From: Actinoplanes octamycinicus
Lineage (GTDB): Bacteria; Actinomycetota; Actinomycetes; Mycobacteriales; Micromonosporaceae
NCBI RefSeq assembly: GCF_014205225.1
Contig: NZ_JACHNB010000001.1
Location: forward strand, 5,685,501 to 5,749,500
Direction of reading: 5' to 3'
DNA: 64,000 bases
Shown here piece after piece: positions 1 to 64,000 of this stretch. Under the pieces are notes generated by a model that worked only from the letters and a program-made list of their open reading frames with translations, did not search any database and was not told the DNA's origin. Each line of letters starts with the position of its first letter. The stretch's first letter is position 1. Position numbers and translations under genes: made by a program.

Positions 1-290
1 GGGTGATGCTGCCGATGGCCCGCCCCGGCCTGGTCAGCGTCGGCATCTTCAACTTCCTCTTCCAGTGGAACCAGTACATCCTCCCGCTGGTCCTGATGCA
101 GGGCTCCGGCGCGGAACAGAAGTGGGTGCTCGCCCAGGGCCTGGCCGCCCTCGCCGTCAACGAGGGCTACCAGGGCGACTTCAGCGGCCTGTTCGCCGGC
201 ATGACCATCGCCATGCTCCCGGTCCTCATCGCCTACTTGCTCTTCCACCGCCAGTTCCAGTCCGGCCTGGCCGCCGGCCAGCTCCGCTGA
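1..290 (+). CDS. Carbohydrate ABC transporter permease, C-terminal part
   Basis: This is the 3' end of a gene that begins upstream of the window. The first residues (LPMARPGLVSVGIFNFLFQWNQ) follow the EAA loop of MalG-type sugar permeases, and two membrane segments follow before a short basic tail. The same LPMARPG segment occurs in the second permease of the chitosan operon in this window (15579-16445), which supports the family call. It should act in the cytoplasmic membrane with an unseen partner permease, binding protein and ATPase. The substrate cannot be told from this fragment. Confidence 0.85.
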   Translation, partial: VMLPMARPGLVSVGIFNFLFQWNQYILPLVLMQGSGAEQKWVLAQGLAALAVNEGYQGDFSGLFAGMTIAMLPVLIAYLLFHRQFQSGLAAGQLR

Positions 291-310
291 CCGCCGCCGG
301 ATCTACTCCC

Positions 311-410
311 TCACGGTCAGACCGGTTTCCGGTGCCGGGTCTGCTCTCTCACGGTCAGACCGGTTTCCGGTGCCGGGTCTGCTCCCTCCCGGTCAGACCG
401 GTTTCCGGTA
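311..410. repeat. 38-bp tandem repeat, about 2.6 copies
   Basis: Units begin at 311, 349 and 387. Each contains GGTCAGACCGGTTTCCGGT; the first two continue into TGCCGGGTCTGCT and the third switches to TACGCC. The tract starts 20 bp after the permease stop codon. A single related stretch recurs at about 5173-5196, after another gene end. Confidence 0.85.
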
Positions 411-620
411 CGCCCGCAGCGCCCGTCCGTGCGTACCCCGCGCGAGGCGATCCCGGCTCACGGCCTTGCCGCGCCCCCCGACCTCGGCTGGTTCTCATGG
501 GTGTCTCACGGCCCGTGAGACACCCATGAGAACCAGCCGGCACCCGGGGGCGCGCTGCGGTCCGGACCCCGGAGCGACCTGGCGTCGGCGTGCCACGGCG
601 GGGCGGCGGCCGTACCGAAG
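400..620. repeat. Long dispersed palindromic element, copy 1 (bilateral)
   Basis: The centre is a perfect 27-bp inverted repeat (485-511 and 513-539) with a one-base centre. Outside it the flanks are also roughly inverted: the left flank contains GCGAGGCGATCCCGGCT, which is the reverse complement of a stretch in the right flank of copy 3 at about 10900-10917, and the element appears to be bounded by TTCCGGTACG on the left and CGTACCGAA on the right. No protein is encoded. The core could act as a strong bidirectional terminator. Its symmetry and recurrence suggest a REP/MITE-like repeat. Confidence 0.75.
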
Positions 621-625
621 CGGAT

Positions 626-1063
626 TTGATCATCTCGGGCGGGCGTGATGGGATCGGCAGCCCTGACACCGCGATCCGGGAGCCGACGATCTTCTTCTTC
701 GAGGGCGAGCGCGCCGGGCTGAGCAAGCCCCGGACCCCGCTGGCCGGTTTCTGGTCACTGTCGGTCGGCGCCGGCCTGCTCACCTATCTCACGATGGTCC
801 TGCAGCCGGCCACCACCGTGCGGGGTTGCTCGAACTACGGCGGCAACGGCAACGGCACCCCGTTCTCCGACGGCATCTGGGACCTGGTCTACCTGCTCCT
901 CCTGCTCCTGTGGAGCACGGCGGTGATCGTCGAGCAGCTCCTCCCGGTCACCTGGAACGGCCGCAGAGCCGGCCCGATCCTCGCCCGCGCCCTCCTCGCC
1001 GTCACGGCGGTCGTCGTCGCCTCCTGCAGCGTGGAGCTGAAGCTGCTCGTCCTCTGCCACTGA
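626..1063 (+). CDS. Small membrane protein of unknown function
   Basis: The reading frame has good actinobacterial codon bias and about 145 residues. After a short soluble start there are three hydrophobic segments: the one around GFWSLSVGAGLLTYLTM, a second rich in leucine (DLVYLLLLLLWSTAVIV) and a third near the C-terminus. Cysteines occur near CSNYGG, CSVELK and the end. The start is uncertain: TTG at 626 is chosen because the only earlier start, GTG at 590, lies in the right arm of the palindromic element. I recognise no family. It lies alone between two copies of that repeat. Confidence 0.55.
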   Translation: MIISGGRDGIGSPDTAIREPTIFFFEGERAGLSKPRTPLAGFWSLSVGAGLLTYLTMVLQPATTVRGCSNYGGNGNGTPFSDGIWDLVYLLLLLLWSTAVIVEQLLPVTWNGRRAGPILARALLAVTAVVVASCSVELKLLVLCH

Positions 1064-1108
1064 CCACCCCGAGTGCCAAGTGCCGGTAGTGGCGCGGCTT
1101 GCGGTTCG

Positions 1109-1239
1109 CCGGCTGGGTGTCAGGGGTGTCTCGGGACGGCTGAGACACCCCTGACACCCAGCCGGGCCGCACGACACGCGCTGCGGCCCGGAGTGGGCCG
1201 CAGCCTGGCGAGCCGACTGCCACGGGGCGCCCAGTCGTA
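1109..1239. repeat. Dispersed palindromic element, copy 2
   Basis: A 24-bp perfect inverted repeat (1109-1132 and 1142-1165) with a 9-base loop has nearly the same arm sequence as copies 1 and 3 (GGCTGGGTGTCAGGGGTGTC). As in the other copies, a GCGCTGCGG stretch follows, then TGCCACG 40 bp further on, and the element runs out at GTACCGGA. It lies 45 bp after the stop of the small membrane protein. The left flank is shorter and less conserved than in copy 1. Confidence 0.75.
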
Positions 1240-1291
1240 CCGGAGAAGGATCCGGAAGAGACCGGGCGGCGTCGCGGCAGCGGGGATGGTT

Positions 1292-2182
1292 TCAGGCGGT
1301 TGCGGGGGAAGCGGGCGTCGGCTGCGGGGTGAAGGCGTCGGCGAAGGTGTGGGCGAACTCGGCTATGCCCCGGGCGGGACGGCCGAGGAGGGTCGGTACG
1401 TCGGTGGTGACCCGGTCGAAGCCGCCCTCGCGGAGGACGCCGAAGACGCCGGCCAGCTGGGTGGTGAGCCAATCCGGCAGGGCGGCGGCGGCGAAGCGGG
1501 GGCGGGCCTGCTCCTCGGTCAGGTCGAGTGAGGTGATCCGGCGGCCGGTGGCTGCGGTGAGCGCGGCGGCCACCTCGGCGAACGTGATCGCTTTCGGACC
1601 GGTCAGCTCGTAGATGTGGCCGGCGTGCGGGTCAGCCAGCAGGGTCACCGCGGCGACCGCCGCGACGTCCCGGATGTCGATCATCGCGGCGCGGCGGCCG
1701 GCGGTCGGGGCGGCCAATGTGCCGGTCTGGGCCACGCCGGCGGCGACCATCAGCAGGTTGGTCATGAAGAACGCCGGGCGCAGCACCACCGCCGGCACGC
1801 CGCATCGGTGCAGGTGTTCCTCGATCTCGCCGTGCCAGCGATAGGCGGGCAGCGGCGACGCGGGATCGGCGTGCAGGGCGGAGAGTTTCACGATCCGCTC
1901 CACGCCGGCCGCGGCGGCTGCGTCGATCACCGCGGTCTCGTGGGCGACCTTGCGCGGGCCGTCGGCGGCGCACAGGTAGACCCGGGTGACGCCGTCGAGG
2001 GCGCGCCGCAGGGACGCCGGATCGTCGAAGTCGCCGTGGGCCAGTTCGGCGTCGCCGAGCCGGGCGGCGGCCGCGGTCGGATCGCGGACCAGGGCCCGGA
2101 CCGGGGCGGAGCGGGTCCGCAGCTCGCGGACCAGGTGGGCGCCGACGTTGCCGGTGGCGCCGGTGATCAGGACGCGGTTCAT
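1292..2182 (-). CDS. NmrA-like NAD(P)-binding oxidoreductase
   Basis: This 296-residue protein opens with the Rossmann motif LITGATGNVGAHLV and continues with the atypical-SDR pattern of NmrA/YesF-like proteins, including VRALVRDP and a substrate-side segment around GEIEEHLHRCGVPAVVLRP. Such proteins bind NAD(P)H, either as quinone/aldehyde reductases or as redox sensors. The ATG at 2182 overlaps the stop of the upstream FAD oxidoreductase by 4 bp, so the pair is translationally coupled. A longer open frame running to 3757 is a shadow of the oxidoreductase gene. The pair is divergent from the SARP/hydrolase regulator. Confidence 0.88.
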   Translation of the reverse strand: MNRVLITGATGNVGAHLVRELRTRSAPVRALVRDPTAAAARLGDAELAHGDFDDPASLRRALDGVTRVYLCAADGPRKVAHETAVIDAAAAAGVERIVKLSALHADPASPLPAYRWHGEIEEHLHRCGVPAVVLRPAFFMTNLLMVAAGVAQTGTLAAPTAGRRAAMIDIRDVAAVAAVTLLADPHAGHIYELTGPKAITFAEVAAALTAATGRRITSLDLTEEQARPRFAAAALPDWLTTQLAGVFGVLREGGFDRVTTDVPTLLGRPARGIAEFAHTFADAFTPQPTPASPATA

Positions 2183-3516
2183 CGGAGATCCTTTCGAGTG
2201 GTGGCGGGCGGGATGTGGTGGCCCAGGTGGAAGACGTCGTCCGGGTCCCAGGTCCGCTTGAGCTCGGTCAGCCGGGCGTAGTTGCTGGGGGTGAACGCCG
2301 CCCGGGTCCGGGCCGGGTCGGTGAGCAGGCTGAGCAGCGGCCCACCGGTGGCGTGCGGGCGCAGCCGGGCGGAGAGCCGGTCCAGGGCCGCGTCGACCGG
2401 GCCGCGGTCGGGGGAGAGGTAGGCCGCGACGCCCTGCACCGAGAACGGCACGCCGCGGTGCCCGGCCGGCCCGGCGTCCGGTCCCGGGTCGGCCATCGCG
2501 CCACCCCAGTGCCGCACGTCGACGAAGGCCAGCGGCGAGTCGGCGGACCCGGCCTCGACGACCGCGTGCAGCACGTCGTCCGGCAGGCCGGGCAGCATCT
2601 CGATCTCCTGCCGGTTGGGCATCGGCGGTGCGTCCGGCCCGTTCGTGGCCTGGCTCGCGGCCGGGAAGTCGCGCACCGCGAACGCGTCCACCAGCGGCGG
2701 CCCGGCCGCGGCCAGCAGTGGGGCGAGCGTCCGGCGGCCGTCGTCGCCGTGGTGGAACGCGCGGATGGCCAGCACCCGCCGGCCCGCAGCCGGCTCGCGG
2801 AGCAGCAGGACGGCGGTGTTCATCGCCTCCGGCTCGCCCGGCGCCCAGTCCCGGTAGGCCGCGAGCGTGTCGAAGGCCCGCTCGATCGGGTAGAACGACA
2901 TCCCGCACCAGACCCGGGCCACCGGATAGAGCCGGAACTCCAGCGCGGTGACCAGCCCGAAGTTCCCGCCGCCGCCGCGCAGCGCCCAGAACAGGCCGGG
3001 ATGCTCGTCCGCGGACACGGTCCGGGCGACCCCGTCCGCGGTGACGATGTCGGCGCGCAGCACGCTGTCCGCCGCGAATCCGAAGGTCCGGGACAGCCAG
3101 GACTGGCCGCCGCCGAGGGTGTACCCGGTGACGCCGACCGTGCCGCAGCGGCCGGCCAGCCCGGCCAGGCCGTAGCGGGCGGCGGCCCGGTTCACGTCGG
3201 CCCACCGCGCGCCCGGCCCGACCCGGGCGGTCCGACGTTCCGGGTCGATCGTCACCTGGTCGAGGGCGGTCGTCTTGAGCAACAGCGCGCCGTCGGCCGG
3301 GGCGATCAGGCCGTGCCCGGTGGCCTGGACGGCGAGCGGCAGGCCGCGTTCCCGGGCGGCGAGCAGCGCGAGACGCACGTCGGCGCCGGTCGCGGCGGCG
3401 ACGATCAGGGCGGGCCGCGAGTCGACGGTCCGGTTCCAGCCGAGGCGGTGCTCGTCGTAGCCGGGCTCGCCGGGACGGAACACGGCGCCGGTCAGCACAG
3501 TGTCGTGGATGGTCAT
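2179..3516 (-). CDS. FAD-binding (PCMH/BBE-type) oxidoreductase
   Basis: The 445-residue protein matches berberine-bridge-enzyme-like flavoproteins. Residues about 35-200 form the PCMH FAD domain, with QATGHG (the position of the His that can carry a covalent FAD), CGTVGVTGYTLGGG and WALRGGGGNFG. The C-terminal ARLTELKRTWDP and DVFHLGHHIPP region is the BBE segment. A Cys in the CGTVGV segment could give the second covalent flavin link. Such enzymes oxidise alcohols, sugars or secondary metabolites. It has no signal peptide. It is co-transcribed with the NmrA-like gene and divergent from the SARP-hydrolase gene, its likely regulator. Confidence 0.9.
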   Translation of the reverse strand: MTIHDTVLTGAVFRPGEPGYDEHRLGWNRTVDSRPALIVAAATGADVRLALLAARERGLPLAVQATGHGLIAPADGALLLKTTALDQVTIDPERRTARVGPGARWADVNRAAARYGLAGLAGRCGTVGVTGYTLGGGQSWLSRTFGFAADSVLRADIVTADGVARTVSADEHPGLFWALRGGGGNFGLVTALEFRLYPVARVWCGMSFYPIERAFDTLAAYRDWAPGEPEAMNTAVLLLREPAAGRRVLAIRAFHHGDDGRRTLAPLLAAAGPPLVDAFAVRDFPAASQATNGPDAPPMPNRQEIEMLPGLPDDVLHAVVEAGSADSPLAFVDVRHWGGAMADPGPDAGPAGHRGVPFSVQGVAAYLSPDRGPVDAALDRLSARLRPHATGGPLLSLLTDPARTRAAFTPSNYARLTELKRTWDPDDVFHLGHHIPPATTRKDLR

Positions 3517-3546
3517 GCGGCGAAGCTAGGCGCGCCCCGGCCGGGC

Positions 3547-3574
3547 CCGGATGTGGTCCGGATGTGGCTACGCT
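3547..3574 (+). promoter_or_regulatory. Leaderless promoter with SARP-like 11-bp direct repeats
   Basis: Two adjacent 11-bp repeats, CCGGATGTGGT (3547-3557) and CCGGATGTGGC (3558-3568), lie directly upstream of a -10-like TACGCT (3569-3574). The GTG at 3582 follows by 7 bases, which fits a leaderless transcript. Direct repeats one helical turn apart just upstream of the -10 are the known binding geometry of SARP activators, so autoregulation, and perhaps control of the divergent oxidoreductase, is plausible. Confidence 0.55.
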
Positions 3575-3581
3575 GAGTCGC

Positions 3582-5153
3582 GTGATGGTGCGGGTGCTCG
3601 GCACGGCGGGCGTGCACGCCCCTGATGTCGCCGCGCCGCGCCTGGAGCGCAAGGCGCGGGAACTGCTCACCGTGCTGGCCCTGCGGGCCCCGGCCGCGGC
3701 CGGGCTGGACGAGCTGGCCGGGCTGCTGTGGGACGATCCGCCGCCGTCGGCGGTCAAGACGGTCCGCGCGCACCTGTCCCGGATCCGGGCCGCGCTGCGT
3801 GCCGCCGACCCGGAGGCCGGCGTGGACCGGGTCGGGCGGGACGGCTACCGGCTCGCCGTGCCGGCCGGGCGCACCGACGTCGGCCTGGTCGCCGCCGCCC
3901 GAGCGCGGGCCCGCCGGCTGCTCGCTGACGGCCGGCCGGACGAGGCCGCCGCCGTGCTGGGTGAGGCGCGTGAGCTGTGGTGCGGCGAGCCGGAGCTGCC
4001 GGACACCACCGCGGCAGCCGCTCTGCGCCAGGGCTGGCACCGGGAGCGGCGGCTGCTGGTGCAGGAGCATCTGGGCTGCCTGGCGGCCGGCGCCGACCCC
4101 GGCGCGGCGCTCGGCGAGCTGGAGCAGCTGACCGCCGCCGACCCGCTCGACGAGCCGCTGTGGGTGCACTACGTCCGGGCCCTGCACCGGGCCGGCCGGC
4201 AGACCGAGGCGTTGCGGGCCGTCGCCACGGCCCGCGCCGCGCTGGTCGAGATGGGCCTCGACCCGTCGGCCGCGTTGCGCGACGCGCAGGCCGAGGTGCT
4301 GCGCGCCCCGGCGCCGCCCGCGGCCGCCGTGCCGGTCCGGTACGCCGGCTCCACCGCCTACACCCGGTTCTCCACGACCGGCCGGGACCTGCTCGTGCTG
4401 AACCCGGCCATGCTCACCATCGACGGCCTGCTCGACGAGCCGCACGCGCGCGGTGGGCTGGCCACCCTGGCCGGGCACGCCGCCGTGGTGTGCCTGGACC
4501 GATCCGGGATCGGCCTGTCCGACCCGCTCGACCCGGCCCGGTCACCGCTGGACCAGTGGGTCGACGACGTGCAGCGGGTGCTGGACGCCCTGGGGATCGG
4601 CCGGGCCGACCTGTTCGCCAACTTCGACACCGGCTTGATCGCGCTGGAGTTCGCGGCCCGGCACCCGGAGCGGGTCCGGTCGCTGGTGCTGGCCCAGTGC
4701 TATCCGCGCTACACCCGGGCCGCCGACTACCCGTACGGCCTGGACAGCGGCACCACCGCGACGCTGATCCGTGACACGGTGACGCCGGCTGACCCGGATC
4801 ACGGGGTGGACTCGGTCGCCCAGGCCGCGCCCAGCGTCGCCGCCGACCCCGCCTTCCGCGAGTGGTGGAACCGGATCGGCCGCCGCGCCGCCGGCCCGTC
4901 GGTCGCCACCGCGATCCGCACCGTCGCCACCGGCACCGACCTGCGCCACCGCCTGCCCGAGGTGACCGCCCCGACCCTGGTCCTGCACCGCCGCAACTGC
5001 CTCAACGTCGACGTCGGCCACGCCTACCACCTGGCCGAGCACCTGCCGCAGGCCCGCCTGCGCACCACGGCCGGCACCGACGCCCTGTGGTTCACCGACT
5101 CACCGGAGCTGGTCGACCACGCGGTCGCCTTCCTCACCGCCGACTCCCGGTGA
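3582..5153 (+). CDS. SARP-type regulator fused to a degenerate alpha/beta-hydrolase domain
   Basis: The protein has about 523 residues. Residues 1-90 are an OmpR-type winged helix (KARELLTVLALRAP, KTVRAHLSRIRAAL, GRDGYRLAV), and residues about 95-240 a BTAD helical domain, the layout of SARP activators. Residues about 250-523 are an alpha/beta-hydrolase fold (DRSGIGLSDPLDP, FAARHPERVRSLVL). The usual nucleophile elbow GxSxG reads NFDTG, with Asp at about residue 349 instead of Ser, and the usual catalytic His near the end reads TDALWF, with Ala at about 501. The hydrolase domain is therefore probably a ligand sensor rather than an enzyme. GTG 3582 is preferred; GTG 3564 lies inside the promoter and ATG 3585 is an alternative. 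Confidence 0.85.
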   Translation: MMVRVLGTAGVHAPDVAAPRLERKARELLTVLALRAPAAAGLDELAGLLWDDPPPSAVKTVRAHLSRIRAALRAADPEAGVDRVGRDGYRLAVPAGRTDVGLVAAARARARRLLADGRPDEAAAVLGEARELWCGEPELPDTTAAAALRQGWHRERRLLVQEHLGCLAAGADPGAALGELEQLTAADPLDEPLWVHYVRALHRAGRQTEALRAVATARAALVEMGLDPSAALRDAQAEVLRAPAPPAAAVPVRYAGSTAYTRFSTTGRDLLVLNPAMLTIDGLLDEPHARGGLATLAGHAAVVCLDRSGIGLSDPLDPARSPLDQWVDDVQRVLDALGIGRADLFANFDTGLIALEFAARHPERVRSLVLAQCYPRYTRAADYPYGLDSGTTATLIRDTVTPADPDHGVDSVAQAAPSVAADPAFREWWNRIGRRAAGPSVATAIRTVATGTDLRHRLPEVTAPTLVLHRRNCLNVDVGHAYHLAEHLPQARLRTTAGTDALWFTDSPELVDHAVAFLTADSR

Positions 5154-5366
5154 CGGGTCCGTCCCGGTTCCGCGTCAGACCGGTTTCCGGTACGCCGGTC
5201 CCGTCCGCTGCCCTTCGCGCGGCGGTCAGGGCGGGTGCCGCGGGCCGTACTCATAGCCGGTTCGAACAGCCCCACAGATCAACTTCCATCGCTTAAGATC
5301 ACCGCCTTGGCGTTGTCCACTCTGGAATGTCGCGGCCACGGGGGCTGCGTGACGACGGGGGCGGGT

Positions 5367-6182
5367 ATGGATGCTGATCGGGAGCGACCTGAGGTGCGGC
5401 TGCTCGGCCCGGTCGAACTCGTCCACCCCGACGGCGTCCGGGTCGAGCTGCAACTGCAGTGCCGCAAAGTGCTCGCGCTGCTGGTCACGGCGACTGGCCG
5501 GCCGGTGCCGACCGGGCAGCTGGTGCGCTGGATCTGGGGCGACGACGGCACGCCGTCGCACGCGCCGCAGATGGTGCGTTCGCACATCCGGATGCTGCGC
5601 GGCGCGCTGCGCGACGGCGCCGGGCGGATCCTGACCACCGGCTCGGCCGGCTACCGGATCGCGCCGGACGGGTGCGCCGTCGACGCCTACCGGTTCCGGG
5701 CGCTGCTCGGCCAGGCCGGACAGTCGCTGTCCCGGGACGTGCCCGCCGCCCTCCGGCTGGCCCGGGCCGCGCTCGGTCTCTGGCGGGGCACCGAGGCGAT
5801 GCCGGACGTGGCCGGCGTGCGGCATCTCCGGGCCGAGGCGGCCTATCTGGAGGAGCAGCGCTGCCAGGCGGAGGAGATGGTGGTGCTGGGCGGCCTGATC
5901 TCCGGCCGCGCCGAGCACGTGCTGCCCCGGGCCCGCAAGCTGGCCGAGCTGTATCCGAAGCGGGAACGGTTCTGGCTGCAGCTCATGGTCGCCGAGGCAC
6001 TCAGCGGACGGCTCGTCGAGGCCACCACGGTCACCTTCTGGCGGGCCCGCCGCAACCTGGTCGAGGAGACCGGCCTGCACGCGGCCGGCCTGGACACCCT
6101 GCAGCGGGAACTGCTCAACGGCACCTGCGCGGCGGATCGGCTGCTGGACCTGGTCACCCGGCGTCATCGCGACATCGCCTGA
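5367..6182 (+). CDS. SARP/BTAD-family transcriptional regulator
   Basis: This is a 271-residue protein with an N-terminal winged helix (VRLLGPVELVHPDGV, QMVRSHIRMLRGAL, SAGYRIAPDGC) and a bacterial transcriptional activator domain from about residue 100 to the end. This is the short SARP form without ATPase or TPR regions. SARPs recruit RNA polymerase at direct repeats overlapping the -35. ATG 5367 is chosen because the winged helix starts about 10 residues later; GTG 5349 and an upstream start at 5235 would add unrelated sequence. The 213 bp upstream contain one single copy of the 38-bp repeat motif and nothing else I recognise. It precedes a secreted inhibitor and an export operon that it may control. 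Confidence 0.85.
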   Translation: MDADRERPEVRLLGPVELVHPDGVRVELQLQCRKVLALLVTATGRPVPTGQLVRWIWGDDGTPSHAPQMVRSHIRMLRGALRDGAGRILTTGSAGYRIAPDGCAVDAYRFRALLGQAGQSLSRDVPAALRLARAALGLWRGTEAMPDVAGVRHLRAEAAYLEEQRCQAEEMVVLGGLISGRAEHVLPRARKLAELYPKRERFWLQLMVAEALSGRLVEATTVTFWRARRNLVEETGLHAAGLDTLQRELLNGTCAADRLLDLVTRRHRDIA

Positions 6183-6276
6183 CGTGACTTACGCCGGAAT
6201 GACCTTGCAAACTACGCCGCAGCCGCAGGCTTCTCAGCATCGGAGCCGGTCGGCTCCGCCAGGGATAGGAGGCGAA

Positions 6277-6708
6277 TTGTCACCGAGCAGTTCGACACTG
6301 CGCTGGTCTCGGGGGGTGGCGGCGGCCGGGTTCGTGTCCGGCGCGGTTCTTTTCGGGACCGCGATGCCGGCGTCCGCCAACACCAACTTCAACGCGAAAT
6401 GTGAGTCCTCGGAGGCCTGCGTCTTCGATTGGGACTACTTCGAAGGTCCGCGCTGGGACTACGAGGGCACCGACACCAACTTCTCCAACAACTACTACCC
6501 GGACACCTCGCAGTACGGCGAGGGTCCGCCGCTGAACGACTCCGCCGCGGGCCTGCACAACCAGGGTGTCTCCTGCACCGCCGTGTTCGGCCAGAACGCC
6601 GGTGGCGCCTCGGCCAGCGGCTGGAAGGTCAGGCACCTGCCGGGCAAGGGCGCCGGCCTCCCGGCCGAACGGGAAGACCGGGTCTCCTCGCTCTACTGGG
6701 AGTGCTGA
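6277..6708 (+). CDS. Secreted peptidase-inhibitor I36-like protein
   Basis: TTG 6277 has a clean ribosome-binding site (AGGAGG at 6267-6272), and the resulting 143-residue protein begins with a typical Sec signal peptide (basic RWSRG, then a hydrophobic stretch ending MPASANT). The mature part has CESSEACVFDWDYFEG, an aromatic beta-strand segment with NNYYPD, and LNDSAAGLHN. This is the pattern of the I36/beta-gamma-crystallin-like inhibitors of Streptomyces metalloproteases. Four cysteines suggest two disulfides. Starts further upstream (GTG 6184) would bury the signal peptide. The target peptidase is unknown. Confidence 0.75.
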   Translation: MSPSSSTLRWSRGVAAAGFVSGAVLFGTAMPASANTNFNAKCESSEACVFDWDYFEGPRWDYEGTDTNFSNNYYPDTSQYGEGPPLNDSAAGLHNQGVSCTAVFGQNAGGASASGWKVRHLPGKGAGLPAEREDRVSSLYWEC

Positions 6709-6802
6709 GCCAGCACCGGACGTCCGGGCAGGGGTGGCGCCCGTCGCCCCTGCCCGGCACCTCGACGACGCACGGACCAGTGGACAGGGTGAGACCGACC
6801 GC

Positions 6803-7714
6803 ATGAAACGACTTGTCACGACCGCACTGACGGTCGGCTTCCTGGCGACCGCAGGCTGCTCCGGCGGCGGCTCGCCGAGCCCGGCCGAGACCCGGCACCC
6901 CGGTGGCGCGCCACTGTCGCCGCCCGCCGTGACCGCCTCGCCCACCGTGTCCAGCCTGAACAGCGCCAGCCTGCCGCTGGACCGCTACCTCACCACGGTG
7001 GACGAGTTCATCGAGCTGAACTACGCCTCGAAGCTGATGACCAGCGAGTGCACGAAGCGTTTCGGCATCACCTGGAACCCCGGCGAGCGGCTCAAGCTGC
7101 TCGCCTCCCGGGACCGGACCAACGACCTGGGCCTGGTCGACGAGGCGCAGGCGGCGCGGCTCGGCTACCACATGGATCCGGCGCTCTACTCAAAACATGA
7201 CAAGAAGTACAACCCCGACCCTACCCCGGCCCAGGAACTCATCCTCTTCGGCGACCGGGCCGGCAAGTCCGGCAACCGGGACATCCCGAAAGAGGGCTGC
7301 ATGGGGGAGGGGTACCGCAAGGTCGGCTGGAACACCGACGACGACGTGTGGCTGCAGGACCTGGTCAACGACGCGAAAGCGCGCGCCTTCGCGGACCAGC
7401 GGGCGGTCGCCCTGATGGCCGGCTGGAGCACCTGCATGCGCGAGTCCGGCTACCGGTACGACACCGTGGACGACGCGAACAACGACCAGCGGTGGTGGAA
7501 GGACGAGAGCGCCCCAGCCACCGCGGCGGAGAAGAACACCGCGGTCGCCGACGTGCGCTGCAAGAAGAAGCTCAACTATCTCGGCACCATGACCTCGATC
7601 CTGGTCGCCTACCAGCAGCAGATCGTGGAGCGCGACCTGGAGCGGCTGGAGTCGGTGCGCGCCGGCACCCAGCAGGCGTTGAAGAACGCCGCGGCGGTGC
7701 TGGGTGGACGCTGA
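6803..7714 (+). CDS. Secreted lipoprotein of unknown function
   Basis: This 303-residue protein starts MKRLVTTALTVGFLATAGC, a lipoprotein signal peptide with Cys about residue 19 as the lipidation site, then a Ser/Pro/Gly-rich linker. The mature domain is polar and has scattered cysteines (SECTKRFG, EGCMGEG, WSTCMRESG, VRCKKK) that could form disulfides. I recognise no named family. It overlaps the MacA-like adaptor gene by 11 bp and so is probably an extracellular partner or cargo factor of the exporter. Confidence 0.75.
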   Translation: MKRLVTTALTVGFLATAGCSGGGSPSPAETRHPGGAPLSPPAVTASPTVSSLNSASLPLDRYLTTVDEFIELNYASKLMTSECTKRFGITWNPGERLKLLASRDRTNDLGLVDEAQAARLGYHMDPALYSKHDKKYNPDPTPAQELILFGDRAGKSGNRDIPKEGCMGEGYRKVGWNTDDDVWLQDLVNDAKARAFADQRAVALMAGWSTCMRESGYRYDTVDDANNDQRWWKDESAPATAAEKNTAVADVRCKKKLNYLGTMTSILVAYQQQIVERDLERLESVRAGTQQALKNAAAVLGGR

Positions 7715-8912
7715 CACCCCGCCGCCGGCGCCGCTGCGCGCCCGGCGCCGGTTCCTGCTCGGCCTGGTCACCGGCGCGGTGGTGATGGCGCTCGCCGGGC
7801 TGGGCGCGTCCACCTTCGTCAAGTCGCCGCAGCAGGCCGCCGCGGAGGCCGCCGCGCCGCCACCGAGCCTGATCACCGCGACGGTGGAACGCCGGATCCT
7901 GCGCGAGGACGTGGTGCTGCGCGGCACCGTGGAACCGGACCGGGCCCTCGAGGTCAAGCCGGTGCTCGGCAGCGGCCGCTCGGTGATCTCCCGCCGCGTG
8001 GTCAAGGCCGGCGAGCGGGTCGGCGCGGGCAGCGTGCTGGCCGAGATCTCCGGGCGGCCGGTCGTCGCGCTGACCGGGCGGGTCCCGCCGTACCGGGACG
8101 TGCACGCCGGGATGACCGGCTCGGACGTGAAGCAGCTGCAGGCGGCGCTGCGCGAGCTCGGATACGCGATCAGCGACCGGGCCGGGGTGTTCGGCGCCTC
8201 GACCGGGCGGGCGATCCGCCGGATGTACCAGGCCCGCGACTACGACCCGCCGCTGGAGGACGCGCCGGCGGCACCGGGCCCGGCCCCGTCGGCCAGCGCG
8301 AGCGCACCGGCCGTCACCCCCGCCAAGCAGGTCTACCTGCCGATGAGCGAGGTCTACTTCGTCAAGACGCTGCCGGCCCGGGTGGCCGCGGTCCAGGCCA
8401 CCCTGGGCGCCGAGGTGACCGGACCGGTCCTCACCCTGTCGGTCGGTGACCTGGTGGTGCGAGGCACGCTGCCGCCCGCCGACCGGGAACTGGTCGAGCC
8501 CGGCATGCCGGTGGAGATCTTCGACGAGACCGGCGGCACGAAGGCGCCCGGCCGGGTGACCACGATCGGCGAGCTGCGCCAGGGCGAGGGCTCGGAGACC
8601 GGCCACCCGATCACGATCAGCGCCACCGGCACGCTGCCGGCCTCGTTCGCCGGCCAGGACGTACGGCTCACCGTCACGTCCGCCACCACGGGCGAGGACG
8701 TCCTGGTGGTGCCGGTGTCGGCGATCTTCTCGGCGGCCGACGGCGGCACCCGGGTGCTGCGGGTGCGCGGCGACCGGCGGGAGCCGGTGACCGTGCGCAC
8801 CGGCGCGTCGGCCGGCGGATACGTCGAGGTCGACGGCGTCGGACTGGCCGAGGGCGACCAGGTCGTGGTCGGCGAGCGGACCGGTGGCACGGGCCTGGAC
8901 GGCACCGGGTGA
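7704..8912 (+). CDS. MacA-like membrane-fusion adaptor with peptidoglycan-binding domain
   Basis: The protein has 402 residues. A single membrane anchor lies at about residues 15-38 (FLLGLVTGAVVMALAGLG). A beta-rich lipoyl-like region follows (LREDVVLRGTVEPDRALEVKP), then a PG_binding_1 domain at about 135-180 (GMTGSDVKQLQAALRELGY), and then beta-barrel and membrane-proximal domains at the C-terminus (VLVVPVSAIF, VEVDGVGLAEGDQVVVGE). This matches actinobacterial adaptor proteins of MacB-type exporters, in which the peptidoglycan-binding domain replaces the coiled coil. GTG 7704 overlaps the lipoprotein gene, and its own stop overlaps the ATPase start by 4 bp. Confidence 0.87.
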   Translation: MDADTPPPAPLRARRRFLLGLVTGAVVMALAGLGASTFVKSPQQAAAEAAAPPPSLITATVERRILREDVVLRGTVEPDRALEVKPVLGSGRSVISRRVVKAGERVGAGSVLAEISGRPVVALTGRVPPYRDVHAGMTGSDVKQLQAALRELGYAISDRAGVFGASTGRAIRRMYQARDYDPPLEDAPAAPGPAPSASASAPAVTPAKQVYLPMSEVYFVKTLPARVAAVQATLGAEVTGPVLTLSVGDLVVRGTLPPADRELVEPGMPVEIFDETGGTKAPGRVTTIGELRQGEGSETGHPITISATGTLPASFAGQDVRLTVTSATTGEDVLVVPVSAIFSAADGGTRVLRVRGDRREPVTVRTGASAGGYVEVDGVGLAEGDQVVVGERTGGTGLDGTG

Positions 8913-9574
8913 CGCCGGTCGTCGAGTTCGCCGGTGTGACCCGGGCCTATCCCGGCCCGCCGCCGGTGCAGGCGTTGCGCGCCGCCGACCTGGTCGTCGG
9001 CGCCGGCGAGTACGTGGCGGTGACCGGCCCGTCCGGCTCCGGCAAGTCCACCTTCCTCAACGTGGTCGGGCTGCTCGACCGGCCGACCGCCGGCGTGTAC
9101 CGCCTCGACGGCATCGACACCGCCACCCTGCCCGAGCGGGACCGGACCGCGCTGCGCGGCCGGCGCATCGGTTTCGTGTTCCAGTCGTTCCACCTGCTCC
9201 GGCACCGCTCGGTGGTGGAGAACGTGACGATGGCGATGGTCTACACCGGGGTGGCCAGGCCGGCCCGGGCCGGCCTGGCGCTGGAGACGCTGGAGCGGGT
9301 CGGGCTGACCCACCGCGCGCACGCTCGCGCCGGCCACCTCTCCGGCGGCGAGTCGCAGCGGGTGGCGATCGCCCGGGCCCTGGTGAACCGGCCGTCGCTG
9401 CTGCTCTGCGACGAGCCGACCGGCAACCTGGACAGCGCCAGCGCGGCCGCCGTGCTCGCCCTGATCGAGGAGCTGAACGACGGCGGCCTGACCGTGCTGA
9501 TGGTCACCCACGATCAGCAGGTGGCTGGCCGGGCGCACCGCTCGGTCCTGATCAAGGACGGGATCCTGCGGTGA
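8909..9574 (+). CDS. MacB/LolD-type ABC transporter ATPase
   Basis: This 221-residue ATPase has Walker A GPSGSGKSTF, Q-loop VFQSFHLL, signature LSGGESQRVAIARAL, Walker B LLLCDEPTGNLD and switch His VTHDQQ. The FQSFHLLRHRSVVENV region is typical of the MacB/LolD/FtsE class, which powers mechanotransmission rather than substrate passage. GTG 8909 overlaps the adaptor stop, and its stop overlaps the permease GTG at 9571, so all three parts are coupled. Confidence 0.93.
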   Translation: MTPVVEFAGVTRAYPGPPPVQALRAADLVVGAGEYVAVTGPSGSGKSTFLNVVGLLDRPTAGVYRLDGIDTATLPERDRTALRGRRIGFVFQSFHLLRHRSVVENVTMAMVYTGVARPARAGLALETLERVGLTHRAHARAGHLSGGESQRVAIARALVNRPSLLLCDEPTGNLDSASAAAVLALIEELNDGGLTVLMVTHDQQVAGRAHRSVLIKDGILR

Positions 9575-10806
9575 GGCGGACGCCATCGGTGGTCCCGGCC
9601 ACCCGGCTCCGGCTGGCCGACGTGGTGGACGAGGCGGTCGCCGGCATGCTGGCCCGGCCCGGGCGGGCCGCGCTGACCGTGCTGGGCACCCTGCTCGGCG
9701 TCGCCGCATTCGTCACCGTGCTCGGCCTGACCAGCACCGTCGAGGGGCAGATCAGCAGCCGGTTCACCGCGCTGGTGGCCACCGAGGTGGTCGTGCAGGA
9801 CGGCGCCGAACAGGCCGCGGCCGGCGCCGAGCAGGCATTCCCGGCCGACGCCGAGCAGCGGCTGGCCGCGCTGAACGGGGTGCGCGACGCCGGGGTCTTC
9901 TGGGAGGTGCCGGACGTGGGCCGGGTCGCCGCCCGCCGCGCGTCCGCGGAGGACCCCGGCGAGCAGCTCCGGGTGCTGGCCGCCTCCCCGGGATACCTGC
10001 GGGCGATCCACGCGCACCTCGCCGCCGGGCGGCTCTTCGACGCCTGGCACGACCGCACCGGCGAGCGGGTCGTGGTGCTCGGCTCCGGCGCCGCCGGCCG
10101 GCTCGGCGTCACCTGGGTGGACGACCAGCCGGCAGTCTTCATCGGCGGGGCGCCGTTCGCCGTCATCGGGATCGTCGACGATGTGGACCGCAAGGCCGAC
10201 ACCCTGCTGAGCGTGGTGCTGCCGGCCGGCACGGCACGGGCGGTCTGGGGCGACCCGCCGGTCGGCGGCAGCATGTCCGTCCAGGCGATGATCGACACCG
10301 AGATCGGCGCGGCCCAGCAGGTCGGGGCGGAGGCGCCGCTGGCACTGCGGCCGCAGGACCCGGCCCGGTTCAAGGTGGTCACCCCGCCCGACCCGCGCCA
10401 GCTGCGCGAGGGGGTGAACACCGACCTGGGCACGCTGTTCCTGGCCCTGGCCGCGGTCTGCCTGGTGATCGGCGCGGTCGGGATCGCGAACACCACCCTG
10501 GTCGCGGTCCTGGAACGGGTCGGCGAGATCGGCCTGCGCCGCTCGCTGGGCGCCCGCCGGCGACACGTGGCCGTCCACTTCCTCGCCGAGTCCGGCACCC
10601 TCGGCCTGGTCGGTGGCCTGATCGGCACCAGCCTGGGTGTCGCCGCCGTGGTCGCGGTCGCGCTGTGGCGGGACTGGACGCCGATCCTGCACTCAGCCAC
10701 GGTGCTGCCCGCCCCGCTGGTCGGCGCCGCCACCGGCTTGCTGGCCGGCCTCTACCCGGCGTGGCGCGCGTCCCGGATCGAGCCCGCCGACGCCCTGCGC
10801 CGCTGA
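9571..10806 (+). CDS. MacB/FtsX-type ABC transporter permease
   Basis: This 411-residue permease has the MacB layout. A first membrane helix at about residues 30-55 (LTVLGTLLGVAAFVTVLGL) is followed by a large extracytoplasmic MacB_PCD domain (RVAARRASAED, ERVVVLGSGAAGRLG). Three C-terminal helices then form the FtsX domain (LFLALAAVCLVIGAVGIANT, VGEIGLRRSLGARRRHV, LVGGLIGTSLGVAAVVAVAL) ending PAWRASRIEPADALRR. With the ATPase and adaptor it should export a peptide or other product, or work on the cell envelope. The operon ends here; a palindromic repeat begins 11 bp later. Confidence 0.92.
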   Translation: MRRTPSVVPATRLRLADVVDEAVAGMLARPGRAALTVLGTLLGVAAFVTVLGLTSTVEGQISSRFTALVATEVVVQDGAEQAAAGAEQAFPADAEQRLAALNGVRDAGVFWEVPDVGRVAARRASAEDPGEQLRVLAASPGYLRAIHAHLAAGRLFDAWHDRTGERVVVLGSGAAGRLGVTWVDDQPAVFIGGAPFAVIGIVDDVDRKADTLLSVVLPAGTARAVWGDPPVGGSMSVQAMIDTEIGAAQQVGAEAPLALRPQDPARFKVVTPPDPRQLREGVNTDLGTLFLALAAVCLVIGAVGIANTTLVAVLERVGEIGLRRSLGARRRHVAVHFLAESGTLGLVGGLIGTSLGVAAVVAVALWRDWTPILHSATVLPAPLVGAATGLLAGLYPAWRASRIEPADALRR

Positions 10807-10817
10807 CCCGCGGACCT

Positions 10818-10930
10818 GGGCTGGTTGTCAGGGGTGCCTCAAGGCCCTTGAGGCACCCCTGACAACCAGCCCGTGCCGGGAGGCGCGCGGCGGTCCGCAG
10901 CCGGGATCGCCTCGCGTCCGGGGTGCCACG
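10818..10930. repeat. Dispersed palindromic element, copy 3 (core and right flank)
   Basis: The core is a perfect 27-bp inverted repeat (10818-10844 and 10846-10872) with a one-base centre, the same geometry as copy 1. The right flank keeps GCGCGGCGG followed 39 bp later by TGCCACG (10924-10930), as in copies 1 and 2. It directly follows the exporter operon and may serve as its terminator. The flank runs into a truncated NlpC/P60 gene. Confidence 0.75.
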
Positions 10931-11190
10931 ACTGCTCCGGGCTGCTCCACGCGGTCTTCCGCCGCCACGGCGTGCGGATCCCGCGCGACGCCCGGGACAT
11001 GGCCGGCGTCAGCGCCGGTCTGTCCGCCGCCGAGGCCCGGCCCGGTGACCTGGTGCCACTCACCAGGCCGGACACCGGCGTGCTCTACCACGTGGCGCTT
11101 GCCCTGGACCTGCCCCGGGCGCTCCACGTCTCCGAGCCGGACCGGGCCTGCGCCGACACCCGGCTCAGCGAGGCCCGGGAGGTCAGTTGA
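10916..11190 (+). pseudogene. NlpC/P60 (C40) peptidase, 5'-truncated remnant
   Basis: The open frame reads CHDCSGLLHAVFRRHGVRIP, then RDARDMAG, then EARPGDLVPL and YHVALALD. This is the catalytic half of an NlpC/P60 cell-wall peptidase, with the nucleophile Cys in DCSG and the His in YHVAL. Everything before the catalytic Cys (signal peptide and N-terminal domain) is absent, and the sequence runs directly into the right flank of the palindromic element. The 3' end overlaps the end of the chitosanase gene by 8 bp. It is probably non-functional, cut off by the repeat. Confidence 0.6.
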
Positions 11191-11980
11191 TGTGGAACGG
11201 GTCGCCGTAGACCTTGAAGTCGAGCGGGGTGTTCAGGTCGAAATTGCCGTTGTTCAGGAAAACGCGCTGGGCGGTGTCCACCCGTGAGGTGTCCGAATGC
11301 GCCTCCTCCTTCTTCATCTCGGCCACCCGCTCGTTCAGGAAAGTGTTCAGCCAGGTACGTTCGTCGCCGCCCTGGGCCGGCGGTTTCGCCTTGCGCAGGG
11401 CCCGGCTGCGAATGGCGCGCATCCCTTCGTAACCGTGCATCACCGCCGCGTCGTAATAGGCGAACTGGCCGAGCGCCCGTACCCCGTCCGCCTTTCCGTC
11501 GCGCACCGACGGGGTGAAGTAGACCCGGTCCCGTTCGGCCTCCTGAGCAGCCCGGAAGACCGGATCGGCGGCCGCCGTCCGCCAGTCCCGGGTGAAGTTC
11601 GGGTCGAGCCCGGAATGCGAATCCGTGCCGTTCACCCGGCGCAGCGCGGGCAGATACCGGGCGAGCACATTCGACGGTTTGGTGGCGGTGTACGCCTCGA
11701 CGAGGTCGAGCATGTCGCCGGTGCCGGAACAGAAACCGATGATGCCCGCGGTATATCCGCGGCCGTCGTCGATGTCCTCGATGTAGGCGAACTGCGCGCG
11801 CCAGTTCAGCGACGAGTTCTCGGCGGCCGAGACGATCTGCATGGCGACGTCTTTCTTCACCGGGTCGTCCAGGTTCTTCGGGGCGGTTCCGGCGCTGGCC
11901 GGCAGCAGCCCGACGGCCACGGCCAGGCCGGAGATGAGCAGGCCGATCGTGGCATAGGTGAGGGTTCTGGCGCGTTTCAT
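11183..11980 (-). CDS. csnA: Secreted GH46 chitosanase
   Basis: This 265-residue endo-chitosanase starts at ATG 11980, preceded by GGAGAG. A signal peptide runs to about residue 30 (LLISGLAVAVGLLPASA). The GH46 core follows: SAAENSSLNW carries the catalytic acid Glu54, and YIEDIDDGRGYTAGIIGFCSGTG carries Asp72. The 18-residue gap equals that between Glu22 and Asp40 of the Streptomyces N174 enzyme. ALGQFAYYDAAVMHG is the other signature. It hydrolyses beta-1,4-glucosamine links in chitosan outside the cell. It is divergent from the csnR-K operon, which should import the products. Confidence 0.93.
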   Translation of the reverse strand: MKRARTLTYATIGLLISGLAVAVGLLPASAGTAPKNLDDPVKKDVAMQIVSAAENSSLNWRAQFAYIEDIDDGRGYTAGIIGFCSGTGDMLDLVEAYTATKPSNVLARYLPALRRVNGTDSHSGLDPNFTRDWRTAAADPVFRAAQEAERDRVYFTPSVRDGKADGVRALGQFAYYDAAVMHGYEGMRAIRSRALRKAKPPAQGGDERTWLNTFLNERVAEMKKEEAHSDTSRVDTAQRVFLNNGNFDLNTPLDFKVYGDPFHIN

Positions 11981-12020
11981 GGCGCTCTCCATCCGTGGGG
12001 GGACGACGGGATGGGGAGCG

Positions 12021-12050
12021 ACGCTACGACTGTTAACTTGATTTATCAAT
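12021..12050 (-). promoter_or_regulatory. Chitosanase promoter with overlapping operator
   Basis: On the minus strand a -35 TTGATA (12049-12044) and a -10 TAGCGT (12026-12021) are separated by 17 bp. A perfect dyad, TTGAT-TT-ATCAA (12038-12049), overlaps the -35 box. The larger stretch ACTGTTA-N8-TATCAAT (12029-12050) is repeated with an 11-base spacer in front of the divergent ROK gene. This is what one expects of a repressor site shared by both genes. Confidence 0.6.
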
Positions 12051-12086
12051 AGGGGTCGATCGGTAAGATCGCACCCCGGAGCGCCC

Positions 12087-12147
12087 TTGACACGGGTCGA
12101 TGCGCGAGACCAGGATGAGCGAACTGTTAGTCAGTTTGCCTATCAAT
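12087..12147 (+). promoter_or_regulatory. csnR promoter and second operator
   Basis: TTGACA (12087-12092) and CAGGAT (12111-12116), 18 bp apart, form a vegetative-type promoter. Just downstream, ACTGTTA (12123-12129) and TATCAAT (12141-12147) repeat the two half-elements seen at the chitosanase promoter. A ROK repressor bound here would cover the transcription start, giving autoregulation. Confidence 0.5.
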
Positions 12148-12161
12148 CAAGGGAGCGCCCG

Positions 12162-13325
12162 ATGACCCGTCTGGCCGGCTCGTCCAAGCTGCTGCGCGCC
12201 ATGAACGAGAGCGCGGCGCTCGGGCACCTGCTCGACCCGGGCCTGCTCACCCGCTCCGACCTGCGCAAACTCACCGCACTCTCGATGCCGACGATCTCCG
12301 AGGTGCTGCGCCGGCTGACCGACGCCGGCCTGGTCACCGTGGTCGGGCACAGCAGCGGCAAGCCGGGGCCGAACGCGGAGATCTACGCCGCCAACCCGGA
12401 CGCCGCCTACGCCGTCGCGGTCTCGGTGCGCGACGTCGGCACCAGCGGCACCCCGTCGATCGCCGCCGCCCTCTGCGACCTGACCGGCGCGGTCCGTGCC
12501 CGCTTCGAGTCCCGGGTCGACTTCCTCACCGCCGACCCGGTCAGCACGCTGACCGAGGTGGTCGCGCGGTTGCGGGAGCAGGCCGCGGTCCCCGCCGACC
12601 GGATCCGCCACGTGCACCTCAGCGTGCCCGGCGCCTACGACCCGCGGACCGAGACCATCCGGCTCGTCGACGTGCCCGGGTTCGCCCGCCCCGGCCTGGT
12701 CCCGGAGATCGCCGCCGCGCTCGGCACCGACGTCAGCGTCGACAACGACGTGAACCTGGCCGCGGTCGCCGAGCGCCGGCGCGGCGCGGCCCACGACGCG
12801 GAGAACTTCGCCCTGCTCTGGCTCGGCCAGGACGGCCTCGGTCTGGCCATCGACATCAACGGCACCCTGCTGCGCGGCACCCGCGGCGCGGCCGGTGAGA
12901 TCGGCTACCTGCCGCTGCACTCGCCCAACCGCAAGCTCGACCTGCAGGACCTGTTCGGCGGCGGCGCGATCCTGGAGCTGGCCCACGAGCACGGGATCAC
13001 CGGCGAGAACCCGGCCGCGATCGTCGCCACCGCGGCGGCCGAGTCGCCGGAGTTCATCGCCGCCTTCGCCGACCGGGTCGTGGTCGGCCTGGCCGCCGTG
13101 GTCGCCGTGCTCGACCCGTCCCTCGTGGTGCTCGCCGGCCCGACCGCCCAGGCCGGCGGTGCCCCGCTGCTCACCGCCGTGAACGAGGCGTTCCGCCGGG
13201 CCGCCCCGCTGGAGTGCCCGGTCGCGGCCACCACCCTCGACGACGACGCGACCCTGCTCGGCGCGCTCGACGCCGGTCTCGCCGCGGTCCGCGAGGCCCT
13301 GATCACCGCCATCCGCGAAAGCTGA
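12162..13325 (+). CDS. csnR: ROK-family transcriptional repressor, CsnR-like
   Basis: This 387-residue protein has an N-terminal winged helix (RSDLRKLTALSMPTISEVLRRLTDAGLV) and a ROK sugar-binding domain (VDNDVNLAAVAERR, GAAGEIGYLPLH, ALLGALDAGL). ATG 12162 is chosen over earlier frames because GGGAG precedes it and the helix-turn-helix starts soon after. Its position, divergent from a GH46 gene and first in a binder/permease/hydrolase/kinase operon, matches CsnR of Streptomyces, which represses chitosanase and is relieved by chito-oligosaccharides. Unusually, the CxCGxxGC zinc motif of most ROK proteins is missing: the region after GEIGYLPLH has no cysteines. Confidence 0.88.
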   Translation: MTRLAGSSKLLRAMNESAALGHLLDPGLLTRSDLRKLTALSMPTISEVLRRLTDAGLVTVVGHSSGKPGPNAEIYAANPDAAYAVAVSVRDVGTSGTPSIAAALCDLTGAVRARFESRVDFLTADPVSTLTEVVARLREQAAVPADRIRHVHLSVPGAYDPRTETIRLVDVPGFARPGLVPEIAAALGTDVSVDNDVNLAAVAERRRGAAHDAENFALLWLGQDGLGLAIDINGTLLRGTRGAAGEIGYLPLHSPNRKLDLQDLFGGGAILELAHEHGITGENPAAIVATAAAESPEFIAAFADRVVVGLAAVVAVLDPSLVVLAGPTAQAGGAPLLTAVNEAFRRAAPLECPVAATTLDDDATLLGALDAGLAAVREALITAIRES

Positions 13326-13344
13326 CTGTTCTGTGAGGCGCACC

Positions 13345-14652
13345 GTGAACAAAAGGACCCTTCTTGCCCTGACCTCCACCGTTCTGCTGGCCGCCGCCTG
13401 CACCCCGGCGCCGAAGGAGAACAAGATCGCCGACCCGGGCACGCAGGTCTCCGGGACCGTCGAGCTGTGGCACTTCTTCACCGAGCGGGAGGCGGACGCC
13501 ATCCAGCAGGTGATCACCGACTTCCAGAACAGCCACCCGAACATCAAGGTGACCGTCAAACCCGGCCAGGACGACTCCAAGGTCACCCAGGCGATCGGCG
13601 CCGGGAACGGGCCGGACGTCGGGCTCTCCTACTCCACCGACATCGTCGGCAAGTTCTGCTCCTCCGGGGCGTGGGTCGACCTGAAGCCGTACATCGAGCG
13701 GGACAAGGTGGACCTCGCTGAGCTCAACGCGACGACCCGGTCGTACACCGAATTCGACGGCAAACGGTGTGCCATGCCGTTCCTCGCCGACGCGTACGGG
13801 ATGTACTACAACAAGGACCTGTTCGCCAAGGCCGGGCTCGCCGGGCCGCCGAAGACACTCGACGAGCTCACCGCGTACGCGAAGAAATTGACCGTCAAAA
13901 ATGCCGATGGGTCCCTCAAGACCGTCGGGTTCCTGCCGCTCTACGACTTCTACGAGAACGCGGCCGCGCATCTCGCGCCGGCCACCGGCGCCAAGTGGCT
14001 GACCGAGGACGGCAAGAGCGCGGTCGGCAGCGACCCGAATTGGAAGGCCCTGATCAGCTGGCAGAAGGACCTGGTCGACTGGTACGGCTACGACAATCTG
14101 ACGAAGTTCAAGGCCAGCCTCGGCGACGAGTTCAGCGCCGACAACGCGTTCCAGAAGGGCCAGGTGGCGATCAACATCGACGCCGAGTACCGCCTGGCCT
14201 TCCTCAAAGATCAAAGTCCGAATCTGCGGTACGGCGTAGCGCCGCTCCCGACCACCGACCCGGCCCGTTACGGGGGCGGCTACGTCACCGGCAACATCGT
14301 CGGCATCTCCAAGAACGCCAAGAACCCGGAGGCGGCCTGGGAGCTGATCAAGTACCTCACCACGAACGACACGGCGGTGATCAAGCTGGCCGGCCTGCTC
14401 AAGAACGTGCCGACCACGACGAGGGCGATCGCCGACCCGTCGTTGAACGCCGACCCGGACTTCAAGGCGTTCATCGACATCTTCAACAACCCGAACTCGC
14501 AGACCTCCCCGCCGTCCGCCTCCGGCCCGGCCTACCAGGAGACCTTCGGGCAGTTCCTGACCAGCTACCAGTCCGGCAAGGTGACCGACCTCGATCAGGG
14601 TCTGGCCACCGCCGACCAGCAGATCAACAGCGTCATGTCGCTGGGCGGCTGA
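13345..14652 (+). CDS. csnE: Chito-oligosaccharide-binding lipoprotein of ABC transporter
   Basis: This 435-residue solute-binding protein has a lipoprotein signal MNKRTLLALTSTVLLAAAC and a family-1 sugar-binder body: GTVELWHFFTEREADAIQQV, NGPDVGLSYS, FLADAYGMYYNKDLF and YVTGNIVGISKNAKNPEAAW. GTG 13345, preceded by GAGGCG, is preferred to GTG 13333. It should sit on the outer face of the membrane and deliver glucosamine oligomers released by the chitosanase to the two permeases encoded next. The ATPase is not encoded here; such systems usually share an MsiK-type ATPase encoded elsewhere. Confidence 0.9.
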   Translation: MNKRTLLALTSTVLLAAACTPAPKENKIADPGTQVSGTVELWHFFTEREADAIQQVITDFQNSHPNIKVTVKPGQDDSKVTQAIGAGNGPDVGLSYSTDIVGKFCSSGAWVDLKPYIERDKVDLAELNATTRSYTEFDGKRCAMPFLADAYGMYYNKDLFAKAGLAGPPKTLDELTAYAKKLTVKNADGSLKTVGFLPLYDFYENAAAHLAPATGAKWLTEDGKSAVGSDPNWKALISWQKDLVDWYGYDNLTKFKASLGDEFSADNAFQKGQVAINIDAEYRLAFLKDQSPNLRYGVAPLPTTDPARYGGGYVTGNIVGISKNAKNPEAAWELIKYLTTNDTAVIKLAGLLKNVPTTTRAIADPSLNADPDFKAFIDIFNNPNSQTSPPSASGPAYQETFGQFLTSYQSGKVTDLDQGLATADQQINSVMSLGG

Positions 14653-14655
14653 CCG

Positions 14656-15582
14656 GTGGACGCGGTCCGCCTGCGCCGGGGCCTGGTCACCTTCTCCTTC
14701 CTCGCCCCCGCACTGCTCGGCATCGGCATCTTCTTCCTCTATCCGCTGCTCTCCGCGATCTATTTCTCCTTCACCAAGTTCGATCTGCTCTCCGTGCCGC
14801 AATGGGTCGGGCTGGACAATTACCGGCACATGGCGGACGACCCGTTCCTGCTCCAGGCGGTGCGCAACACGCTGTGGATGGTGGTGGTCTTCGTCCCGGT
14901 CCGGATCCTCGGCGCGATCGGGCTCGCCATGCTCCTGGTGCGATTCAAAAGAGGAGCAGGCGTCTTCCGTACGATCTACTACCTGCCCGCCCTGGTTCCG
15001 CCGGTGGCCGCCACCATCGCGTTCGTCTACCTGCTCAAGCCGGGCACCGGCCCGGTCAACCATCTCCTCGAGATGATCGGCGTCGACGGCCCGCTCTGGT
15101 TCAACTCGCCGGCCTGGGCCAAGCCGTCGCTGGTCCTGCTCGGCCTGTGGGCGATCGGCGACCTGATGATCATCTTCCTGGCGGCGGTGCTCGGCGTCCC
15201 GGAGAGCCTCTACGAGGCCGCGTCGCTGGACGGCGCGAACGCCTGGCACCGATTCCGGTCGATCACGCTGCCGTCGATCCGGCCGGTGATCCTGTTCGCG
15301 GCGGTCACCGGCGTGATCTACACGCTGCAGTACTTCGACCAGGCGGCGGTGGCCGGCTCGATCGCCAGCGGGCAGGCCACCGTCGGCGCCGGCATCTCGC
15401 AGTCCTTCGGCTACCCGGAGGGCTCCACCTTCACCTATCCGCTCTGGCTCTACACCATCGGCTTCCGCTACAGCGCGCTCGGCTACGCCAACGCCCTGGC
15501 CATCGCCCTGTTCGTGGTCGCCCTGGCGGTCACCGTGATCCTGCTGCGCCGCGCCAAGGCGTTCTCCGGGGAGGAATCGTGA
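14656..15582 (+). CDS. csnF: Sugar ABC transporter permease, MalF-type
   Basis: The protein has 308 residues and six predicted membrane helices, beginning TFSFLAPALLGIGIFFLYPL. The cytoplasmic EAA loop reads YEAASLDGANAWHRFRSITL, the site that contacts the ATPase. It starts 3 bp after the binding-protein stop, and its own stop overlaps the next permease start by 4 bp. Part of the chitosan uptake operon. Confidence 0.92.
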   Translation: MDAVRLRRGLVTFSFLAPALLGIGIFFLYPLLSAIYFSFTKFDLLSVPQWVGLDNYRHMADDPFLLQAVRNTLWMVVVFVPVRILGAIGLAMLLVRFKRGAGVFRTIYYLPALVPPVAATIAFVYLLKPGTGPVNHLLEMIGVDGPLWFNSPAWAKPSLVLLGLWAIGDLMIIFLAAVLGVPESLYEAASLDGANAWHRFRSITLPSIRPVILFAAVTGVIYTLQYFDQAAVAGSIASGQATVGAGISQSFGYPEGSTFTYPLWLYTIGFRYSALGYANALAIALFVVALAVTVILLRRAKAFSGEES

Positions 15583-16445
15583 CTCTCGCGCTGGACCGCC
15601 CGCTGACGGCGGCCGTGGAACGCCGGCGCATCCGGCTCGCCTGGATCGCCCGGCACAGCATCGCGATCGCCCTCGCGGTCATGTTCGTCACCCCGGTCGT
15701 CTACCTGGTGCTGCTCTCGCTGATGACCAGCGATCAGGCGCTGACCAGCGACTACTGGCCGAACACCTGGCACCCGGAGAACTACCTCAAGGTCTTCGAG
15801 GCCACCCCGCTGCCGCACTACCTGCTCAACACGGTGCTCTACGCCGGCACCGCCACCGCGCTCACCCTGCTGTCCAGCGTCCCGGCCGCGTACGCCCTGG
15901 CCAAGCTCAAGTTCCGCGGCCGCAACGCGCTGTTCCTCGTGGTGATCTGCGTGATGATGCTCCCGCCGCAGGTGGTCACCGTCCCGCTCTACCTGATGTG
16001 GGCCCGCTACGGCCTGACCGGCTCGCTCGCCCCGCTGATCATCCCGGCCCTGTTCGGTGACGCGTTCTGCATCTTCCTGCTGCGTCAGTTCCTGCTCACC
16101 ATCCCGAGCGAATACCTCGACGCGGCCCGGGTGGACGGCTGCGGCGAGTGGCGCACCCTGCTGCGCGTGGTGCTGCCGATGGCCCGTCCCGGCATCGCGG
16201 CGGCCGGCCTCTTCCAGTTCTTCTACTGCTGGAACGACTACTACGGGCCGCTGCTCTACACCAGCGAGAACGAGAGCTCCTGGACCCTGTCGCTGGGCCT
16301 GGCGTCGTTCCGCACCGTCCACCACGTCGACTGGAACCTGGTCACCGCGGCCACCGTGCTGGCCATGGCGCCACTGATCATCATCTTCTTCTTCGCCCAG
16401 CGCGCGTTCGTGCAGGGCATCACGCTGACAGGATTCAAGGGTTGA
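15579..16445 (+). CDS. csnG: Sugar ABC transporter permease, MalG-type
   Basis: This 288-residue permease has a first helix around IAIALAVMFVTPVVYLVLLSL and an EAA-type loop (DAARVDGCGEWRTLLRVVL) followed by PMARPGIAAAGLFQFFYCWN. It pairs with the preceding permease as the membrane channel. GTG 15579 overlaps the upstream stop, and its own stop overlaps the TTG start of the GH4 gene. The C-terminus resembles the partial permease at the left edge of the window. Confidence 0.92.
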   Translation: MTLALDRPLTAAVERRRIRLAWIARHSIAIALAVMFVTPVVYLVLLSLMTSDQALTSDYWPNTWHPENYLKVFEATPLPHYLLNTVLYAGTATALTLLSSVPAAYALAKLKFRGRNALFLVVICVMMLPPQVVTVPLYLMWARYGLTGSLAPLIIPALFGDAFCIFLLRQFLLTIPSEYLDAARVDGCGEWRTLLRVVLPMARPGIAAAGLFQFFYCWNDYYGPLLYTSENESSWTLSLGLASFRTVHHVDWNLVTAATVLAMAPLIIIFFFAQRAFVQGITLTGFKG

Positions 16446-17698
16446 AAATCGCGGTCATCGGTGGTGGATCCACCTACACCCCGGAGCTGGTCGACGGGTT
16501 CGCCCGGCTCGGCACCACGGTCTCCGAGCTGGTCCTGATCGACCCGGCCGCCGAGCGCCTCGACGTGGTCGGCGCGTTCGCGGCCCGGATCTTCGCCCAC
16601 TACGGGCATCCCGGCAAGGTGACCTGGACGTCCGACCTGGACGCCGGGGTCACCGACGCCGACGCGGCGGTCATCCAGCTGCGGGTGGGCGGGCAGCGGG
16701 CGCGGATCAGCGACGAGACGTTCCCGCTGGACTGCGGCTGCGTCGGGCAGGAGACGACCGGGGCGGGCGGGCTGGCCAAGGCGCTGCGGACGGTGCCGGT
16801 GATGCTGGACGTCGCGGCGCGGATCCGGGACCGGGCGAAGCCGGGGGCGTGGATCGTCGACTTCACCAATCCGGTGGGGATCGTGACCCGTGCCCTGCTG
16901 GACGCCGGGCACCAGGCGGTCGGGCTGTGCAACGTGGCGATCGGGTTCCAGCGCCGGTTCGCCGGTCACCTCGGTGTCGATCCCGGGGCGGTGGTTCTGG
17001 ACCACGTCGGTCTCAACCATCTGACGTGGGAGAGGGCCGCCTATGTCGACGGCGTGGACCGGCTCCCGGACCTGCTCGGCGCACACCTGTCCGAAATCTC
17101 GGATATGGTGGACGTGCCGGCGGAGATCATCACGATGCTCGGGGCGGTGCCGTCGTACTACCTCTCCTACTTCTACAAGCACGACGAGCACGTACGGGAA
17201 AGCCTCGGGCAGCGGACCCGCGGGCAGCGGGTCGCCGAGATCGAAGCGATCCTCCTCGACATGTACCGGGACGTCACGCTGACCACCAAGCCGGCGCTGC
17301 TCGGCGAACGCGGCGGTGCCTACTACTCGGAGGCGGCGGTCGGGCTGCTCGGATCGCTGTTCGGGCTCGACGACACGGCGGTCCACTCGGTCAACGTGCG
17401 CAACGACGGCACGCTGCCCTTCCTGCCCGACTCGGCGGTCATCGAGGTGTCGGCCCGGGCGGGCCTGCGCGGCCCGGATCCGCTGCCGGTCGCGGCGGTC
17501 CCGCCCGATCTGGCCGGTCTCATCTCCCATGTGTACGGGTACGAGGAACTCGCGCTCGACGCCGCCCTGCGCGGTGGCCGGGACCGGGTCTACCGGGCGT
17601 TGCTGGCGCACCCGCTGATCGGGCAGCACTCGCGGGCCGACGCGCTCGCCGACCGGTTGATCGCGGCCGGGCGTGAGCATCTCGCGTGGGCCCGATGA
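16442..17698 (+). CDS. csnH: GH4 family NAD-dependent glycosidase
   Basis: The 418-residue protein has the GH4 layout. An N-terminal NAD-binding site (KIAVIGGGSTYTPELV) is followed by FTNPVGIVTRALL and CNVAIGFQRR (the metal-binding Cys region). DHVGLNHLTWERAAYVDG carries the second metal ligand His. GH4 enzymes oxidise C3 with NAD, eliminate the aglycone, and need a divalent metal. The family includes 6-phospho-beta-glucosidases. Here the context suggests intracellular cleavage of imported glucosamine oligomers. TTG 16442 overlaps the permease stop, and its stop overlaps the kinase ATG. Confidence 0.9.
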   Translation: MKIAVIGGGSTYTPELVDGFARLGTTVSELVLIDPAAERLDVVGAFAARIFAHYGHPGKVTWTSDLDAGVTDADAAVIQLRVGGQRARISDETFPLDCGCVGQETTGAGGLAKALRTVPVMLDVAARIRDRAKPGAWIVDFTNPVGIVTRALLDAGHQAVGLCNVAIGFQRRFAGHLGVDPGAVVLDHVGLNHLTWERAAYVDGVDRLPDLLGAHLSEISDMVDVPAEIITMLGAVPSYYLSYFYKHDEHVRESLGQRTRGQRVAEIEAILLDMYRDVTLTTKPALLGERGGAYYSEAAVGLLGSLFGLDDTAVHSVNVRNDGTLPFLPDSAVIEVSARAGLRGPDPLPVAAVPPDLAGLISHVYGYEELALDAALRGGRDRVYRALLAHPLIGQHSRADALADRLIAAGREHLAWAR

Positions 17699-18969
17699 GC
17701 ACGGTCGACGAGGGGGGTCTCCCGGCCGTCGATGGCTTGTCCCCGGTGCTCGGCTCTCCGGCGGTCGGCGGCTCTGCGGCGGTCAACGGTCTGTCCTCGG
17801 CGGTCGATGGCCCTCCGGTGGCCAACGGTCTGTCCTCGGCGGTCGATGGTCCTGCGGCGGTTGGCGACGTGTCTCCAGCAGCCGGCGACCTGTCCTTGGC
17901 GGCCGACGGCTTCGCTCGGCCCTCTTCCCGGGCGGCCGCTGCTGGCTCCTTGTCCCGGGCGGTCGGCTCTCTGTTCCTGGCCGTCGACGGGGGGAACTCG
18001 AAGACCGACGTGCTGCTCGGGGACACGTCCGGCCGGGTGCTCGCCGTCGTCCGCGGCGGCACCTCCTCCCCGCACAACATCGGGCTGCCCGGCACGATCG
18101 AGGTGCTCGGCAAGCTGATCGCCGCGGCGTACGCGCAGGCCGGGCTGCCCGCGGACCTCCCGGTCGACGCGATCGCGGTCTACCTGGCCGGCGCCGACCT
18201 GCCGATCGAGGTAACCCGGCTGCGGGAGGCGATCGCCGCGCAAGGCTGGGCCCGGCACACCCAGGTCGACAACGACTGCTTCGCCCTGCTGCGGGCCGGC
18301 ACCTCGATGCCGGACGCGGTCACCGTGGTCTGCGGCGCCGGCAACAACTGCGTCGGCCGGGCCGCGGACGGCCGGACCGCCCGGTTCGTCGCTCTCGGCC
18401 CGATCTCCGGTGACTGGGGCGGCGGCCACGACCTGGCGGACTACACGCTGCGCGCGGCCGCCCGCGGCGAGGACGGCCGGGGCCGGCCCACCGCGCTGTC
18501 CGCCGCGGTAGCCGCCCACTTCGGCCTGCCGACGGTCGAGGCGGTGAGCATCGCCCTGCACCTGGGCGACCTGCCGATGACCCGCATCCCGGAACTCACC
18601 CCGCTGCTCTTCGAGGTAGCCGCGACCGGCGACGACGTGGCGTCCACCCTGATCACCCGCCAGGCCCGCGAGATCCTGGCCCAGCACCGTGTCGCCGCCA
18701 CCCGCCTCGACCTGCTCGCCCGCCCGCACGCCCTGGTCCTGGGCGGCGGCGTCCTCCAGGCCCGCCATCCCCAACTCCACGACCAGGTGCTGGCGGGCGC
18801 CCAAGCCCAGGCCCCGCTCGTCGAGGTCACGGTCCTGTCCACCCCGCCGGTAGCCGGCGCGGCCTTGCTGGCGCTGGATGCCTTAGGCGCGCTGCCACCC
18901 GCCGAACACGCCCTCCGCCAAGCCGTCACGCGGCACCAGCCCCGGCCGGCCAACTCCACCGCCGGGTAG
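17695..18969 (+). CDS. csnK: BadF/GlcNAc-kinase-type sugar kinase with repeat-built N-terminal extension
   Basis: The protein has 424 residues. The conserved BadF/BadG-type ATPase starts only at about residue 93 with the phosphate-1 loop LFLAVDGGNSKTDVLL. It continues with CGAGNNCVGR (phosphate 2), GPISGDWGGGHDL and the adenosine motif VLGGGVLQARHP. The first 92 residues are a low-complexity Gly/Ser/Ala/Val tract with imperfect 13-residue repeats (NGLSSAVDGPP), unlike any kinase domain. ATG 17695 overlaps the GH4 stop, so the extension is in frame and probably translated. A start close to the core cannot be excluded, though I see no good ribosome site there. The likely role is phosphorylation of glucosamine from chitosan. 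Confidence 0.88.
   Translation: MSTVDEGGLPAVDGLSPVLGSPAVGGSAAVNGLSSAVDGPPVANGLSSAVDGPAAVGDVSPAAGDLSLAADGFARPSSRAAAAGSLSRAVGSLFLAVDGGNSKTDVLLGDTSGRVLAVVRGGTSSPHNIGLPGTIEVLGKLIAAAYAQAGLPADLPVDAIAVYLAGADLPIEVTRLREAIAAQGWARHTQVDNDCFALLRAGTSMPDAVTVVCGAGNNCVGRAADGRTARFVALGPISGDWGGGHDLADYTLRAAARGEDGRGRPTALSAAVAAHFGLPTVEAVSIALHLGDLPMTRIPELTPLLFEVAATGDDVASTLITRQAREILAQHRVAATRLDLLARPHALVLGGGVLQARHPQLHDQVLAGAQAQAPLVEVTVLSTPPVAGAALLALDALGALPPAEHALRQAVTRHQPRPANSTAG
17785..17862. repeat. 39-bp in-frame tandem repeat in csnK
   Basis: Two units (17785-17823 and 17824-17862) share AACGGTCTGTCCTCGGCGGT, and degenerate versions extend on both sides from about 17734 to 17970. The period is 39 bp (13 codons), so changes in copy number keep the frame. 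It encodes the disordered N-terminal extension of the kinase. Confidence 0.75.
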
Positions 18970-19120
18970 TCATCAGCAACCGGTGGTCGTCAGCAACCGG
19001 TGGTCGTCAGCGACCGGTAGTCGTTAGCGACCGGTGGTCGTCAGTAGGCGGTAGTCGTCTGCGACCGGTAGTTGTCAGCCACCGGTAGTCGTCGGCGGCC
19101 GGTAGTCGTCAGCGGCCGGC
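18968..19120. repeat. 17-bp tandem repeat filling a convergent intergenic gap, 9 copies
   Basis: Nine contiguous units of the type GTCGTCAGCGACCGGTG begin at 18968, two bases before the csnK stop is complete, and end at 19120, inside the last codons of the convergent acyltransferase gene. Each unit contains the palindrome ACCGGT, and neighbouring units can pair GACC with GGTC. The whole 139-bp gap between the genes is therefore repeat, with no other terminator visible. Confidence 0.9.
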
Positions 19121-21445
19121 GGCCAGGGCGGCGAGTCGGGGTAGCAGCCATGGGGCGATGACTCGCTGGACGCCGGACGGGGTGAAGTGCAGGCCGTCGC
19201 TGCGCATCCGGACGTCGCGGACGTGCCAGGTGAACTTGCCGTCCGGGCAGGTCACGGCGTTGAGGTCGAGGACCGTGACAGTGCCGGGGTGGCGGTCGGC
19301 GACCCGGTGGAGGAGGCGGTTCCAGGCGTCCACGCGCTCCGGGCGGTCCTCCGGGTAGAGGCCGCCGTCCGGGCGTTCCGCACGGCGGGTGTAGGCGGCG
19401 GTCAGCAGGGCGACGGCGGCCCCGCGCGAACCGGCCACGCGGACCGCCCGCTCCAACTGCCCGATCAGGTAGTCGTCGTAGGCGGGTTCGCCGACATGCT
19501 GGTAGCGGCCCTGGTAGCGGCGGTCCATCAGCTCCCAGCGGTTCAGCTCGACAACCGCCACGTCCGGGTTGTCCCGGTCGACCGCGCGCTGCCAGCGCCG
19601 CGGCCAGGAGGTGCAGCCCGGATAGTTGGTGTGCGGGCTGCCCAGCTGCAGGATCTCCGGCAGGGTGGCGATGCCGCAGCCTTGAATCGCCCGGACGCTG
19701 GTCCACATGCCCGGGTGCTCCGGCAGGTAGCTGCCGATCGTCCAGGACACCGAGTCGCCGAGGAAGGTGACCCGCGGCTCCCGGCCGGGCGGGCGTCCCG
19801 GCCGGTCGATCGGCGCCGGGCGGCCTTGTGGGGCAGGTCCGGGGTCGTCGCCGCTCGGGCGGTCTTGTGGGGCAGGTCCGGGGTCGCTGTTCGGGCGGTC
19901 TTGTGGGGCAGGCCGGGCGTCGCCGCTCGGGCGGTCTTGTGAGGCAGGTCCGGGGTCGCCGCTCGGGCGCCCCTGTGCGGCGGGCTCGATGTCGCCGTTC
20001 GGGCGGGCGTGCGAGGCGGTCCCGGGATTCAGGCCCGGCTGGGCGGGGGCGTCGAGCGGGGCGATGACGATCGGTGCCGCGGCGGTGGCCGGCTCGGCGG
20101 GCGTGACAGTGCACCAGCCGATCGCGACGGCGACGGCGGCGACCGTCGCCGTGGTGGCTGCCGCTGGTACCCGCCGGGGCAGCAGCCGACCGAGTGCGCC
20201 GTGCCGGACCGGCTGTTCGACGAGGTGGTAGCTGACAACGGCGACGGCCAGGGTGCCGGCCAGCCGGACGGCCAGCAGCGGCCAGCGGGACAGTCCGGTC
20301 AGGTCGGTGGTGACGAAGGTGAACAGCGGCCAGTGCCACAGATAGACCCCGTAGGAGATGCGCCCGAGCCGCACGAGGGGCGGCACGCTGAGCAGCCGGG
20401 CGAGCAGACCTCGGGGATGCCGGACCACGTCGACGATGACAGCCGCGGCAGCGAGTGCGGCAAGCGTGAGGCCACCCCGGTAGAGCCATGCCGAGTGTTC
20501 AGAGGCGGTGTGCCAGAGAACGACCGTGCCGCCGACGCCGGCCCACGCGAGCGCGCCGGCGTACCGGAACCGAGTCGATCTCGCGGCGGGCGCGCTGGTG
20601 TACCGGGGCCGGGTTGATCTCGCGGTGAGCGCGCTGGTGTACCGGGACCGGGTTGGTCTGGCGGTGAGCGCGCTGGCGTGCCGGGGCCGGGTTGATCTCG
20701 CGGTGAGCGCGCTGGCGTACCGGGACAGGGTTGATCTCGCGGTGGGCGCGCCGACGTACCGGGGAGGGGTTGATGCTGTCGCGGCGGGGGCCGTGAGCAG
20801 CGCGGCGACCGCGCCGATCAGCAACGCTTGAGCGCGGGTGTCGGTGCCGAAGTAGGCGCGGCCGATCCCGGATGGCTGGTAGAGCAGTGCGCACAGCACC
20901 TGCGAGGTGACCGCCCCGGTGACGCACAGGGCGACCAGGACGGCGCGCGCCCGGCGGTGCACGAGCCAGATCAGCACGCCGGCGACCAGCAGCGGCCAGA
21001 CCAGGTAGAACTGCTCCTCGATCGCCAGCGACCAGGTGTGTTGCAGCGGGGAGGGCGCGGCGGTCGCGGCCAGGTAGCCGGTGCCACGGAAGATCATCCG
21101 CCAGTTGGCGGCATAGCCGAGCGCGGCCCAGGCATCCGCCCGCAGCAGACCGAGGGCGTCACTGTCCAACAGGAAGCGTGCGGTGACGACTGTGGCGACC
21201 AGCATGGCCAGCAGCGCGGGCAGCAGCCTACGGGCCCGGTGCAGCCAGAACCGTCCGAGATCGATCCGCCCGCTCCGCTGGTGTTCGGCCAGCAGCAGCG
21301 ACGTGATGAGGAACCCGGATAGCACGAAGAACGCGTCCACGCCCAGGAACCCGCCGTCCGTGCCGGGGACCCCGGCGTGGAACAGCAGGACTGCGGTGAC
21401 GGCGAGGGCGCGGACGCCGTCCAGCGCCGGGCGGTATTCCCACAC
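19109..21445 (-). CDS. Acyltransferase-3 / SGNH fusion (OafA-like surface O-acyltransferase)
   Basis: This 778-residue membrane protein has an N-terminal acyltransferase-3 domain of about 10 helices (RPALDGVRALAVTAVLLFHAG, FFVLSGFLITSLLL, SLAIEEQFYLVWPLLV). A linker and a C-terminal SGNH hydrolase-like domain follow (VTFLGDSVSWTIGSYL as block I, SDGLHFTPSGVQ as block V with Asp and His). Such proteins transfer acetyl groups across the membrane onto cell-wall polymers, polysaccharides or lipids. Two low-complexity insertions break the fold: one between helices in the membrane domain and one in the linker, both made of in-frame tandem repeats. The start is GTG at 21445. Confidence 0.88.
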   Translation of the reverse strand: MWEYRPALDGVRALAVTAVLLFHAGVPGTDGGFLGVDAFFVLSGFLITSLLLAEHQRSGRIDLGRFWLHRARRLLPALLAMLVATVVTARFLLDSDALGLLRADAWAALGYAANWRMIFRGTGYLAATAAPSPLQHTWSLAIEEQFYLVWPLLVAGVLIWLVHRRARAVLVALCVTGAVTSQVLCALLYQPSGIGRAYFGTDTRAQALLIGAVAALLTAPAATASTPPRYVGAPTARSTLSRYASALTARSTRPRHASALTARPTRSRYTSALTARSTRPRYTSAPAARSTRFRYAGALAWAGVGGTVVLWHTASEHSAWLYRGGLTLAALAAAAVIVDVVRHPRGLLARLLSVPPLVRLGRISYGVYLWHWPLFTFVTTDLTGLSRWPLLAVRLAGTLAVAVVSYHLVEQPVRHGALGRLLPRRVPAAATTATVAAVAVAIGWCTVTPAEPATAAAPIVIAPLDAPAQPGLNPGTASHARPNGDIEPAAQGRPSGDPGPASQDRPSGDARPAPQDRPNSDPGPAPQDRPSGDDPGPAPQGRPAPIDRPGRPPGREPRVTFLGDSVSWTIGSYLPEHPGMWTSVRAIQGCGIATLPEILQLGSPHTNYPGCTSWPRRWQRAVDRDNPDVAVVELNRWELMDRRYQGRYQHVGEPAYDDYLIGQLERAVRVAGSRGAAVALLTAAYTRRAERPDGGLYPEDRPERVDAWNRLLHRVADRHPGTVTVLDLNAVTCPDGKFTWHVRDVRMRSDGLHFTPSGVQRVIAPWLLPRLAALAAGR
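19817..19999. repeat. 36-bp coding minisatellite in the acyltransferase linker
   Basis: Units begin at 19817, 19856, 19892, 19928 and 19964. The first is 39 bp and the rest 36 bp, sharing CGGGCGGTCTTGTGGGGCAG. A degenerate sixth starts at 20000. Read on the minus strand they encode 12-residue units of the type QDRPSGDPGPAP, a proline-rich spacer between the membrane and SGNH domains. Multiples of three preserve the frame. Confidence 0.88.
20562..20775. repeat. 39-bp coding minisatellite in the acyltransferase membrane domain
   Basis: Units begin at 20562, 20601, 20640, 20679, 20718 and 20757, a strict 39-bp period with the core GGGTTGATCTCGCGGTGAGC. On the minus strand they encode 13-residue repeats such as YTSALTARSTRPR, highly basic, placed between two membrane helices. 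No homologous segment is expected in ordinary acyltransferase-3 proteins. Confidence 0.88.
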
Positions 21446-21512
21446 GTCGCGCGGATACCACTCCCGCTCCGGGATAAACCGGGCCGATCACCCCCCCAAC
21501 TCCCGCCGCCGG

Positions 21513-22154
21513 TCACGCCGGCTGGGCTTGCCGCAAGGGCACCTCCAACCGCGAGCTGAGCTCCTCGACCGTGATCCCGAACGTCTCCCGCACCACGACG
21601 CCCTCGTCGGTGATCAGGAAGGTGGCCAGGTCGGTGTAGACCCGGCTGATGCACCGCAGCCCGGTCAGCGGATAGGTGCACTCGGGCACCAGTTTCGGCG
21701 TCCCGTCCTTGGTGAACAGCGTCATCATCACGTAGACGCTCTTGGCCCCGGCCGCGAGGTCCATCGCCCCGCCGACCGCTGGGATCGCGTCGGGCTCGCC
21801 GGTGTGCCAGTTCGCCAAGTCGCCGGCCGCCGACACCTGGAACGCGCCGAGCACGCACACGTCGAGGTGCCCGCCGCGCATCATCGCGAACGAGTCGGCA
21901 TGGTGGAAATACGCCGAGCCGGGCAGCTCGGTCACCGGAACCTTCCCGGCATTGGTCAGGTCCGGGTCGATCTGGTCGCCGACCGCGGCCGGGCCCATGT
22001 TCAGCATGCCGTTCTCGGTGTGCAGGACGATGCCCGCGTCGGCCGGCAGGTGGTCGGCGACCAGGGTCGGCTGCCCGATCCCCAGATTGACGAACGAGCC
22101 GGGCTCGATGTCCCGGGCCACCAGCGCGGCCATCTCGTGTTTGTTCAGGCTCAT
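21513..22154 (-). CDS. pcaJ: 3-oxoacid CoA-transferase subunit B
   Basis: This 213-residue beta subunit of a family-I CoA transferase has the catalytic Glu in VLHTENGMLNMGP, plus FVNLGIGQPTLV and GGAMDLAAGAK. With the A subunit it moves CoA from succinyl-CoA to an acid such as 3-oxoadipate or acetoacetate. ATG 22154 overlaps the A-subunit stop by 4 bp. The adjacent PcaF-like thiolase favours the beta-ketoadipate pathway, but an acetoacetate (ScoB) role is possible. Confidence 0.88.
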   Translation of the reverse strand: MSLNKHEMAALVARDIEPGSFVNLGIGQPTLVADHLPADAGIVLHTENGMLNMGPAAVGDQIDPDLTNAGKVPVTELPGSAYFHHADSFAMMRGGHLDVCVLGAFQVSAAGDLANWHTGEPDAIPAVGGAMDLAAGAKSVYVMMTLFTKDGTPKLVPECTYPLTGLRCISRVYTDLATFLITDEGVVVRETFGITVEELSSRLEVPLRQAQPA

Positions 22155-22810
22155 GCCGCCACCACCCGGTCGACGTAGATGCTCGGGGTAACGACCACTT
22201 CCGGGTCGAGCGTGCCGGTCTCCACCACCTCGTGGACCTGCGCGATCACCAGCGATCCGGCGGTCGCCATCACCGGACCGAAGTTCCGCGCGGTCTTGCG
22301 GTAGACGAGGTTGCCCATCCGGTCCGACCGGTACGCCCCGATCAACGCGACGTCCCCCTTGATCGGGAACTCCAGGACATAGGTCCGGCCGTCGATCACC
22401 CGGGTCTCCTTGCCCTCGGCCAGCGGCGTCCCCACCCCGGTCGGGCAGTAGAACGCGCCGATCCCGGCCCCGGCCGCCCGCATCCGCTCGGCCAGGTTGC
22501 CCTGCGGGACCACCTCGAGCTCGATCTTCCCGGCCCGGTAGAGACCGTCGAACACCCAGGAGTCGGCCTGCCGTGGGAACGAGCAGATCATTTTGCGCAC
22601 CCGGCCCTTGGCGAGCAGCGCGGCGAGGCCGGTGTCCCCGTTACCGGCGTTGTTCGACACCACGGTCAGGTCGGTGGCGCCCTGCTCGATCAGCGCGTCG
22701 ATCAGCTCGACCGGCATCCCGGCCATGCCGAACCCGCCGATCAGCACGGTCGACCCGTCCCGGATCCCGGCGACCGCCTCGGCCGTGCTGTCGCAGATCT
22801 TCGCGGTCAC
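22151..22810 (-). CDS. pcaI: 3-oxoacid CoA-transferase subunit A
   Basis: The 219-residue alpha subunit carries the CoA-transferase signature GSTVLIGGFGMAGMPVELID, then VVSNNAGNGDTGLAALL and FYCPTGVGTPLAEGKE. GTG 22810 overlaps the thiolase stop by 4 bp, so thiolase, A and B form one coupled operon. An open frame reaching to 23002 is a shadow of the thiolase gene. The physiological substrate cannot be fixed from sequence alone. Confidence 0.88.
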   Translation of the reverse strand: MTAKICDSTAEAVAGIRDGSTVLIGGFGMAGMPVELIDALIEQGATDLTVVSNNAGNGDTGLAALLAKGRVRKMICSFPRQADSWVFDGLYRAGKIELEVVPQGNLAERMRAAGAGIGAFYCPTGVGTPLAEGKETRVIDGRTYVLEFPIKGDVALIGAYRSDRMGNLVYRKTARNFGPVMATAGSLVIAQVHEVVETGTLDPEVVVTPSIYVDRVVAA

Positions 22811-23982
22811 GCCACATTCTCCAGGACCACGGCGAGGGCCTGGCCGACGCCGATGCAGATCGCCGCGACGCCCCAGCGGCCACCGGACTCCTTGAGCCGG
22901 GCGGCCAGGGTGCCGAGGATCCGGCCGCCGGACGCGCCGAGCGGGTGACCGATGGCGATCGCCCCGCCCTTGGCGTTGACGATCTCCGGGTCGATGTTCC
23001 ACGCGTCGAGGCAGGCGAGCGACTGCACCGCGAACGCCTCGTTCAGCTCGACGGCGGTGACGTCGTCCCAGGTGATGCCGGCCCGGGCCAGGGCCCGCTC
23101 GGCGGCCTCGACCGGCGCGTAGCCGAACATCTGCGGCTCGATCGCGGACACGCCGCGCCCGGCGATCCGGGCGATCGGGGCGCTGCCGATCCGCTCGGCG
23201 GCCGCCTCGCTGCCCAGCAGGACGGCCGAGGCACCGTCGTTGAGCGGGGAGGCGTTGCCGGCGGTGATGGTCCCGGCAGGGCGGAAGGACGGTTTCAGCT
23301 TCGCCAGTTTCTCGGTGCTGCTGTCCGGGCGGATGCCCTCGTCGCGGGTGAGATCGCCGACCGGGACCACCAGATCCGAGTAGAAGCCCTCATCCCAGGC
23401 CGCGGCCGCCAGATTGTGTGACCGCGCGGCGAAGGCGTCCTGCCGCTCCCGGGAGATGGAGAATTTCTCGCCGAGCATCTCGTTGCACTCGCCCAGCGAG
23501 GCCGTCCACTCCTTCGGCATGTTGTCATTGACCAGCCGCCAGCCCAGCGTGGTGGACACCGCGGTCACGTTGCCGGCCGGGAAGGCCCGGGACGGCTTCG
23601 GCATCACCCACGGGGCACGGGTCATCGACTCGACGCCGCCGGCCACCACCACGTCGGCGTCGCCGGACTCGATGGCCCGCGACCCGATGATCGCCGCGTC
23701 CAGCGACGAGCCGCACAGCCGGTTGACCGTGGTGGCCGGCACCGACACCGGCAGCCCGGCGAGCAGCACGGCCATCCGCCCGACATTCCGATTGTCCTCA
23801 CCCGCCTGGTTGGCGCAGCCCCACACCACGTCGCCGATGGCGGCCGGGTCCAGGCGGGGCGCGGTGGCCAGCACACCCCGCAGGGCGGTGGCGGCCAGGT
23901 CATCCGGGCGGACCTCGGCGAGGGCGCCGCCGAAACGGCCGAACGGTGTGCGCGCCGCGGCGTACAGGAAAGCGGAAGTCAT
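22807..23982 (-). CDS. pcaF: Thiolase, probably 3-oxoadipyl-CoA thiolase
   Basis: This 391-residue thiolase has the acyl-accepting Cys90 (VNRLCGSSLDA), the GHPLGASGGR His motif and the C-terminal CIGVGQ Cys. The segment CANQAGEDNRNVGRMAVLLAGLP is typical of 3-oxoadipyl-CoA thiolases (PcaF/PaaJ group). It would cleave 3-oxoadipyl-CoA to succinyl-CoA and acetyl-CoA. It is the first gene of the operon with the CoA transferase and is divergent from a LysR regulator 70 bp away. Confidence 0.9.
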   Translation of the reverse strand: MTSAFLYAAARTPFGRFGGALAEVRPDDLAATALRGVLATAPRLDPAAIGDVVWGCANQAGEDNRNVGRMAVLLAGLPVSVPATTVNRLCGSSLDAAIIGSRAIESGDADVVVAGGVESMTRAPWVMPKPSRAFPAGNVTAVSTTLGWRLVNDNMPKEWTASLGECNEMLGEKFSISRERQDAFAARSHNLAAAAWDEGFYSDLVVPVGDLTRDEGIRPDSSTEKLAKLKPSFRPAGTITAGNASPLNDGASAVLLGSEAAAERIGSAPIARIAGRGVSAIEPQMFGYAPVEAAERALARAGITWDDVTAVELNEAFAVQSLACLDAWNIDPEIVNAKGGAIAIGHPLGASGGRILGTLAARLKESGGRWGVAAICIGVGQALAVVLENVA

Positions 23983-24035
23983 GCGTCCAACCTAGGCCCG
24001 CCCCACCGATCAAGGCCAATACTGAATCCGACTCG

Positions 24036-24050
24036 ATTGATAGCCTCAAT
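24036..24050. promoter_or_regulatory. LysR-type operator, ATTGA-N5-TCAAT
   Basis: The palindrome ATTGATAGCCTCAAT contains the LysR T-N11-A motif (24037-24049) and lies in the 70-bp gap between the thiolase operon and the divergent LysR gene. TAGCCT inside it could be the -10 of a leaderless transcript starting at ATG 24053, so binding here would also block the regulator's own promoter. Confidence 0.6.
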
Positions 24051-24052
24051 GC

Positions 24053-24949
24053 ATGGAACTGCGGCACCTGCGATCTTTCGCCGCGCTCGCCGAGGAGCGG
24101 CACTTCGGTCGCGCCGCCGAGCGCCTGCACATCGCCCAGCCGGCCCTGTCCCAGCAGATCAAGCAGCTGGAGCGGGAGTTCGGGGTGGAGTTGGTCAGCC
24201 GGACCACCCGCCGGGTCGAGCTGACCGAGGCCGGCCAGCGGTTCGCCGAGCACGCCCGGGCGGTGCTCGGCTCGGTCGAGCGGGCCGCCACCGACATGTC
24301 CATGGTCGCCTCCGGGCACGCCGGCCGGGTGTCGGTCGGCTTCATCGGCACCGCCACCTACGACCTGTTGCCGCAGGCCACTCGCGAGGTTCGCCGCCTG
24401 CTCCCGGACGTCCGTCTGGAGCTGCACGGCGAGCTGCTCAGCCCGGCGCTGCTGGACGGGCTCGTCGACGGCACCTATGACCTGGTGGTGTTCCGCCCGG
24501 ACGGACTGGCCCGCCCGGAGATCGACGTCCGGGTGCTGCGCTCGGAGCGGCTGATCGCGGTCCTGCCCGACTGGCACGACCTGGCCGATCGTGAGCGCGT
24601 CGACCTGGCCGAGCTGGCTCCGGACCCGTTCGTCATGCACTTCTCCGGCCACCGCTCCTCGGTGCACGAGCACGTCCTGGCCGCCTGTGCCGCGGCCGGC
24701 TTCCGACCGACTTCGATCATGGAGGTGGGGGAGACCGCGACCCTGGTCGTCTTCGTCGCCGCGGGTCTCGGCGTCGCCCTGGTCCCGGAGGCGGTCCGCA
24801 GCCTCGACCTGGAGGGCGTCGCCTATGTGCTGCTCACCGACGCCCCCACCATCGACCTGGCGATCGCCACCCGGACCGGCGAGACCTCGCGTGCGGTCCG
24901 CCAGGTCGCCGACATCGTGATCCGCTGTTCCGAGTCCGGTCGCGATTAG
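24053..24949 (+). CDS. LysR-family transcriptional regulator
   Basis: The protein has 298 residues, with an N-terminal winged helix (RHLRSFAALAEERHFGRAAERLHIAQPALSQQIKQLE) and a two-lobed inducer domain (GRVSVGFIGTATYDLLPQA, VAAGLGVALVPEAV). It is divergent from the thiolase/CoA-transferase operon and probably controls it in response to an aromatic-catabolism intermediate. ATG 24053 lies 3 bp after the operator, consistent with a leaderless message. Confidence 0.92.
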   Translation: MELRHLRSFAALAEERHFGRAAERLHIAQPALSQQIKQLEREFGVELVSRTTRRVELTEAGQRFAEHARAVLGSVERAATDMSMVASGHAGRVSVGFIGTATYDLLPQATREVRRLLPDVRLELHGELLSPALLDGLVDGTYDLVVFRPDGLARPEIDVRVLRSERLIAVLPDWHDLADRERVDLAELAPDPFVMHFSGHRSSVHEHVLAACAAAGFRPTSIMEVGETATLVVFVAAGLGVALVPEAVRSLDLEGVAYVLLTDAPTIDLAIATRTGETSRAVRQVADIVIRCSESGRD

Positions 24950-25032
24950 GTCCGCGGGCACGCGCGAGGCGCGCTTCCCTTCCGGAGGCTGATGTCCGGT
25001 ACGCCACCAGCCCTGTGGCGCCGGAGTCCTGA

Positions 25033-25863
25033 TCAGCGCCAGGTGTGCTCCGGTTCGTAACCGAGCAGCCGGCGCGCTTTGTCGATGGAGAGCAGCGTCT
25101 CGTGCTCGCCGAGTTCCTTGGTCACCGGAACGTCCGGATAGACCTCGGCGGCCAGGCTCGCCGACGATCGGCTCATCACCGTGTCCGCGTTCGCGATGAT
25201 GAAGATCTCCACGCCGGTGGCCGGATAGGCGAGCGCTTTGCGGACCGCCTGGGCGCCGTCACGCGCGTCGATGTAACCCCACAGATTCCATTTCCGCAGG
25301 AGCGGGTCGGCGTCGAAGGAGGGGAACTCGGCATAGTCGGCCGGTTCCATGACGTTCGAGAACCGCAGGCCGACCATCTTCAGCGCCGGATCCCACCGGC
25401 AGAACTGCTCGGCCATCGTTTCTTCGAGATGCTTCACCAGGGCGTAGCGGGACTCCGGCCGGGCCGGGTATTCCTCGTCCAGCGGAATGTAGGGCGGCGG
25501 GGTGTCGAACGGGATGCCGAGCAGCGTCTCGCTGGACGCCCAGACCACATTCGTGATCCGGGCGGCCTTGGCGGCGGCGAAGACGTTGTAGGTGGCGGTG
25601 ATGTTGTTCTGGAAGGTGGCCGCGTTCGCGGTCAGGCCGGGCGCCGGGATCGCGGCGAGATGCACGACCGCGTCGATCCCGTCGTAACGGTCGTCGATCG
25701 CGGTGAGCGCCTCGATCGTCTGCCCGTAATCGGTGAGGTCGATCCGGATGTCCGGGCGCTGCGCGGCGGCATCCAGGTTGACCACCTCGTTGCCGTGTTC
25801 CCGCAGATCGGCGACGACCGCCCGGCCGAGTTTGCCGGTGCCACCGGTGACCGCGATCCGCAT
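25033..25863 (-). CDS. NAD-dependent epimerase/dehydratase family protein
   Basis: This 276-residue extended SDR has the NAD motif VTGGTGKLGRAVV, a downstream VVHLAAIPAP and the active-site YALVKHLEE (Tyr and Lys). ATG 25863 is preceded by AAAGG; the open frame continues 10 codons further upstream without a better start. The likely substrate is a sugar nucleotide or other alcohol. It lies 39 bp downstream of the SDR gene and probably belongs to the same transcript as the SDR and the EthA-like monooxygenase. Confidence 0.87.
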   Translation of the reverse strand: MRIAVTGGTGKLGRAVVADLREHGNEVVNLDAAAQRPDIRIDLTDYGQTIEALTAIDDRYDGIDAVVHLAAIPAPGLTANAATFQNNITATYNVFAAAKAARITNVVWASSETLLGIPFDTPPPYIPLDEEYPARPESRYALVKHLEETMAEQFCRWDPALKMVGLRFSNVMEPADYAEFPSFDADPLLRKWNLWGYIDARDGAQAVRKALAYPATGVEIFIIANADTVMSRSSASLAAEVYPDVPVTKELGEHETLLSIDKARRLLGYEPEHTWR

Positions 25864-25902
25864 GCTGGAGCCTTTCGTGAAATGACGTGCCACTGCTGAA
25901 GA

Positions 25903-26745
25903 CTAGGCCTTGCCGAAGAGGCGGCGTTCCAGGTTGACGACGAACTTCGGGTAGTAGCGGGGCAGGAACCGGACCAGGCGGTCGGCCATTTTCGCGTCGT
26001 TGCCGACCCGGATCCGCGGCGCGCCCTTCTGCACGCCGTCCACGATGATCCGGGCGGCCTGCTCGGCCGGCATTTTCAGCAGTTTCTCGTTGTAGGTGCG
26101 CATCCGCGCCTTCTCCGCGGCGGACACCTCGTAGCCCTCGGTCTGCGCCATTCGCAGCGTCGCCGACGCGATGTCGGTCTTCACACCGCCCGGGTGCACG
26201 ACGGTGACCTTGACCGGATGACCGCCATTGATCATCTCGGTACGGAGCACCTCGGTGAACCCGCGCACCCCGAACTTGCTGGCGCAGTAGGCGCCCAGCG
26301 TCGGCTGCGCCATGATCCCGTTGAGGCTGGAGATGTTCACGACGTGCCCGTCGCCGGAGGCGATCAGGTGCGGCAGGAACGCCTTGGTGCCGTGGATGAC
26401 GCCGAACAGGTTGACCGCCAGGGTCTGATCGATCGCCGCCCAGTCGCTGTCCACGATGGTGCGGCCGCCGCCGCTGATCCCGGCGTTGTTGTAGATCTGG
26501 TGGACCACGCCGTAGTGGCCGGCGACCGTGCCGGCGTAGGCCACCACGGCCTCCCGGTCGGTCACGTCCAGGTGCGCGGTGTGCACCTCGGCACCGAGGG
26601 CCTTCACCTGCTCGGTGGTCTCGGCCAGGCCGGCGTCGTTGACGTCGCTCAGCGCCAGGCGGGCGCCGCGGCGGGCGAGCTCCAGGGCGAGGGCACGGCC
26701 GATGCCCGAGCCGGCGCCGGTGATCACAGCGACTTTGTCTTTCAC
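25903..26745 (-). CDS. Short-chain dehydrogenase/reductase
   Basis: This 280-residue classical SDR has the cofactor motif [24 protein letters not shown], the catalytic Ser in VNISSLNG, and YCASKFG (Tyr and Lys). The C-terminal extension [24 protein letters not shown] is typical of SDRs found beside Baeyer-Villiger monooxygenases. Its ATG overlaps the monooxygenase stop by 4 bp. It probably supplies or removes the alcohol/ketone partner of that enzyme. Confidence 0.9.
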
Positions 26746-28229
26746 AGCGAATCTCCCTGCGTGAGGGCGGCCACACGATCGAAGTGCAGCTCACGGTCGG
26801 TGACATCGTCGGCGCGCAGCAACTTCACGTCGGACTGGTAGTCCATCGAGGTCAGCCACGGCATCCGGGCGCCCTGGCGGGGCAGCTGGCCGACTACGCG
26901 CTGGATGTATCCGGCGCCGAAATCCAGGAACGGGCGGGTCGGCATGTCCGGGTCGGCGACTTCCGGGCGGCAGATGTCGTACCCCTGCGCTTCCATGTGC
27001 CGCAGCAGCCGGCAGAAGTGCTCGCAGAGGAGGCCGATCTTCAATGTCCACGACGAGTTCGTGTAACCGATGGCGTAGGCGAAATTCGGCACGCCGGACA
27101 GCATCATCCCCTTGTAGGAGACGGTGTCGGGGAGCGCCACCGGACGACCGTCCACGGTGACCGGCACCCCGCCGAAAGCCTGCACGTTCAGGCCGGTGGC
27201 GGTCACCACGATGTCCGCGTCCAGATGCTTGCCCGAGTCCAGCAACAGCCCGGTCGGGGTGAACCGGGTGATCCGGTCGGTGACCACCGAGGCCCGGCCA
27301 CGTCGGATCGCCTTGAAGAGGTCGCCGTCCGGCACCGCGCACAGCCGCTGGTCCCACGGGTCGTAAGGAGGGTTGAAGTGCTCGTCCACCGGAAAACCGG
27401 CCGGCAGCTGCTTGGCGTTGACCCAGCGGATCACCTTGCGGGCCGCCTTCGGGTAACGCTGGCAGAAAGACCAGATCGCCTTCTGCTGCGCGATGTTCTT
27501 GCGACGGGTCCAGGCGTAACCGCGTTCCGGCCCGAGGTACTTCTTCAGCGCGTTGGCGATCGGGTCCTTCCGGCCCACCGGCATGATGTAGGTCGGGGTG
27601 CGCTGCAGCATGGTGACGTGCGCGGCCTCGCCGGCCATCGCCGGGACGATGGTGACCGCGGTGGCGCCGCTGCCGATCACCACCACCCGCTTCCCGGCGT
27701 AATCGAGGTCCTCGGGCCAGTGCTGCGGGTGCACGATCTGCCCGCGGAAATCGTCCCGGCCGGCGAAATCCGGGGTGAAGCCCTCGTCGTAGCGGTAGTA
27801 GCCGCTGGCCGAGAAGAGCCAGCCGCAGGTCAGCGTGATCCGCTCGCCGGTGTCGGCGCGTTCCACCTCGACGGACCACCGGGCCCGCTCGGACGACCAG
27901 GAGGCGGCCAGCACCCGGTGGTGGAAACGGATGTGCCGGTCCAGGCCGTTCTCGGTGATCGTCTCGCGGAGGTAATCGAGGATCCGCGGCGCGTCGGCGA
28001 TCGACTGCTCGTCCCGCCACGGCTTGAACTCGTAACCGAAGGTGTGCAGGTCCGAGTCCGAGCGGATGCCGGGATAGCGGAAGAGGTCCCAGGTGCCACC
28101 GGACGCCGCGCGGGCCTCCAGGATGGCGAAGGACTTGCCCGGCAACTCGGTCTTCAGGTAACGCCCGGCACCGATGCCGGAGATGCCGGCGCCGACGATC
28201 AGCACGTCCAGGTGCTCAACGGTGGTCAC
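26742..28229 (-). CDS. EthA-like flavin-containing (Baeyer-Villiger) monooxygenase
   Basis: The 495-residue protein has the FAD motif [39 protein letters not shown], and the NADPH motif [15 protein letters not shown]. The segment [20 protein letters not shown] and the length fit the EthA/MymA group of actinobacterial Baeyer-Villiger monooxygenases, which insert oxygen into ketones or oxidise sulfur. The start is GTG at 28229. It heads the operon with SDR and epimerase and is divergent from a PucR regulator, rather than from the TetR-type EthR seen in Mycobacterium. Confidence 0.9.
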
Positions 28230-28259
28230 GCTGTCAAGAATCGGTGTCCGGGCGGTGTT

Positions 28260-28300
28260 GCGCTAGCGCGAAACGCACCATCATCATCACGATATGGTGC
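28260..28300. promoter_or_regulatory. Divergent control region with two dyads
   Basis: Between the monooxygenase and the PucR regulator are a perfect 10-bp palindrome GCGCTAGCGC (28260-28269) and an inverted repeat GCACCAT / ATGGTGC (28275-28281 and 28294-28300). The right arm of the latter contains the ATG of the regulator gene. Either could be the operator. The second could also fold over the start codon in the message. Confidence 0.5.
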
Positions 28301-29502
28301 AGAGTGCCGCATGGCCCGAGATCCCGTCCCGCGTCGCGGAGCTGTTCCGGCGAGGCGCCGAGATCGCGCTGGAGCCGCCCGCCGACTGGATCGAGGGCCT
28401 GCACGAGGCGTCGCTCAGCGGCGAGCGGATGCGGCCGGTCGCCGAGGACCCGGTGCTGGTCGCCGCGGTGCGCCGGGCCAACGTGGCGAACCTGCGGCAG
28501 TGGATCGCGGCCAACGTCCGCAACCCGGGCGCCCGGGTGCCGGCCAACCTCGGCCCGGAGGTGCTGGACACGGCCCGCGACCTGGTGCGCCGGGGGCTGG
28601 ATCAGCGGGCGCTGGATTCGTACCGGACCGGGCAGAGCGTGGCCTGGCGGCGGTGGATGGAGATCTGCTTCACGCTGGACGCCGAGCCGGGAGAGCTGCG
28701 GGCGCTGCTCGACATCTCCAGCCTGTCGATCTCGACGTTCATCGAGGACACCATCGCCGCGGTGTCCGCCCGGATGGAGAGCGAGCGGGCCGAGCTGACC
28801 CGGGGCGCGCACGCCGAACGGCGGGCCGCGGTGACCCTGCTGCTGGAGGGCGCGCCGATCAGCCGGGCCCGGGCCGAGGCGCAGCTCGGTTACCGGCTGA
28901 CCGGCCCGCACACCGCGGCCATCGTCTGGACCACCGCGACCGCCGCGCCGGACCGGCTGGAGGCAGCGGCCGAGGAGCTGATGCGCAGCAGCGGGGCGGC
29001 GCACCGGCTGACGATCGTGGCCGGCGCCGGGGTGCTGTGGCTGTGGCTGCCGGTCGGCGCGGTGCTCACCCCGGACGGGGAGGACCCGGAGGTCCGGGTC
29101 GCGATCGGCCGCCCGGGGGCGGACGTGGCCGGGTTCCGGCGCAGCCACCTCGACGCGGTGGCCACCCAGCGGATGCTGATGCGGCTCACCTCGCCGCAGC
29201 GGGTCGCCCGGTACACCGAGATCCAGCTGGTCGCGCTGCTCACCGCGGAGCCGGCGCAGACCGACGAGTTTCTCGCCGACACCCTCGGCGAGCTGCGCCA
29301 CGCCGACCCGGAGACCCGCGAGACGGTCGCCACCTACCTGCGCGAGCAGTGCAGCATGAGCCGGACCGCGGAGCGGCTCTTCACCCACCGCAATACGGTC
29401 CTGCGCCGCCTGGCCCGCGCCGACAAGCTGCTGCCACAGCCGCTCGCCGACAACGTCCTGGCGGTCGGCGCCGCCTTGGAGGTGCTCCGCTGGCGCGGCT
29501 GA
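28294..29502 (+). CDS. PucR/CdaR-family transcriptional regulator
   Basis: This 402-residue protein has a helical N-terminal region (an RsbRD-like all-alpha segment to about residue 170), a GGDEF-like middle domain (YRLTGPHTAAIVWTT, RVAIGRPGADVAGFRRSHLDA) and the C-terminal PucR helix-turn-helix (TVATYLREQCSMSRTAERLFTHRNTVLRRLARAD). Such proteins activate catabolic genes. It is divergent from the monooxygenase operon and is its probable regulator. Confidence 0.88.
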   Translation: MVQSAAWPEIPSRVAELFRRGAEIALEPPADWIEGLHEASLSGERMRPVAEDPVLVAAVRRANVANLRQWIAANVRNPGARVPANLGPEVLDTARDLVRRGLDQRALDSYRTGQSVAWRRWMEICFTLDAEPGELRALLDISSLSISTFIEDTIAAVSARMESERAELTRGAHAERRAAVTLLLEGAPISRARAEAQLGYRLTGPHTAAIVWTTATAAPDRLEAAAEELMRSSGAAHRLTIVAGAGVLWLWLPVGAVLTPDGEDPEVRVAIGRPGADVAGFRRSHLDAVATQRMLMRLTSPQRVARYTEIQLVALLTAEPAQTDEFLADTLGELRHADPETRETVATYLREQCSMSRTAERLFTHRNTVLRRLARADKLLPQPLADNVLAVGAALEVLRWRG

Positions 29503-29519
29503 CCGCCGATCCCGCCGGC

Positions 29520-29642
29520 AGCCCGCGGGTGGCTGGGGCTGACACCGAGGTGCCGCCGGTAGCCCGCGGGTGGCCGGGGTTGACACCGGGGTGCCGCCGG
29601 GAGCCCGCGGGTGGCCGGGGTTGACACCGGGGTGCCGCCGAC
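29520..29642. repeat. 41-bp tandem repeat, 3 copies
   Basis: Units at 29520, 29561 and 29602 share GCCCGCGGGTGGCCGGGGTT followed by GACACCGGGGTGCC. They begin 18 bp after the PucR stop. The last unit provides the left arm of the terminator hairpin that follows, so each unit could in principle offer an alternative left arm. Confidence 0.85.
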
Positions 29643-29662
29643 TGCTCGGCACCCCGGTGTCA
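29622..29662. terminator. Bidirectional terminator between pucR-type gene and infA
   Basis: TGACACCGGGGTGCCG (29622-29637) and its exact complement CGGCACCCCGGTGTCA (29647-29662) form a 16-bp perfect stem with a 9-base loop, located between two convergent genes. There is no T-run, as is common in high-G+C actinobacteria. Confidence 0.75.
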
Positions 29663-29667
29663 GCGGG

Positions 29668-29892
29668 TCAGTTCCGGTATCGGTAGAGGATCCGGCCTCG
29701 AGTCAGGTCGTAGGGCGAGACCTCCACGAGGACACGGTCGAAGGGGAGGATCTTGATGTAGTTCTTCCGGATCTTGCCGCTGATGTGGGCCAGGACCTGG
29801 TGACCATTGGGCAGGTCGACCCGGAAGGTGGCGTTGCGCAGGCACTCGACCACCGTGCCCTCCAGCTGGATGCCGCCGTTCTCCCTGGTCAT
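29668..29892 (-). CDS. infA: Translation initiation factor IF-1
   Basis: This 74-residue OB-fold protein has the IF-1 consensus in order: [37 protein letters not shown] and [23 protein letters not shown]-1 binds the ribosomal A-site region of 16S rRNA during initiation. It is not next to ribosomal-protein genes here. Its ATG overlaps the stop of an acetyltransferase gene by 4 bp, so this may be a second, specialised copy alongside the usual one in the ribosomal cluster. Confidence 0.92.
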
Positions 29893-30962
29893 CGCAGCAC
29901 CAGCTCGAGGTTGCTGCCGGCCCGCCGGGCGCCGACGCTCTCGAAGAGGGCGATCGCCGGGTGGTTGGCCTGGTGCACGTCCGCCGACGCGGTCGCGATG
30001 CCGCGCCGGTGGGCTGCGCCCAGCACCTCGGCCAGCAGCGCCCGGGCGATGCCCCGGCGACGCCGGTCGGCCCGGACCGCGATCAGCCCGATCCGCGGTT
30101 GCCGGGGGAGCGGTGCCACCCGGGCCAGCCCGACATACCGGCCGGCTTCGGCAGCCACCACGTACCGCGCCGGGTCCGGTGGCGGTGACAGCACCTCGGC
30201 CGGCATGTTCTGCCAGCCCAGCGTGGCCTCGACCTGGTCACGGATGACCTGGTCGAGTTCGCGGAGCGCTCCTGCCTCCGCCTGGCCGGCCGGCAGCACG
30301 GTGAGCCCGCCGAGCCGCGCGCCGGCGTTTCCCGGCGGTGTCGGGTTGTTTCCGGTGAGCCGTGGGTTGGTGGAAGGGGCGCTGTGCACCGGCGGTGGGG
30401 TCGGGTTGTGTCCGAGGAGGTGTGCGTCGGGTGGCGGGATGGTGGGAGCTGCCGGTGGCGATGGGGTGTGTCCGAGGAGGTGTGCGTCGGATGGCGGGAT
30501 GGTGGGAGTTGCCGGTGGCGGTGGGGTGTGTCCGAGGAGGTGTGTGTCGGGTGGCGGGATGGTGAGAGCCGCCGGTGGCGCCGGGTTGTGTTCGGTGGAC
30601 CGTGGGTCGGTGAGTGGGAGAGTGCGGGCCGGTGGGTTGGTGTCGAGGCCGGTGAGTTGTGGGTCGGTGGGCATGACGTATTCCCACTCTCGGCGGCGGG
30701 GGCCGAAACCGAGCTGTTCCCAGCTGGACAGCAGGTCCAGGTCGGCCTCGTCCACGACGGTGTAGAGCGGCCGGGGCAGCCGGGTCAGCATGGCCTCGGC
30801 CAGCTGGTCGAAGACGCTGTCGTGCCAGGCGTCGATGCTGAGGAAGCGGCGGCCGTCGGGCCGGTGGGTGACCTCGCCGCGGCCGACCACCCGGTCGTCG
30901 TCCAGAGCGTGCCAGTGCCGCTCGGAGACCTGGGTGACCGCGGTCAGAAATGCGGATTCCAT
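29889..30962 (-). CDS. GNAT-family acetyltransferase with repeat-built linker
   Basis: The protein has 357 residues. The N-terminal ~105 residues ([42 protein letters not shown]) resemble a degenerate GNAT half. Residues about 110-240 are a proline-rich tract of 20-residue repeats ([20 protein letters not shown]). The C-terminal ~130 residues are a full GNAT domain with [21 protein letters not shown] (acetyl-CoA loop) and [17 protein letters not shown] 30962 is preceded by GGAAAGG. Translationally coupled to infA by a 4-bp overlap. The substrate is unknown; a translation-related target would fit the coupling but is speculative. Confidence 0.82.
30400..30600. repeat. 60-bp coding minisatellite in the acetyltransferase
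   Basis: Three near-identical 60-bp units (TGTGCGTCGGRTGGCGGGAT starts at 30421, 30481 and 30541) are flanked by degenerate partial units. The period is exactly 20 codons. On the minus strand they encode the proline-rich linker repeats. Confidence 0.9.
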
Positions 30963-31162
30963 GGTGGTGTCGCCTTTCCGGAGAACCTGGATGCGGCGCT
31001 CCGAGGCGACACCTACGTCAGGTCGCCGAACCGTGACGACGAGGGGAGCACCCACATCGAAACATCGTTCACGGTGCTCACCCCCTCAAGTCGTGCCACG
31101 GCCGACGGCAGGCTATCCGCGCGCCGCCCCACCCGTCCAACCATTTATCGAGAAGGCCATGC

Positions 31163-31440
31163 CGCGAGAAGGCCGTGAGGGGGGGGCAGCGCGGTGGCGG
31201 GTGGGCGAGGGGAGGAAGCCGTGAGGGGGGAGGCAGCGCGACGGCGGGCGGCCGGGCGAGGGGAGGCCGTGCGGGAGGAGGCAGCGCGGCAGCGGGCGCG
31301 CGAAGGGGGAGGAGGCCGTGAAGGGGAGCCAGCGCGGGGGTGGGCGGGCGAAGGGAGGAGGCCGTGAGGGGGAGGCAGCGCGGGAGTGGGCGGGCGAAGG
31401 GAGGAGGCCGTGAGGGAGAAGGCCTGCGGGTGGCACGCAG
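31163..31440. repeat. Purine-rich ~49-bp tandem repeat in a 584-bp gene-free gap
   Basis: The gap 30963-31546 lies between the acetyltransferase and diguanylate cyclase genes. Its 3' half consists of about five imperfect units of the type GGAGGCCGTGAGGGGGAGGC followed by AGCGCGGG and GGGCGGGCGAAGG. The + strand is G-rich with many GGG/GGGG runs, so four-stranded structures are conceivable. The 5' half (30963-31162) must hold the promoter of the acetyltransferase gene, but I see no convincing boxes. Open frames here are products of the repeat composition and I do not call a gene. Confidence 0.7.
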
Positions 31441-31546
31441 TGTGAAGGAAGAGCGCGCGGAGGGGAACGCCGCCGGGGAGGGGGCGGCCGGCGTCGCGGA
31501 GAGGCTGGTGGGGAGCAGAGGTCGGCGGGCGGCGACCGGCGGTGCG

Positions 31547-33109
31547 CTATGACGACGTGCGCTGGCGGGCTGGGCGCCGGGTTGCGGTGTCCTGGGTGGG
31601 GCGGGTGCTGTGCTTGTGCTGGTACATGTCCATGTCGGCGGCGTGTAGCAGGGCGTCCGGGTCGTAGTCCGCGCCGGTGCCGGTGGCCACGCCCACGCTG
31701 GCGCTTAGGGACAGCTCGGCCGCGCCGATCAGGACCGTGCCGGAGAGGGCCTCGCGCAACCGGCCGGCGAGCGCGGCCGCTTCCGGCCCGGAGAGCCCGG
31801 TGGCGAGCACGGCGAACTCGTCGCCGCCCAGCCGGGCCACCGTGCCGCCGTCCCCGACCCGGGCGCGCAACCGGGCCGCCACCTCGACCAGCAGACGGTC
31901 CCCGGTGGCGTGGCCGAAGGTGTCGTTGACCGGTTTGAACCGGTCCAGGTCGATCAGCAGCACGGTGGTCGGCGCGTCCCCGTAGAGGCTGCCGGTCAGC
32001 GTCCGCATGAACCCGGTCCGGTTGACCAGCCCGGTGAGCCCGTCGTGGAAGGCCAGGTCGGTCAGCCGGGCGGTCAGCTCGTCGCGCTCGGCGAGCAGCT
32101 GGTTGATGTGCTGGAAGGCGAGCAGCTGACGGCAGATGATCAGCATGGTGGTGACCATGGTCCCGGCGAGCACCGCCCAGCAACGCCAGGTCAGGCCCTG
32201 CCCGATCAGGATTACTCCGGACAGGGCCCAGGTGGCGGCCATCGCGGCGTACGGAAGACGGCTGAAGGGGTGATCGGGCCGTGCCGTGGTCGCCACCTCG
32301 GGGGGAGCGGCCGGCCGGTCCTGGAGGCGGGCGCCGATCGCGGCCAGTCCGCAACCGATCAGGTTGGCGCCGTAGAGGGCGAAGTTCGGGTGGCCGTCCG
32401 AGACGTAGAGCGACTCGGGGAGGACCTGGGTGACCGCCTGGGTCACCGCGGCGACCCCGAGGATCAGTCCGACCCGCCGGCTGAACGGGCTGACCCCGCC
32501 GAGGCCCAGCCGCACCACCCCGAACAGCAGCACCAGGAACAGGACCGACTGGGTGAGCATGGTGAGCGCGAAGTCCAGCACCCAGGCGCCCCCGGAGACG
32601 GATGCCGGCAGCTGCACGACCAGCAGGCCGAAGGTGGCCGCCCCGGCCAGCACGGTGGCGGCGTCGACCCGGAGTCGGGCCCGCCCGTGGGAGGAGAAGC
32701 CGGGGTAACGCAGCAGACCGGCGGTGATCAGCAGAATGCCGGCCACGATGGTGCCGAGCAGGAAGCCCGACCCCATGTAGGCGGCCCGGTCGAGCGGCCC
32801 GGAGACGACCTCGGCCACCTGCACCACGTTGCCCAGCGCCATGACGGCGAAGGCGAACGCGCAGTACCCCCAGAACCGCCGCCCGGCCCGGCTCACGTCA
32901 TCGGTCGCCCCGGCCTGGAAACGCCGGGACAACCGGCCCGCGAACACCGCGAACGCCGCCTGGAAGACCAGCATCATCGCCCAGTAGAGGGAGAGCAGCA
33001 CCCGTTCCGGAGCGTCGCTGAACCCGAACCCGGGCACCACCGCGACGGTCAGCACGACGAGCAGGAGCAGCACCGGATCCGGGCGCACGGATTTGCCGCC
33101 GATCGTCAT
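31547..33109 (-). CDS. Membrane-bound diguanylate cyclase (GGDEF)
   Basis: The 520-residue protein has about 10 hydrophobic segments up to residue ~335 (VLLLLVVLTVAVVPGFGF, LSLYWAMMLVFQAAFAVFAG and others), a short coiled helix (LLAERDELTARLTDLAFHD) and a GGDEF domain (LTGLVNRTGFMRTL, LIDLDRFKPVNDTFGHATGD, VARLGGDEFAVL). The catalytic GGDEF is intact, so it should make cyclic di-GMP from GTP. I see no RxxD inhibitory site in the expected place. No EAL domain is present. It stands alone on its strand. Confidence 0.9.
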   Translation of the reverse strand: MTIGGKSVRPDPVLLLLVVLTVAVVPGFGFSDAPERVLLSLYWAMMLVFQAAFAVFAGRLSRRFQAGATDDVSRAGRRFWGYCAFAFAVMALGNVVQVAEVVSGPLDRAAYMGSGFLLGTIVAGILLITAGLLRYPGFSSHGRARLRVDAATVLAGAATFGLLVVQLPASVSGGAWVLDFALTMLTQSVLFLVLLFGVVRLGLGGVSPFSRRVGLILGVAAVTQAVTQVLPESLYVSDGHPNFALYGANLIGCGLAAIGARLQDRPAAPPEVATTARPDHPFSRLPYAAMAATWALSGVILIGQGLTWRCWAVLAGTMVTTMLIICRQLLAFQHINQLLAERDELTARLTDLAFHDGLTGLVNRTGFMRTLTGSLYGDAPTTVLLIDLDRFKPVNDTFGHATGDRLLVEVAARLRARVGDGGTVARLGGDEFAVLATGLSGPEAAALAGRLREALSGTVLIGAAELSLSASVGVATGTGADYDPDALLHAADMDMYQHKHSTRPTQDTATRRPARQRTSS

Positions 33110-33187
33110 GCCACCTCCCCGGATCCGGTCCTCTCATCGACCGGCACGGAAGGAGTCTGAGAGTTCCGCCGGGGAAACCGGCGGACC

Positions 33188-33228
33188 TATGTACGGCCGT
33201 ACGCATGCTATGTACGCTCGTACACATG
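33188..33228. promoter_or_regulatory. Tandem palindromic operators over a leaderless MFS promoter
   Basis: Two 20-bp near-palindromes, TATGTACGGCCGTACGCATG (33188-33207) and TATGTACGCTCGTACACATG (33209-33228), are centred 21 bp apart, two helical turns. Their core GTACGnnCGTAC resembles TetR-type operators. TACGCT (33213-33218) inside the second can serve as a -10, placing the transcript start at the ATG (33226). No TetR gene lies next to it. Confidence 0.7.
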
Positions 33229-34446
33229 CCGGAACAATCAATCAGGGCCGCCACCACGGCAACCTACGCCGCCTTCATCGGCTCCGGGTTCGCCTTCGCC
33301 AGCTGGGCCTCGCGCATCCCGCAGGTCCGCGACCAGCTCGGCCTCGACGCCGCCGGGCTCGGCCTGGTGCTGCTCGCGATCGCGGCCGGCTCGCTGCTGG
33401 CCCTGCCGCTGTCCGGCCCGGTGGTCACCCGGATCGGCTCGTCCCGCACGGTGATGTCGATGGCGGTGCTGCTCGGCGTCGGCCTGACCACCGCCGCGCT
33501 CGGCTCGCACGCCGGGGTGCCGCCGGTGGTGATCGGCCTGTTCCTGCTCGGCTTCGCCAACGGCGCCTGGGACGTGGCGATGAACGTGCAGGGCACCGTC
33601 GTCGAGCGCCGCCTCGGCAAGTCGATCATGTCGCGGTTCCACGCCGGGTTCAGCCTCGGCACGGTGGCCGGGGCGCTGGCCGGCGCCGCCATGGTCGCCG
33701 CGCACGTCTCGGTGGCCGCGCACCTGATCGGGGTGGCGGTGCTCGTGGTGGCCGCAGTGGTGTGGCAGGCCCGGCACTTCGTCGCCGACCACGACCAGGC
33801 CGAGCCGGCTGCCGCCGGCGAGACCCCGCGGGTCAGCGCGCTGGCCGCCTGGAAGGAGCCGCGCACCCTGCTGATCGGCCTGTTCGTGCTGGCGTTCGCG
33901 TTCACCGAGGGGGTCGGCAACGACTGGATCAGCGTCGCCGCGATCGACGGGCACCACGTCTCGCCGACGCTCGGCACGCTGGCCTTCGCCGGCTTCCTGA
34001 CCGCGATGACGGTCGGCCGCTGGTTCGGCCCGGGGCTGCTGGACCGCTACGGGCGCACCCCGGTGGTCCGGGTGCTCGCGCTGATCGGCATCGCCGGGGT
34101 GGCGCTGTTCGTGTTCGGCCCGTCCCCGGCCTACGCCTACCTCGGCACGCTGCTCTGGGGCCTGGGCGCCTCGCTCGGCTTCCCGGTCGGGATGAGCGCC
34201 GGCGGCGACGACCCGCGGATGGCGGCCGCCCGGGTCAGCGTGATCGCCTCGATCGGTTACTGCGCGTTCCTCGGCGGCCCGCCGACCATCGGTTTCCTGG
34301 GCGACCACGTCGGCGTGCTGCGCGCCCTGATCGTGGTGGCCGCGCTGCTCACCGTCGCTGTGCTGATCGCCACGAGTGTCCGTCCGCTGCCCGGGAGCGG
34401 CGTGCGGCAGGATGATACGGTGACGAAGTCCGATCGAGTCGCTTGA
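33226..34446 (+). CDS. MFS transporter, YbjJ-like
   Basis: This 406-residue, 12-helix transporter begins ATTATYAAFIGSGFAFASWASRIPQVRDQLGLD. It carries the A-like motif GPVVTRIGSSRT between helices 2 and 3 and a second-half repeat at RWFGPGLLDRYGRTP. The closest pattern I recognise is the YbjJ-type sub-family, of unknown or sugar-like substrates. ATG 33226 is chosen because it follows the -10 directly and overlaps the operator; an earlier start at 33205 would lie upstream of the -10. The double operator suggests induction by its own substrate. Confidence 0.85.
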   Translation: MPEQSIRAATTATYAAFIGSGFAFASWASRIPQVRDQLGLDAAGLGLVLLAIAAGSLLALPLSGPVVTRIGSSRTVMSMAVLLGVGLTTAALGSHAGVPPVVIGLFLLGFANGAWDVAMNVQGTVVERRLGKSIMSRFHAGFSLGTVAGALAGAAMVAAHVSVAAHLIGVAVLVVAAVVWQARHFVADHDQAEPAAAGETPRVSALAAWKEPRTLLIGLFVLAFAFTEGVGNDWISVAAIDGHHVSPTLGTLAFAGFLTAMTVGRWFGPGLLDRYGRTPVVRVLALIGIAGVALFVFGPSPAYAYLGTLLWGLGASLGFPVGMSAGGDDPRMAAARVSVIASIGYCAFLGGPPTIGFLGDHVGVLRALIVVAALLTVAVLIATSVRPLPGSGVRQDDTVTKSDRVA

Positions 34447-34459
34447 GGTCGTACCGAAG

Positions 34460-34993
34460 ATGAAGGTCGTGAAAACGGACCGGCTGATCCTGCGCGGCTG
34501 GCGGGAGGACGATCTCGAGCCGATGGCCGAGGTCAATGGCGATCCGGAGGTGATGCGCTACATCTCCGACGGTTCGGTGCGCGATCGCGCCACCACCGCC
34601 GACAATCTCGCGAAATGGACCCGCAGCTGGCAGGAGAACGGTTTCGGCCTGTTCGCCGTCGAGATCGCCGACACCGGTGAGCTGGCCGGATTCACCGGTC
34701 TGGCGATTCCGGAATTCCTGCCCGAGGTGCTGCCGGCCGTGGAGATCGGCTGGCGGCTGGGCCGCCGTTTCTGGGGCCGCGGATATGCGACCGAGGCCGC
34801 CACGGCGGCCCTCGACTTCGCGTTCCGCGAGTGCGACCTCGACCGGGTCATCAGCATCCGGCACATCGACAACGTGCGGTCCGGCCGGGTCATGGAGAAG
34901 ATCGGTCTGCGGTACGCATTCCGCACCGTGGTCCCCGGCGTTCAGCAGCCGGTCGCCGTGCACGCGCTCGCCAGGAGCGAGTTCGACTTCTGA
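34460..34993 (+). CDS. GNAT acetyltransferase, RimJ/RimL type
   Basis: This 177-residue protein opens KTDRLILRGWREDDLEPMAEVNGDPEVMRYI, the signature of the RimJ/RimL (acetyltransf_3) group. WRLGRRFWGRGYATEAATAAL is the acetyl-CoA loop and HIDNVRSGRVMEKIGLRY the C-terminal helix. Members acetylate protein N-termini or small amines. It starts 13 bp after the MFS gene and may share its transcript. Confidence 0.88.
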   Translation: MKVVKTDRLILRGWREDDLEPMAEVNGDPEVMRYISDGSVRDRATTADNLAKWTRSWQENGFGLFAVEIADTGELAGFTGLAIPEFLPEVLPAVEIGWRLGRRFWGRGYATEAATAALDFAFRECDLDRVISIRHIDNVRSGRVMEKIGLRYAFRTVVPGVQQPVAVHALARSEFDF

Positions 34994-35072
34994 TTTTCCG
35001 CGCACAGGTGCATCCATCCGGGTCGCGCCGAGCGAAGCACGGGGGAGAACCTGTGCGCGGGAGGGAGGTCGA

Positions 35073-35651
35073 TTGAGTTCCGACGACGAGCTCGCCGAGC
35101 GATGGCGCGACGGCGACGAGAAAGCGCTGCGGACGGTCTACGACCGGCACGGCGCGGCCGTGCTCTATCTGGCGCAGCGCCTGCTCGGCAACCGGTCGGA
35201 CGCGGAGGACGTCACCCAGCTGACCTTTGTGGCGGCCTGGGGCGGGCGGGACACGTTCGATCCGCAGCGCGGCACGCTGCTGGGCTGGCTGCTCGGCATC
35301 GCGCGGCGCAAGGCCGTCGACCGCATCCGGTCCGCGGCGCGTGACGACCGCTTGACCGAGACGGTACGGGCGCAGCTCACGCCCTCGGACGAGCGGGAGA
35401 CGCCGGAACGCATCGTCGACCGTCTCGTGGTCGCCGACGAACTGGGCCGGCTGCCCGACGAGCAACGCCGCACCCTGGAGCTGGCGTTCTTCGACGACCT
35501 CACGCATCCCCAGATAGCGGCGGTCACCGGGCTGCCGCTCGGTACCGTCAAGAGCCATATCCGCCGCGGAATGGCCAACCTGCGACGTCGATGGGAGGTG
35601 GACGGTGCAGCATTTGGATCCCGATCGGCTGGTCCTTCTCGCGCTCTCTGA
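35073..35651 (+). CDS. ECF sigma factor, SigK-like
   Basis: The 192-residue ECF sigma factor has region 2 (LYLAQRLLGNRSDAEDVTQLTFVAAW, GWLLGIARRKAVDRIR) and region 4 (LPDEQRRTLELAFFDDLTHPQIAAVTGLPLGTVKSHIRRGMANL). TTG 35073 is chosen because GAGGGAGG (35061-35068) precedes it and it gives the usual ECF start; a longer frame from 34677 overlaps the GNAT gene. The anti-sigma gene overlaps its 3' end by 47 bp, the arrangement of SigK/RskA modules. Confidence 0.9.
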   Translation: MSSDDELAERWRDGDEKALRTVYDRHGAAVLYLAQRLLGNRSDAEDVTQLTFVAAWGGRDTFDPQRGTLLGWLLGIARRKAVDRIRSAARDDRLTETVRAQLTPSDERETPERIVDRLVVADELGRLPDEQRRTLELAFFDDLTHPQIAAVTGLPLGTVKSHIRRGMANLRRRWEVDGAAFGSRSAGPSRAL

Positions 35652-36309
35652 GGAGGAGACCGAGACCGCCGAGGCGGAACACCTGATGGGCTGTGCCGGC
35701 TGCCGGCACGACTTCGAGGCGCTGCGGACGGTGGCCGACCTCGGCGCGCAGGCCGAGGAGCTGCGTGACCTGCCGCCCCCGCCGGAGCGGATCTGGCACG
35801 CCATCGAGGCGGACATCGCCGGCCCGGCGCCCCGGCCGGCCCCGGTGATCGATCTGGCCGGCCGGCGGAGCCGGCTCCGCCGGATGCTGCCGGTCCTCGC
35901 CGCGGCCGCGGCCGTGGTGCTGGCGGTGGCCGGCACGGTGGTCGTCGACCGGTTCGTGTCCCGGCCCCCGGCCAAGCAGGTGGCGGCCCGGGCGACGCTC
36001 AGCCCGCTGCCCACCGTCCCGGCGTCGGCCGGCGGCAGTGTGACGGTGCTGACCGACGGCGACATGCGCATCGACGTGCGCAACCTGCCGCTGACCACCG
36101 GCTTCCACGAGGTCTGGCTGATCGACCCGGACGACCTGACGAAGATGGTGGCGCTCGGCAACCTGACCGATCGGGCGGACGCGGTGCTGCCGGTGCCGCC
36201 GGGCACCGACCTGAACCGGTACCGCCTGGTCGACATCAGCGACGAGCCGCACGACGGCGACGCCGCGCACTCCGGCCGCAGCCTGCTCCGCGGCACCCTC
36301 ACCAACTAG
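35605..36309 (+). CDS. RskA-type anti-sigma factor
   Basis: This 234-residue protein has a cytoplasmic N-terminal zinc-binding anti-sigma domain with EHLMGCAGC (HxxxCxxC), one membrane helix at about residues 95-115 (MLPVLAAAAAVVLAVAGTVVV) and an extracytoplasmic RskA C-terminal domain (FHEVWLIDPDDLTKMVALGNL, YRLVDISDEPHDG). It should hold the sigma factor inactive until regulated proteolysis. GTG 35605 lies within the sigma gene, so the two are coupled. Confidence 0.92.
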   Translation: MQHLDPDRLVLLALSEEETETAEAEHLMGCAGCRHDFEALRTVADLGAQAEELRDLPPPPERIWHAIEADIAGPAPRPAPVIDLAGRRSRLRRMLPVLAAAAAVVLAVAGTVVVDRFVSRPPAKQVAARATLSPLPTVPASAGGSVTVLTDGDMRIDVRNLPLTTGFHEVWLIDPDDLTKMVALGNLTDRADAVLPVPPGTDLNRYRLVDISDEPHDGDAAHSGRSLLRGTLTN

Positions 36310-36328
36310 GTGCCGGAATCGGCCATCC

Positions 36329-36366
36329 GACCGGCCACCCCGGACAGATCGTCGGGGTGGCCGGTC
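36329..36366 (+). terminator. Terminator after sigma/anti-sigma operon
   Basis: GACCGGCCACCCC (36329-36341) and GGGGTGGCCGGTC (36354-36366) form a 13-bp perfect stem with a 12-base loop, 19 bp after the anti-sigma stop and ahead of the grpE-type promoter. Confidence 0.75.
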
Positions 36367-36406
36367 GGGCCGTTTCCGGTACTGCATTCCGGGCGGTAGC
36401 GCTCAG

Positions 36407-36412
36407 TAATCT
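36407..36412 (+). promoter_or_regulatory. Probable -10 of the GrpE-Hsp70 operon
   Basis: TAATCT lies 66 bp before the preferred GTG start (36478) and 8 bp before an alternative GTG (36421). It follows the upstream terminator and is the first good -10 match in the gap. No clear -35, and no HspR (HAIR) or CIRCE-type inverted repeat, is visible, so classical heat-shock control is not indicated. Confidence 0.4.
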
Positions 36413-36477
36413 GTCCGTCAGTGACCAGTGACATCGGTGCGAGTCGAGATCCGGTTGCCGGCGACAGGGAGGCGCGT

Positions 36478-37014
36478 GTGACCACGCCCGAGGAGACCAT
36501 CACAGAGGACGCGGACGTTGGCGAGGCGCCGGACGCCCTGGCGGAGATCCGGGCCAGGCTCGACGGGCTGGCCGGGTACGTGGAGAAGGCCGACGAGTTC
36601 CGCCGGCTACGCGAGCGGGACGCCGAGTTCGTCGATCAGCTGCACCGGGAGAATGACGAACTCCGCAAGGACCAGCTCACCCAGGCGATGTGGCCGCTGT
36701 TCCAGGGCTACATCAAACTCTACGACCTGATGACGGCGGCCCCGGCCGGCGACGAGACGACGCCGATGCTGATCCGCCAACTGGTGCAGATCCTCGACAT
36801 GAACGGCGTCACCGTCTACGAGCCGGAGCCCGGGGAGACCTTCGACGGTCAGTGGCAGGAGGGCATCCCCGTCGACACTGTCGAGCCGGACGCTGCCGGG
36901 ACGATCGCCTGCTTGCGCAGGGCCGGCTTCCGGCGCTCCACAACGGTGCTCCGCGTCGCCCAGGTGGAGGTGTATCGCCTGGCCCGACCAGCGGATTCGG
37001 CGACAGCTCAGTAG
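36478..37014 (+). CDS. grpE: GrpE-like nucleotide-exchange factor
   Basis: This protein of about 178 residues has an N-terminal acidic tail and a long coiled helix (VEKADEFRRLRERDAEFVDQLHRENDEL). A compact domain follows that matches the GrpE core in outline (AMWPLFQGYIKLYDLM, IRQLVQILDMNGVTVYEPEPGETFDG, GFRRSTTVLRVAQVEVYRL). GrpE releases ADP from Hsp70. GTG 36478 has a strong ribosome site (AGGGAGG, 5 bp spacer). GTG 36421, 8 bp after a -10, would give a leaderless form 19 residues longer. It is divergent in sequence from housekeeping GrpE and sits 6 bp before the Hsp70 gene. Confidence 0.8.
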   Translation: MTTPEETITEDADVGEAPDALAEIRARLDGLAGYVEKADEFRRLRERDAEFVDQLHRENDELRKDQLTQAMWPLFQGYIKLYDLMTAAPAGDETTPMLIRQLVQILDMNGVTVYEPEPGETFDGQWQEGIPVDTVEPDAAGTIACLRRAGFRRSTTVLRVAQVEVYRLARPADSATAQ

Positions 37015-37020
37015 CGGCTC

Positions 37021-38697
37021 ATGGAGATCAGTGTGGGCAAAGTCTTCGGCATCGACCTGGGCACCACCTATTCGTGTATCGCGGCCATGGACAAGTGGGG
37101 TCGTCCCGTCGTCTACAACAACCGGGACAACCAGGCGACGACGCCGTCCGTGGTGCGGTTCACCGAGGACAACGAGGTGGTGGTCGGTCTCCAGGCGAAA
37201 CGCAGTGCCCTGGTGCACCCGGACGAGGTGGCCAGCGTCGTCAAACGGAAGATGGGTGATCCCGACTGGCGGTTCCGCGCCTGGGGCACGGATTACGCCG
37301 CTCCGTCGATCTCCAGCCAGGTGCTCAAGAGCCTGGCTCGCGACGTGGCGGAGCAGGATCAGAGCGGTGCCACCGTCACCGAGGTGGTCATCACGGTGCC
37401 GGCCTATACCGGGCACGAGTTCCGCGAAGCCACCAAGTTCGCGGGTGAACTGGCCGGGCTGAAGGTCATCGACATCATCAACGAGCCGACCGCCGCGGCC
37501 TTCGCTTACGGATTCCTCCAGGAGGGGAACACCGCACAGACTGTCCTGGTCTATGACCTGGGCGGCGGCACGTTCGACGTCACCGTGATCCGTCTGGCGG
37601 AGAAGAAAATCCAGGTGGTCGCCACCGACGGCGACCCCAAGCTTGGTGGCGTCGACTGGGACGAGGCGATCGCGGCGTTCCTGGCTGACAGGTTCGCCGA
37701 GATCCATCCGGACGCGAGACGACCCTCCGACAGTGCCGTGGGCTCCCAGCACCTGATGAACCTGGCCGAGGAGGTGAAACAGTCGCTGAGTCAGCGAAGT
37801 TCGTACCTCGCCGTGGTGCAGCACGACGGGGTGCAGGCCGAGATCACGATGACCCGTGACGAGTTGGAGGAACTCACCGCGGGCCTGCTGCACCGCACCA
37901 TCGACTTGACGCGCCGGGTCCTGGAGAAAGCCGCGACGAAGGGCGTGACCGCCGTCGACCAGATCCTGCTGGTCGGTGGCATGAGCAAGAGCCCGGCGGT
38001 GAAACAACGCATCCAGGCGGAATTCGGGATCGACACCAGGCTCACCGACCCGGACCTGGCGGTGGCCAAAGGCGCGGCGATCTTCGGGCAGAAGCGTGAG
38101 CTGGAGAGCTATGTGTTGGAGAGCCTTCGCAGCCGTGGCGCGCTGACCGAGGACGAGCAACTGGAGGACGCCGATCCGGCCACGCTGGCGGAGGTGCTCC
38201 GGGTCACGGCCGATGAGCGCGCCATGGGCCGCGAGGAGGTCGGTGACCTGGTGGCCACCCAGATCAGCAACGTCACCAGCCGTGGTTTCGGGGTGCAGGT
38301 GCTCGACCGGAAAAGCGGCGAGCACCGCGTGGAGTTCCTCGCGCACGCGCAGGACGAGCTGCCGATCAGCGTCGAGCAACAGTTCTACACCTCGGCCGAC
38401 AACCAGACCGCCGTGCTGATCAAGGTGTTCGAGCAGAACAGCGGGGACGAGTCGCAGGGCCTCGACGCCAATACCGCGATCATCAGCGGTGAGATCACCG
38501 GAGTTCCGCACGGATGGCCGAAGGACACGCCGGTCGATGTGCGGCTGGACATGGGCACCGACCAGGTGATCACGGTGACCGCTCGCCACCGCGCGGTCAA
38601 CGAGCCGCTGGTGCTGACGATCAAGGTCGGCGCCGCGTCTGCGGCGATGCGGGAGGTCGAGCGCGCCAAGGTCGACGAGCTGAAGCAACGCGAGTGA
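37021..38697 (+). CDS. Hsp70 (DnaK) paralogue lacking the C-terminal lid
   Basis: The 558-residue Hsp70 has an intact ATPase domain: GIDLGTTYSCIA (phosphate 1), IINEPTAAAFAYG (connect 1), VYDLGGGTFDVTVI (phosphate 2, about 177-190) and LLVGGMSKSPAVKQRI (adenosine, about 316-331). A substrate-binding beta region follows (NVTSRGFGVQVLD, TSADNQTAVLIKVFEQ, LVLTIKVG). The chain ends soon after, at VERAKVDELKQRE, without most of the helical lid and flexible tail of normal DnaK (about 610-640 residues). Its partner is probably the GrpE-like protein encoded just before it. Its stop overlaps the next start. Confidence 0.9.
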   Translation: MEISVGKVFGIDLGTTYSCIAAMDKWGRPVVYNNRDNQATTPSVVRFTEDNEVVVGLQAKRSALVHPDEVASVVKRKMGDPDWRFRAWGTDYAAPSISSQVLKSLARDVAEQDQSGATVTEVVITVPAYTGHEFREATKFAGELAGLKVIDIINEPTAAAFAYGFLQEGNTAQTVLVYDLGGGTFDVTVIRLAEKKIQVVATDGDPKLGGVDWDEAIAAFLADRFAEIHPDARRPSDSAVGSQHLMNLAEEVKQSLSQRSSYLAVVQHDGVQAEITMTRDELEELTAGLLHRTIDLTRRVLEKAATKGVTAVDQILLVGGMSKSPAVKQRIQAEFGIDTRLTDPDLAVAKGAAIFGQKRELESYVLESLRSRGALTEDEQLEDADPATLAEVLRVTADERAMGREEVGDLVATQISNVTSRGFGVQVLDRKSGEHRVEFLAHAQDELPISVEQQFYTSADNQTAVLIKVFEQNSGDESQGLDANTAIISGEITGVPHGWPKDTPVDVRLDMGTDQVITVTARHRAVNEPLVLTIKVGAASAAMREVERAKVDELKQRE

Positions 38698-41600
38698 TGA
38701 GGTTCGACCCCGAGGACTATCGCGCCCGGGTGCTCTCTCGGCTGCAGCGGGACGGCACGTTGGCCGATCCGCAGGACGGCGACCCCTTCCTGGTCTGCGC
38801 GATCAGCCTGGACGCGACGACGAAAGAGGTCGCCGAGGGTCTGGACCACATCGTGGCCTTCTGGCGGAAGGAGGAGACCAAGTTCGCCTACCGCGTGGTC
38901 ACCGGCGAGCTGCTGAGGAACCAGGAAGCCTACCGGCGGCTTCTCGGTCCGGCCGCTAGCCGAGTCGGCGCGGCGGCCCGGGTGCGGCAGCGGCGAGCGG
39001 CAGAGGACCAGGCGGCGCGAGCCGAGCTGGACCGGCTCGCCGGCCTGCTGCGCAAGGAGCACGGAGCGCTCCACCGGGACAAGGTGAAGGTCCTCGAATC
39101 GATAGCCATCGAGGAGGGCATGAGCCGGTCGGGGTTCGCGACGTGGTTGTCCCGGCAATCGGTGGCCGACCGCCTGCCGGCCGCCCAGCCCTGGGACACG
39201 ATGGTGCGCCGACGGATCCGGTCCGCCCTGGACGAGCTGGCCCGCATCGACAAGCCGCGGGCCGGACGTTACCGGACCCTGTTCACCTTTCTCGCTGTTC
39301 CGTCGGCGCCGTCCCGCGCGGCGCTGGAGGCGGCGCACGAGGAGTTGTCGCGTCAGCGGCTCTCGATGGTGCGGGAGACACCGATCGCGACCCGGACCCA
39401 CGACGTTCTCACCGAGGTCAAGCTGCGGCTGCTGGTCGACGGTGGCATCGAGAGATATGCGGCCAGCGTTCGCGCCGACGCTCAGGACATGCTCGCCACC
39501 GAGTTGCGCCGCCGGGCGAAGCTCACCGGGGTACTGCACGCGGACGAGGTGGAGGCGATGGTCGGCCGGATCGTCCAGCTGCGATGGGGGATCGAGCAGG
39601 ACGAAGCGACCAGTCTGGTCCGAGCGGCCGCAGCCGCCGAGAAACTCGCGGTCGAGGTGAACATCGCGGTGCGGCTGATCGTGTGCGGCGCCTGCGGACG
39701 ACCGCAGACAGCCGACGGGCAGGACACCTGCGTGTACTGCGCCGAGCTGCTGTACGTCGGCTGCCTGGCCTGCGGCGAGTCGATCCCGCGGGCCGCCGAG
39801 ATCTGCCCGCGCTGCACCGCCCCGATAGCCGCACTGCGCCTGGCCGAGACCATCGCGCCGGCGCTTCGTCAGGCCCTCGACGAGGGGCGGGCGGCTCAGG
39901 CATACCGGCTGGCGTTGGATATCAACCCGCTCAGGGATCATCCGGCGGCCTCCCGCGGCCTGGTCGCGCTGATCGCGGAGGCGGAGCAGCGCCACGCCGA
40001 AGCAGGCCGGCGCTGGACCGCCCTGCTTGCCGACATCCGGCGCGGCGCCTGGTGGAGTGCGATGACCGCGGCCCAGTGGCTGACCACGCAGGCCGGCGAC
40101 GTCGTCTCGCCGGAACCCGCGTCGCCGTGGTCCGCCGCCGCCCGGCTGAAGCAGATCGAGGAGGCTCAGCGCGCGGCGATCACCGCGGTCCGGCGGGCCG
40201 CGGCGCTCCCGGCCGAGTCCAGGGAGGAGGAGCTGCAGCGGCTGCTGACGGCCAACCCGGACTGCCCGGAGGCGATCGACGCGCTGGCCAGGATTCCGCT
40301 GCGCCCGCCGGAGAGCCCGGAGCTGGTGGTCACCGAGGACGCCGCGCAGCTGTCCTGGCGTCCGGTCCGCGGCGCGTCGCCGGACGTCGTTTACCACGTG
40401 CAGCGGCACGTCGAGTGGCCGGAGCATCTCGCCGAAGTGACGTCGGTGGGCCGGACCAAGAGTACGCGGGTGCGGGACGCGTGCGCGCCGGGCGGGACGG
40501 TCGTGCGGTACACAGTCACCGCGGCCGACGGTGATCGGGTCTCACCGAGCGTCGACGTCGGGTCGTCCTGGTTCGTGACCCGCGATGTGCTGCTGGTGCA
40601 CGCCACGGCGGTCGGGCGGCGTGCCGTCCAGCTGGAGTGGCCGCCTGAGTACCTGGGGGCCGCGGAGGTGCTGGTCGAGCGCCGGTTGGACGCGGAGACC
40701 GACGGTGGCGGGCCGGTCAAACGGTTCCGGCCGGCGGCCGCCGGCCGGTACTTCGACGAAACCGTGGAGCTCGGCGTGGCGTACCGGTACCGGGTTTGTC
40801 TGGCCTACCGCGACCGGGTGGGCACGGTGACCCGGACGGCTGGCCGGGAGGCCGTGATGACCGTCCATCCGGCGCCGGAGCCGGTGCGTGAGCTGCGGGT
40901 GGTCACCGGCGGCGACGGGCGGACCGTGATCTCTTACGACAGCCCGCCGGCCGGCACGGTGCGGGTCTACGCGACCGCCGGCACCAGGCCCCCGGAGGGC
41001 CGCACGCTGCGTCAACTCGAGGCATCCGGCGCCCGCCCGGTCGGCGAGGGTGCTGAGCAGGTCGTCGACGACTCCGGGCGCGGCCTGGTGACCTACCGGG
41101 CGGTGACGGTGTCCGGGCCGGATATCGCGCTCGGGGCGTACCTCACGCACGTGGCGGCCGAGACGCCCGGCCGGCTGCGGGTGATCGACGACAGCGATGG
41201 CCGGCTGCGGCTCGGCTTCGACTGGCCGGTCGGCGTATCCACGGCCGTGGTGCGGTGGAGCCGGCTCGGCCCGCCCGGCGAAGGGGCCGATCAGGCCACG
41301 GTGACCGCCGCACAGCTGGCGGGCGACGGCTATCCGATCGAGGTGCCCGCCGACGGTCGGGCGGTGCACGTGGCCGTGCACGCGGCGATACCGTCCGGCG
41401 GTTGGCCGGTGGTCGCGTCGGCCGGCGCGACCATGCTGGCCCGGCCCGCGGTGCCGCTGGTCGTGCGCTACTCGGTGAACGTGCGGAGGTTCCTCGGCCC
41501 GCGGGTTGACATCGACGTCAGCACGGCGGGCGGGGGCCCGCTGCCGGCCGTCGTCGTGGTGCTGCGGGGCGACGGCGAGCCGGCCGGGCCGGACGACGGC

Positions 41601-41762
41601 GTGACCGTCTGCTCGTACCCCGGTGGCAGCTCCAGCGTGGAACTGCAGATCAAACGGGCCGATCTGGTCGATGGGCACCTGCGGCTGTTCGCCCGGCCGG
41701 AGCCCGGCTTCGTGGTGGAGGTCCAAGACCCGCCGCTGACCAGCCGGCGGGTAGTGCTGTGA
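38697..41762 (+). CDS. Large Hsp70-associated protein with two zinc ribbons and Fn3-like repeats
   Basis: The protein has about 1021 residues, no signal peptide and no membrane helix. Residues 1-325 are helical. Segments at about 29-85 (DPFLVCAISLDATTKEVAEGL) and 194-245 (FLAVPSAPSRAALEAAHEEL) faintly recall J-domain spacing but lack HPD. Residues 330-373 hold two zinc ribbons: C330/C333/C345/C348 and C356/C359/C370/C373. Residues about 380-530 are TPR-like helices, and about 537-1021 are a run of beta-sandwich segments, of which the first (537-620) and second (630-725) look like fibronectin type III. ATG 38697 overlaps the Hsp70 stop by one base; GTG 38694 is an alternative. It may be a client adaptor or J-like co-chaperone. 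I know no characterised homologue. Confidence 0.8.
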   Translation: MRFDPEDYRARVLSRLQRDGTLADPQDGDPFLVCAISLDATTKEVAEGLDHIVAFWRKEETKFAYRVVTGELLRNQEAYRRLLGPAASRVGAAARVRQRRAAEDQAARAELDRLAGLLRKEHGALHRDKVKVLESIAIEEGMSRSGFATWLSRQSVADRLPAAQPWDTMVRRRIRSALDELARIDKPRAGRYRTLFTFLAVPSAPSRAALEAAHEELSRQRLSMVRETPIATRTHDVLTEVKLRLLVDGGIERYAASVRADAQDMLATELRRRAKLTGVLHADEVEAMVGRIVQLRWGIEQDEATSLVRAAAAAEKLAVEVNIAVRLIVCGACGRPQTADGQDTCVYCAELLYVGCLACGESIPRAAEICPRCTAPIAALRLAETIAPALRQALDEGRAAQAYRLALDINPLRDHPAASRGLVALIAEAEQRHAEAGRRWTALLADIRRGAWWSAMTAAQWLTTQAGDVVSPEPASPWSAAARLKQIEEAQRAAITAVRRAAALPAESREEELQRLLTANPDCPEAIDALARIPLRPPESPELVVTEDAAQLSWRPVRGASPDVVYHVQRHVEWPEHLAEVTSVGRTKSTRVRDACAPGGTVVRYTVTAADGDRVSPSVDVGSSWFVTRDVLLVHATAVGRRAVQLEWPPEYLGAAEVLVERRLDAETDGGGPVKRFRPAAAGRYFDETVELGVAYRYRVCLAYRDRVGTVTRTAGREAVMTVHPAPEPVRELRVVTGGDGRTVISYDSPPAGTVRVYATAGTRPPEGRTLRQLEASGARPVGEGAEQVVDDSGRGLVTYRAVTVSGPDIALGAYLTHVAAETPGRLRVIDDSDGRLRLGFDWPVGVSTAVVRWSRLGPPGEGADQATVTAAQLAGDGYPIEVPADGRAVHVAVHAAIPSGGWPVVASAGATMLARPAVPLVVRYSVNVRRFLGPRVDIDVSTAGGGPLPAVVVVLRGDGEPAGPDDGVTVCSYPGGSSSVELQIKRADLVDGHLRLFARPEPGFVVEVQDPPLTSRRVVL

Positions 41763-41802
41763 CGGCCTCGGCTCCGGTGGTGCCGGGCCGGGGCCGTCGT
41801 GA

Positions 41803-42834
41803 TCAGGCGGGCCGGCGCCGGTGGGACGGGTCGAGCGCCGGCGGCTGGTAGCCCTGGTCGCGGGCGGACAGCGTGACACCCGGCGGCACGATCTTGTCGA
41901 TCTCGTCGAGGACGTCCGGGGTGAGCCGGGTCTGCGCCGCGTCGAGCTGACTTTCCAGCTGCTCGAAGGTGCGCGGCCCGATGATCGGCGCGGTCACCGC
42001 CGGGTGTTCCAGCACGAACGCCAGCGCCAGGTGGATCAGCGAGATCCCGGCCTGGTCGGCCAGCTGGGCGAGGGCCTCGACGGCGTCCAGCTTGGCGGCG
42101 TTCTCCGGCGCGTCGATCTGGAAGCGTCCGGGCTGGTGGGCGCCGCGGCTGGTGGGCGGCTGGGCCCCGCCCTTGCGGAACTTCCCGGTCAGCCAGCCGC
42201 CGGCGAGCGGGCTCCACGGGATCACCGCGAGGCCGTACTTCTGGGCGATCGGCAGCACCTCGCGTTCCACGCCGCGGGCCAGGATCGAGTACGGCGGCTG
42301 CTCGGAGACCACCCGCTCCCGGCCCCGGCGCTCGGCGAGCCACTGGCCCTCGACGATCGCGGACGGCGGGAACGTGGACGTACCGAAATATCTGATCTTG
42401 CCGTGCCGGACCAGATCGGACAGCGCGCCGAGAGTCTCGTCGAAATCCGTGTCCGGCTCCGGCCGGTGCACCTGGTAGAGGTCGAGGTGGTCGGTCCGCA
42501 GCCGGCGCAGGCTGTCCTCCACCGCGCGGATGATCCACCGGCGCGAGTTGCCGGCGTGGTTCGGGTCGTCGCCGATCTGACCGTGGAACTTGGTGGCCAG
42601 GAAGACGTCGTCGCGCCGGCCCTCCAGGGCCTTGCCGACGATCGTCTCCGACTCACCCTGGCTGTAGACGTCGGCGGTGTCGATCAGGTTGATCCCGGCG
42701 TCCAGCGCCCGGTGGATGATCCGGATGCTGTCGTCGTGGTCGGGGTTGCCGCGCGGGCCGAACATCATGGTGCCCAGCGCCAGCGCGCTGACCTTGACGC
42801 CGGTCCGGCCGAACGGCCGCAGCGGGATGCTCAC
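41803..42834 (-). CDS. Aldo/keto reductase
   Basis: This 343-residue NADPH-dependent reductase has the catalytic tetrad in [12 protein letters not shown] (Asp, Tyr), ATKFHG (Lys) and YQVHRPEP (His), plus [14 protein letters not shown] cofactor binding at the C-terminus ([18 protein letters not shown]). The start is GTG 42834, overlapping the monooxygenase stop by 4 bp. As the last gene of the flavin-monooxygenase operon it probably reduces the aldehyde released by desulfonation or a related cleavage. Confidence 0.9.
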
Positions 42835-44159
42835 TGGCTGATCAGCTCCAGACGGTCGGCGGGGCGGGGGAGTCCGTAGTGCTCGCGCAGCGTGGTGCCG
42901 GTGTACTCGGTGCGGAACAGGCCGCGCTCCTGCAGGATCGGCACCACCTTGGTGGCGAACGCCTCGATGCCGGAGGGCAGCACGGCCGGCATGATGTTGA
43001 AGCCGTCCGCGGCGCCGTTCTCGAAGTAGTGCTGGATGGTGTCGGCGATCTGCACCGGGGTGCCGGTGAAGGTGCGGTGCCCGCGGCCGCCGCCGAGCTT
43101 GCCGATCAGCTGGCGCACGGTCAGGTTCTCCCGCCGGCCCCAGTTCACGATCAGCGTGTACCGGCTCTTCATCCCCTCGATCTCGTCCTCGTCCGGCAGG
43201 TCGGCGGGCAGCGGCTCGTCCAGCCTGAGCCGCTCGCGGTCGATCCGCAGGATCGTGGCGAGCTGGGCGAGCGCGTGCTCGGGCGAGATCAGCCGCTCCA
43301 GCTCGGCGTCCAGCTCGCGGGCCTCGGCCTCGGTGTCGCCGATCACCGGGACGATGCCGGGCAGGATGACCACCTGCTCCGGGTCCCGGCCGGCGGCCAC
43401 CACCCGGCGCTTGAGGTCGGCGTAGAAGGCCTGGCTCTCGGCCAGCGTGGGCTGCGCGGTGAAGACCGCCTCGGCCCACTTCGCGGCGAAGTCCTTGCCG
43501 TCCTCCGAGGAGCCGGCCTGCACCAGCAGCGGGTGCGCCTGCGGCGAGCGGGGCACGTTCAGCGGACCCTCGACCCGGAAGTGCACGCCGTGGTGGCCGA
43601 TCGCCCGGATCCGGTCGCCGTCCGCGTGGATGCCCGACTCCTTGTCCGCCAGGATCGCGTCGTCGGCCCAGCTGTCCCAGAGCTTCGTGGAGACCTCGAG
43701 GAACTCGTCGGCCCGGTCGTACCGGCTCCGGTGCAGCGGCTGGTCCTGCAGGCCGAAGTTGCGCGCGGCCGCCTCACCGGCGGTGGTGACGATGTTCCAG
43801 CCGGCCCGGCCGCCGGACAGGTGGTCCAGCGAGGCGAACCGCCGGGCCAGGTTGTACGGGTCGTTGTAGGAGGTGGAGGCGGTCGCGATCAGCCCGATCC
43901 GGCTGGTGGTCACGGCGAGCGCGGCCAGCAGCACGGTCGGCTCCAGCTTGCCGGACGGGCGGCGACCCGGCTCGCTGAACAACGCCGGCCCGTCGGCCAG
44001 GAAGACCGAGTCGAACTTGGCGTCCTCGGCCACCCGGGCCAGGTGCTGGTGGGCGGCGAGCGACAGGTTGGCGTGCGGGTCCGATTCGGGCAGCCGCCAG
44101 GACGCCTCGTGGTGGCCGGTGTCGTGCAGGAACAGGTTGAAGTGGAGTTGCCGGGTCAT
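42831..44159 (-). CDS. Flavin-dependent (LLM, NtaA/SnaA/DszA-type) monooxygenase 2
   Basis: This 442-residue bacterial-luciferase-like enzyme contains [67 protein letters not shown] and [18 protein letters not shown], all typical of the FMN-dependent NtaA/SnaA/DszA group. These use FMNH2 from a separate reductase to oxidise sulfur or nitrogen heterocycles and related compounds. It is a close paralogue of the next gene upstream, with long identical blocks. ATG 44159 overlaps its neighbour's stop. A longer open frame to 45425 is a shadow of that neighbour. Confidence 0.9.
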
Positions 44160-45481
44160 CGAACGCTCGTCTCCAGGTGATTGATGGGGCGTGGCAGGCC
44201 GTAGTGGTCCCGCAGGGTGGTGCCGTCGTACTCGGTCCGGAACCGGCCCCGCTCCTGCAGGATCGGCACGACCTTGTCGACGAAGGCGGTCAGGCCGGAC
44301 GGCAGCACCGCCGGCATGATGTTGAAACCGTCCGCGGCGCCGTTGTCGCACCACTCCTCGATCGCGTCGGCGACCTGGACCGGGGTGCCGGCGAAGGTGC
44401 GGTGGCCGCGACCGCCGCCGAGGCGGCCGATCAGCTGGCGGACGGTCAGGTTCTCCCGCCGGGCCAGGTCGACGATCAGGGTGTACCGGCTCTTGGCGCC
44501 CTCGATCTCGTCCTCCGCCGGCAGGTCGTCCGGCAGCGGCTGGTCCAGGTCGAGGTCGTCCGGGTCGAGCTGGAAACGCTCGGCCAGCTGCCGTTTCGCG
44601 TACTCCGGGCTGATCAGCCGCTCCAGCTCGGCGTCCAGCTCGCGGGCCTCGGCCTCGGTGTCGCCGATCACCGGCACGATGCCGGGAAGGATCTTGATGC
44701 CGTCCGGGTCGCGGCCCAGCGCGGCGGCCCGTTCCTTCAGGTCGCGGTAGAACGCCTGCGCCTCGGCCAGGGTCTGCTGGGCGGTGAAGACCGCCTCGGC
44801 CCAGCGCGCGGCGAACTCCTTGCCGTCCTCGGAGGAGCCCGCCTGCACCAGCAGCGGGTAGCCCTGCGGCGAACGCGGCACGTTGAGCGGCCCGTCCACC
44901 CGGAAGAACCGGCCGCGGTGGTGGATCGCGCGCACCTTCTCGGCGTCGGCGTGCACCCCGGCCGCCTTGTCGGCGAGCACCGCGTCGTCCGCCCACGAGT
45001 CCCACAGTTTCGTGGCCACCTCGAGAAATTCGCCGGCCCGCGCGTAGCGCTCGGCGTGCAGCGGCACGTCGTCCAGGCCGAAGTTGCGGGCCGCGTCGGC
45101 GCCGGCCGTGGTGACGATGTTCCATCCGGCCCGGCCGCCGGACACGTGGTCGACCGAGGCGAACCGGCGGGCCAGGTTGTACGGCTCGTTGTACGACGTC
45201 GACGCGGTGGCGATCAGCCCGATGTGCTCGGTGACCGCGGCGATCGCGGTGAGCAGCACGGTCGGCTCCAACCGGCCGGCCGGGCGGCGTCCCGGGTGAC
45301 CCTGCAGCACCGGGCTGTCGGCGAAGAAGATCGAGTCGAGCTTGCCGCGCTCGGCGATCCGGGCCAGCTCCTGGAAGTGCCGGACGTCCCAGCTGGCGTA
45401 CGGATCGCTCTCCGGCAGCCGCCACGACGCCTCGTGGTGCCCGACACCCATCAGGAACGCGTTCAGATGAAGACGGCTCAC
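44156..45481 (-). CDS. Flavin-dependent (LLM, NtaA/SnaA/DszA-type) monooxygenase 1
   Basis: The protein has 441 residues with the same fold and landmarks as its downstream paralogue ([51 protein letters not shown]). The FMN/substrate loops differ, for example IFFADSPVLQGHP in place of [13 protein letters not shown], suggesting two substrates or two steps. GTG 45481 overlaps the ATPase stop by 4 bp. It should receive FMNH2 from the flavin reductase encoded at the head of the operon. Confidence 0.9.
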   Translation of the reverse strand: MSRLHLNAFLMGVGHHEASWRLPESDPYASWDVRHFQELARIAERGKLDSIFFADSPVLQGHPGRRPAGRLEPTVLLTAIAAVTEHIGLIATASTSYNEPYNLARRFASVDHVSGGRAGWNIVTTAGADAARNFGLDDVPLHAERYARAGEFLEVATKLWDSWADDAVLADKAAGVHADAEKVRAIHHRGRFFRVDGPLNVPRSPQGYPLLVQAGSSEDGKEFAARWAEAVFTAQQTLAEAQAFYRDLKERAAALGRDPDGIKILPGIVPVIGDTEAEARELDAELERLISPEYAKRQLAERFQLDPDDLDLDQPLPDDLPAEDEIEGAKSRYTLIVDLARRENLTVRQLIGRLGGGRGHRTFAGTPVQVADAIEEWCDNGAADGFNIMPAVLPSGLTAFVDKVVPILQERGRFRTEYDGTTLRDHYGLPRPINHLETSVR

Positions 45482-46218
45482 CGGCGGCTCTCCTCGTCGA
45501 CGCCCAACTCGTCCAGCAGGAAGGTGCGCAGCTCGGCGAAGGCCGGGGCGGACCGGGACCGGTCGGCGAGCTCCACCCGGACGTCGGTGCGGACCACGCC
45601 GCCGTCCAGCAGGATCACCCGGTCGGCCAGCACGATCGCCTCGTCCACGTCGTGGGTGACCAGCAGCACCGCCGGCCGGTGCGTCTCGCACAGCTTGCGC
45701 AGCAGGGCGTGCATCTTGATCCGGGTGAGCGCGTCGAGCGCGCCGAACGGCTCGTCGGCCAGCAGCAGCTGCGGCTCCCGGACCAGCGACCGGGCCAGCG
45801 AGGCACGCTGCTGCTCGCCGCCGGAGAGCTGGTAAGGCCAGGCCCGTTCCCGGCCGGCCAGGCCGACCTCGGCGAGCGCCTGCCGGCCCCGCTCGGCGGC
45901 GCCCGGGCCGCGCAGCCCGAAGGTGACGTTGTCCAGGATCCGTTTCCAGGGCAGCAGCCGGGAGTCCTGGAAAACCACCGACACCGAGCCGGGCACCGCG
46001 ATCCGGCCGTGGCCGGCCACGTCGCGGTCCAGCCCGGCCAGGGCGCGCAGCAGGGTGCTCTTGCCGGTGCCGGAGCGCCCGATCAGCGCCACGAACTCGC
46101 CGGCCGCGATGTCCAGGTCGAGCCCGTTGAGCACGCCGCCGTTCCTGCTGAAGCTGCGGTGCAGGTTGCGGACCCGGACGGCCGGCTCGGTGATCAGTCC
46201 TCCAGCGTTCGCCGCCAC
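45478..46218 (-). CDS. SsuB/TauB-type ABC transporter ATPase
   Basis: This 246-residue ATPase has Walker A GRSGTGKSTLL, Q-loop VFQDSRLLPW, signature LSGGEQQRASLARSL, Walker B LLLADEPFGALD and VTHDVDEA. The RLLPWK segment is typical of the sulfonate/nitrate/taurine group. GTG 46218 overlaps the permease gene by 25 bp and is the first start in this frame outside that gene's core. It energises uptake by the neighbouring permease. Confidence 0.92.
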   Translation of the reverse strand: MAANAGGLITEPAVRVRNLHRSFSRNGGVLNGLDLDIAAGEFVALIGRSGTGKSTLLRALAGLDRDVAGHGRIAVPGSVSVVFQDSRLLPWKRILDNVTFGLRGPGAAERGRQALAEVGLAGRERAWPYQLSGGEQQRASLARSLVREPQLLLADEPFGALDALTRIKMHALLRKLCETHRPAVLLVTHDVDEAIVLADRVILLDGGVVRTDVRVELADRSRSAPAFAELRTFLLDELGVDEESRR

Positions 46219-47039
46219 GACAGCACCTTCCTCCCGGTGAAGCGGACCGCGGTGTCGGCGAGGTAGCCGAAGACTCCGTAGATGACCAGGCCGACCACGA
46301 TCACGTCGGTCTGGCCGTACTGCCCGGCGAGCGTCATCATGTGGCCGATCCCGCTGGTCGCGTTGTACTGCTCGACCACCACCAGGCCGAGCAGCGACGA
46401 GGTGACCGCGAACCGCATGCCGAGCAGGAAGCCGGGCAACGCGCCGGGCAGCACGATGTGCCGGATGAACTCGGCGCGGCCGATCCCGATGGTCTCGGCC
46501 AGCTCGGCGTACTTGCCGTCGATGCTGCGCAGGCCGTTGTGCGTGTGCACGTAGATCGGGACCAGGCTGATCAGCGCGATGGTCACCACCTTCATCTCCT
46601 GGTCGATGCCGAACCAGGCGATGAACAGCGGGATCAGGGCCAGCGTGGGGATCGAGCGCTTGATCTGGATGGGTCCGTCGAACACCGATTCGCCGATCCG
46701 GGACAGCCCGGAGACCAGCGCCAGCAGGACCCCGCCCAGCACCCCGAAGGCCAGGCCGAGCACGGCCCGGTTCAGCGAGGAGAGGATGTTGCCGAGCAGG
46801 TCGTGCTCGGCCCACTGGTTCTGGAAGGCGGCCACCACGTCCCACGGCGCGGTCAGGATCGCCGGGCTGATCACACCGGCGGCCGAGCCGGCCGCCCAGA
46901 TGGCCAGCACCAGCAGCGGGCCCACCCAGAAGGCGAACCGGATCCGCCGGCCCGGCCCGAGCCGGCGCCGGACCACCCGCTCGTCGACCGTGTCGCCGGG
47001 GTCGGTGACCCGCTGCTCGACGTGCACCGTGGCGGTCAT
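46194..47039 (-). CDS. SsuC/TauC-type ABC transporter permease
   Basis: This 281-residue permease has about six helices (FWVGPLLVLAIWAAGSAAG, AVLGLAFGVLGGVLLALVSG) and the EAA loop YAELAETIGIGRAEFIRHIVLPGALPGFLLGMRFAV, as in sulfonate permeases. It overlaps both the binding-protein gene (4 bp) and the ATPase gene. Confidence 0.92.
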   Translation of the reverse strand: MTATVHVEQRVTDPGDTVDERVVRRRLGPGRRIRFAFWVGPLLVLAIWAAGSAAGVISPAILTAPWDVVAAFQNQWAEHDLLGNILSSLNRAVLGLAFGVLGGVLLALVSGLSRIGESVFDGPIQIKRSIPTLALIPLFIAWFGIDQEMKVVTIALISLVPIYVHTHNGLRSIDGKYAELAETIGIGRAEFIRHIVLPGALPGFLLGMRFAVTSSLLGLVVVEQYNATSGIGHMMTLAGQYGQTDVIVVGLVIYGVFGYLADTAVRFTGRKVLSWRRTLED

Positions 47040-48103
47040 GCGGCATCACCGGTGACCACCTGGGAACCGGCCGCGGCCGTCTCCACCGGCTCGAACCGGC
47101 GGTCGACCAGCGTGGTCACGTCGAGCTTGTCGTGCTTCTGCTCGGTGGCCAGCAGGTCGGCGCTCTCCTGCAGGCGGGTGATCGCGTTGTCCCAGCTGGC
47201 CGGGATGGCCTTGTCGCCGTAGAGCTCGACGACCGCCTTGGCGTCGGCCGGGGTGAGGCCCTGGCTGTCGACGTAGTACAGCTTGGCGTACTCGTCGGGG
47301 TGGGTGTTCTGCCAGAGCAGCGCCTTGGTGCGGACGCTGACGTAGACCTTCAGCGCGGCCGCCTTGGCCGCGTCCTGGACCGACTTGGTGAGGCAGTACA
47401 CCGTGGCCGCGTCGTCCCGGATGCCGGTGTCGATCGCGCCGGCCCCCGGGTACTTCGCCTCGTAGATCTTGACGTTCTGCGCGCCGAGCGGGGCCACGTC
47501 GACCGCCTTGGTGCCGAGCGCGGTCACGTACGAGTCGCCGGTGCTGGTCAGCTCGACCAGCTGGACGTCCTTCTGGGACAGCCCGGCTTTCTGCAGCACC
47601 CGGAGCACCAGCGCGCCCTGCGCCTGCCCGGCGCTGTAGGCGATCTTCTTGCCGCGCAGGTCGGCCAGGGAGGTCACGGACACCCCGGGCGCCACGCCGA
47701 GCTTGTAGATCGGGTGCTGGAGCGGGTCTGCGCCGACCGACTGGAACACGATCTTGGTGGAGGTGCCAGTCCAAGCGGCGAAGAGTGACGGGATGTCGGC
47801 GACCGAGCTGCAGTCCAGCTTGTCGGCGCGGAACGCCTGGATGCTCTGCGGGCCGCCGCTGATGTTGGCCCACTCGACCTTCACCCCGGCGGCGGTCAGC
47901 TCCTTGTCCAGGCCGGCGGCGCCGAGCACGGCCTGGACGGCCGGGTCGCCGATCCGGAGGACGGTGCCGCTGGGCACCTGCTCCGGCAGCGCGGCGCTCA
48001 ACTCGAGGGTGGCGGCGGGATCGTCGTTTCCGCAGGCGGCGGTGCCGATGGCCAGGACCGCGGCCAGTACGGCGGCGGCCGCCTTTCGGGGGGTCATGAT
48101 CAT
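47036..48103 (-). CDS. SsuA-type substrate-binding lipoprotein
   Basis: This 355-residue protein has a lipoprotein signal (VLAAVLAIGTAAC) and an NMT1/SsuA-like body: LRIGDPAVQAVLGAAGLDKEL, VEWANISGGPQSIQAFRADKLDCSSVADIPSLFAAW and YKLGVAPGVSVTSLADLRGKKIAYSAG. This family binds aliphatic sulfonates, taurine and similar compounds. ATG 48103 is preceded by AGGA; an in-frame ATG lies two codons later. It is 30 bp downstream of the flavin reductase gene. Confidence 0.9.
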   Translation of the reverse strand: MIMTPRKAAAAVLAAVLAIGTAACGNDDPAATLELSAALPEQVPSGTVLRIGDPAVQAVLGAAGLDKELTAAGVKVEWANISGGPQSIQAFRADKLDCSSVADIPSLFAAWTGTSTKIVFQSVGADPLQHPIYKLGVAPGVSVTSLADLRGKKIAYSAGQAQGALVLRVLQKAGLSQKDVQLVELTSTGDSYVTALGTKAVDVAPLGAQNVKIYEAKYPGAGAIDTGIRDDAATVYCLTKSVQDAAKAAALKVYVSVRTKALLWQNTHPDEYAKLYYVDSQGLTPADAKAVVELYGDKAIPASWDNAITRLQESADLLATEQKHDKLDVTTLVDRRFEPVETAAAGSQVVTGDAA

Positions 48104-48133
48104 GGTGTCCTGTTCCGGTCGCAGCGAGGGACG

Positions 48134-48640
48134 TCAGAGAGCGTGGAAGGTGCCGTCGTGATAGAGCAGCGGCGCGCCCGGCTCGGCCAGCCCGGCCTCC
48201 TCGACCCGGCCGATCACCAGGTGCGAGCCGCCGGCCGGGTGGCGGTGCTCGATGGCGATCCGCAGCCAGGCCGCGGCGTCGTCGAGGACCGGCTCGCCGG
48301 TGGGCAGCCGGCGCCAGCGGGTGGGCGCGCCGAACCGGTCGATGCCGCTGGTCGCGAAGGTCCGGGCCAGCTCGGTGTGCCCGGCGCCGAGCAGGTGCAC
48401 CACCGCGGTCTCCGCGTCCCGCAGATGCGGCCAGGTGGAGGCGGTCGCGGTGATGCTGAACGAGAGCAGCGGCGGCTCGGCGGAGAGGGAGGCCAGCGAG
48501 GTGACGGTGACCCCGGCGGGACCGTGTCCCGCGTCGGTGGTCACCACGGCCACCCCGGCGGCGTGCCGGCGGAACACCTGACGGAAGAGCGTGGCGTCGA
48601 CCGGTGCCGAGGCGATCGGCGCGGAAGTCAAAACGGTCAT
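48134..48640 (-). CDS. Flavin reductase (FMN-dependent, HpaC/SnaC-like)
   Basis: This 168-residue split-barrel flavin reductase has FRQVFRRHAAGVAVVTTDAG, GVTVTSLASLSAEPPLLSFSI, HLLGAGHTELARTFA and a C-terminal VIGRVEEAGL segment. It should reduce FMN with NAD(P)H and feed the two monooxygenases. It is the first gene of a seven-gene transcript (reductase, binder, permease, ATPase, two monooxygenases, aldo/keto reductase). Confidence 0.9.
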   Translation of the reverse strand: MTVLTSAPIASAPVDATLFRQVFRRHAAGVAVVTTDAGHGPAGVTVTSLASLSAEPPLLSFSITATASTWPHLRDAETAVVHLLGAGHTELARTFATSGIDRFGAPTRWRRLPTGEPVLDDAAAWLRIAIEHRHPAGGSHLVIGRVEEAGLAEPGAPLLYHDGTFHAL

Positions 48641-48691
48641 GGCGGGGCTCCGATCAGACGTGCAAGCAGGACGCGCTGTCAGCTGGAATTC

Positions 48692-48719
48692 ATACTATGC
48701 CTCTAGGATTAGAGGGCAA
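48692..48719 (-). promoter_or_regulatory. Promoter and dyad of the monooxygenase/transport operon
   Basis: On the minus strand TTGCCC (48719-48714) and TAGTAT (48697-48692) are 16 bp apart. A perfect dyad CCTCTA-N4-TAGAGG (48700-48715) fills the spacer, the position of a repressor operator. The ROK regulator encoded just upstream on the same strand is one candidate ligand. Confidence 0.6.
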
Positions 48720-48736
48720 GTTTGCGTCGTGCTGAA

Positions 48737-49939
48737 TTAACTAAGCGCAGGTGACGCCGCGTACACCTGGTGCAGCGCGACGGCGCCGCCGGCCACCGCG
48801 AGCACGTTCCCCGGGAAGCTGGACGGGTGCACGGTGGCCAGCACATCGACGCCGGCCGACGAGCCCGCGGCCACCTCGGCACGCAGCGTGGCCAGCGAGG
48901 CCGGCAGCCGGTTCGCGCCCGCCTCGGCCACCACCAGCACGTCCGGGTCGAACAGGTCGAGCAGCAGCGCCGCCGCCCGGCCGACCAGCCGGGCCCGCTC
49001 CCGCAACAGGGCGATCGCCTCGGGATGCCCGGTCGCGGCCACGTCGACCAGGTCATTGATCTCCGGCCGGTCGATCAGCCCGGCGGCCCGCGCGCGGCGC
49101 ACCAGCGCCCGCTCCGAGACGGCGGCCTGCAGACAGCCGACCCGGCCGCACGGGCAGAGCTCGGCGCAGCCCTCGACCGGCAGGTGCGCGACCGCCCCGG
49201 CCGCCGACCGGGGACCCTGGTGCACCACCCCGCCGGCGGCGAACGCGACATCGACCACGTTGCCCGCGAACAGGTGCACGGCGCTCTCCCGGGCCCGGCC
49301 CGCCACCGCGCCGAAGAGCTGTTCGGCGCTGAGCAGCGCCCGCGAATTGCTGTCCACCCGCACCGGCAGCCCGGTGGCCTCGGCGAGCGCCGCGCCGACC
49401 GGGACGTCACGCCAGCCCAGGAACGGGTGCTCGACGACCGTGCCGTTCGCGGTGTCCACCCACCCGCCGGTCGCGACCCCGAGTCCGAGGATCCGCCGCC
49501 GCCCGCCGTGCCGCCGCCGCAGGGCGGCGATCCGCCCGGCCAGGGCCGGCAGCACGCTGGCCGGATCCCGCCCGTCGTGCGGATCGCGGCGCTGCGCGAT
49601 GATCCGGCCGCGCAGGTCCAGCAGGGCGACCGTGGTGCGCGGCACCGCCACGTGCACGCCGATCACCGCCACCGCGTCGGCGGCCAGGTCCAGCGGCACG
49701 TGCGGCCGCCCGATCCCCGGCGGGCCGGCCGCCTCCGGCGCCTCCCGGATCAGCCCCCGCTCCATCAGGGAGGCGGCCACGCCGGTCACGGTGGCCGCGG
49801 ACAGCCGGGTCACCCGCGCGATCGAACTCCGCGCGATCGGCCCGTGATCGAGCACGGCCCGCAGCACCGCCGCCGCCGAATCCGCCGACCGGCGCGTCTC
49901 CACCGGCGGCAGATCCCCGCGCCGGGTCCCGCGCCGCAC
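48737..49939 (-). CDS. ROK-family transcriptional regulator with zinc motif
   Basis: The protein has about 400 residues, with a winged helix near the start (AAVLRAVLDHGPIARSSIARVTRLSAATVTGVAASLMERGLI) and a ROK domain including VDSNSRALLSAEQLFG and the complete zinc motif CPCGRVGCLQA. GTG 49939 fits the usual distance to the helix-turn-helix; GTG 49957 and a much longer frame to 50089 are alternatives. It lies upstream of the sulfonate-type operon in the same direction, with a 96-bp gap that holds that operon's promoter, so it may regulate it. A sugar-type ligand would be the default for this family. Confidence 0.82.
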   Translation of the reverse strand: MRRGTRRGDLPPVETRRSADSAAAVLRAVLDHGPIARSSIARVTRLSAATVTGVAASLMERGLIREAPEAAGPPGIGRPHVPLDLAADAVAVIGVHVAVPRTTVALLDLRGRIIAQRRDPHDGRDPASVLPALAGRIAALRRRHGGRRRILGLGVATGGWVDTANGTVVEHPFLGWRDVPVGAALAEATGLPVRVDSNSRALLSAEQLFGAVAGRARESAVHLFAGNVVDVAFAAGGVVHQGPRSAAGAVAHLPVEGCAELCPCGRVGCLQAAVSERALVRRARAAGLIDRPEINDLVDVAATGHPEAIALLRERARLVGRAAALLLDLFDPDVLVVAEAGANRLPASLATLRAEVAAGSSAGVDVLATVHPSSFPGNVLAVAGGAVALHQVYAASPALS

Positions 49940-50024
49940 GCCGACCGGCCCGCTCACGGGCGGCCTGGGTGCGGGCGGATCATTCCGCGAATCTATCCCG
50001 GCACCACGGGCCACGCCCCGTTCG

Positions 50025-50051
50025 GTTACCAGTCGTTTCACGGTCGGTAAC
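50025..50051. promoter_or_regulatory. Dyad GTTACC-N15-GGTAAC upstream of ROK gene
   Basis: The half-sites lie at 50025-50030 and 50046-50051, two helical turns apart, about 90 bp before the preferred start of the ROK gene. A -10-like TAGATT (49995-49990, minus strand) lies between the dyad and the start codon. It is a candidate autoregulatory operator. Confidence 0.4.
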
Positions 50052-50134
50052 ACCAGGACCGGCGCGAGGTCCGCGCCGGTCCGACTCACCCCATTTTCCG
50101 GTACGCCCTCAGCGCCCGCCGTCCGCTCAGGCGA

Positions 50135-50746
50135 TCAGCGGCTGGGCGGGCCGTCGAAGGGGAACCACTCGACGGCCCGGAAGTCGCCGGTCTCCACCCA
50201 CTCGTAGGGCGCGCCGCTCACGCACTGCGGCACCGACTCGGTGCTGCCCGGGTCGAGCACCCAGCTGTACCCGACCCGGTCGTGCCGCCCATTGTCGAAA
50301 ACGGTCATCCCGCGGCGCACCCCGATCCACTCCGGCTTGCTGCTCTCGGTGATCACGCCGGTCACCACCGCCACCTTGCCGCCGACCACCAGGCAGTCGA
50401 CCTTGCCCTTGACCCAGGCGCCCTCCCCGTTCAGGTAGTGGCTGACCTCGAACGTCCCGCGCACGTCCAACCCGAACCCGTGCGTGTCGAAGGCGAACCG
50501 GATGTCGTCCCCGGTCGGCCGCCACAACGTCGCCGACCCGACCAGACTCGCCTCGGTCGGCTTCGGCCGCCCGGCCTTCCCCGCAGCCGGCTTGGGCTGC
50601 CCGGCCTTTCCCCCGGCGGCCCGCAGCGGCGCCGCATCCGCCGTGCCCGCCAGGCTCGTGGCCGGCTCGGGCGGCGCCGCGCTCACCGGCGCGGCCACCC
50701 CCACCAGGGCCACCGCCGTCACGAGACCCGCCATGACCTTCCGCAT
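50135..50746 (-). CDS. Secreted protein of unknown function
   Basis: This 203-residue protein has a Sec signal peptide (MRKVMAGLVTAVALVGVAAPVSA) and a short Lys/Pro/Gly repeat linker (KAGQPKPAAGKAGRPKP). The mature domain is predicted all-beta, with two cysteines (VDCLVV, PQCVSG) and many aromatic residues (SATLWRPTGDDIRFAFDTHGFG, RVGYSWVLDPG). The pattern resembles small secreted beta-barrel proteins of actinobacteria with no known role. No partner genes are adjacent. Confidence 0.8.
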   Translation of the reverse strand: MRKVMAGLVTAVALVGVAAPVSAAPPEPATSLAGTADAAPLRAAGGKAGQPKPAAGKAGRPKPTEASLVGSATLWRPTGDDIRFAFDTHGFGLDVRGTFEVSHYLNGEGAWVKGKVDCLVVGGKVAVVTGVITESSKPEWIGVRRGMTVFDNGRHDRVGYSWVLDPGSTESVPQCVSGAPYEWVETGDFRAVEWFPFDGPPSR

Positions 50747-51058
50747 CTGCCTTACCTCCCTGTTCGAATCGGACAGGAATCAGCCTCGCCGCCGCGCCAC
50801 CCGCGAACCTCCCGCCCACGAGGGGACCGCGTCCCCCGGGCGGGGGAGCGGCCCACGGTTGATCCACCGGCCGGGAGGGGGTGGCACGCGGGCGGAGCTG
50901 GCGATCAGTGGGGGTGGCGCCCGGCCCGGCCAGTCGGTTGGCGGCGGTCGGGCCGGGGCGGCATGATCAGTTCGCGGGCGGCCGGACGTGGGTGTTCGGC
51001 CCGGGTGCGCGGTGGTCCGACAGTGCGGTGGTCGCTTCGCGGGCTCGGTGGGGTGTGG

Positions 51059-52045
51059 TCAGTGGCGGCCGGCGAGGGCTTCGCCCAACGGAGTGCGGGT
51101 GTGCAGGACGCGGCCGCCGGCGCGTCGGCTGTCGACCAGGCCGGCGTCGCGCAGCACGGTCAGGTGATGCGACGCGGTGGACGCGGCGAGGCCGGTGAGC
51201 TGGGCGCACTCGGACGTGGACAGCGGCTGCTGGAGCTCGATGACCAGGCGGGCGCGGGCCGCGCCGAGCAGGGCGGTGAGTGCGTCCAGGGCGGCCGACC
51301 CGGGACGGTGCCAGGTCTCCGAGATCCCGTGCGCCGGATAGAAGATCGTCGGCTGGGTGGGCGGCTCGTCCAGCACGAAGCAGCGGCGGGTGGCCATCAC
51401 CGAGGGCACCAGCACCAGGCCGGTGCCGCCGCAGTCCACCGAGTTCGCGTAGTGCGGCAGCTCGACCCGGACCACATCGTCCCGCCAGGTGACCGTCGAG
51501 TGCAGGGTGGCGGCCATCTCGGCGATCCCGGCGTCACCGATCCGCCGGGCCCGGACCGCGATGTCGGCGCGCATCAGGCGCAGCATCTGCGGCCAGACCG
51601 GCGCCAGCAGCGTCGCCCACACCTCCTGCCAGGCCGCGACGATCGTCGCCCGGGCCCGCGCCGGATCGGCGATCAGCTCCCGGATCTCCCGCTGCCGGGC
51701 GCCGCCCGACCGCAGCACCATCTTGTGCAGATCGGCCCGCAGCTGCTCGTCCGGCACGCGACGCAGCCGCTCCAACTCCTCCTCGGGCGTCATGTCCCCG
51801 GAGGGCGCCGAGGTGAGGAAGTCCGGCAGGTAGCCGTCGACACCGCTGATCGTCGCCAGCACGCGGAACGCCGCGCTCGCCGGCTCATCGCGCAGCGTGC
51901 GGAACCAGCCCCAGTGCAGCGGCGCGACCTGCGGGCGCAGTGCGACGCGCACCGCGTGGACCAGCTCGTACCCGGGGGAGATGCCGAACCGGACCGCGGA
52001 GACGTCGGCCGGGTCGAGCCGGAATTCCACCACCTTTCGATCCAC
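51059..52045 (-). CDS. ArsR-type winged-helix regulator with large N-terminal domain
   Basis: The protein has 328 residues. Residues 1-235 form a mixed domain of the type found in many actinobacterial regulators (RFGISPGYELVHAVRVAL, WAGL-free core, VPSVMATRRCFVLDEPPTQPTIFYPAHG). Residues about 245-328 are an ArsR winged helix (ARARLVIELQQPLSTSECAQLTGLAASTASHHLTVLRDAGLVDSRRAGGRVLHTRT). The same architecture occurs at 59016-60032. It is divergent from the YCII-like gene and probably represses it. The gap 50747-51058 between it and the secreted protein holds no gene that I can support. Confidence 0.85.
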   Translation of the reverse strand: MDRKVVEFRLDPADVSAVRFGISPGYELVHAVRVALRPQVAPLHWGWFRTLRDEPASAAFRVLATISGVDGYLPDFLTSAPSGDMTPEEELERLRRVPDEQLRADLHKMVLRSGGARQREIRELIADPARARATIVAAWQEVWATLLAPVWPQMLRLMRADIAVRARRIGDAGIAEMAATLHSTVTWRDDVVRVELPHYANSVDCGGTGLVLVPSVMATRRCFVLDEPPTQPTIFYPAHGISETWHRPGSAALDALTALLGAARARLVIELQQPLSTSECAQLTGLAASTASHHLTVLRDAGLVDSRRAGGRVLHTRTPLGEALAGRH

Positions 52046-52135
52046 ATCGAAAGCCTAGTCGGCGCACCGCCCGCTCCCGGAGAGTGAGGACCGCACCGAC
52101 GGCCGGACCGGCCACGACAGAAAGAGGACCGTCCC

Positions 52136-52501
52136 ATGGCTCAGTACTTCCTCACCGTCCCGGGCGACGCGGCCGCCGAGCCGACGCTGGCGTCCCTGCA
52201 CGAGACCGACCCGGCCGAACTGGCGGCGCTGGTGGCCGCCGTCGGCCGGGTGAACGCGGCGCTGCACGAGGCCGGCGCCTTCGTGCACGCCGGAGGGCTG
52301 CACCCGCCGTCGACCGCGGTCACCGTCGACGCCACCGGCGCCGAGGCCGAGCAGATCCCCGGACCGTTCGCCAGCGCGGACCAGTACGTCAGCGGCTTCT
52401 GGATCATCGACGTCCCGGACCGGGAGGCGGCACTCAGCTGGGCCGGCCGGTGCTCGGCCGCGGCCCGGTCGCGGATCGAGGTCCGTGCCCTGCAGGGCTG
52501 A
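52136..52501 (+). CDS. YCII/DGPF-like small protein
   Basis: This 121-residue protein has the dimeric alpha-beta ferredoxin-like fold of the YCII/DGPF family: MAQYFLTVPGD, TEADQ-like SADQYVSGFWIIDVPDREAALSWAGRCSAA and IEVRALQG. Homologues are often encoded beside ECF sigma factors or ArsR regulators, as here. Biochemical function is not established. The ATG lies 90 bp from the divergent ArsR-type gene. Confidence 0.82.
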   Translation: MAQYFLTVPGDAAAEPTLASLHETDPAELAALVAAVGRVNAALHEAGAFVHAGGLHPPSTAVTVDATGAEAEQIPGPFASADQYVSGFWIIDVPDREAALSWAGRCSAAARSRIEVRALQG

Positions 52502-52646
52502 GCGCCCAGCGCCGCCGCCTCGCGGTCGCGCCCACCCAGCGGACCCGGCGCCTGCGCCGCTGGGGCGCCGCCACCGGCACGCCTGGCCCGCGCCGCCGCC
52601 GGAATGACTTGATCCGCCCGCGTCGATGGGCGTTATCGTCACGGGT

Positions 52647-53609
52647 ATGAACAAGCAGCGTCCGACCCTGGCCGACGTGGCCCGGGTGGCCGGCGTCTCG
52701 CGGGCGACCGCGTCGCGCGCGATCAACGGTGAGTACGGCACCTCGGAGGAGTCCCGCGACCGGGTGCGCGCGGTCGCGGCCCGGCTCGGCTTCGAACCGA
52801 ACGCGGTGGCCCGGGCGCTGGCCACCGGCCGGGGCAGCGCCGGGCGGCGGGAGCGGATCGAGATCCTGATCGTCGACGACGATCCGGACGCGATGAGCGC
52901 CAAGCCGTTCTACGGCCGGGTGCTGACCGGCGCGATGCGGGCGGTGGGTGACCGGGACATCGCGGTCGAGGTGCGGCAGGTCGCCCGCCCGCCGGCGCTC
53001 GACGACAACGTGCCGTTCGGCCGGCTGCTGGTCAACGTCGCCGGCGAGGCCGGCGCGGCCTACGCCCGGCAGGGCCGGACGATCGCGCTGGGCCGGTCCG
53101 CGCCGGGCGTCACCTACGTCGCCCCGGACAACGAGGGTGGCGGGTTCCAGGCCGCCGCGCACCTGGTCAACACCGGCCGCAAGCGGATCGGCGCGGTCTT
53201 CGGCCCGCAGACCCCGTGCGCCCAGGAGCGCAAGGCCGGCTTCCTGCGCGTGACGACCGGCGCGGCCCGGGCCGTGGTCTCGGTCGACGGCGACTTCACC
53301 CGGGCCACCGCCTACGCCGCCGCCAAGGAGCTGCTGGCCCGCGAGCCGCTGCTGGACGCGGTCTTCGCCGCCTGCGACGTGACCGCGATGGGCGTGCTGC
53401 GCGCGTTGCGCGAGGCCGGCCGCCGGGTGCCGGAGGACGTCGCGGTGGTCGGCTTCGACGGCAGCACCCTGGCCGAGGCCGCCGACCTGTCGTCGGTCTA
53501 CATGCCGGTCGAGGAGGAGGCCGCCTCGGCGGTCCGCCACCTGCTGGACCCGGCCCTGCCACGCCCGGGCCGCCTGCCGACGTCCCTCACGGTCCGCAGC
53601 TCCAGCTGA
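52647..53609 (+). CDS. LacI-family transcriptional regulator
   Basis: The protein has 320 residues. The helix-turn-helix and hinge (PTLADVARVAGVSRATASRAINGEYGTSEESRDRVRAVAARLGFEPNAVARAL) are followed by a periplasmic-binding-protein-like sensor domain (FGRLLVNVAGEAG, DAVFAACDVTAMGVLRALREAGRRVPEDVAVVGFDG). ATG 52647 lies 7 bases after TATCGT (52634-52639), a -10 that implies a leaderless message; an earlier GTG at 52626 would precede it. No sugar-uptake genes are adjacent, so the target is probably elsewhere. Confidence 0.9.
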   Translation: MNKQRPTLADVARVAGVSRATASRAINGEYGTSEESRDRVRAVAARLGFEPNAVARALATGRGSAGRRERIEILIVDDDPDAMSAKPFYGRVLTGAMRAVGDRDIAVEVRQVARPPALDDNVPFGRLLVNVAGEAGAAYARQGRTIALGRSAPGVTYVAPDNEGGGFQAAAHLVNTGRKRIGAVFGPQTPCAQERKAGFLRVTTGAARAVVSVDGDFTRATAYAAAKELLAREPLLDAVFAACDVTAMGVLRALREAGRRVPEDVAVVGFDGSTLAEAADLSSVYMPVEEEAASAVRHLLDPALPRPGRLPTSLTVRSSS

Positions 53610-54183
53610 CCGCCTCTTTCGGTACGAGCTGAGCACCGTCCGTGCCGCTGCCATCGTGGTCGACGCTGATGACTTGGCAGATGCATCGTGGGGCGGGGCT
53701 CACGCCTGCGTGCACTGTCGGGAGGACCGTTCCCGGTGCCGTCGTCGTTCTTCGTGCCGCTACGTCTGATGATCCCGTGCCGATGCGCTTCCGGGCAGGC
53801 GAAGGTGCCGACGGCGGACGCGGGCGGGGGGTGATCATCTCGGTGATCATGCACACGGCGCCGCTCGCCCATGCCACCAGGAAGCCTGATCGTGACGGAC
53901 CCTGCCCTCCTGTGCTGGAACTGATATGGCGCGCCTACTTCCGCTCAGGTGCTTCCGTCGCGCGACGTACGGGAATCTTCGCGACTTCGACAACCTTTTT
54001 CTCTTGGAAGAAGTCGTCATCTCCGAAAAAGTCGTCGTACTCCCGAAGTGCAACTCGTGGTTACGGCTTCCGATGCGAGCCGTGCGGGACAGGCGTATTC
54101 CGCTGGCAGCGATGAGGGCGCCGGTGGCGCTTGCGCCGGATCCAGCCCGCCAGCCGGCTACGCGGTTCCGGGAGAGGCCGCTA
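53610..54183. other. 574-bp region without a supported gene, possible decayed DNA
   Basis: This stretch has weaker codon bias and more A+T than its surroundings, for example around 53985-54050. Several open frames exist on both strands but none looks coherent. On the minus strand 53935-54048 reads as an acidic-then-basic peptide (REYDDFFGDDDFFQEKKVVE, then VAKIPVRRATEAPERK, then stop) that resembles real protein, yet a stop codon lies just upstream and no start is visible. It may be the end of a decayed gene. The first 30 bp contain a short piece of the dispersed TTTCGGTACG repeat. Confidence 0.4.
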
Positions 54184-54439
54184 ATGTTCGGACATCGCCA
54201 CGATGAGCGCTCACCGCTGCAACGGGCTCTGGAAGCCGCCGCGTCATTGAAGCCGGGATCGTGGGAGAGCGTGGAGTCGCTGGCGGTGCTCGCCCGTCGA
54301 GTGCATGGGGACGCCCCAGGCGGAGCAGCGCTATCAGGCGGCATCCGGTGCGGCAGCACAACGGAGAGCGGGCACGTACGACGCCGTCCGCGCCCTGGCG
54401 TGGCTCAGCCGCGCCGGCCGCGAACTGCACGGCGCCTGA
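54184..54439 (+). pseudogene. Small hypothetical gene with a single-base frameshift
   Basis: ATG 54184 has a strong ribosome site (GGAGAGG at 54171-54177, 6-bp spacer). The frame runs MFGHRHDERSPLQRALEAA, SLKPGSWESVESLAVLARRVHG and then loses sense at a G4 run (54307-54310). The frame shifted by one base continues TPQAEQRYQAASGAAAQRRAG, YDAVRALAWLSRAGRELHGA and stops at 54439. Removing one G would give a coherent protein of about 84 residues. It is either a recent frameshift mutation or a sequencing error. I recognise no family. Confidence 0.55.
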
Positions 54440-54708
54440 CGTTCTCGGGCGGTGGGTCACGGCTGAAGATGCCGACGTGCCGGTCCACGCGGGTCAGGCG
54501 TGCTCGGGCCGGCCTCGCCGAGGAGCGCCGGGTGTCGGGCTGAACCGCGGGAATCCGGCGGCGGGTGTCCATGGCATTCGGAGAACCGGAGCGGACCATG
54601 AGGGCGGCGGTCTGGTGGCGAAGAGGGCGATTCGGCCGGCGCTGTGGCGCGTTCATGCGTATGGATATCATCTGTCGTCCTTGATGGATGATGCGGGGAG
54701 AATCTGAG

Positions 54709-55710
54709 ATGTGGCGCCCTATCGCAACAATTGTTGCAGCATTAATGCTGCTGACGACGGGTTGCGGCAATCCAGAACACGATGGTTCTGAGCCTTCCAC
54801 CGTCCTCGATGACGGTGTCGCCGAGGAATCCAGCATGCCGGCGACTGAGCGGCCGTCAGGTCTGGTGTTCGCCTCGGGCAGCATCCTCACGACGGGCGAT
54901 GCCGCCCTCTCCGCCTACGATCCGGTCAGTGGCCGGTCGGCGGGTGTCTATCAGCTGCCGGACGAGCTGCACACGGCTCCTGATCGCGCTCAATTCGATG
55001 CGGCCCTGACTCGGTTGGCCTACGCCAACGACTGCAAGGTTCACGTTGCCGTCTTGTCGGGAACCAGCTACGAGCCGACGGCCGAATGGTCTCCGGCCCA
55101 GGCATACGGCAAGGATCAGCAGTGCTATCGGGACCCAGTTTTCGTGGACGGAAGGATCCGGGTGCGGATGGGCCCGTCCAAGTCCCCCGACTCCTACCAC
55201 GTGATGTCGTTGGACCCTGACAACCCGGCTACGCCTCCCGTCGACCAGGGACCTGGTCGTCCGTACGAGGAGCAGCAGTACACCGATGCCGGTGGAAGCG
55301 ACTTCGACGCACGCGTCTACCTCAGGGACGGATCTGTCAGCAACGTGTGGATCATCGGCTATCTGCCATTGAAGAAGGGCCAGTACCTCGGTGACTCCTT
55401 CGAGTACAACTGCCGCGTTCACGTCGACGACACGACCTTGCTGTGCACTTCTGGCAATGGCAAAGCACAGCCGTACGGCAGCGTTGCGGTCGCCACGGTG
55501 AACACCTCGACCCGAAAGATCGGCCTCAGGAAGGTGCTTCCGGACACCGAGGCCGGCGGAACAGCGGTGTTCCTGAGCCCGGACAAGAAGCAAATCTCCG
55601 TTCATGACAACTCCGGCTGGTACGTGGCGCCTGCCGACGGCTCATCGCTTCCTCAGCGCAGCGCGCTGAGTGAGCAGAAACTTGAGGGTGAGCCGCTTTT
55701 CTGGAGCTGA
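54709..55710 (+). CDS. Lipoprotein with probable beta-propeller-like body
   Basis: The protein has 333 residues. ATG 54709 (GGGGAG 8 bp upstream) gives MWRPIATIVAALMLLTTGC, a lipoprotein signal with Cys about residue 19. The mature part has repeated short beta-strand units with Gly/Asp turns (GSILTTGDAALSAYDPVSGRSAGVYQLP, YHVMSLDPDNPATPP, GTAVFLSPDKKQISVHDNSGWYVAPADGS), suggesting a WD40/PQQ-like propeller. Four cysteines occur in the middle. Codon use is less G+C-extreme than its neighbours. No named family is recognised. Confidence 0.75.
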   Translation: MWRPIATIVAALMLLTTGCGNPEHDGSEPSTVLDDGVAEESSMPATERPSGLVFASGSILTTGDAALSAYDPVSGRSAGVYQLPDELHTAPDRAQFDAALTRLAYANDCKVHVAVLSGTSYEPTAEWSPAQAYGKDQQCYRDPVFVDGRIRVRMGPSKSPDSYHVMSLDPDNPATPPVDQGPGRPYEEQQYTDAGGSDFDARVYLRDGSVSNVWIIGYLPLKKGQYLGDSFEYNCRVHVDDTTLLCTSGNGKAQPYGSVAVATVNTSTRKIGLRKVLPDTEAGGTAVFLSPDKKQISVHDNSGWYVAPADGSSLPQRSALSEQKLEGEPLFWS

Positions 55711-55821
55711 GAGACCTTCCGCCCGGCAGGCTGCCGTTCCGCCGGGATCGCGCAGCGTCCCGGCTGGTCCGGGGCGCTCGCCCGGAAAGGCCGTGCGCTT
55801 ACCGCGTACCGGAAGAAAGCG

Positions 55822-56568
55822 TCAGGTGACGAAGAGGACGATGGCCACGGCGGTGGCGAAGACGACGATGGTCCAGCGCAGGACCTCGGACGGCAGGCGG
55901 CGGGCCAGGCGGGCGCCGAAGAAGCCGCCGACGACGGTGGCCGGGGCAAGGACGGCGACGACCGCCCAGTTCACCGGGCCGAAGGCGCTGTAGATCAGGA
56001 CCGTGGTGACGCCGACTATCGCGGAGAAGACGTTCTTCAGGGCGCTGATCCGCTGCAGGGTCTCCGCCAGGACCAGGGCCAGGGCGGCGATCAGCAGGAC
56101 GCCCATCGCGGCGTTGAAGTAGCCGCCGTAGAGGCCGCAGAGCAGGACCGCGAGGCGGAACCGGAACGCGGTGCGGCCCGGGTCGGGGTGGCCGGTCAAG
56201 GAGCGCAGCCGGTTCTGGAAGGCCATCAGGGCGGCGGCGGCCAGCAGCAGGAACGGCACCACCACGTCGAAGACCGCGTGCGGGGTGAACAGCAGCAGCG
56301 CGCTGCCGCCGAGCGTGCCGAGCACCGCGACCGGGATCAGCGTGCGGATCCGGCGGCCCTGGCCGGTCAGGTCCGGGCGGCTGCCGGCGGCGCTGGCCGC
56401 GTAGCCCGGGGCGACCGACAGCGCGTTGCTGACGTTGGCGGCGACGCCGGGCAGGCCCAGACCGACCAGCAGCGGGAAGGTGACCAGGGAGCCGCCGCCG
56501 GCGATCGCGTTGATCGCGCCGGCGACCAGGCCGCCGCCGAGCAGCACGAGCGTCTGGCCGGGCGTCAT
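55822..56568 (-). CDS. TauE/SafE-family sulfite/organosulfonate exporter-like permease
   Basis: This 248-residue membrane protein has about eight helices and the TauE/SafE hallmarks: GGGLVAGAINAIAGGGSLVTFPLLVGLGLPGVAANVSNAL near the start and FNAAMGVLLIAALALVL, LKNVFSAIVGVTTVLIYSAFGPVNW in the second half. Members move sulfite, sulfonates or related anions. The gap to the convergent lipoprotein gene (55711-55821) carries a weak copy of the dispersed repeat (GCCGGGATCGCGCAGCGTCC-like and CGTACCGGAA). Confidence 0.88.
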   Translation of the reverse strand: MTPGQTLVLLGGGLVAGAINAIAGGGSLVTFPLLVGLGLPGVAANVSNALSVAPGYAASAAGSRPDLTGQGRRIRTLIPVAVLGTLGGSALLLFTPHAVFDVVVPFLLLAAAALMAFQNRLRSLTGHPDPGRTAFRFRLAVLLCGLYGGYFNAAMGVLLIAALALVLAETLQRISALKNVFSAIVGVTTVLIYSAFGPVNWAVVAVLAPATVVGGFFGARLARRLPSEVLRWTIVVFATAVAIVLFVT

Positions 56569-56620
56569 CCGATCATTCTGCGGCCGGCGGAGCGGGGCCG
56601 CTGGTCAGCCGGCCCGCGGG

Positions 56621-58096
56621 TCACCCCGTGTAGCGCGGCTCGGTCAGGCGGCGGCGGAACTCGGCGTGCGCCGACTGGAAGACGGCGTTGAGCCGCTCCA
56701 GCTCGGCCTCGGTCGGCTCCCGGCGCAGCTCCACGTTGATTTTGAAGTCGTCGTCGACGATCGCCACGTCCAGGTCGGCCAGCAGGTCGGTGGGCAGCCG
56801 GGTGAGGACGAACTCGCGGAACGCCTCGGCGATCGTGCCGGCCATGTCGCCGCAGCCGCAGGTGCGGCCCTCCAGGACGGCGCCCAGGTGGCTGCGGCCG
56901 ACGATGGCGTCCGGGTGGGCCGGGCCGAGCAGCGGCAGCGTCTCCTCCAGCACCGTGCGCGCCTCCGGCAGCCGCTCCTCGTGCTGCAGGAACAGCCCGA
57001 GCGCCACCCCGGCCCGGCCGACCGTCTCGTGGTCGGCGCCGCGCCGGGCCTGCGCCAGCGCCTCGGTCAGCCGCTGCTCGGCCGGGCCGGGCCGGCCGGC
57101 CTCGCGCAGCGCGATGCCCCAGTTGCGCAGCACCTGGCTCTGCAGCTCGGGCCGGCCGATCCGCTCGGCCCGCTGGTAGGCCGCGGCGTACGTGTCCAGC
57201 GCCCCGTCCGGGTCGCCGGCGTCGTCCCGGGCCATCGCCAGCCCGAGCGCCGCCATCACCGCCTCCTCCTGCCGGCCCTGCCGGTCGTAGGCGGCCAGCA
57301 CCCGCTCGATCGCCTGCACCCGGCCGGCCTGGTCGCCCAGGTCCTGACCCAGGTTGGCGAGCACCGACAGCGCGTTCAGGGTGGCCTGGTGGTCCGGGCC
57401 GAGCCGCTCCTCGACCGCCGCGACCAGCAGCGCGACCAGATCGCGGGACGCCGGGTCCTGGTGGTCGGCGGCCTGCAGGACGGCGTGCGCGATCTGCTCG
57501 ACCACCTCGTCCGGCAGCTGGGCCAGGCCGACGAAGACCGGGTCGGTGGAGTCCGAGGCGTGCACCACCATGGCCCGCAACGCCAGCGCGGAGGCGACCC
57601 GCTCGTGGCCGTTGGCCCACAGGTTCCGCACCGCCTCCTCGACGACCTGCCGGGCCTCGGCGTGGTTGCCGCGGTGCAGCAGCAGGTCGGCGAGCGGCTC
57701 CAGGCCGAACGCGAACCCGGCGTGCTCGCGGCCGTAGAACGCCAGCCGCTCCTGGACGCCCTGCCGCAGCTCCCGCTCGGCCTCGTCGAGCCGGTCGGCG
57801 AAGCGCAGCGCCATGCCCAGGTTCAGCCGGTAGGTCAGCTGGTCCTTGTGCGACTCCTGGTCGCGCGGCGGCGCCGAGGCGGCCAGCCGGAAACACTCGA
57901 TGGCCCGGTCCAGCTGGTCCGCGTTGAGCAGCACGTTGCCCAGGTCGCACTGGGCGGAGGCCCAGGCCGGGCTGCCGGCGCCGTGCCGCTCGGTGGCGGT
58001 CTGCAGCTCGCGGGCCATCACGTTCTCGGCGTCGACCAGGCGGCCCTCGCGCAGCAGGGCGAAGGCGACATCGACCGGGGTGGGGGCGGTGGTCAC
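56621..58096 (-). CDS. Tetratricopeptide-repeat protein
   Basis: This 491-residue, all-helical soluble protein has TPR units such as ASAQCDLGNVLLNADQLDRAIECFRLA, QLTYRLNLGMALRFADRLDEAERELRQG and QVLRNWGIALREAGRPGPAEQRLTEALAQARR. A CGCGDM cluster lies near residue 410, ahead of a C-terminal segment that may form a small separate domain (VAIVDDDFKINVELRREPTEAELERLN). TPR proteins are scaffolds; the partner is unknown. The GTG start is at 58096, divergent from the DUF4253 gene with a 47-bp gap. Confidence 0.8.
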   Translation of the reverse strand: MTTAPTPVDVAFALLREGRLVDAENVMARELQTATERHGAGSPAWASAQCDLGNVLLNADQLDRAIECFRLAASAPPRDQESHKDQLTYRLNLGMALRFADRLDEAERELRQGVQERLAFYGREHAGFAFGLEPLADLLLHRGNHAEARQVVEEAVRNLWANGHERVASALALRAMVVHASDSTDPVFVGLAQLPDEVVEQIAHAVLQAADHQDPASRDLVALLVAAVEERLGPDHQATLNALSVLANLGQDLGDQAGRVQAIERVLAAYDRQGRQEEAVMAALGLAMARDDAGDPDGALDTYAAAYQRAERIGRPELQSQVLRNWGIALREAGRPGPAEQRLTEALAQARRGADHETVGRAGVALGLFLQHEERLPEARTVLEETLPLLGPAHPDAIVGRSHLGAVLEGRTCGCGDMAGTIAEAFREFVLTRLPTDLLADLDVAIVDDDFKINVELRREPTEAELERLNAVFQSAHAEFRRRLTEPRYTG

Positions 58097-58143
58097 GCGG
58101 GGCAGTCTACGAGGTCCGGGTGTCGCGGGATTACCATGCGGCG

Positions 58144-58875
58144 ATGATCGATCTGCCGCCGACGGTAACCCTGTTCACCACCCCGGGCGGGGTGGAGGTG
58201 GCCGGGTTCCCGGCGGCCGGCGACGAGGCGCTGCGCTGGTGGGAGCGGCTGCGGGCGGCCTACCCGGCGAGCGGCCGCTGGCCGCTGCTGATCGAGGACG
58301 ACACCCCGGAATATCTGGAGGACTCCTTCACGTACGCCTCCGTCGCGGAGTCCCTGGAGCAGGCGCGCACCCTGGACGGCGCCGCGCTGCTCGCCGCCGA
58401 CGGTGAGCGGGAGCTGGCCGGGCTGCCCGCCGATCTCGCCGTCGCGGTGCGCCGGGAACTGGCCGGCGAGGGGACCTGGCCGGCCGAGCCGGAACGCCCC
58501 GGGTTCGGCCTGCCGTTCTTCCGGAGCGGGCAGCCGGCCCAGGTGACCGTGGCGCTGGTGCCGGTCGCCGAGCCGTGGCTGATTCCGGTCACCCTGCACT
58601 ACGGCGGCTGGAACAAGTATCCGGCCCCGGGCGAGCACGCCGCGATCATGCGGTACTGGCAGCAGCGGTACGGCGCCGAGCCGGTGGTGCTGACCGGCAC
58701 CACCGTCGAGTACGCGGTCGCCCGCCCGCCGCTGACCCGGCCGGACGCTCTCGCGCTGGCCTGGGAGTACCGGCTCTACAACGACGGCGAGTACGACCTC
58801 TACCGCGCCGAGACCCTGACCGACCTGGCCGGCGGGCTGCTCGGCAACCCGGTCTGGCGGATGTGGTGGGACTGA
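58144..58875 (+). CDS. DUF4253-domain protein
   Basis: This 243-residue protein has a C-terminal DUF4253 domain with VALVPVAEPWLIPVTLHYGGWNKYP, EHAAIMRYWQQRYGAEPVVLTGTTVEYAVARPP and ALAWEYRLYNDGEYDLY. This domain is widespread in Streptomyces and relatives, often near toxin/immunity or hypothetical genes, and has no known activity. TACCAT (58132-58137) lies 6 bases before ATG 58144 and could be the -10 of a leaderless transcript. Confidence 0.85.
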   Translation: MIDLPPTVTLFTTPGGVEVAGFPAAGDEALRWWERLRAAYPASGRWPLLIEDDTPEYLEDSFTYASVAESLEQARTLDGAALLAADGERELAGLPADLAVAVRRELAGEGTWPAEPERPGFGLPFFRSGQPAQVTVALVPVAEPWLIPVTLHYGGWNKYPAPGEHAAIMRYWQQRYGAEPVVLTGTTVEYAVARPPLTRPDALALAWEYRLYNDGEYDLYRAETLTDLAGGLLGNPVWRMWWD

Positions 58876-58882
58876 TCCGAGG

Positions 58883-58909
58883 GTGGTGAGCGACCGGGTC
58901 GCCCACCAC
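58883..58909 (+). terminator. Probable terminator after DUF4253 gene
   Basis: GTGGTGAGCGACC (58883-58895) pairs with GGTCGCCCACCAC (58897-58909) with one mismatch. The stem begins 7 bp after the stop codon. The central loop is very short, so the real hairpin would open a few base pairs. Confidence 0.5.
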
Positions 58910-59015
58910 TCTCCACCCCCGATGACCTGCCCGTTCAGCCTCGGTCAGAGGGTCCTCGCCGATCAAGCACATTCCGTCCTGGCTAAAACAGCACAGTGGA
59001 CGCCAGGATGGGACC

Positions 59016-60032
59016 GTGTTGCGCATCCACTTCACGGTCGCCGACGCCACGAAGGTCCGGGTGGCCGTGCTGGGGCCGCTCGCCGAGCTGCAGCTGAGCC
59101 TGCACCGGCTGCGGCGGCCGGGACACCAGGGCTGGTTCGACCGGTGGCGGGCGCCGACCGTGGCCGGCGCCCGGACGCTCTCCCCGGACGTCGGTGAGCT
59201 GGCCCGCTTCCTCACCCCGGCGGCCGGGCTGGTCGACCTGTTCACCCTGGTCGGGCCGGTGGACGACTACGCCGACGCGGTGGACCGGCTGTGCCGGGCG
59301 CCGGCCGGGCCGCTGCGCGACGAGTTCTCCTTCGCGCCGGTGGTGGCCGGGGTCCGGGCCGGGTGGATCGGCGACTTCGCGCACGGCGACCGGGCCGCCC
59401 GCTCCCGGCTGGTCCGGGCGCTGGACGACTATCACGGCCTGGCGATCGAGCCGTACTGGCCGCGGATCCGGGCGCTGCTCGACAACGAGCGGGCCGCCCG
59501 GATCGACGTGATGGGCACCCACGGGCTGGACGCGATGCTGGCCGGGATGGCGCCGACCCTGCGGTGGAAGGCGCCGGTCCTGGAGGTGCCCGGCTATGTC
59601 GGGGTGAACCGGGCGGGCGCCGGCAAGGTCACCGAGGTGCACCTGGACGGGCGCGGCCTGGTGCTGGCCCCGTCGGTGTTCAGCGACACCGACCCGGGCC
59701 TGTTCGAGCCGCTGAACGACGACCCGGCGGTGCTGCTGTACCCGATCGGCCTGGACCCGGCTGCCGCGCTGCGGCTGTGGCGGCGGGACGGCGAGTCCGG
59801 CGAGCGGGCCCTGGCCGGGCTGCTCGGCGGCACCCGGGCGGCCGCGCTGCGGGTGATCGCCGACGGCTGCACCACCTCCGAGCTGGCCCAGCGGATCGGC
59901 ATCTCGCCGGGTGGCGCCAGCCAGCACGCCACCGTGCTGCGCGAGGCCGGCCTGGTGGTGAGCCACCGGCACCGGAACACCGTCCGGCACACGCTGACCG
60001 GTCTCGGCGCCGGGCTGCTGAACGCGCCCTGA
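59016..60032 (+). CDS. ArsR-type winged-helix regulator with large N-terminal domain
   Basis: This 338-residue protein has the same architecture as the regulator at 51059-52045. An N-terminal ~250 residues (VAVLGPLAELQLSLHRLRRPG, VDLFTLVGPVDDYADAVDRL, GLVLAPSVFSDTDPGLFEPLND) precede a C-terminal ArsR winged helix (RAAALRVIADGCTTSELAQRIGISPGGASQHATVLREAGLVVSHRHRNTVRHTLT). GTG 59016 is preceded by AGGA. No operon partner is visible; its targets are unknown. Confidence 0.85.
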   Translation: MLRIHFTVADATKVRVAVLGPLAELQLSLHRLRRPGHQGWFDRWRAPTVAGARTLSPDVGELARFLTPAAGLVDLFTLVGPVDDYADAVDRLCRAPAGPLRDEFSFAPVVAGVRAGWIGDFAHGDRAARSRLVRALDDYHGLAIEPYWPRIRALLDNERAARIDVMGTHGLDAMLAGMAPTLRWKAPVLEVPGYVGVNRAGAGKVTEVHLDGRGLVLAPSVFSDTDPGLFEPLNDDPAVLLYPIGLDPAAALRLWRRDGESGERALAGLLGGTRAAALRVIADGCTTSELAQRIGISPGGASQHATVLREAGLVVSHRHRNTVRHTLTGLGAGLLNAP

Positions 60033-60035
60033 CGC

Positions 60036-60290
60036 TCAGGGGCCGGTCGCGGCCTGCACGAGCAGGGCCAGCCGCACCCGGTTCTGGGTGGCGGTCTTGG
60101 TCAGGATGGTGCTGACGTAGCCCTTCACGGTCGGCACGGTGAGGGTGAGGCGGGCGGGGCGTGCTTGAGCGGGTAGCCGATCGCGCCGGCCCGGATCGCC
60201 CGAGCCACCAGGTCGTGGTCCTCGACGGTGGTCAGCACGATCACCGCCGGGCCGGCCCCGGCGGGCAGGGTGAGAAGCTGCAGGAACGGT
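60036..60290 (-). pseudogene. NarL/LuxR-type response regulator remnant
   Basis: Read on the minus strand, one frame gives the end of a receiver domain (LPAGAGPAVIVLTTVEDHD, then LVARAIRAGAIGYPLKHAPP), with the conserved Thr and Lys. After a disruption, a second frame gives the end of a LuxR helix-turn-helix (LTVPTVKGYVSTILTKTATQNRVRLALLVQAATGP, stop at 60036). The phosphorylation site, most of the receiver domain and the linker are missing. It is the relic of a two-component regulator; no adjacent histidine kinase survives next to it. Confidence 0.7.
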
Positions 60291-60350
60291 GCAGGATCAT
60301 GCAGCGGGGGCTCGGTCGGCCGGATGCTCACCGCGTACCCAGAACTGATC

Positions 60351-60379
60351 TTGAATCTGGGTTGCCGGCTGCCTAGCGT
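60351..60379 (+). promoter_or_regulatory. Promoter of the D-amino-acid-oxidase-like gene
   Basis: TTGAAT (60351-60356) and TAGCGT (60374-60379) are 17 bp apart, and ATG 60387 follows the -10 by 7 bases. The message is therefore probably leaderless. Confidence 0.6.
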
Positions 60380-60386
60380 GATCGGG

Positions 60387-61322
60387 ATGCGGGTGCTGGT
60401 GGTGGGTGCGGGCGCGATCGGGCTGACGGTGGCGCACGAGCTCGCCGTGGCCGGGCACCGGGTGCGGATCGTGGCGGAGCGGCCGGCGCGGGAGAGCGTC
60501 TCGGCGGTCGCGGCGGCGATCTGGTTCCCGCACGACGTGGCGGTCGACCGGGACGTGCTGGAGTCGGGGCGGGTCACCTACGAGAGGCTGGCGAGGCTGG
60601 CGGGCGATCCGGCGACCGGGGTGGTGCTGCGCGACGGGCTGGTGCGGGTCCGGCGCGCCGGGACGGATCTGTCCTGGACGGCCGCGGTGCCCCGGCACGA
60701 GCGCGTGGCGGACGGGGTGCGGTGCACGCTGCCGGTGGTGGAGACCGGGCGGTACCTGGCCTGGCTCGGTGACCGGGTCGCCGCGCTGGGCGTGCCGACG
60801 ACGTGGGGCGAGGTCCGGGTGCCGGCCGGGCAGGACCTGGTGACGGCGGCCGGATCGGTCGTGGGGGAGGAGCCGGAGGTCGTCGTGGTGGCCGCCGGGC
60901 TCGGATCGGGGCGGCTGCTCGGCGACGACGCGGTCCATCCGATCCGCGGCCAGGTGGTGCGGTTGGCCAACCCCGGCCTGACCGCGTGGGTGCTGGACAG
61001 CGACAACCCGGGCGGGCTGACCTACGTGGTGCCGCGGGCCGGCGACGTGGTGTGCGGCGGGACCGGGCAGGTCGGCGACTGGAACGAGCAGGTCGACCCG
61101 GAGACCGAGGACGCGATCCTGCGACGGGTGCGGGCTCTGGTGCCGGCGCTGGCCGGGCAGCCGGTGCTGTCCCGGGCGGTCGGCCTGCGACCGGCCCGGA
61201 CCACCCGGCGGCTGGAGCGGATCGGGCGGGTCGTCGCGTGTTACGGGCACGGCGGCTCGGGCTTCACGCTGTCCTGGGGCGACGCGGCCCGGGTGGCCGC
61301 CCTCTGTCACGAGCTGCGGTAG
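60387..61322 (+). CDS. D-amino-acid oxidase-like FAD-dependent oxidoreductase
   Basis: This 311-residue flavoprotein starts with the FAD motif MRVLVVGAGAIGLTVAHEL. SAVAAAIWFPHDV, VVVAAGLGSGRLLGDDAVHPIRGQVVRL and the C-terminal GLRPARTTRRLERIG and CYGHGGSGFTLSWGDA segments match D-amino-acid oxidase/D-aspartate oxidase. It would deaminate a D-amino acid to the keto acid with release of peroxide. ATG 60387 is supported by the promoter; a longer frame from 60228 covers the response-regulator relic. Its end overlaps a convergent small gene by 16 bp. Confidence 0.88.
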   Translation: MRVLVVGAGAIGLTVAHELAVAGHRVRIVAERPARESVSAVAAAIWFPHDVAVDRDVLESGRVTYERLARLAGDPATGVVLRDGLVRVRRAGTDLSWTAAVPRHERVADGVRCTLPVVETGRYLAWLGDRVAALGVPTTWGEVRVPAGQDLVTAAGSVVGEEPEVVVVAAGLGSGRLLGDDAVHPIRGQVVRLANPGLTAWVLDSDNPGGLTYVVPRAGDVVCGGTGQVGDWNEQVDPETEDAILRRVRALVPALAGQPVLSRAVGLRPARTTRRLERIGRVVACYGHGGSGFTLSWGDAARVAALCHELR

Positions 61323-61582
61323 TGACCGGTGTTGTCCGGCAGCGGCCGCAGCTTGGCGCCGCGCACCAGGGCGGTCCGGCGGCCGAGCTCGCGGCCGTCC
61401 GGGCTCATCTCGACGCCGTCGACCTCGTACCAGATCTCCGCGTTCAAGCGGTGCGGGGTGTCCCAGCGCACCCGGAGGACGATCATGCGGAGCGGGCCGG
61501 CGCCGGACCGGTAGTCGGTCTCGGCGAAGGTGAGGACCGGCCGGGTCGGGCCGCGATTAGGTCGTTTACCCCACTTGCTCAC
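61307..61582 (-). CDS. Small conserved-looking protein of unknown function
   Basis: This 91-residue basic protein (SKWGKRPNRGPTRPVLTF, RMIVLRVRWDTPHRLNAEIWYEVDGVEMSPDG, RRTALVRGAKLRPLP) is probably a small beta-fold. The GTG start at 61582 has a near-perfect Shine-Dalgarno sequence (AAAGGAGG on the minus strand, 61596-61589), which is strong evidence that it is translated. It is convergent with the D-amino-acid-oxidase-like gene. I recognise no family. Confidence 0.7.
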   Translation of the reverse strand: MSKWGKRPNRGPTRPVLTFAETDYRSGAGPLRMIVLRVRWDTPHRLNAEIWYEVDGVEMSPDGRELGRRTALVRGAKLRPLPDNTGHYRSS

Positions 61583-61831
61583 TGATCAGCCTCCTTTCCG
61601 CTTCTGTCAGACAATCTGCTCTGCTGCGCTGGCAGATTCAAGCGCCGATGCACGTGCAGCTGCACATGTCGAGAGAGTGGGACGGTTCGGCCCAGCGCCG
61701 GTTGACCGAAAGGTTGAACCTTTCTGGATCTACCTCGCGTCGTTCACCGAGGACGCCGCCCCGGCGAAGGTCACCGTGACCCTGACCCCGTTCGACTGAC
61801 CCGGCGGCCCGGCCTCCTCCAGAATTCCGGC
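61583..61831. other. Intergenic region with a palindrome and a short coding-like relic
   Basis: AAAGGTT-G-AACCTTT (61709-61723) is a perfect 7-bp-arm palindrome. Downstream on the + strand the frame ending at 61799 reads FWIYLASFTEDAAPAKVTVT then LTPFD and a stop. It looks like the end of a protein but has no convincing start. I do not call a gene. Confidence 0.4.
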
Positions 61832-62302
61832 ATGCACACCGTCGAACTGCTCCTGGACCCGGCGCTCGAGCGCGGCGTCCGGGACCTGTGGGAGACGCTG
61901 CGGGAAGCCGGGCTGCCGAGCCTCGCCGGCCACCCCCATCCGACCAACCGGCCGCACCTGACGCTGCTCACCGCCCGGTCGCTGGCCGGGTTGCCGCCGC
62001 TGCCGCTGCCGGTCGCGGCGCGGCTCGGGCCGGTCCGGATGCTCGGCCGGGCGCTGGTCCGCGAGGTGGAGCCGACCGCCGAGCTGCGGGACCTGCAGGG
62101 CGCGGCGTCGGCGGCGCTGGCCGCGGCCGAACCGTGGCCGCCGCCCGGCGGCTGGGTGCCGCACGTCAGCCTGGCCCTCAAGGTCCCGCCGGACCGGATC
62201 GAGCCCGCGCTGCGCGTGCTCGCGGACCTGCCGCCGGCCCGGGGGCGCTTCGTCGCGGCCCGCAGTTACGACACCCGGTCCCGCACCGTCACCGGCCTGT
62301 GA
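61832..62302 (+). CDS. 2H phosphoesterase (LigT/2'-5' RNA ligase-like)
   Basis: This 156-residue protein has the two HxT/S motifs of the 2H superfamily, RPHLTLL (about residue 46) and VPHVSLAL (about residue 109), separated by about 65 residues as expected. The superfamily includes cyclic phosphodiesterases and the LigT 2'-5' RNA ligase. The exact substrate, probably a 2',3'-cyclic phosphate, is not determined. Its last 14 bp overlap the convergent histidine kinase gene. Confidence 0.88.
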   Translation: MHTVELLLDPALERGVRDLWETLREAGLPSLAGHPHPTNRPHLTLLTARSLAGLPPLPLPVAARLGPVRMLGRALVREVEPTAELRDLQGAASAALAAAEPWPPPGGWVPHVSLALKVPPDRIEPALRVLADLPPARGRFVAARSYDTRSRTVTGL

Positions 62303-63944
62303 CCGGGGACTCGCCGCCGACCAGGCCCGGTGCGGTCGCCGTCTCCGGGGCGCGATGGGCGCGGGGCAGGCTCAGCACGAACCGGCTGCCGTGCGGGACT
62401 TCGGCCTCGTACCAGACCTGGCCGTGGTTGGCCTCGGCGAGCAGCCGCGAGAGGTAGAGACCGAAGCCGGCGCTGTTCCTCGTCCCGCCGGACCGGTCAG
62501 CCTGGCTGAACCGGTCGAACAGGTGCTCGACGAAGGGGGGTGGGACCCCGTTCCCCTCGTCGGTGACGGCGAACAGGATGTCGTCGCCCGTGTCGTCCAG
62601 GGTCACCGACACGTGGATGTCGCCGGGACTGTATTTGATCGCGTTCGTGACGAAGTTGGTCAGCACCTCGTGGGTGTGTACCGGATCGGCCAGCACGGCC
62701 ACGCCGGGCGGACCGGTGCTGACGCTGACCCGCATGCGGGCCGGCCTGGTCAGGTTGTCGGTGACCCGGGCCAGCGCCTGCTCGACCGGCACAGCGACCG
62801 GTTGGGCGTGCAGATCGCCCGGCTCCGCGTGGCAGAGCACGAGCAGGTGCGCGGCCATGTCGAGCAGCTGGTTGACCCGGCTGCCCAGCGCCTCGACGGC
62901 AGCGCGTCGTTCCTGTTCGGTGATCACGTCCCAGTCCTGGGTCAGCTCCTCGGAGCAGGCCGAGATCACCGCCAGCGGCTGGTTGATCTCGTGGGAGAGC
63001 GTGGCGATGATGTCGCTCTTCCAGGTGCCGGCGACCTCCAGCTCCCGATTGGCGGCGGTCAGGTGCTCGGCCCGGCGGCTCAGTTCACGGTGCGCCCGGT
63101 CGAGATCCCGGTGGGCTGCCGACAGTCTGCGGTAAAGACCCGCGGTCTCGGTGAGCAGGGCCAGCAGCACCACCCCGGAGGAGACCAGCAGGGTGACCCG
63201 GGCGACGTAATAGCCCAGCGTGTAGCGGTGCGGAGCGGCCAGGTACAGGATCGCGGTGGCCAGCGACGCGCTGATCGCCACCACCACCCACTGCTCCACC
63301 GGCGGCCGGTGGCGCAGGTTCCGGACCACCGCCAGCAGGGTGCCCGCGATGATCAGCAGCGTCGCGCCCACCACCCATCGGCCGGCCGCGGTGGGGGTGT
63401 CGCCCTGATACATCCGGGGCAGCCGGCCCGCGGCGCCGACGACCACGCCGGTGACCGCGACCACCAGCGCGAACACCGCCGTGACGGTGACCACGACGGC
63501 AGCCACCGGCCGGCTCCGGGCGAGCCCGCCCAGCCGGTCCGGCAACGCCGCCACCGTGTACTGCTGGGCCGCCACCAGGACCGAGAAACCGCAGAGCAGG
63601 GCGATGAACAGCCACGGCCCGCGAACCTCCGCCCAGATCGAGTCGGCGCCCGCCCGCCGGATCCGGGCGAAGACGACGGCGTACGGCACCATCATCAGCG
63701 AGGAGTAGATGTACGCCGAGGAGAGGCCCAGCGTGCTCAGCCGGCCGCCGGCCAGGAACTGCTGCACCAGCAGAACGGCGGTCAGCAGATCCGCCGAGGC
63801 CATCAGCACGAAGAACGTGTTGATCAGGTTCGGGTGGACGGCCAGGCGCTGGCCGGCGAGCGGCACGACCAGCAGGGAGGCGGCAACCACCGCGACCGCG
63901 TAGACCCACAGACCGCGGCGCACCGGGATCCCGTCCGGGTCCAC
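62289..63944 (-). CDS. Membrane sensor histidine kinase (MASE-type sensor)
   Basis: The 551-residue protein has about nine membrane helices up to residue ~270 (GLWVYAVAVVAASLLVVPLAG, FFVLMASADLLTAVLLVQQFLAGGR), resembling a MASE4-type sensor. A coiled coil follows (YRRLSAAHRDLDRAHRELSRRAEHL), then a HisKA domain (TLSHEINQPLAVISACSEEL, phospho-acceptor His) and the ATPase domain (NFVTNAIKYS as N-box, DEGNGVPPPF as G1, GFGLYLSRLLAEANHG as G2). It should phosphorylate an unlinked response regulator; none is encoded adjacent in the window. The nearest relic, at 60036-60290, is decayed. Confidence 0.9.
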   Translation of the reverse strand: MDPDGIPVRRGLWVYAVAVVAASLLVVPLAGQRLAVHPNLINTFFVLMASADLLTAVLLVQQFLAGGRLSTLGLSSAYIYSSLMMVPYAVVFARIRRAGADSIWAEVRGPWLFIALLCGFSVLVAAQQYTVAALPDRLGGLARSRPVAAVVVTVTAVFALVVAVTGVVVGAAGRLPRMYQGDTPTAAGRWVVGATLLIIAGTLLAVVRNLRHRPPVEQWVVVAISASLATAILYLAAPHRYTLGYYVARVTLLVSSGVVLLALLTETAGLYRRLSAAHRDLDRAHRELSRRAEHLTAANRELEVAGTWKSDIIATLSHEINQPLAVISACSEELTQDWDVITEQERRAAVEALGSRVNQLLDMAAHLLVLCHAEPGDLHAQPVAVPVEQALARVTDNLTRPARMRVSVSTGPPGVAVLADPVHTHEVLTNFVTNAIKYSPGDIHVSVTLDDTGDDILFAVTDEGNGVPPPFVEHLFDRFSQADRSGGTRNSAGFGLYLSRLLAEANHGQVWYEAEVPHGSRFVLSLPRAHRAPETATAPGLVGGESPVTGR

Positions 63945-64000
63945 GGCCCTCGCCTCCCGCCCTCCTGGGAACTGCTTCGATAAAACGCACTTTACAAGGA

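Follow-up and report, generated by a model that had tools for sequence, protein, structure and literature searches.

Ter-dependent stress-response clusters were reportedly set out by Anantharaman et al. in 2012. Such clusters are described in PMC7824862. GAP1-N2 type DO-GTPase conflict systems include one theme with Hsp70 and GrpE, and their Fn3-repeat protein is 'typically fused' to DnaJ or TPR, according to Kaur, Burroughs, Iyer and Aravind (2020, PMC7159879). For the chaperone itself, PMC7289447 calls an arginine of the Hsp70 ATPase domain key and the HPD motif invariant, places the contact of this arginine with the HPD aspartate, together with the linker, at the centre of current Hsp70 models, and lists R167D variants among those simulated.

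The locus compared here with these systems is a three-gene unit (the trio) in a 64-kb window, the whole stretch of DNA that was analysed. Its features are as follows.

36327..36368, no strand: perfect 16-bp inverted repeat with a 10-nt loop and without a T-run (read directly from the sequence)
36478..37014, plus strand: gene for a divergent GrpE-like nucleotide-exchange factor, 178 aa if read from the likely GTG (PF01025, ribosome-binding site, L096 homologue)
37021..38697, plus strand: lidless Hsp70 gene, 558 aa (PF00012 at 4e-90, DnaK alignment, family counts)
38089..38280, plus strand: Hsp70 interdomain insert, about residues 357-420 (alignment, family comparison)
38697..41762, plus strand: large scaffold protein gene, 1021 aa (open reading frame, Pfam, predicted structure)
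38697..39176, plus strand: large protein, helical module 1 (AlphaFold2 secondary structure, family motif)
39189..39671, plus strand: large protein, helical module 2 without HPD, its family profile a weak match to the J-domain (structure, hhalign)
39672..39824, plus strand: large protein, double zinc ribbon with four CxxC (DZR match, sequence)
39807..40289, plus strand: large protein, TPR-like helical region (helix pattern in the AlphaFold2 model by the author's reading, weak TPR matches)
40290..41762, plus strand: large protein, run of Fn3-like domains (predicted structure)

The GrpE-like gene ends at 37014, 6 bases before the Hsp70 gene, and the ATG of the large gene at 38697 overlaps the Hsp70 stop by 1 base, as the original prediction had it. 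Its description of the GrpE as divergent was borne out by a Pfam match to PF01025 restricted to the C-terminal half (E 2.9e-10). Two starts were considered for this gene, GTG 36421 (197 aa) and GTG 36478 (178 aa); the second is probably the one used, because AGGGAGG lies upstream of it and the L096 homologue likewise starts VTTPEE. The inverted repeat, which a pattern scan of the same stretch did not report, lies in the gap that separates grpE from the anti-sigma-like gene before it and is possibly the end of the upstream transcript. HAIR and CIRCE, also noted as not visible, gave zero matches within the window in a pattern search at up to 3 mismatches, and no dnaJ lies at the trio, the three DnaJ-domain genes detected in the genome all being located elsewhere. 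The sigma/anti-sigma pair upstream of the trio is conserved in relatives, and in all seven relatives fetched (7/7) the trio was not found beside it; the flanks of these relatives differ, so that the empty-site comparison gave no clean insertion site.

The Hsp70 matched PF00012 best over residues 8-356, the ATPase domain, and its ATPase motifs are retained by eye. Arg167 of DnaK is a key residue for J-domain action. In an alignment with the genome's own DnaKs, Asp151 of the trio Hsp70 (37471-37473) occupies this position, an insert of about 63 residues takes the place of the VLLLDVTPLSLG linker, and the protein terminates about 20 residues past the beta substrate-binding part, with the alpha-helical lid absent. 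This early end had been noted, together with the caveat that the gene might be the only dnaK with a mis-called 3' end. The genome carries two full DnaKs besides it (35% and 37% identical to it), and a mis-call is unlikely because the 72 family members are nearly equal in length (553-582 residues when the count begins just ahead of the ATPase signature). These 72 Hsp70s came from 67 of the 69 loci of the survey below, four further loci and the window, with two genomes counted twice; the Arg167 position holds Gly in 38, Asp in 34 and Arg in none, while Arg and the canonical linker are both present in all six DnaKs of the comparison. In a tree, the trio Hsp70s formed one clade (19 rows, support 95/91) separate from the six DnaKs, within which the window, L025 and L096 copies formed a subclade (99/99), the window copy on a long branch (0.76).

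A public genome collection was scanned with relatives of the 1021-residue protein as queries, yielding 69 loci. An Hsp70 of the trio type was the next gene upstream of the large protein in every one (69/69), and grpE lay beside it in 52; a conserved, dedicated unit, as had been proposed, is thus supported, and the large protein is not mostly found without the Hsp70 gene. Since the loci were selected via the large protein, the frequency of the Hsp70 without it is not derivable from them. In the remaining 17 no grpE was found even with a family profile, and as one of these (L068) ends at a contig end, 16 are real misses at that sensitivity. Locus counts are not independent, because 43 of the 69 loci are from Nocardia or Pseudonocardia, and some genomes occur twice (L023/L034, L024/L044 and apparently L089/L100). 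Spread was patchy: 59 other genomes of the genus gave a single divergent match, confined to the Fn3 part, and a search of 121 genomes of the order gave a trio match in 9, its own included and two only in short stretches. A single-protein scan of a genome-contig collection and an Hsp70 scan of a viral-contig collection found nothing; a plasmid collection held one record for the large protein.

When 22 Nocardia loci (of 30) were compared pairwise, 229 of 231 pairs had two or more flanking ORF families in common; for 9 Pseudonocardia loci (of 13) this was true of all 36 pairs. These numbers are inflated by shadow ORFs and come from hand-picked long-flank loci. The Nocardia trio occupies a stable site near infB- and rbfA-like genes (named by eye), without Ter genes, which fits a housekeeping job as well. 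Such stable chromosomal sites in both genera, these neighbours, and the fact that no transposase-like gene was noticed next to it in those ORFs of the window that were read all speak for a client-specific housekeeping chaperone that folds or assembles one particular complex and is unrelated to stress or invaders. Against it stand the patchy spread, the homology to conflict-system components and the Ter genes nearby in several families, and it is judged rather unlikely.

In the large protein, two helical modules are followed by a double zinc ribbon, then by a TPR-like region and lastly by Fn3 domains. The eight paired cysteines and the run of beta-sandwich segments that had been noted in its 1021 residues were recovered as four CxxC (residues 330/333, 345/348, 356/359 and 370/373; DZR match E 4.2e-4, below Pfam's cut-off) and as segments that are Fn3-like in predicted structure. 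About four Fn3-like domains of the AlphaFold2 model align to a four-domain fibronectin fragment, the last part being of low confidence. TPR models gave weak matches in 2-3 of 42 family members per model (Pfam scan).

That the large protein replaces the J-protein was upheld in part: the large protein could stand in for it, but the match of its module 2 to a J-domain profile is weak and lacks HPD. This tripeptide is absent from the sequence of the window's large protein and, at the REL landmark of module 2, from all 58 (of 73) proteins having the landmark. With the family profile, module 2 was scored as J-like at 52-56% by hhalign and was the only stretch of the large protein to match the J-domain profile, scores above 2% being confined to the three of 33 sliding windows that cover it. 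These windows were relied on because gap columns spoilt the column shuffles, of which 1/60 and 4/150 outscored the real value (24.9) at about 130, the other 146/150 reaching at most 15.4. J-likeness of module 2 gained no support outside hhalign: DnaJ was not among the families listed (best 25 of 34) in the Pfam scan of 42 members, and the PDB-sequence profile search gave a single chance-level match (E 3). Fold-search lists were filled by Fn3 matches, so that the helical half was beyond their reach. Module 1 carries HP[KR][YF], a near-invariant motif of the partner proteins in the family, which is lost in the window copy (KFAY, residues 62-65). Its helix layout and HPKY prompted a comparison with J-domains, which the Pfam scan of 42 members did not support; the best match of the PDB-sequence profile search was a capsid/protein A fusion (E 0.012), and hhalign against 22 genuine J-domains gave 0.3%, leaving module 1 as a J-domain a matter of speculation. 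A duplication relating modules 1 and 2 was rejected at scores of only 0.5-2.1%.

'Undescribed', as the original prediction had put it, applies at most partly, since PMC7159879 describes a homologous Hsp70/GrpE/Fn3 module in GAP1-N2 systems. The N-terminal half of the large protein is homologous to their Fn3 component (hhalign 92%, two-sequence profile, 174 columns); with one sequence the same comparison gave 23%, where 150 decoy ORFs did not exceed 0.8% and 40 shuffles did not exceed 0.9%. Of the features of these systems, the window trio has Hsp70 with GrpE (the second theme) and an Fn3-repeat protein. A counterpart of their fusion to DnaJ or TPR may be present: module 2 is weakly J-like (hhalign) and TPR-like helices occur in models. 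GAP1-N2 loci L116 and L117 encode Hsp70 and Fn3 with GTPase and GAP1, a GrpE-like protein being seen in L116; their Hsp70s also lack Arg167, and the two full-length ones lack the lid and canonical linker. A genus relative encodes, beside DO-GTPase and GAP1-N2, a protein that combines a related Fn3 region with a weak CHAT match (E 0.0031, short of the Pfam cut-off; by eye it is caspase-like).

This relative's protein and the homologous Hsp70, GrpE and Fn3 components are the grounds for a strict anti-phage system working as Kaur et al. proposed for GAP1-N2 systems, a reading that is nonetheless improbable. PF20013 (GAP1-N2) had no match in the trio's own genome. Neither a 14-domain GAP1-N2 profile, which finds 13/13 positive loci (all within its training set; a single-sequence query, too insensitive, found 1/13), nor a 7-sequence DO-GTPase profile, positive in 13/13 GAP1-N2 loci (several outside the profile; single query 11/13), gave a match in the window or in any of the 69 loci. 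Genomes with GAP1-N2 (11) and with a trio match (9) had zero overlap in two apparently identical draws of 121 genomes of the order. Inheritance looks vertical in several genera, no effector domain was recognised in the trio, and PADLOC-DB gave only a chance-level TIR match for GrpE (E 0.019) and none for Hsp70 or the large protein.

Ter genes lay near the trio in 22 of the 69 loci, across several families, the match in L066 being weak and distant; absent ones may lie further off, because many flanks are cut short, at 9 kb or where the contig stops. L096 and L097, close relatives of the window trio, have Ter stress-response genes nearby, and in L096 a same-strand run reads TerD, TerC, TerD-like, GrpE, Hsp70, scaffold, C-C lyase, PRTase, StiP, HAD-like. 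Genes for TerD, TerC, PRTase, StiP or C-C lyase, at least one of them, surround or adjoin the trio in most Pseudonocardia loci, in every Gordonia locus and in L096 and L097.

The trio looks like a dedicated molecular switch more than a general protein-folding machine. On balance it is probably a variant, standing on its own, of the Hsp70-GrpE-Fn3 module known from actinobacterial conflict/stress systems, acting as such a switch. The Hsp70 would be an ATP-driven conformational switch with a single dedicated partner to act on. This partner would be the large Fn3 scaffold, whose helical N-terminal half would bind the Hsp70 in place of an ordinary HPD J-protein. The Fn3 array and zinc ribbon would serve for binding a ligand or for assembling a complex, and the switch would be reset by GrpE. 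Binding among the trio proteins, ATP hydrolysis by the Hsp70 and a stress or anti-invader response as the output are all inferred. The window copy itself may have drifted in function, because its HP[KR] motif is lost and its branch is long. The same two observations would suit a decaying relic in this genome, which is highly improbable given three intact frames, tight spacing and retained ATPase motifs and four CxxC.

Within the switch reading, the Hsp70 may be a natural one with a different interdomain relay, in which the Arg167-linker-HPD circuit has been replaced, giving a dedicated two-protein switch. The replacement would consist of Gly or Asp at 167, the linker insert (about 63 residues), the missing lid and a partner with HP[K/R][Y/F] or a J-remnant with PPx/RPD; this joint reading is held tentatively and with some doubt. 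The Hsp70 Asp is paired with a partner HPK or HPR in 32 of 34 cases, and a reversed charge pair between them is possible, provided that module 1 takes the position of a J-domain. A clade without Arg167 and linker that nevertheless retains the ATPase motifs, a single fixed partner and, in most cases, GrpE offers a natural test of Hsp70 requirements, and an Hsp70/Fn3 module of predicted conflict systems linked to Ter stress clusters offers a testable genetic handle for both.

Compared with known systems, the trio shares an accessory Hsp70, GrpE and a TPR protein with the plasmid Hsp70-TPR-GrpE-FtsK cluster of Rhodococcus pseudokoreensis (L022), whose Hsp70, however, has retained Arg167 and falls with DnaK in the tree, its branch being long, and which has an FtsK/SpoIIIE gene and transposition genes nearby. 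Like Ter clusters, relatives' trios lie in or beside Ter, PRTase, StiP and C-C lyase genes, whereas the window carries none of these (TerD/TerC and biosynthetic genes at E 1e-8). With the DnaK-DnaJ-GrpE machine it has in common the Hsp70 ATPase domain and motifs, the beta substrate-binding part and GrpE, but it differs in the missing lid, the linker replaced by an insert, the loss of Arg167 and a unit without an HPD J-protein. From the GAP1-N2 Hsp70/GrpE theme it differs by having no DO-GTPase or GAP1-N2 in the window or the 69 loci by profile, by the double zinc ribbon of the window type and by relatives near Ter genes, and it shares with that theme the Hsp70, the GrpE and an Fn3-repeat protein with a homologous N-terminal half.

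Open reading frames and Pfam searches agreed with the original prediction of three genes on one strand, a trio arranged as follows:

36478-37014, + strand, GrpE-like gene, likely GTG start at 36478; Pfam GrpE match in the C-terminal half
37021-38697, + strand, Hsp70 gene; Pfam HSP70
38697-41762, + strand, large protein gene; Pfam double zinc ribbon, below cut-off

NCBIfam gave matches to the three proteins below its cut-offs only, and PADLOC gave nothing exceeding chance. HAIR and CIRCE elements, noted earlier as missing, were indeed absent at up to 3 mismatches, and no sigma-70-like promoter was reported for 36200-42000 of the window. Elsewhere in the window, a short repeated unit (30384-30687), visible in the translations of both strands, lies within an acetyltransferase-like gene (29889-31055, - strand). 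Two adjoining, similar luciferase-like monooxygenase genes, ABC-transporter genes and a substrate-binding protein lie at 42831-48103 (all named by eye).

The genome is one contig of 10.28 Mb. It contains two full DnaK genes, both of which have a DnaJ-domain gene at a distance of ~1 kb or less, and four further Hsp70-like places; the window Hsp70 is therefore not the organism's only dnaK. Its identity to the two DnaKs was 35% and 37%. Alignment with DnaK placed its end shortly past the beta substrate-binding part, with the lid missing. At the position of the canonical VLLLDVTPLSLG linker there is instead an insert ending in SRGFG. Trio Hsp70s were compared from the window, from 67 of the 69 trio loci of relatives described below and from four further loci (L020, L021, L023 and L024), 72 in all. 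The insert, measured by script, was 62-63 residues long in 66 of them and 18-115 in the remaining 6. The residue just before IINEPTAA, which we take to be Arg167 in E. coli DnaK numbering, is Asp in the window Hsp70; across the 72 it was Gly in 38 and Asp in 34. Both the Arg and the linker were kept in all six DnaKs compared. Passages of PMC7289447 deal with the part played by Arg167 and by the aspartate of HPD.

A tree was built from 29 Hsp70 sequences. The 19 trio rows formed one clade (support 95/91), within which the Hsp70s of the window, L025 and L096 formed a subclade (99/99); GAP1-N2 Hsp70s (3 rows) and DnaKs (6 rows) fell into separate groups. The window Hsp70 sits on a long branch (0.76); a warning issued by the program pointed to long branches meeting at other places in the tree.

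The trio is rare in the window's genus. Searched against 60 genus genomes, the whole large protein found its own copy and one partial relative (29% identity, residues 513-970). Its first 400 residues matched in 3 of 150 family genomes, own included. The first 333 residues of a Nocardia relative matched in 9 of 121 order genomes, own included, two of them in short stretches only. A five-protein alignment, used to scan named genomes, yielded 69 loci: 30 from Nocardia, 13 Pseudonocardia, 9 Geodermatophilaceae, 4 Nocardioides, 4 Gordonia, 3 Tsukamurella, 3 Frankia, 2 Virgisporangium and 1 unplaced MAG. An Hsp70 scoring with the window's was the next gene upstream of the large protein in 69/69 (truncated or split in L068 and L080). 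Of these loci, 52 had a grpE, 51 of them on the opposite strand and one co-directional; none was found in the other 17. In the near relatives L025 (a Geodermatophilaceae MAG), L096 and L097, grpE is placed as in the window. The zinc ribbon recurs in L096 and L097; the L025 contig stops short of its place. As fetched, the Hsp70 and large protein of L097 (7884-11661, genome G228) are broken into several reading frames, which may reflect either decay or an error of assembly. Among loci chosen for long flanks, at least two flank ORF families were common to 229 of 231 pairs of 22 Nocardia loci and to 36/36 pairs of 9 Pseudonocardia loci, so the trio is stable in both genera.

A separate Hsp70 cluster was seen on a Rhodococcus pseudokoreensis plasmid (NZ_CP070617.1; L022, 1-16588), where TnsA/TniB/TniQ-type transposition genes are followed by Hsp70, a TPR protein, GrpE and FtsK/SpoIIIE; it is possibly carried by a Tn7-like element.

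By hand count, a TerD-, TerC- or Ter-biosynthesis-like gene lay inside the fetched flank of 22/69 loci: 11/13 Pseudonocardia, 4/4 Gordonia, 6/9 Geodermatophilaceae and 1/3 Frankia (weak, distant). None was found in the fetched flanks of Nocardia, Nocardioides, Tsukamurella or Virgisporangium, in the unplaced MAG or in the window. TerD, TerC, C-C lyase, PRTase-TRSP and StiP-Pelota were all present in 10 loci. The L096 order, on a single strand, is TerD, TerC/DUF475, TerD-like, GrpE, Hsp70, scaffold, C-C lyase, PRTase-TRSP, StiP-Pelota and HAD-like; 'TerD-like' and 'HAD-like' are our names for genes without a Pfam match. Ter genes stand divergently upstream, co-directionally upstream or downstream of the trio depending on the family, a spread of positions that speaks against simple common descent of a single site. 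In a passage of PMC7824862, Ter systems are described as a means of sensing and signalling directed against phages and xenobiotics.

AlphaFold2 models were made for the large protein of a Nocardia relative, L038 (mean pLDDT 90.6), and for that of the window (77.5). Each has a pair of helical modules, another helical region, TPR-like in our reading, and Fn3-like domains; the window protein has in addition the zinc ribbon and a longer series of Fn3 domains. Structure comparison, which covered the Fn3 part, gave firm support to the Fn3 assignment. A profile built from 22 J-domains of other loci was compared with 33 sliding windows of the family; the only ones to match were those over module 2, at 52-56% probability and in register as far as the HPD. 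HPD itself stood at that place in 0 of the 58 proteins with the landmark (of 73), which carry PPG, RPD, PPD and similar instead. Module 1 has a near-invariant HP[KR][YF] motif (65 HPKY, 4 HPRY and 3 HPKF, n = 73); the window protein, with KFAY, is the sole exception.

The partial genus relative (L016) has a protein with a weak CHAT match and a related Fn3 region. At 3383-9851 (genome G026) this protein, caspase-like by eye, is fused to the Fn3 region and followed by DO-GTPase2 and GAP1-N2/GAP1-M genes. L016 thus represents, within the window's genus, a GAP1-N2 system, a kind described by Kaur et al. 2020 (PMC7159879). As reported in sections of that paper, ~14% of GAP1-N2 neighbourhoods hold Hsp70 and GrpE, and their Fn3 protein is typically a DnaJ or TPR fusion. 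GAP1-N2 occurred in 11 of 121 order genomes, with no overlap with the 9 trio-match genomes; the window's own genome gave no match to it. Of 13 GAP1-N2 loci fetched, two (L116 and L117) had the Hsp70 theme. Both also hold a second Hsp70 (L116, 15662-19501; L117, 3-1085), its ATPase part seen and the rest cut by the fetched edge; the L116 copy comes after a large P-loop gene, FtsK/HerA-like by eye. At its N-terminal end, the Fn3 protein of L116 and L117 matched that of the trio: a profile of the two sequences scored 92% in hhalign, across 174 columns. A single sequence of this type gave 23%, against at most 0.9% for letter shuffles (n = 40) and 0.8% for decoy ORFs (n = 150). These scores indicate that the two N-terminal parts are homologous.

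Profiles of 14 GAP1-N2 domains and 7 GTPases recovered all 13 positive loci, most being profile members, and had no match in the 69 loci or the whole window. Among the top papers listed by one open-licence library, none dealt with an Hsp70-GrpE-Fn3 trio that stands alone, with the loss of Arg167 in it or with a link to Ter; an earlier mention is possible. The trio is a real, conserved, rewired Hsp70 unit with a probable switch function. It is also a variant of an already described kind of module: it shares the homologous N-terminal part of the Fn3 protein with the GAP1-N2 Hsp70 theme, whereas the GTPase part of that theme is without match in trio loci, and the trio is therefore the same kind of module minus the GTPase part.
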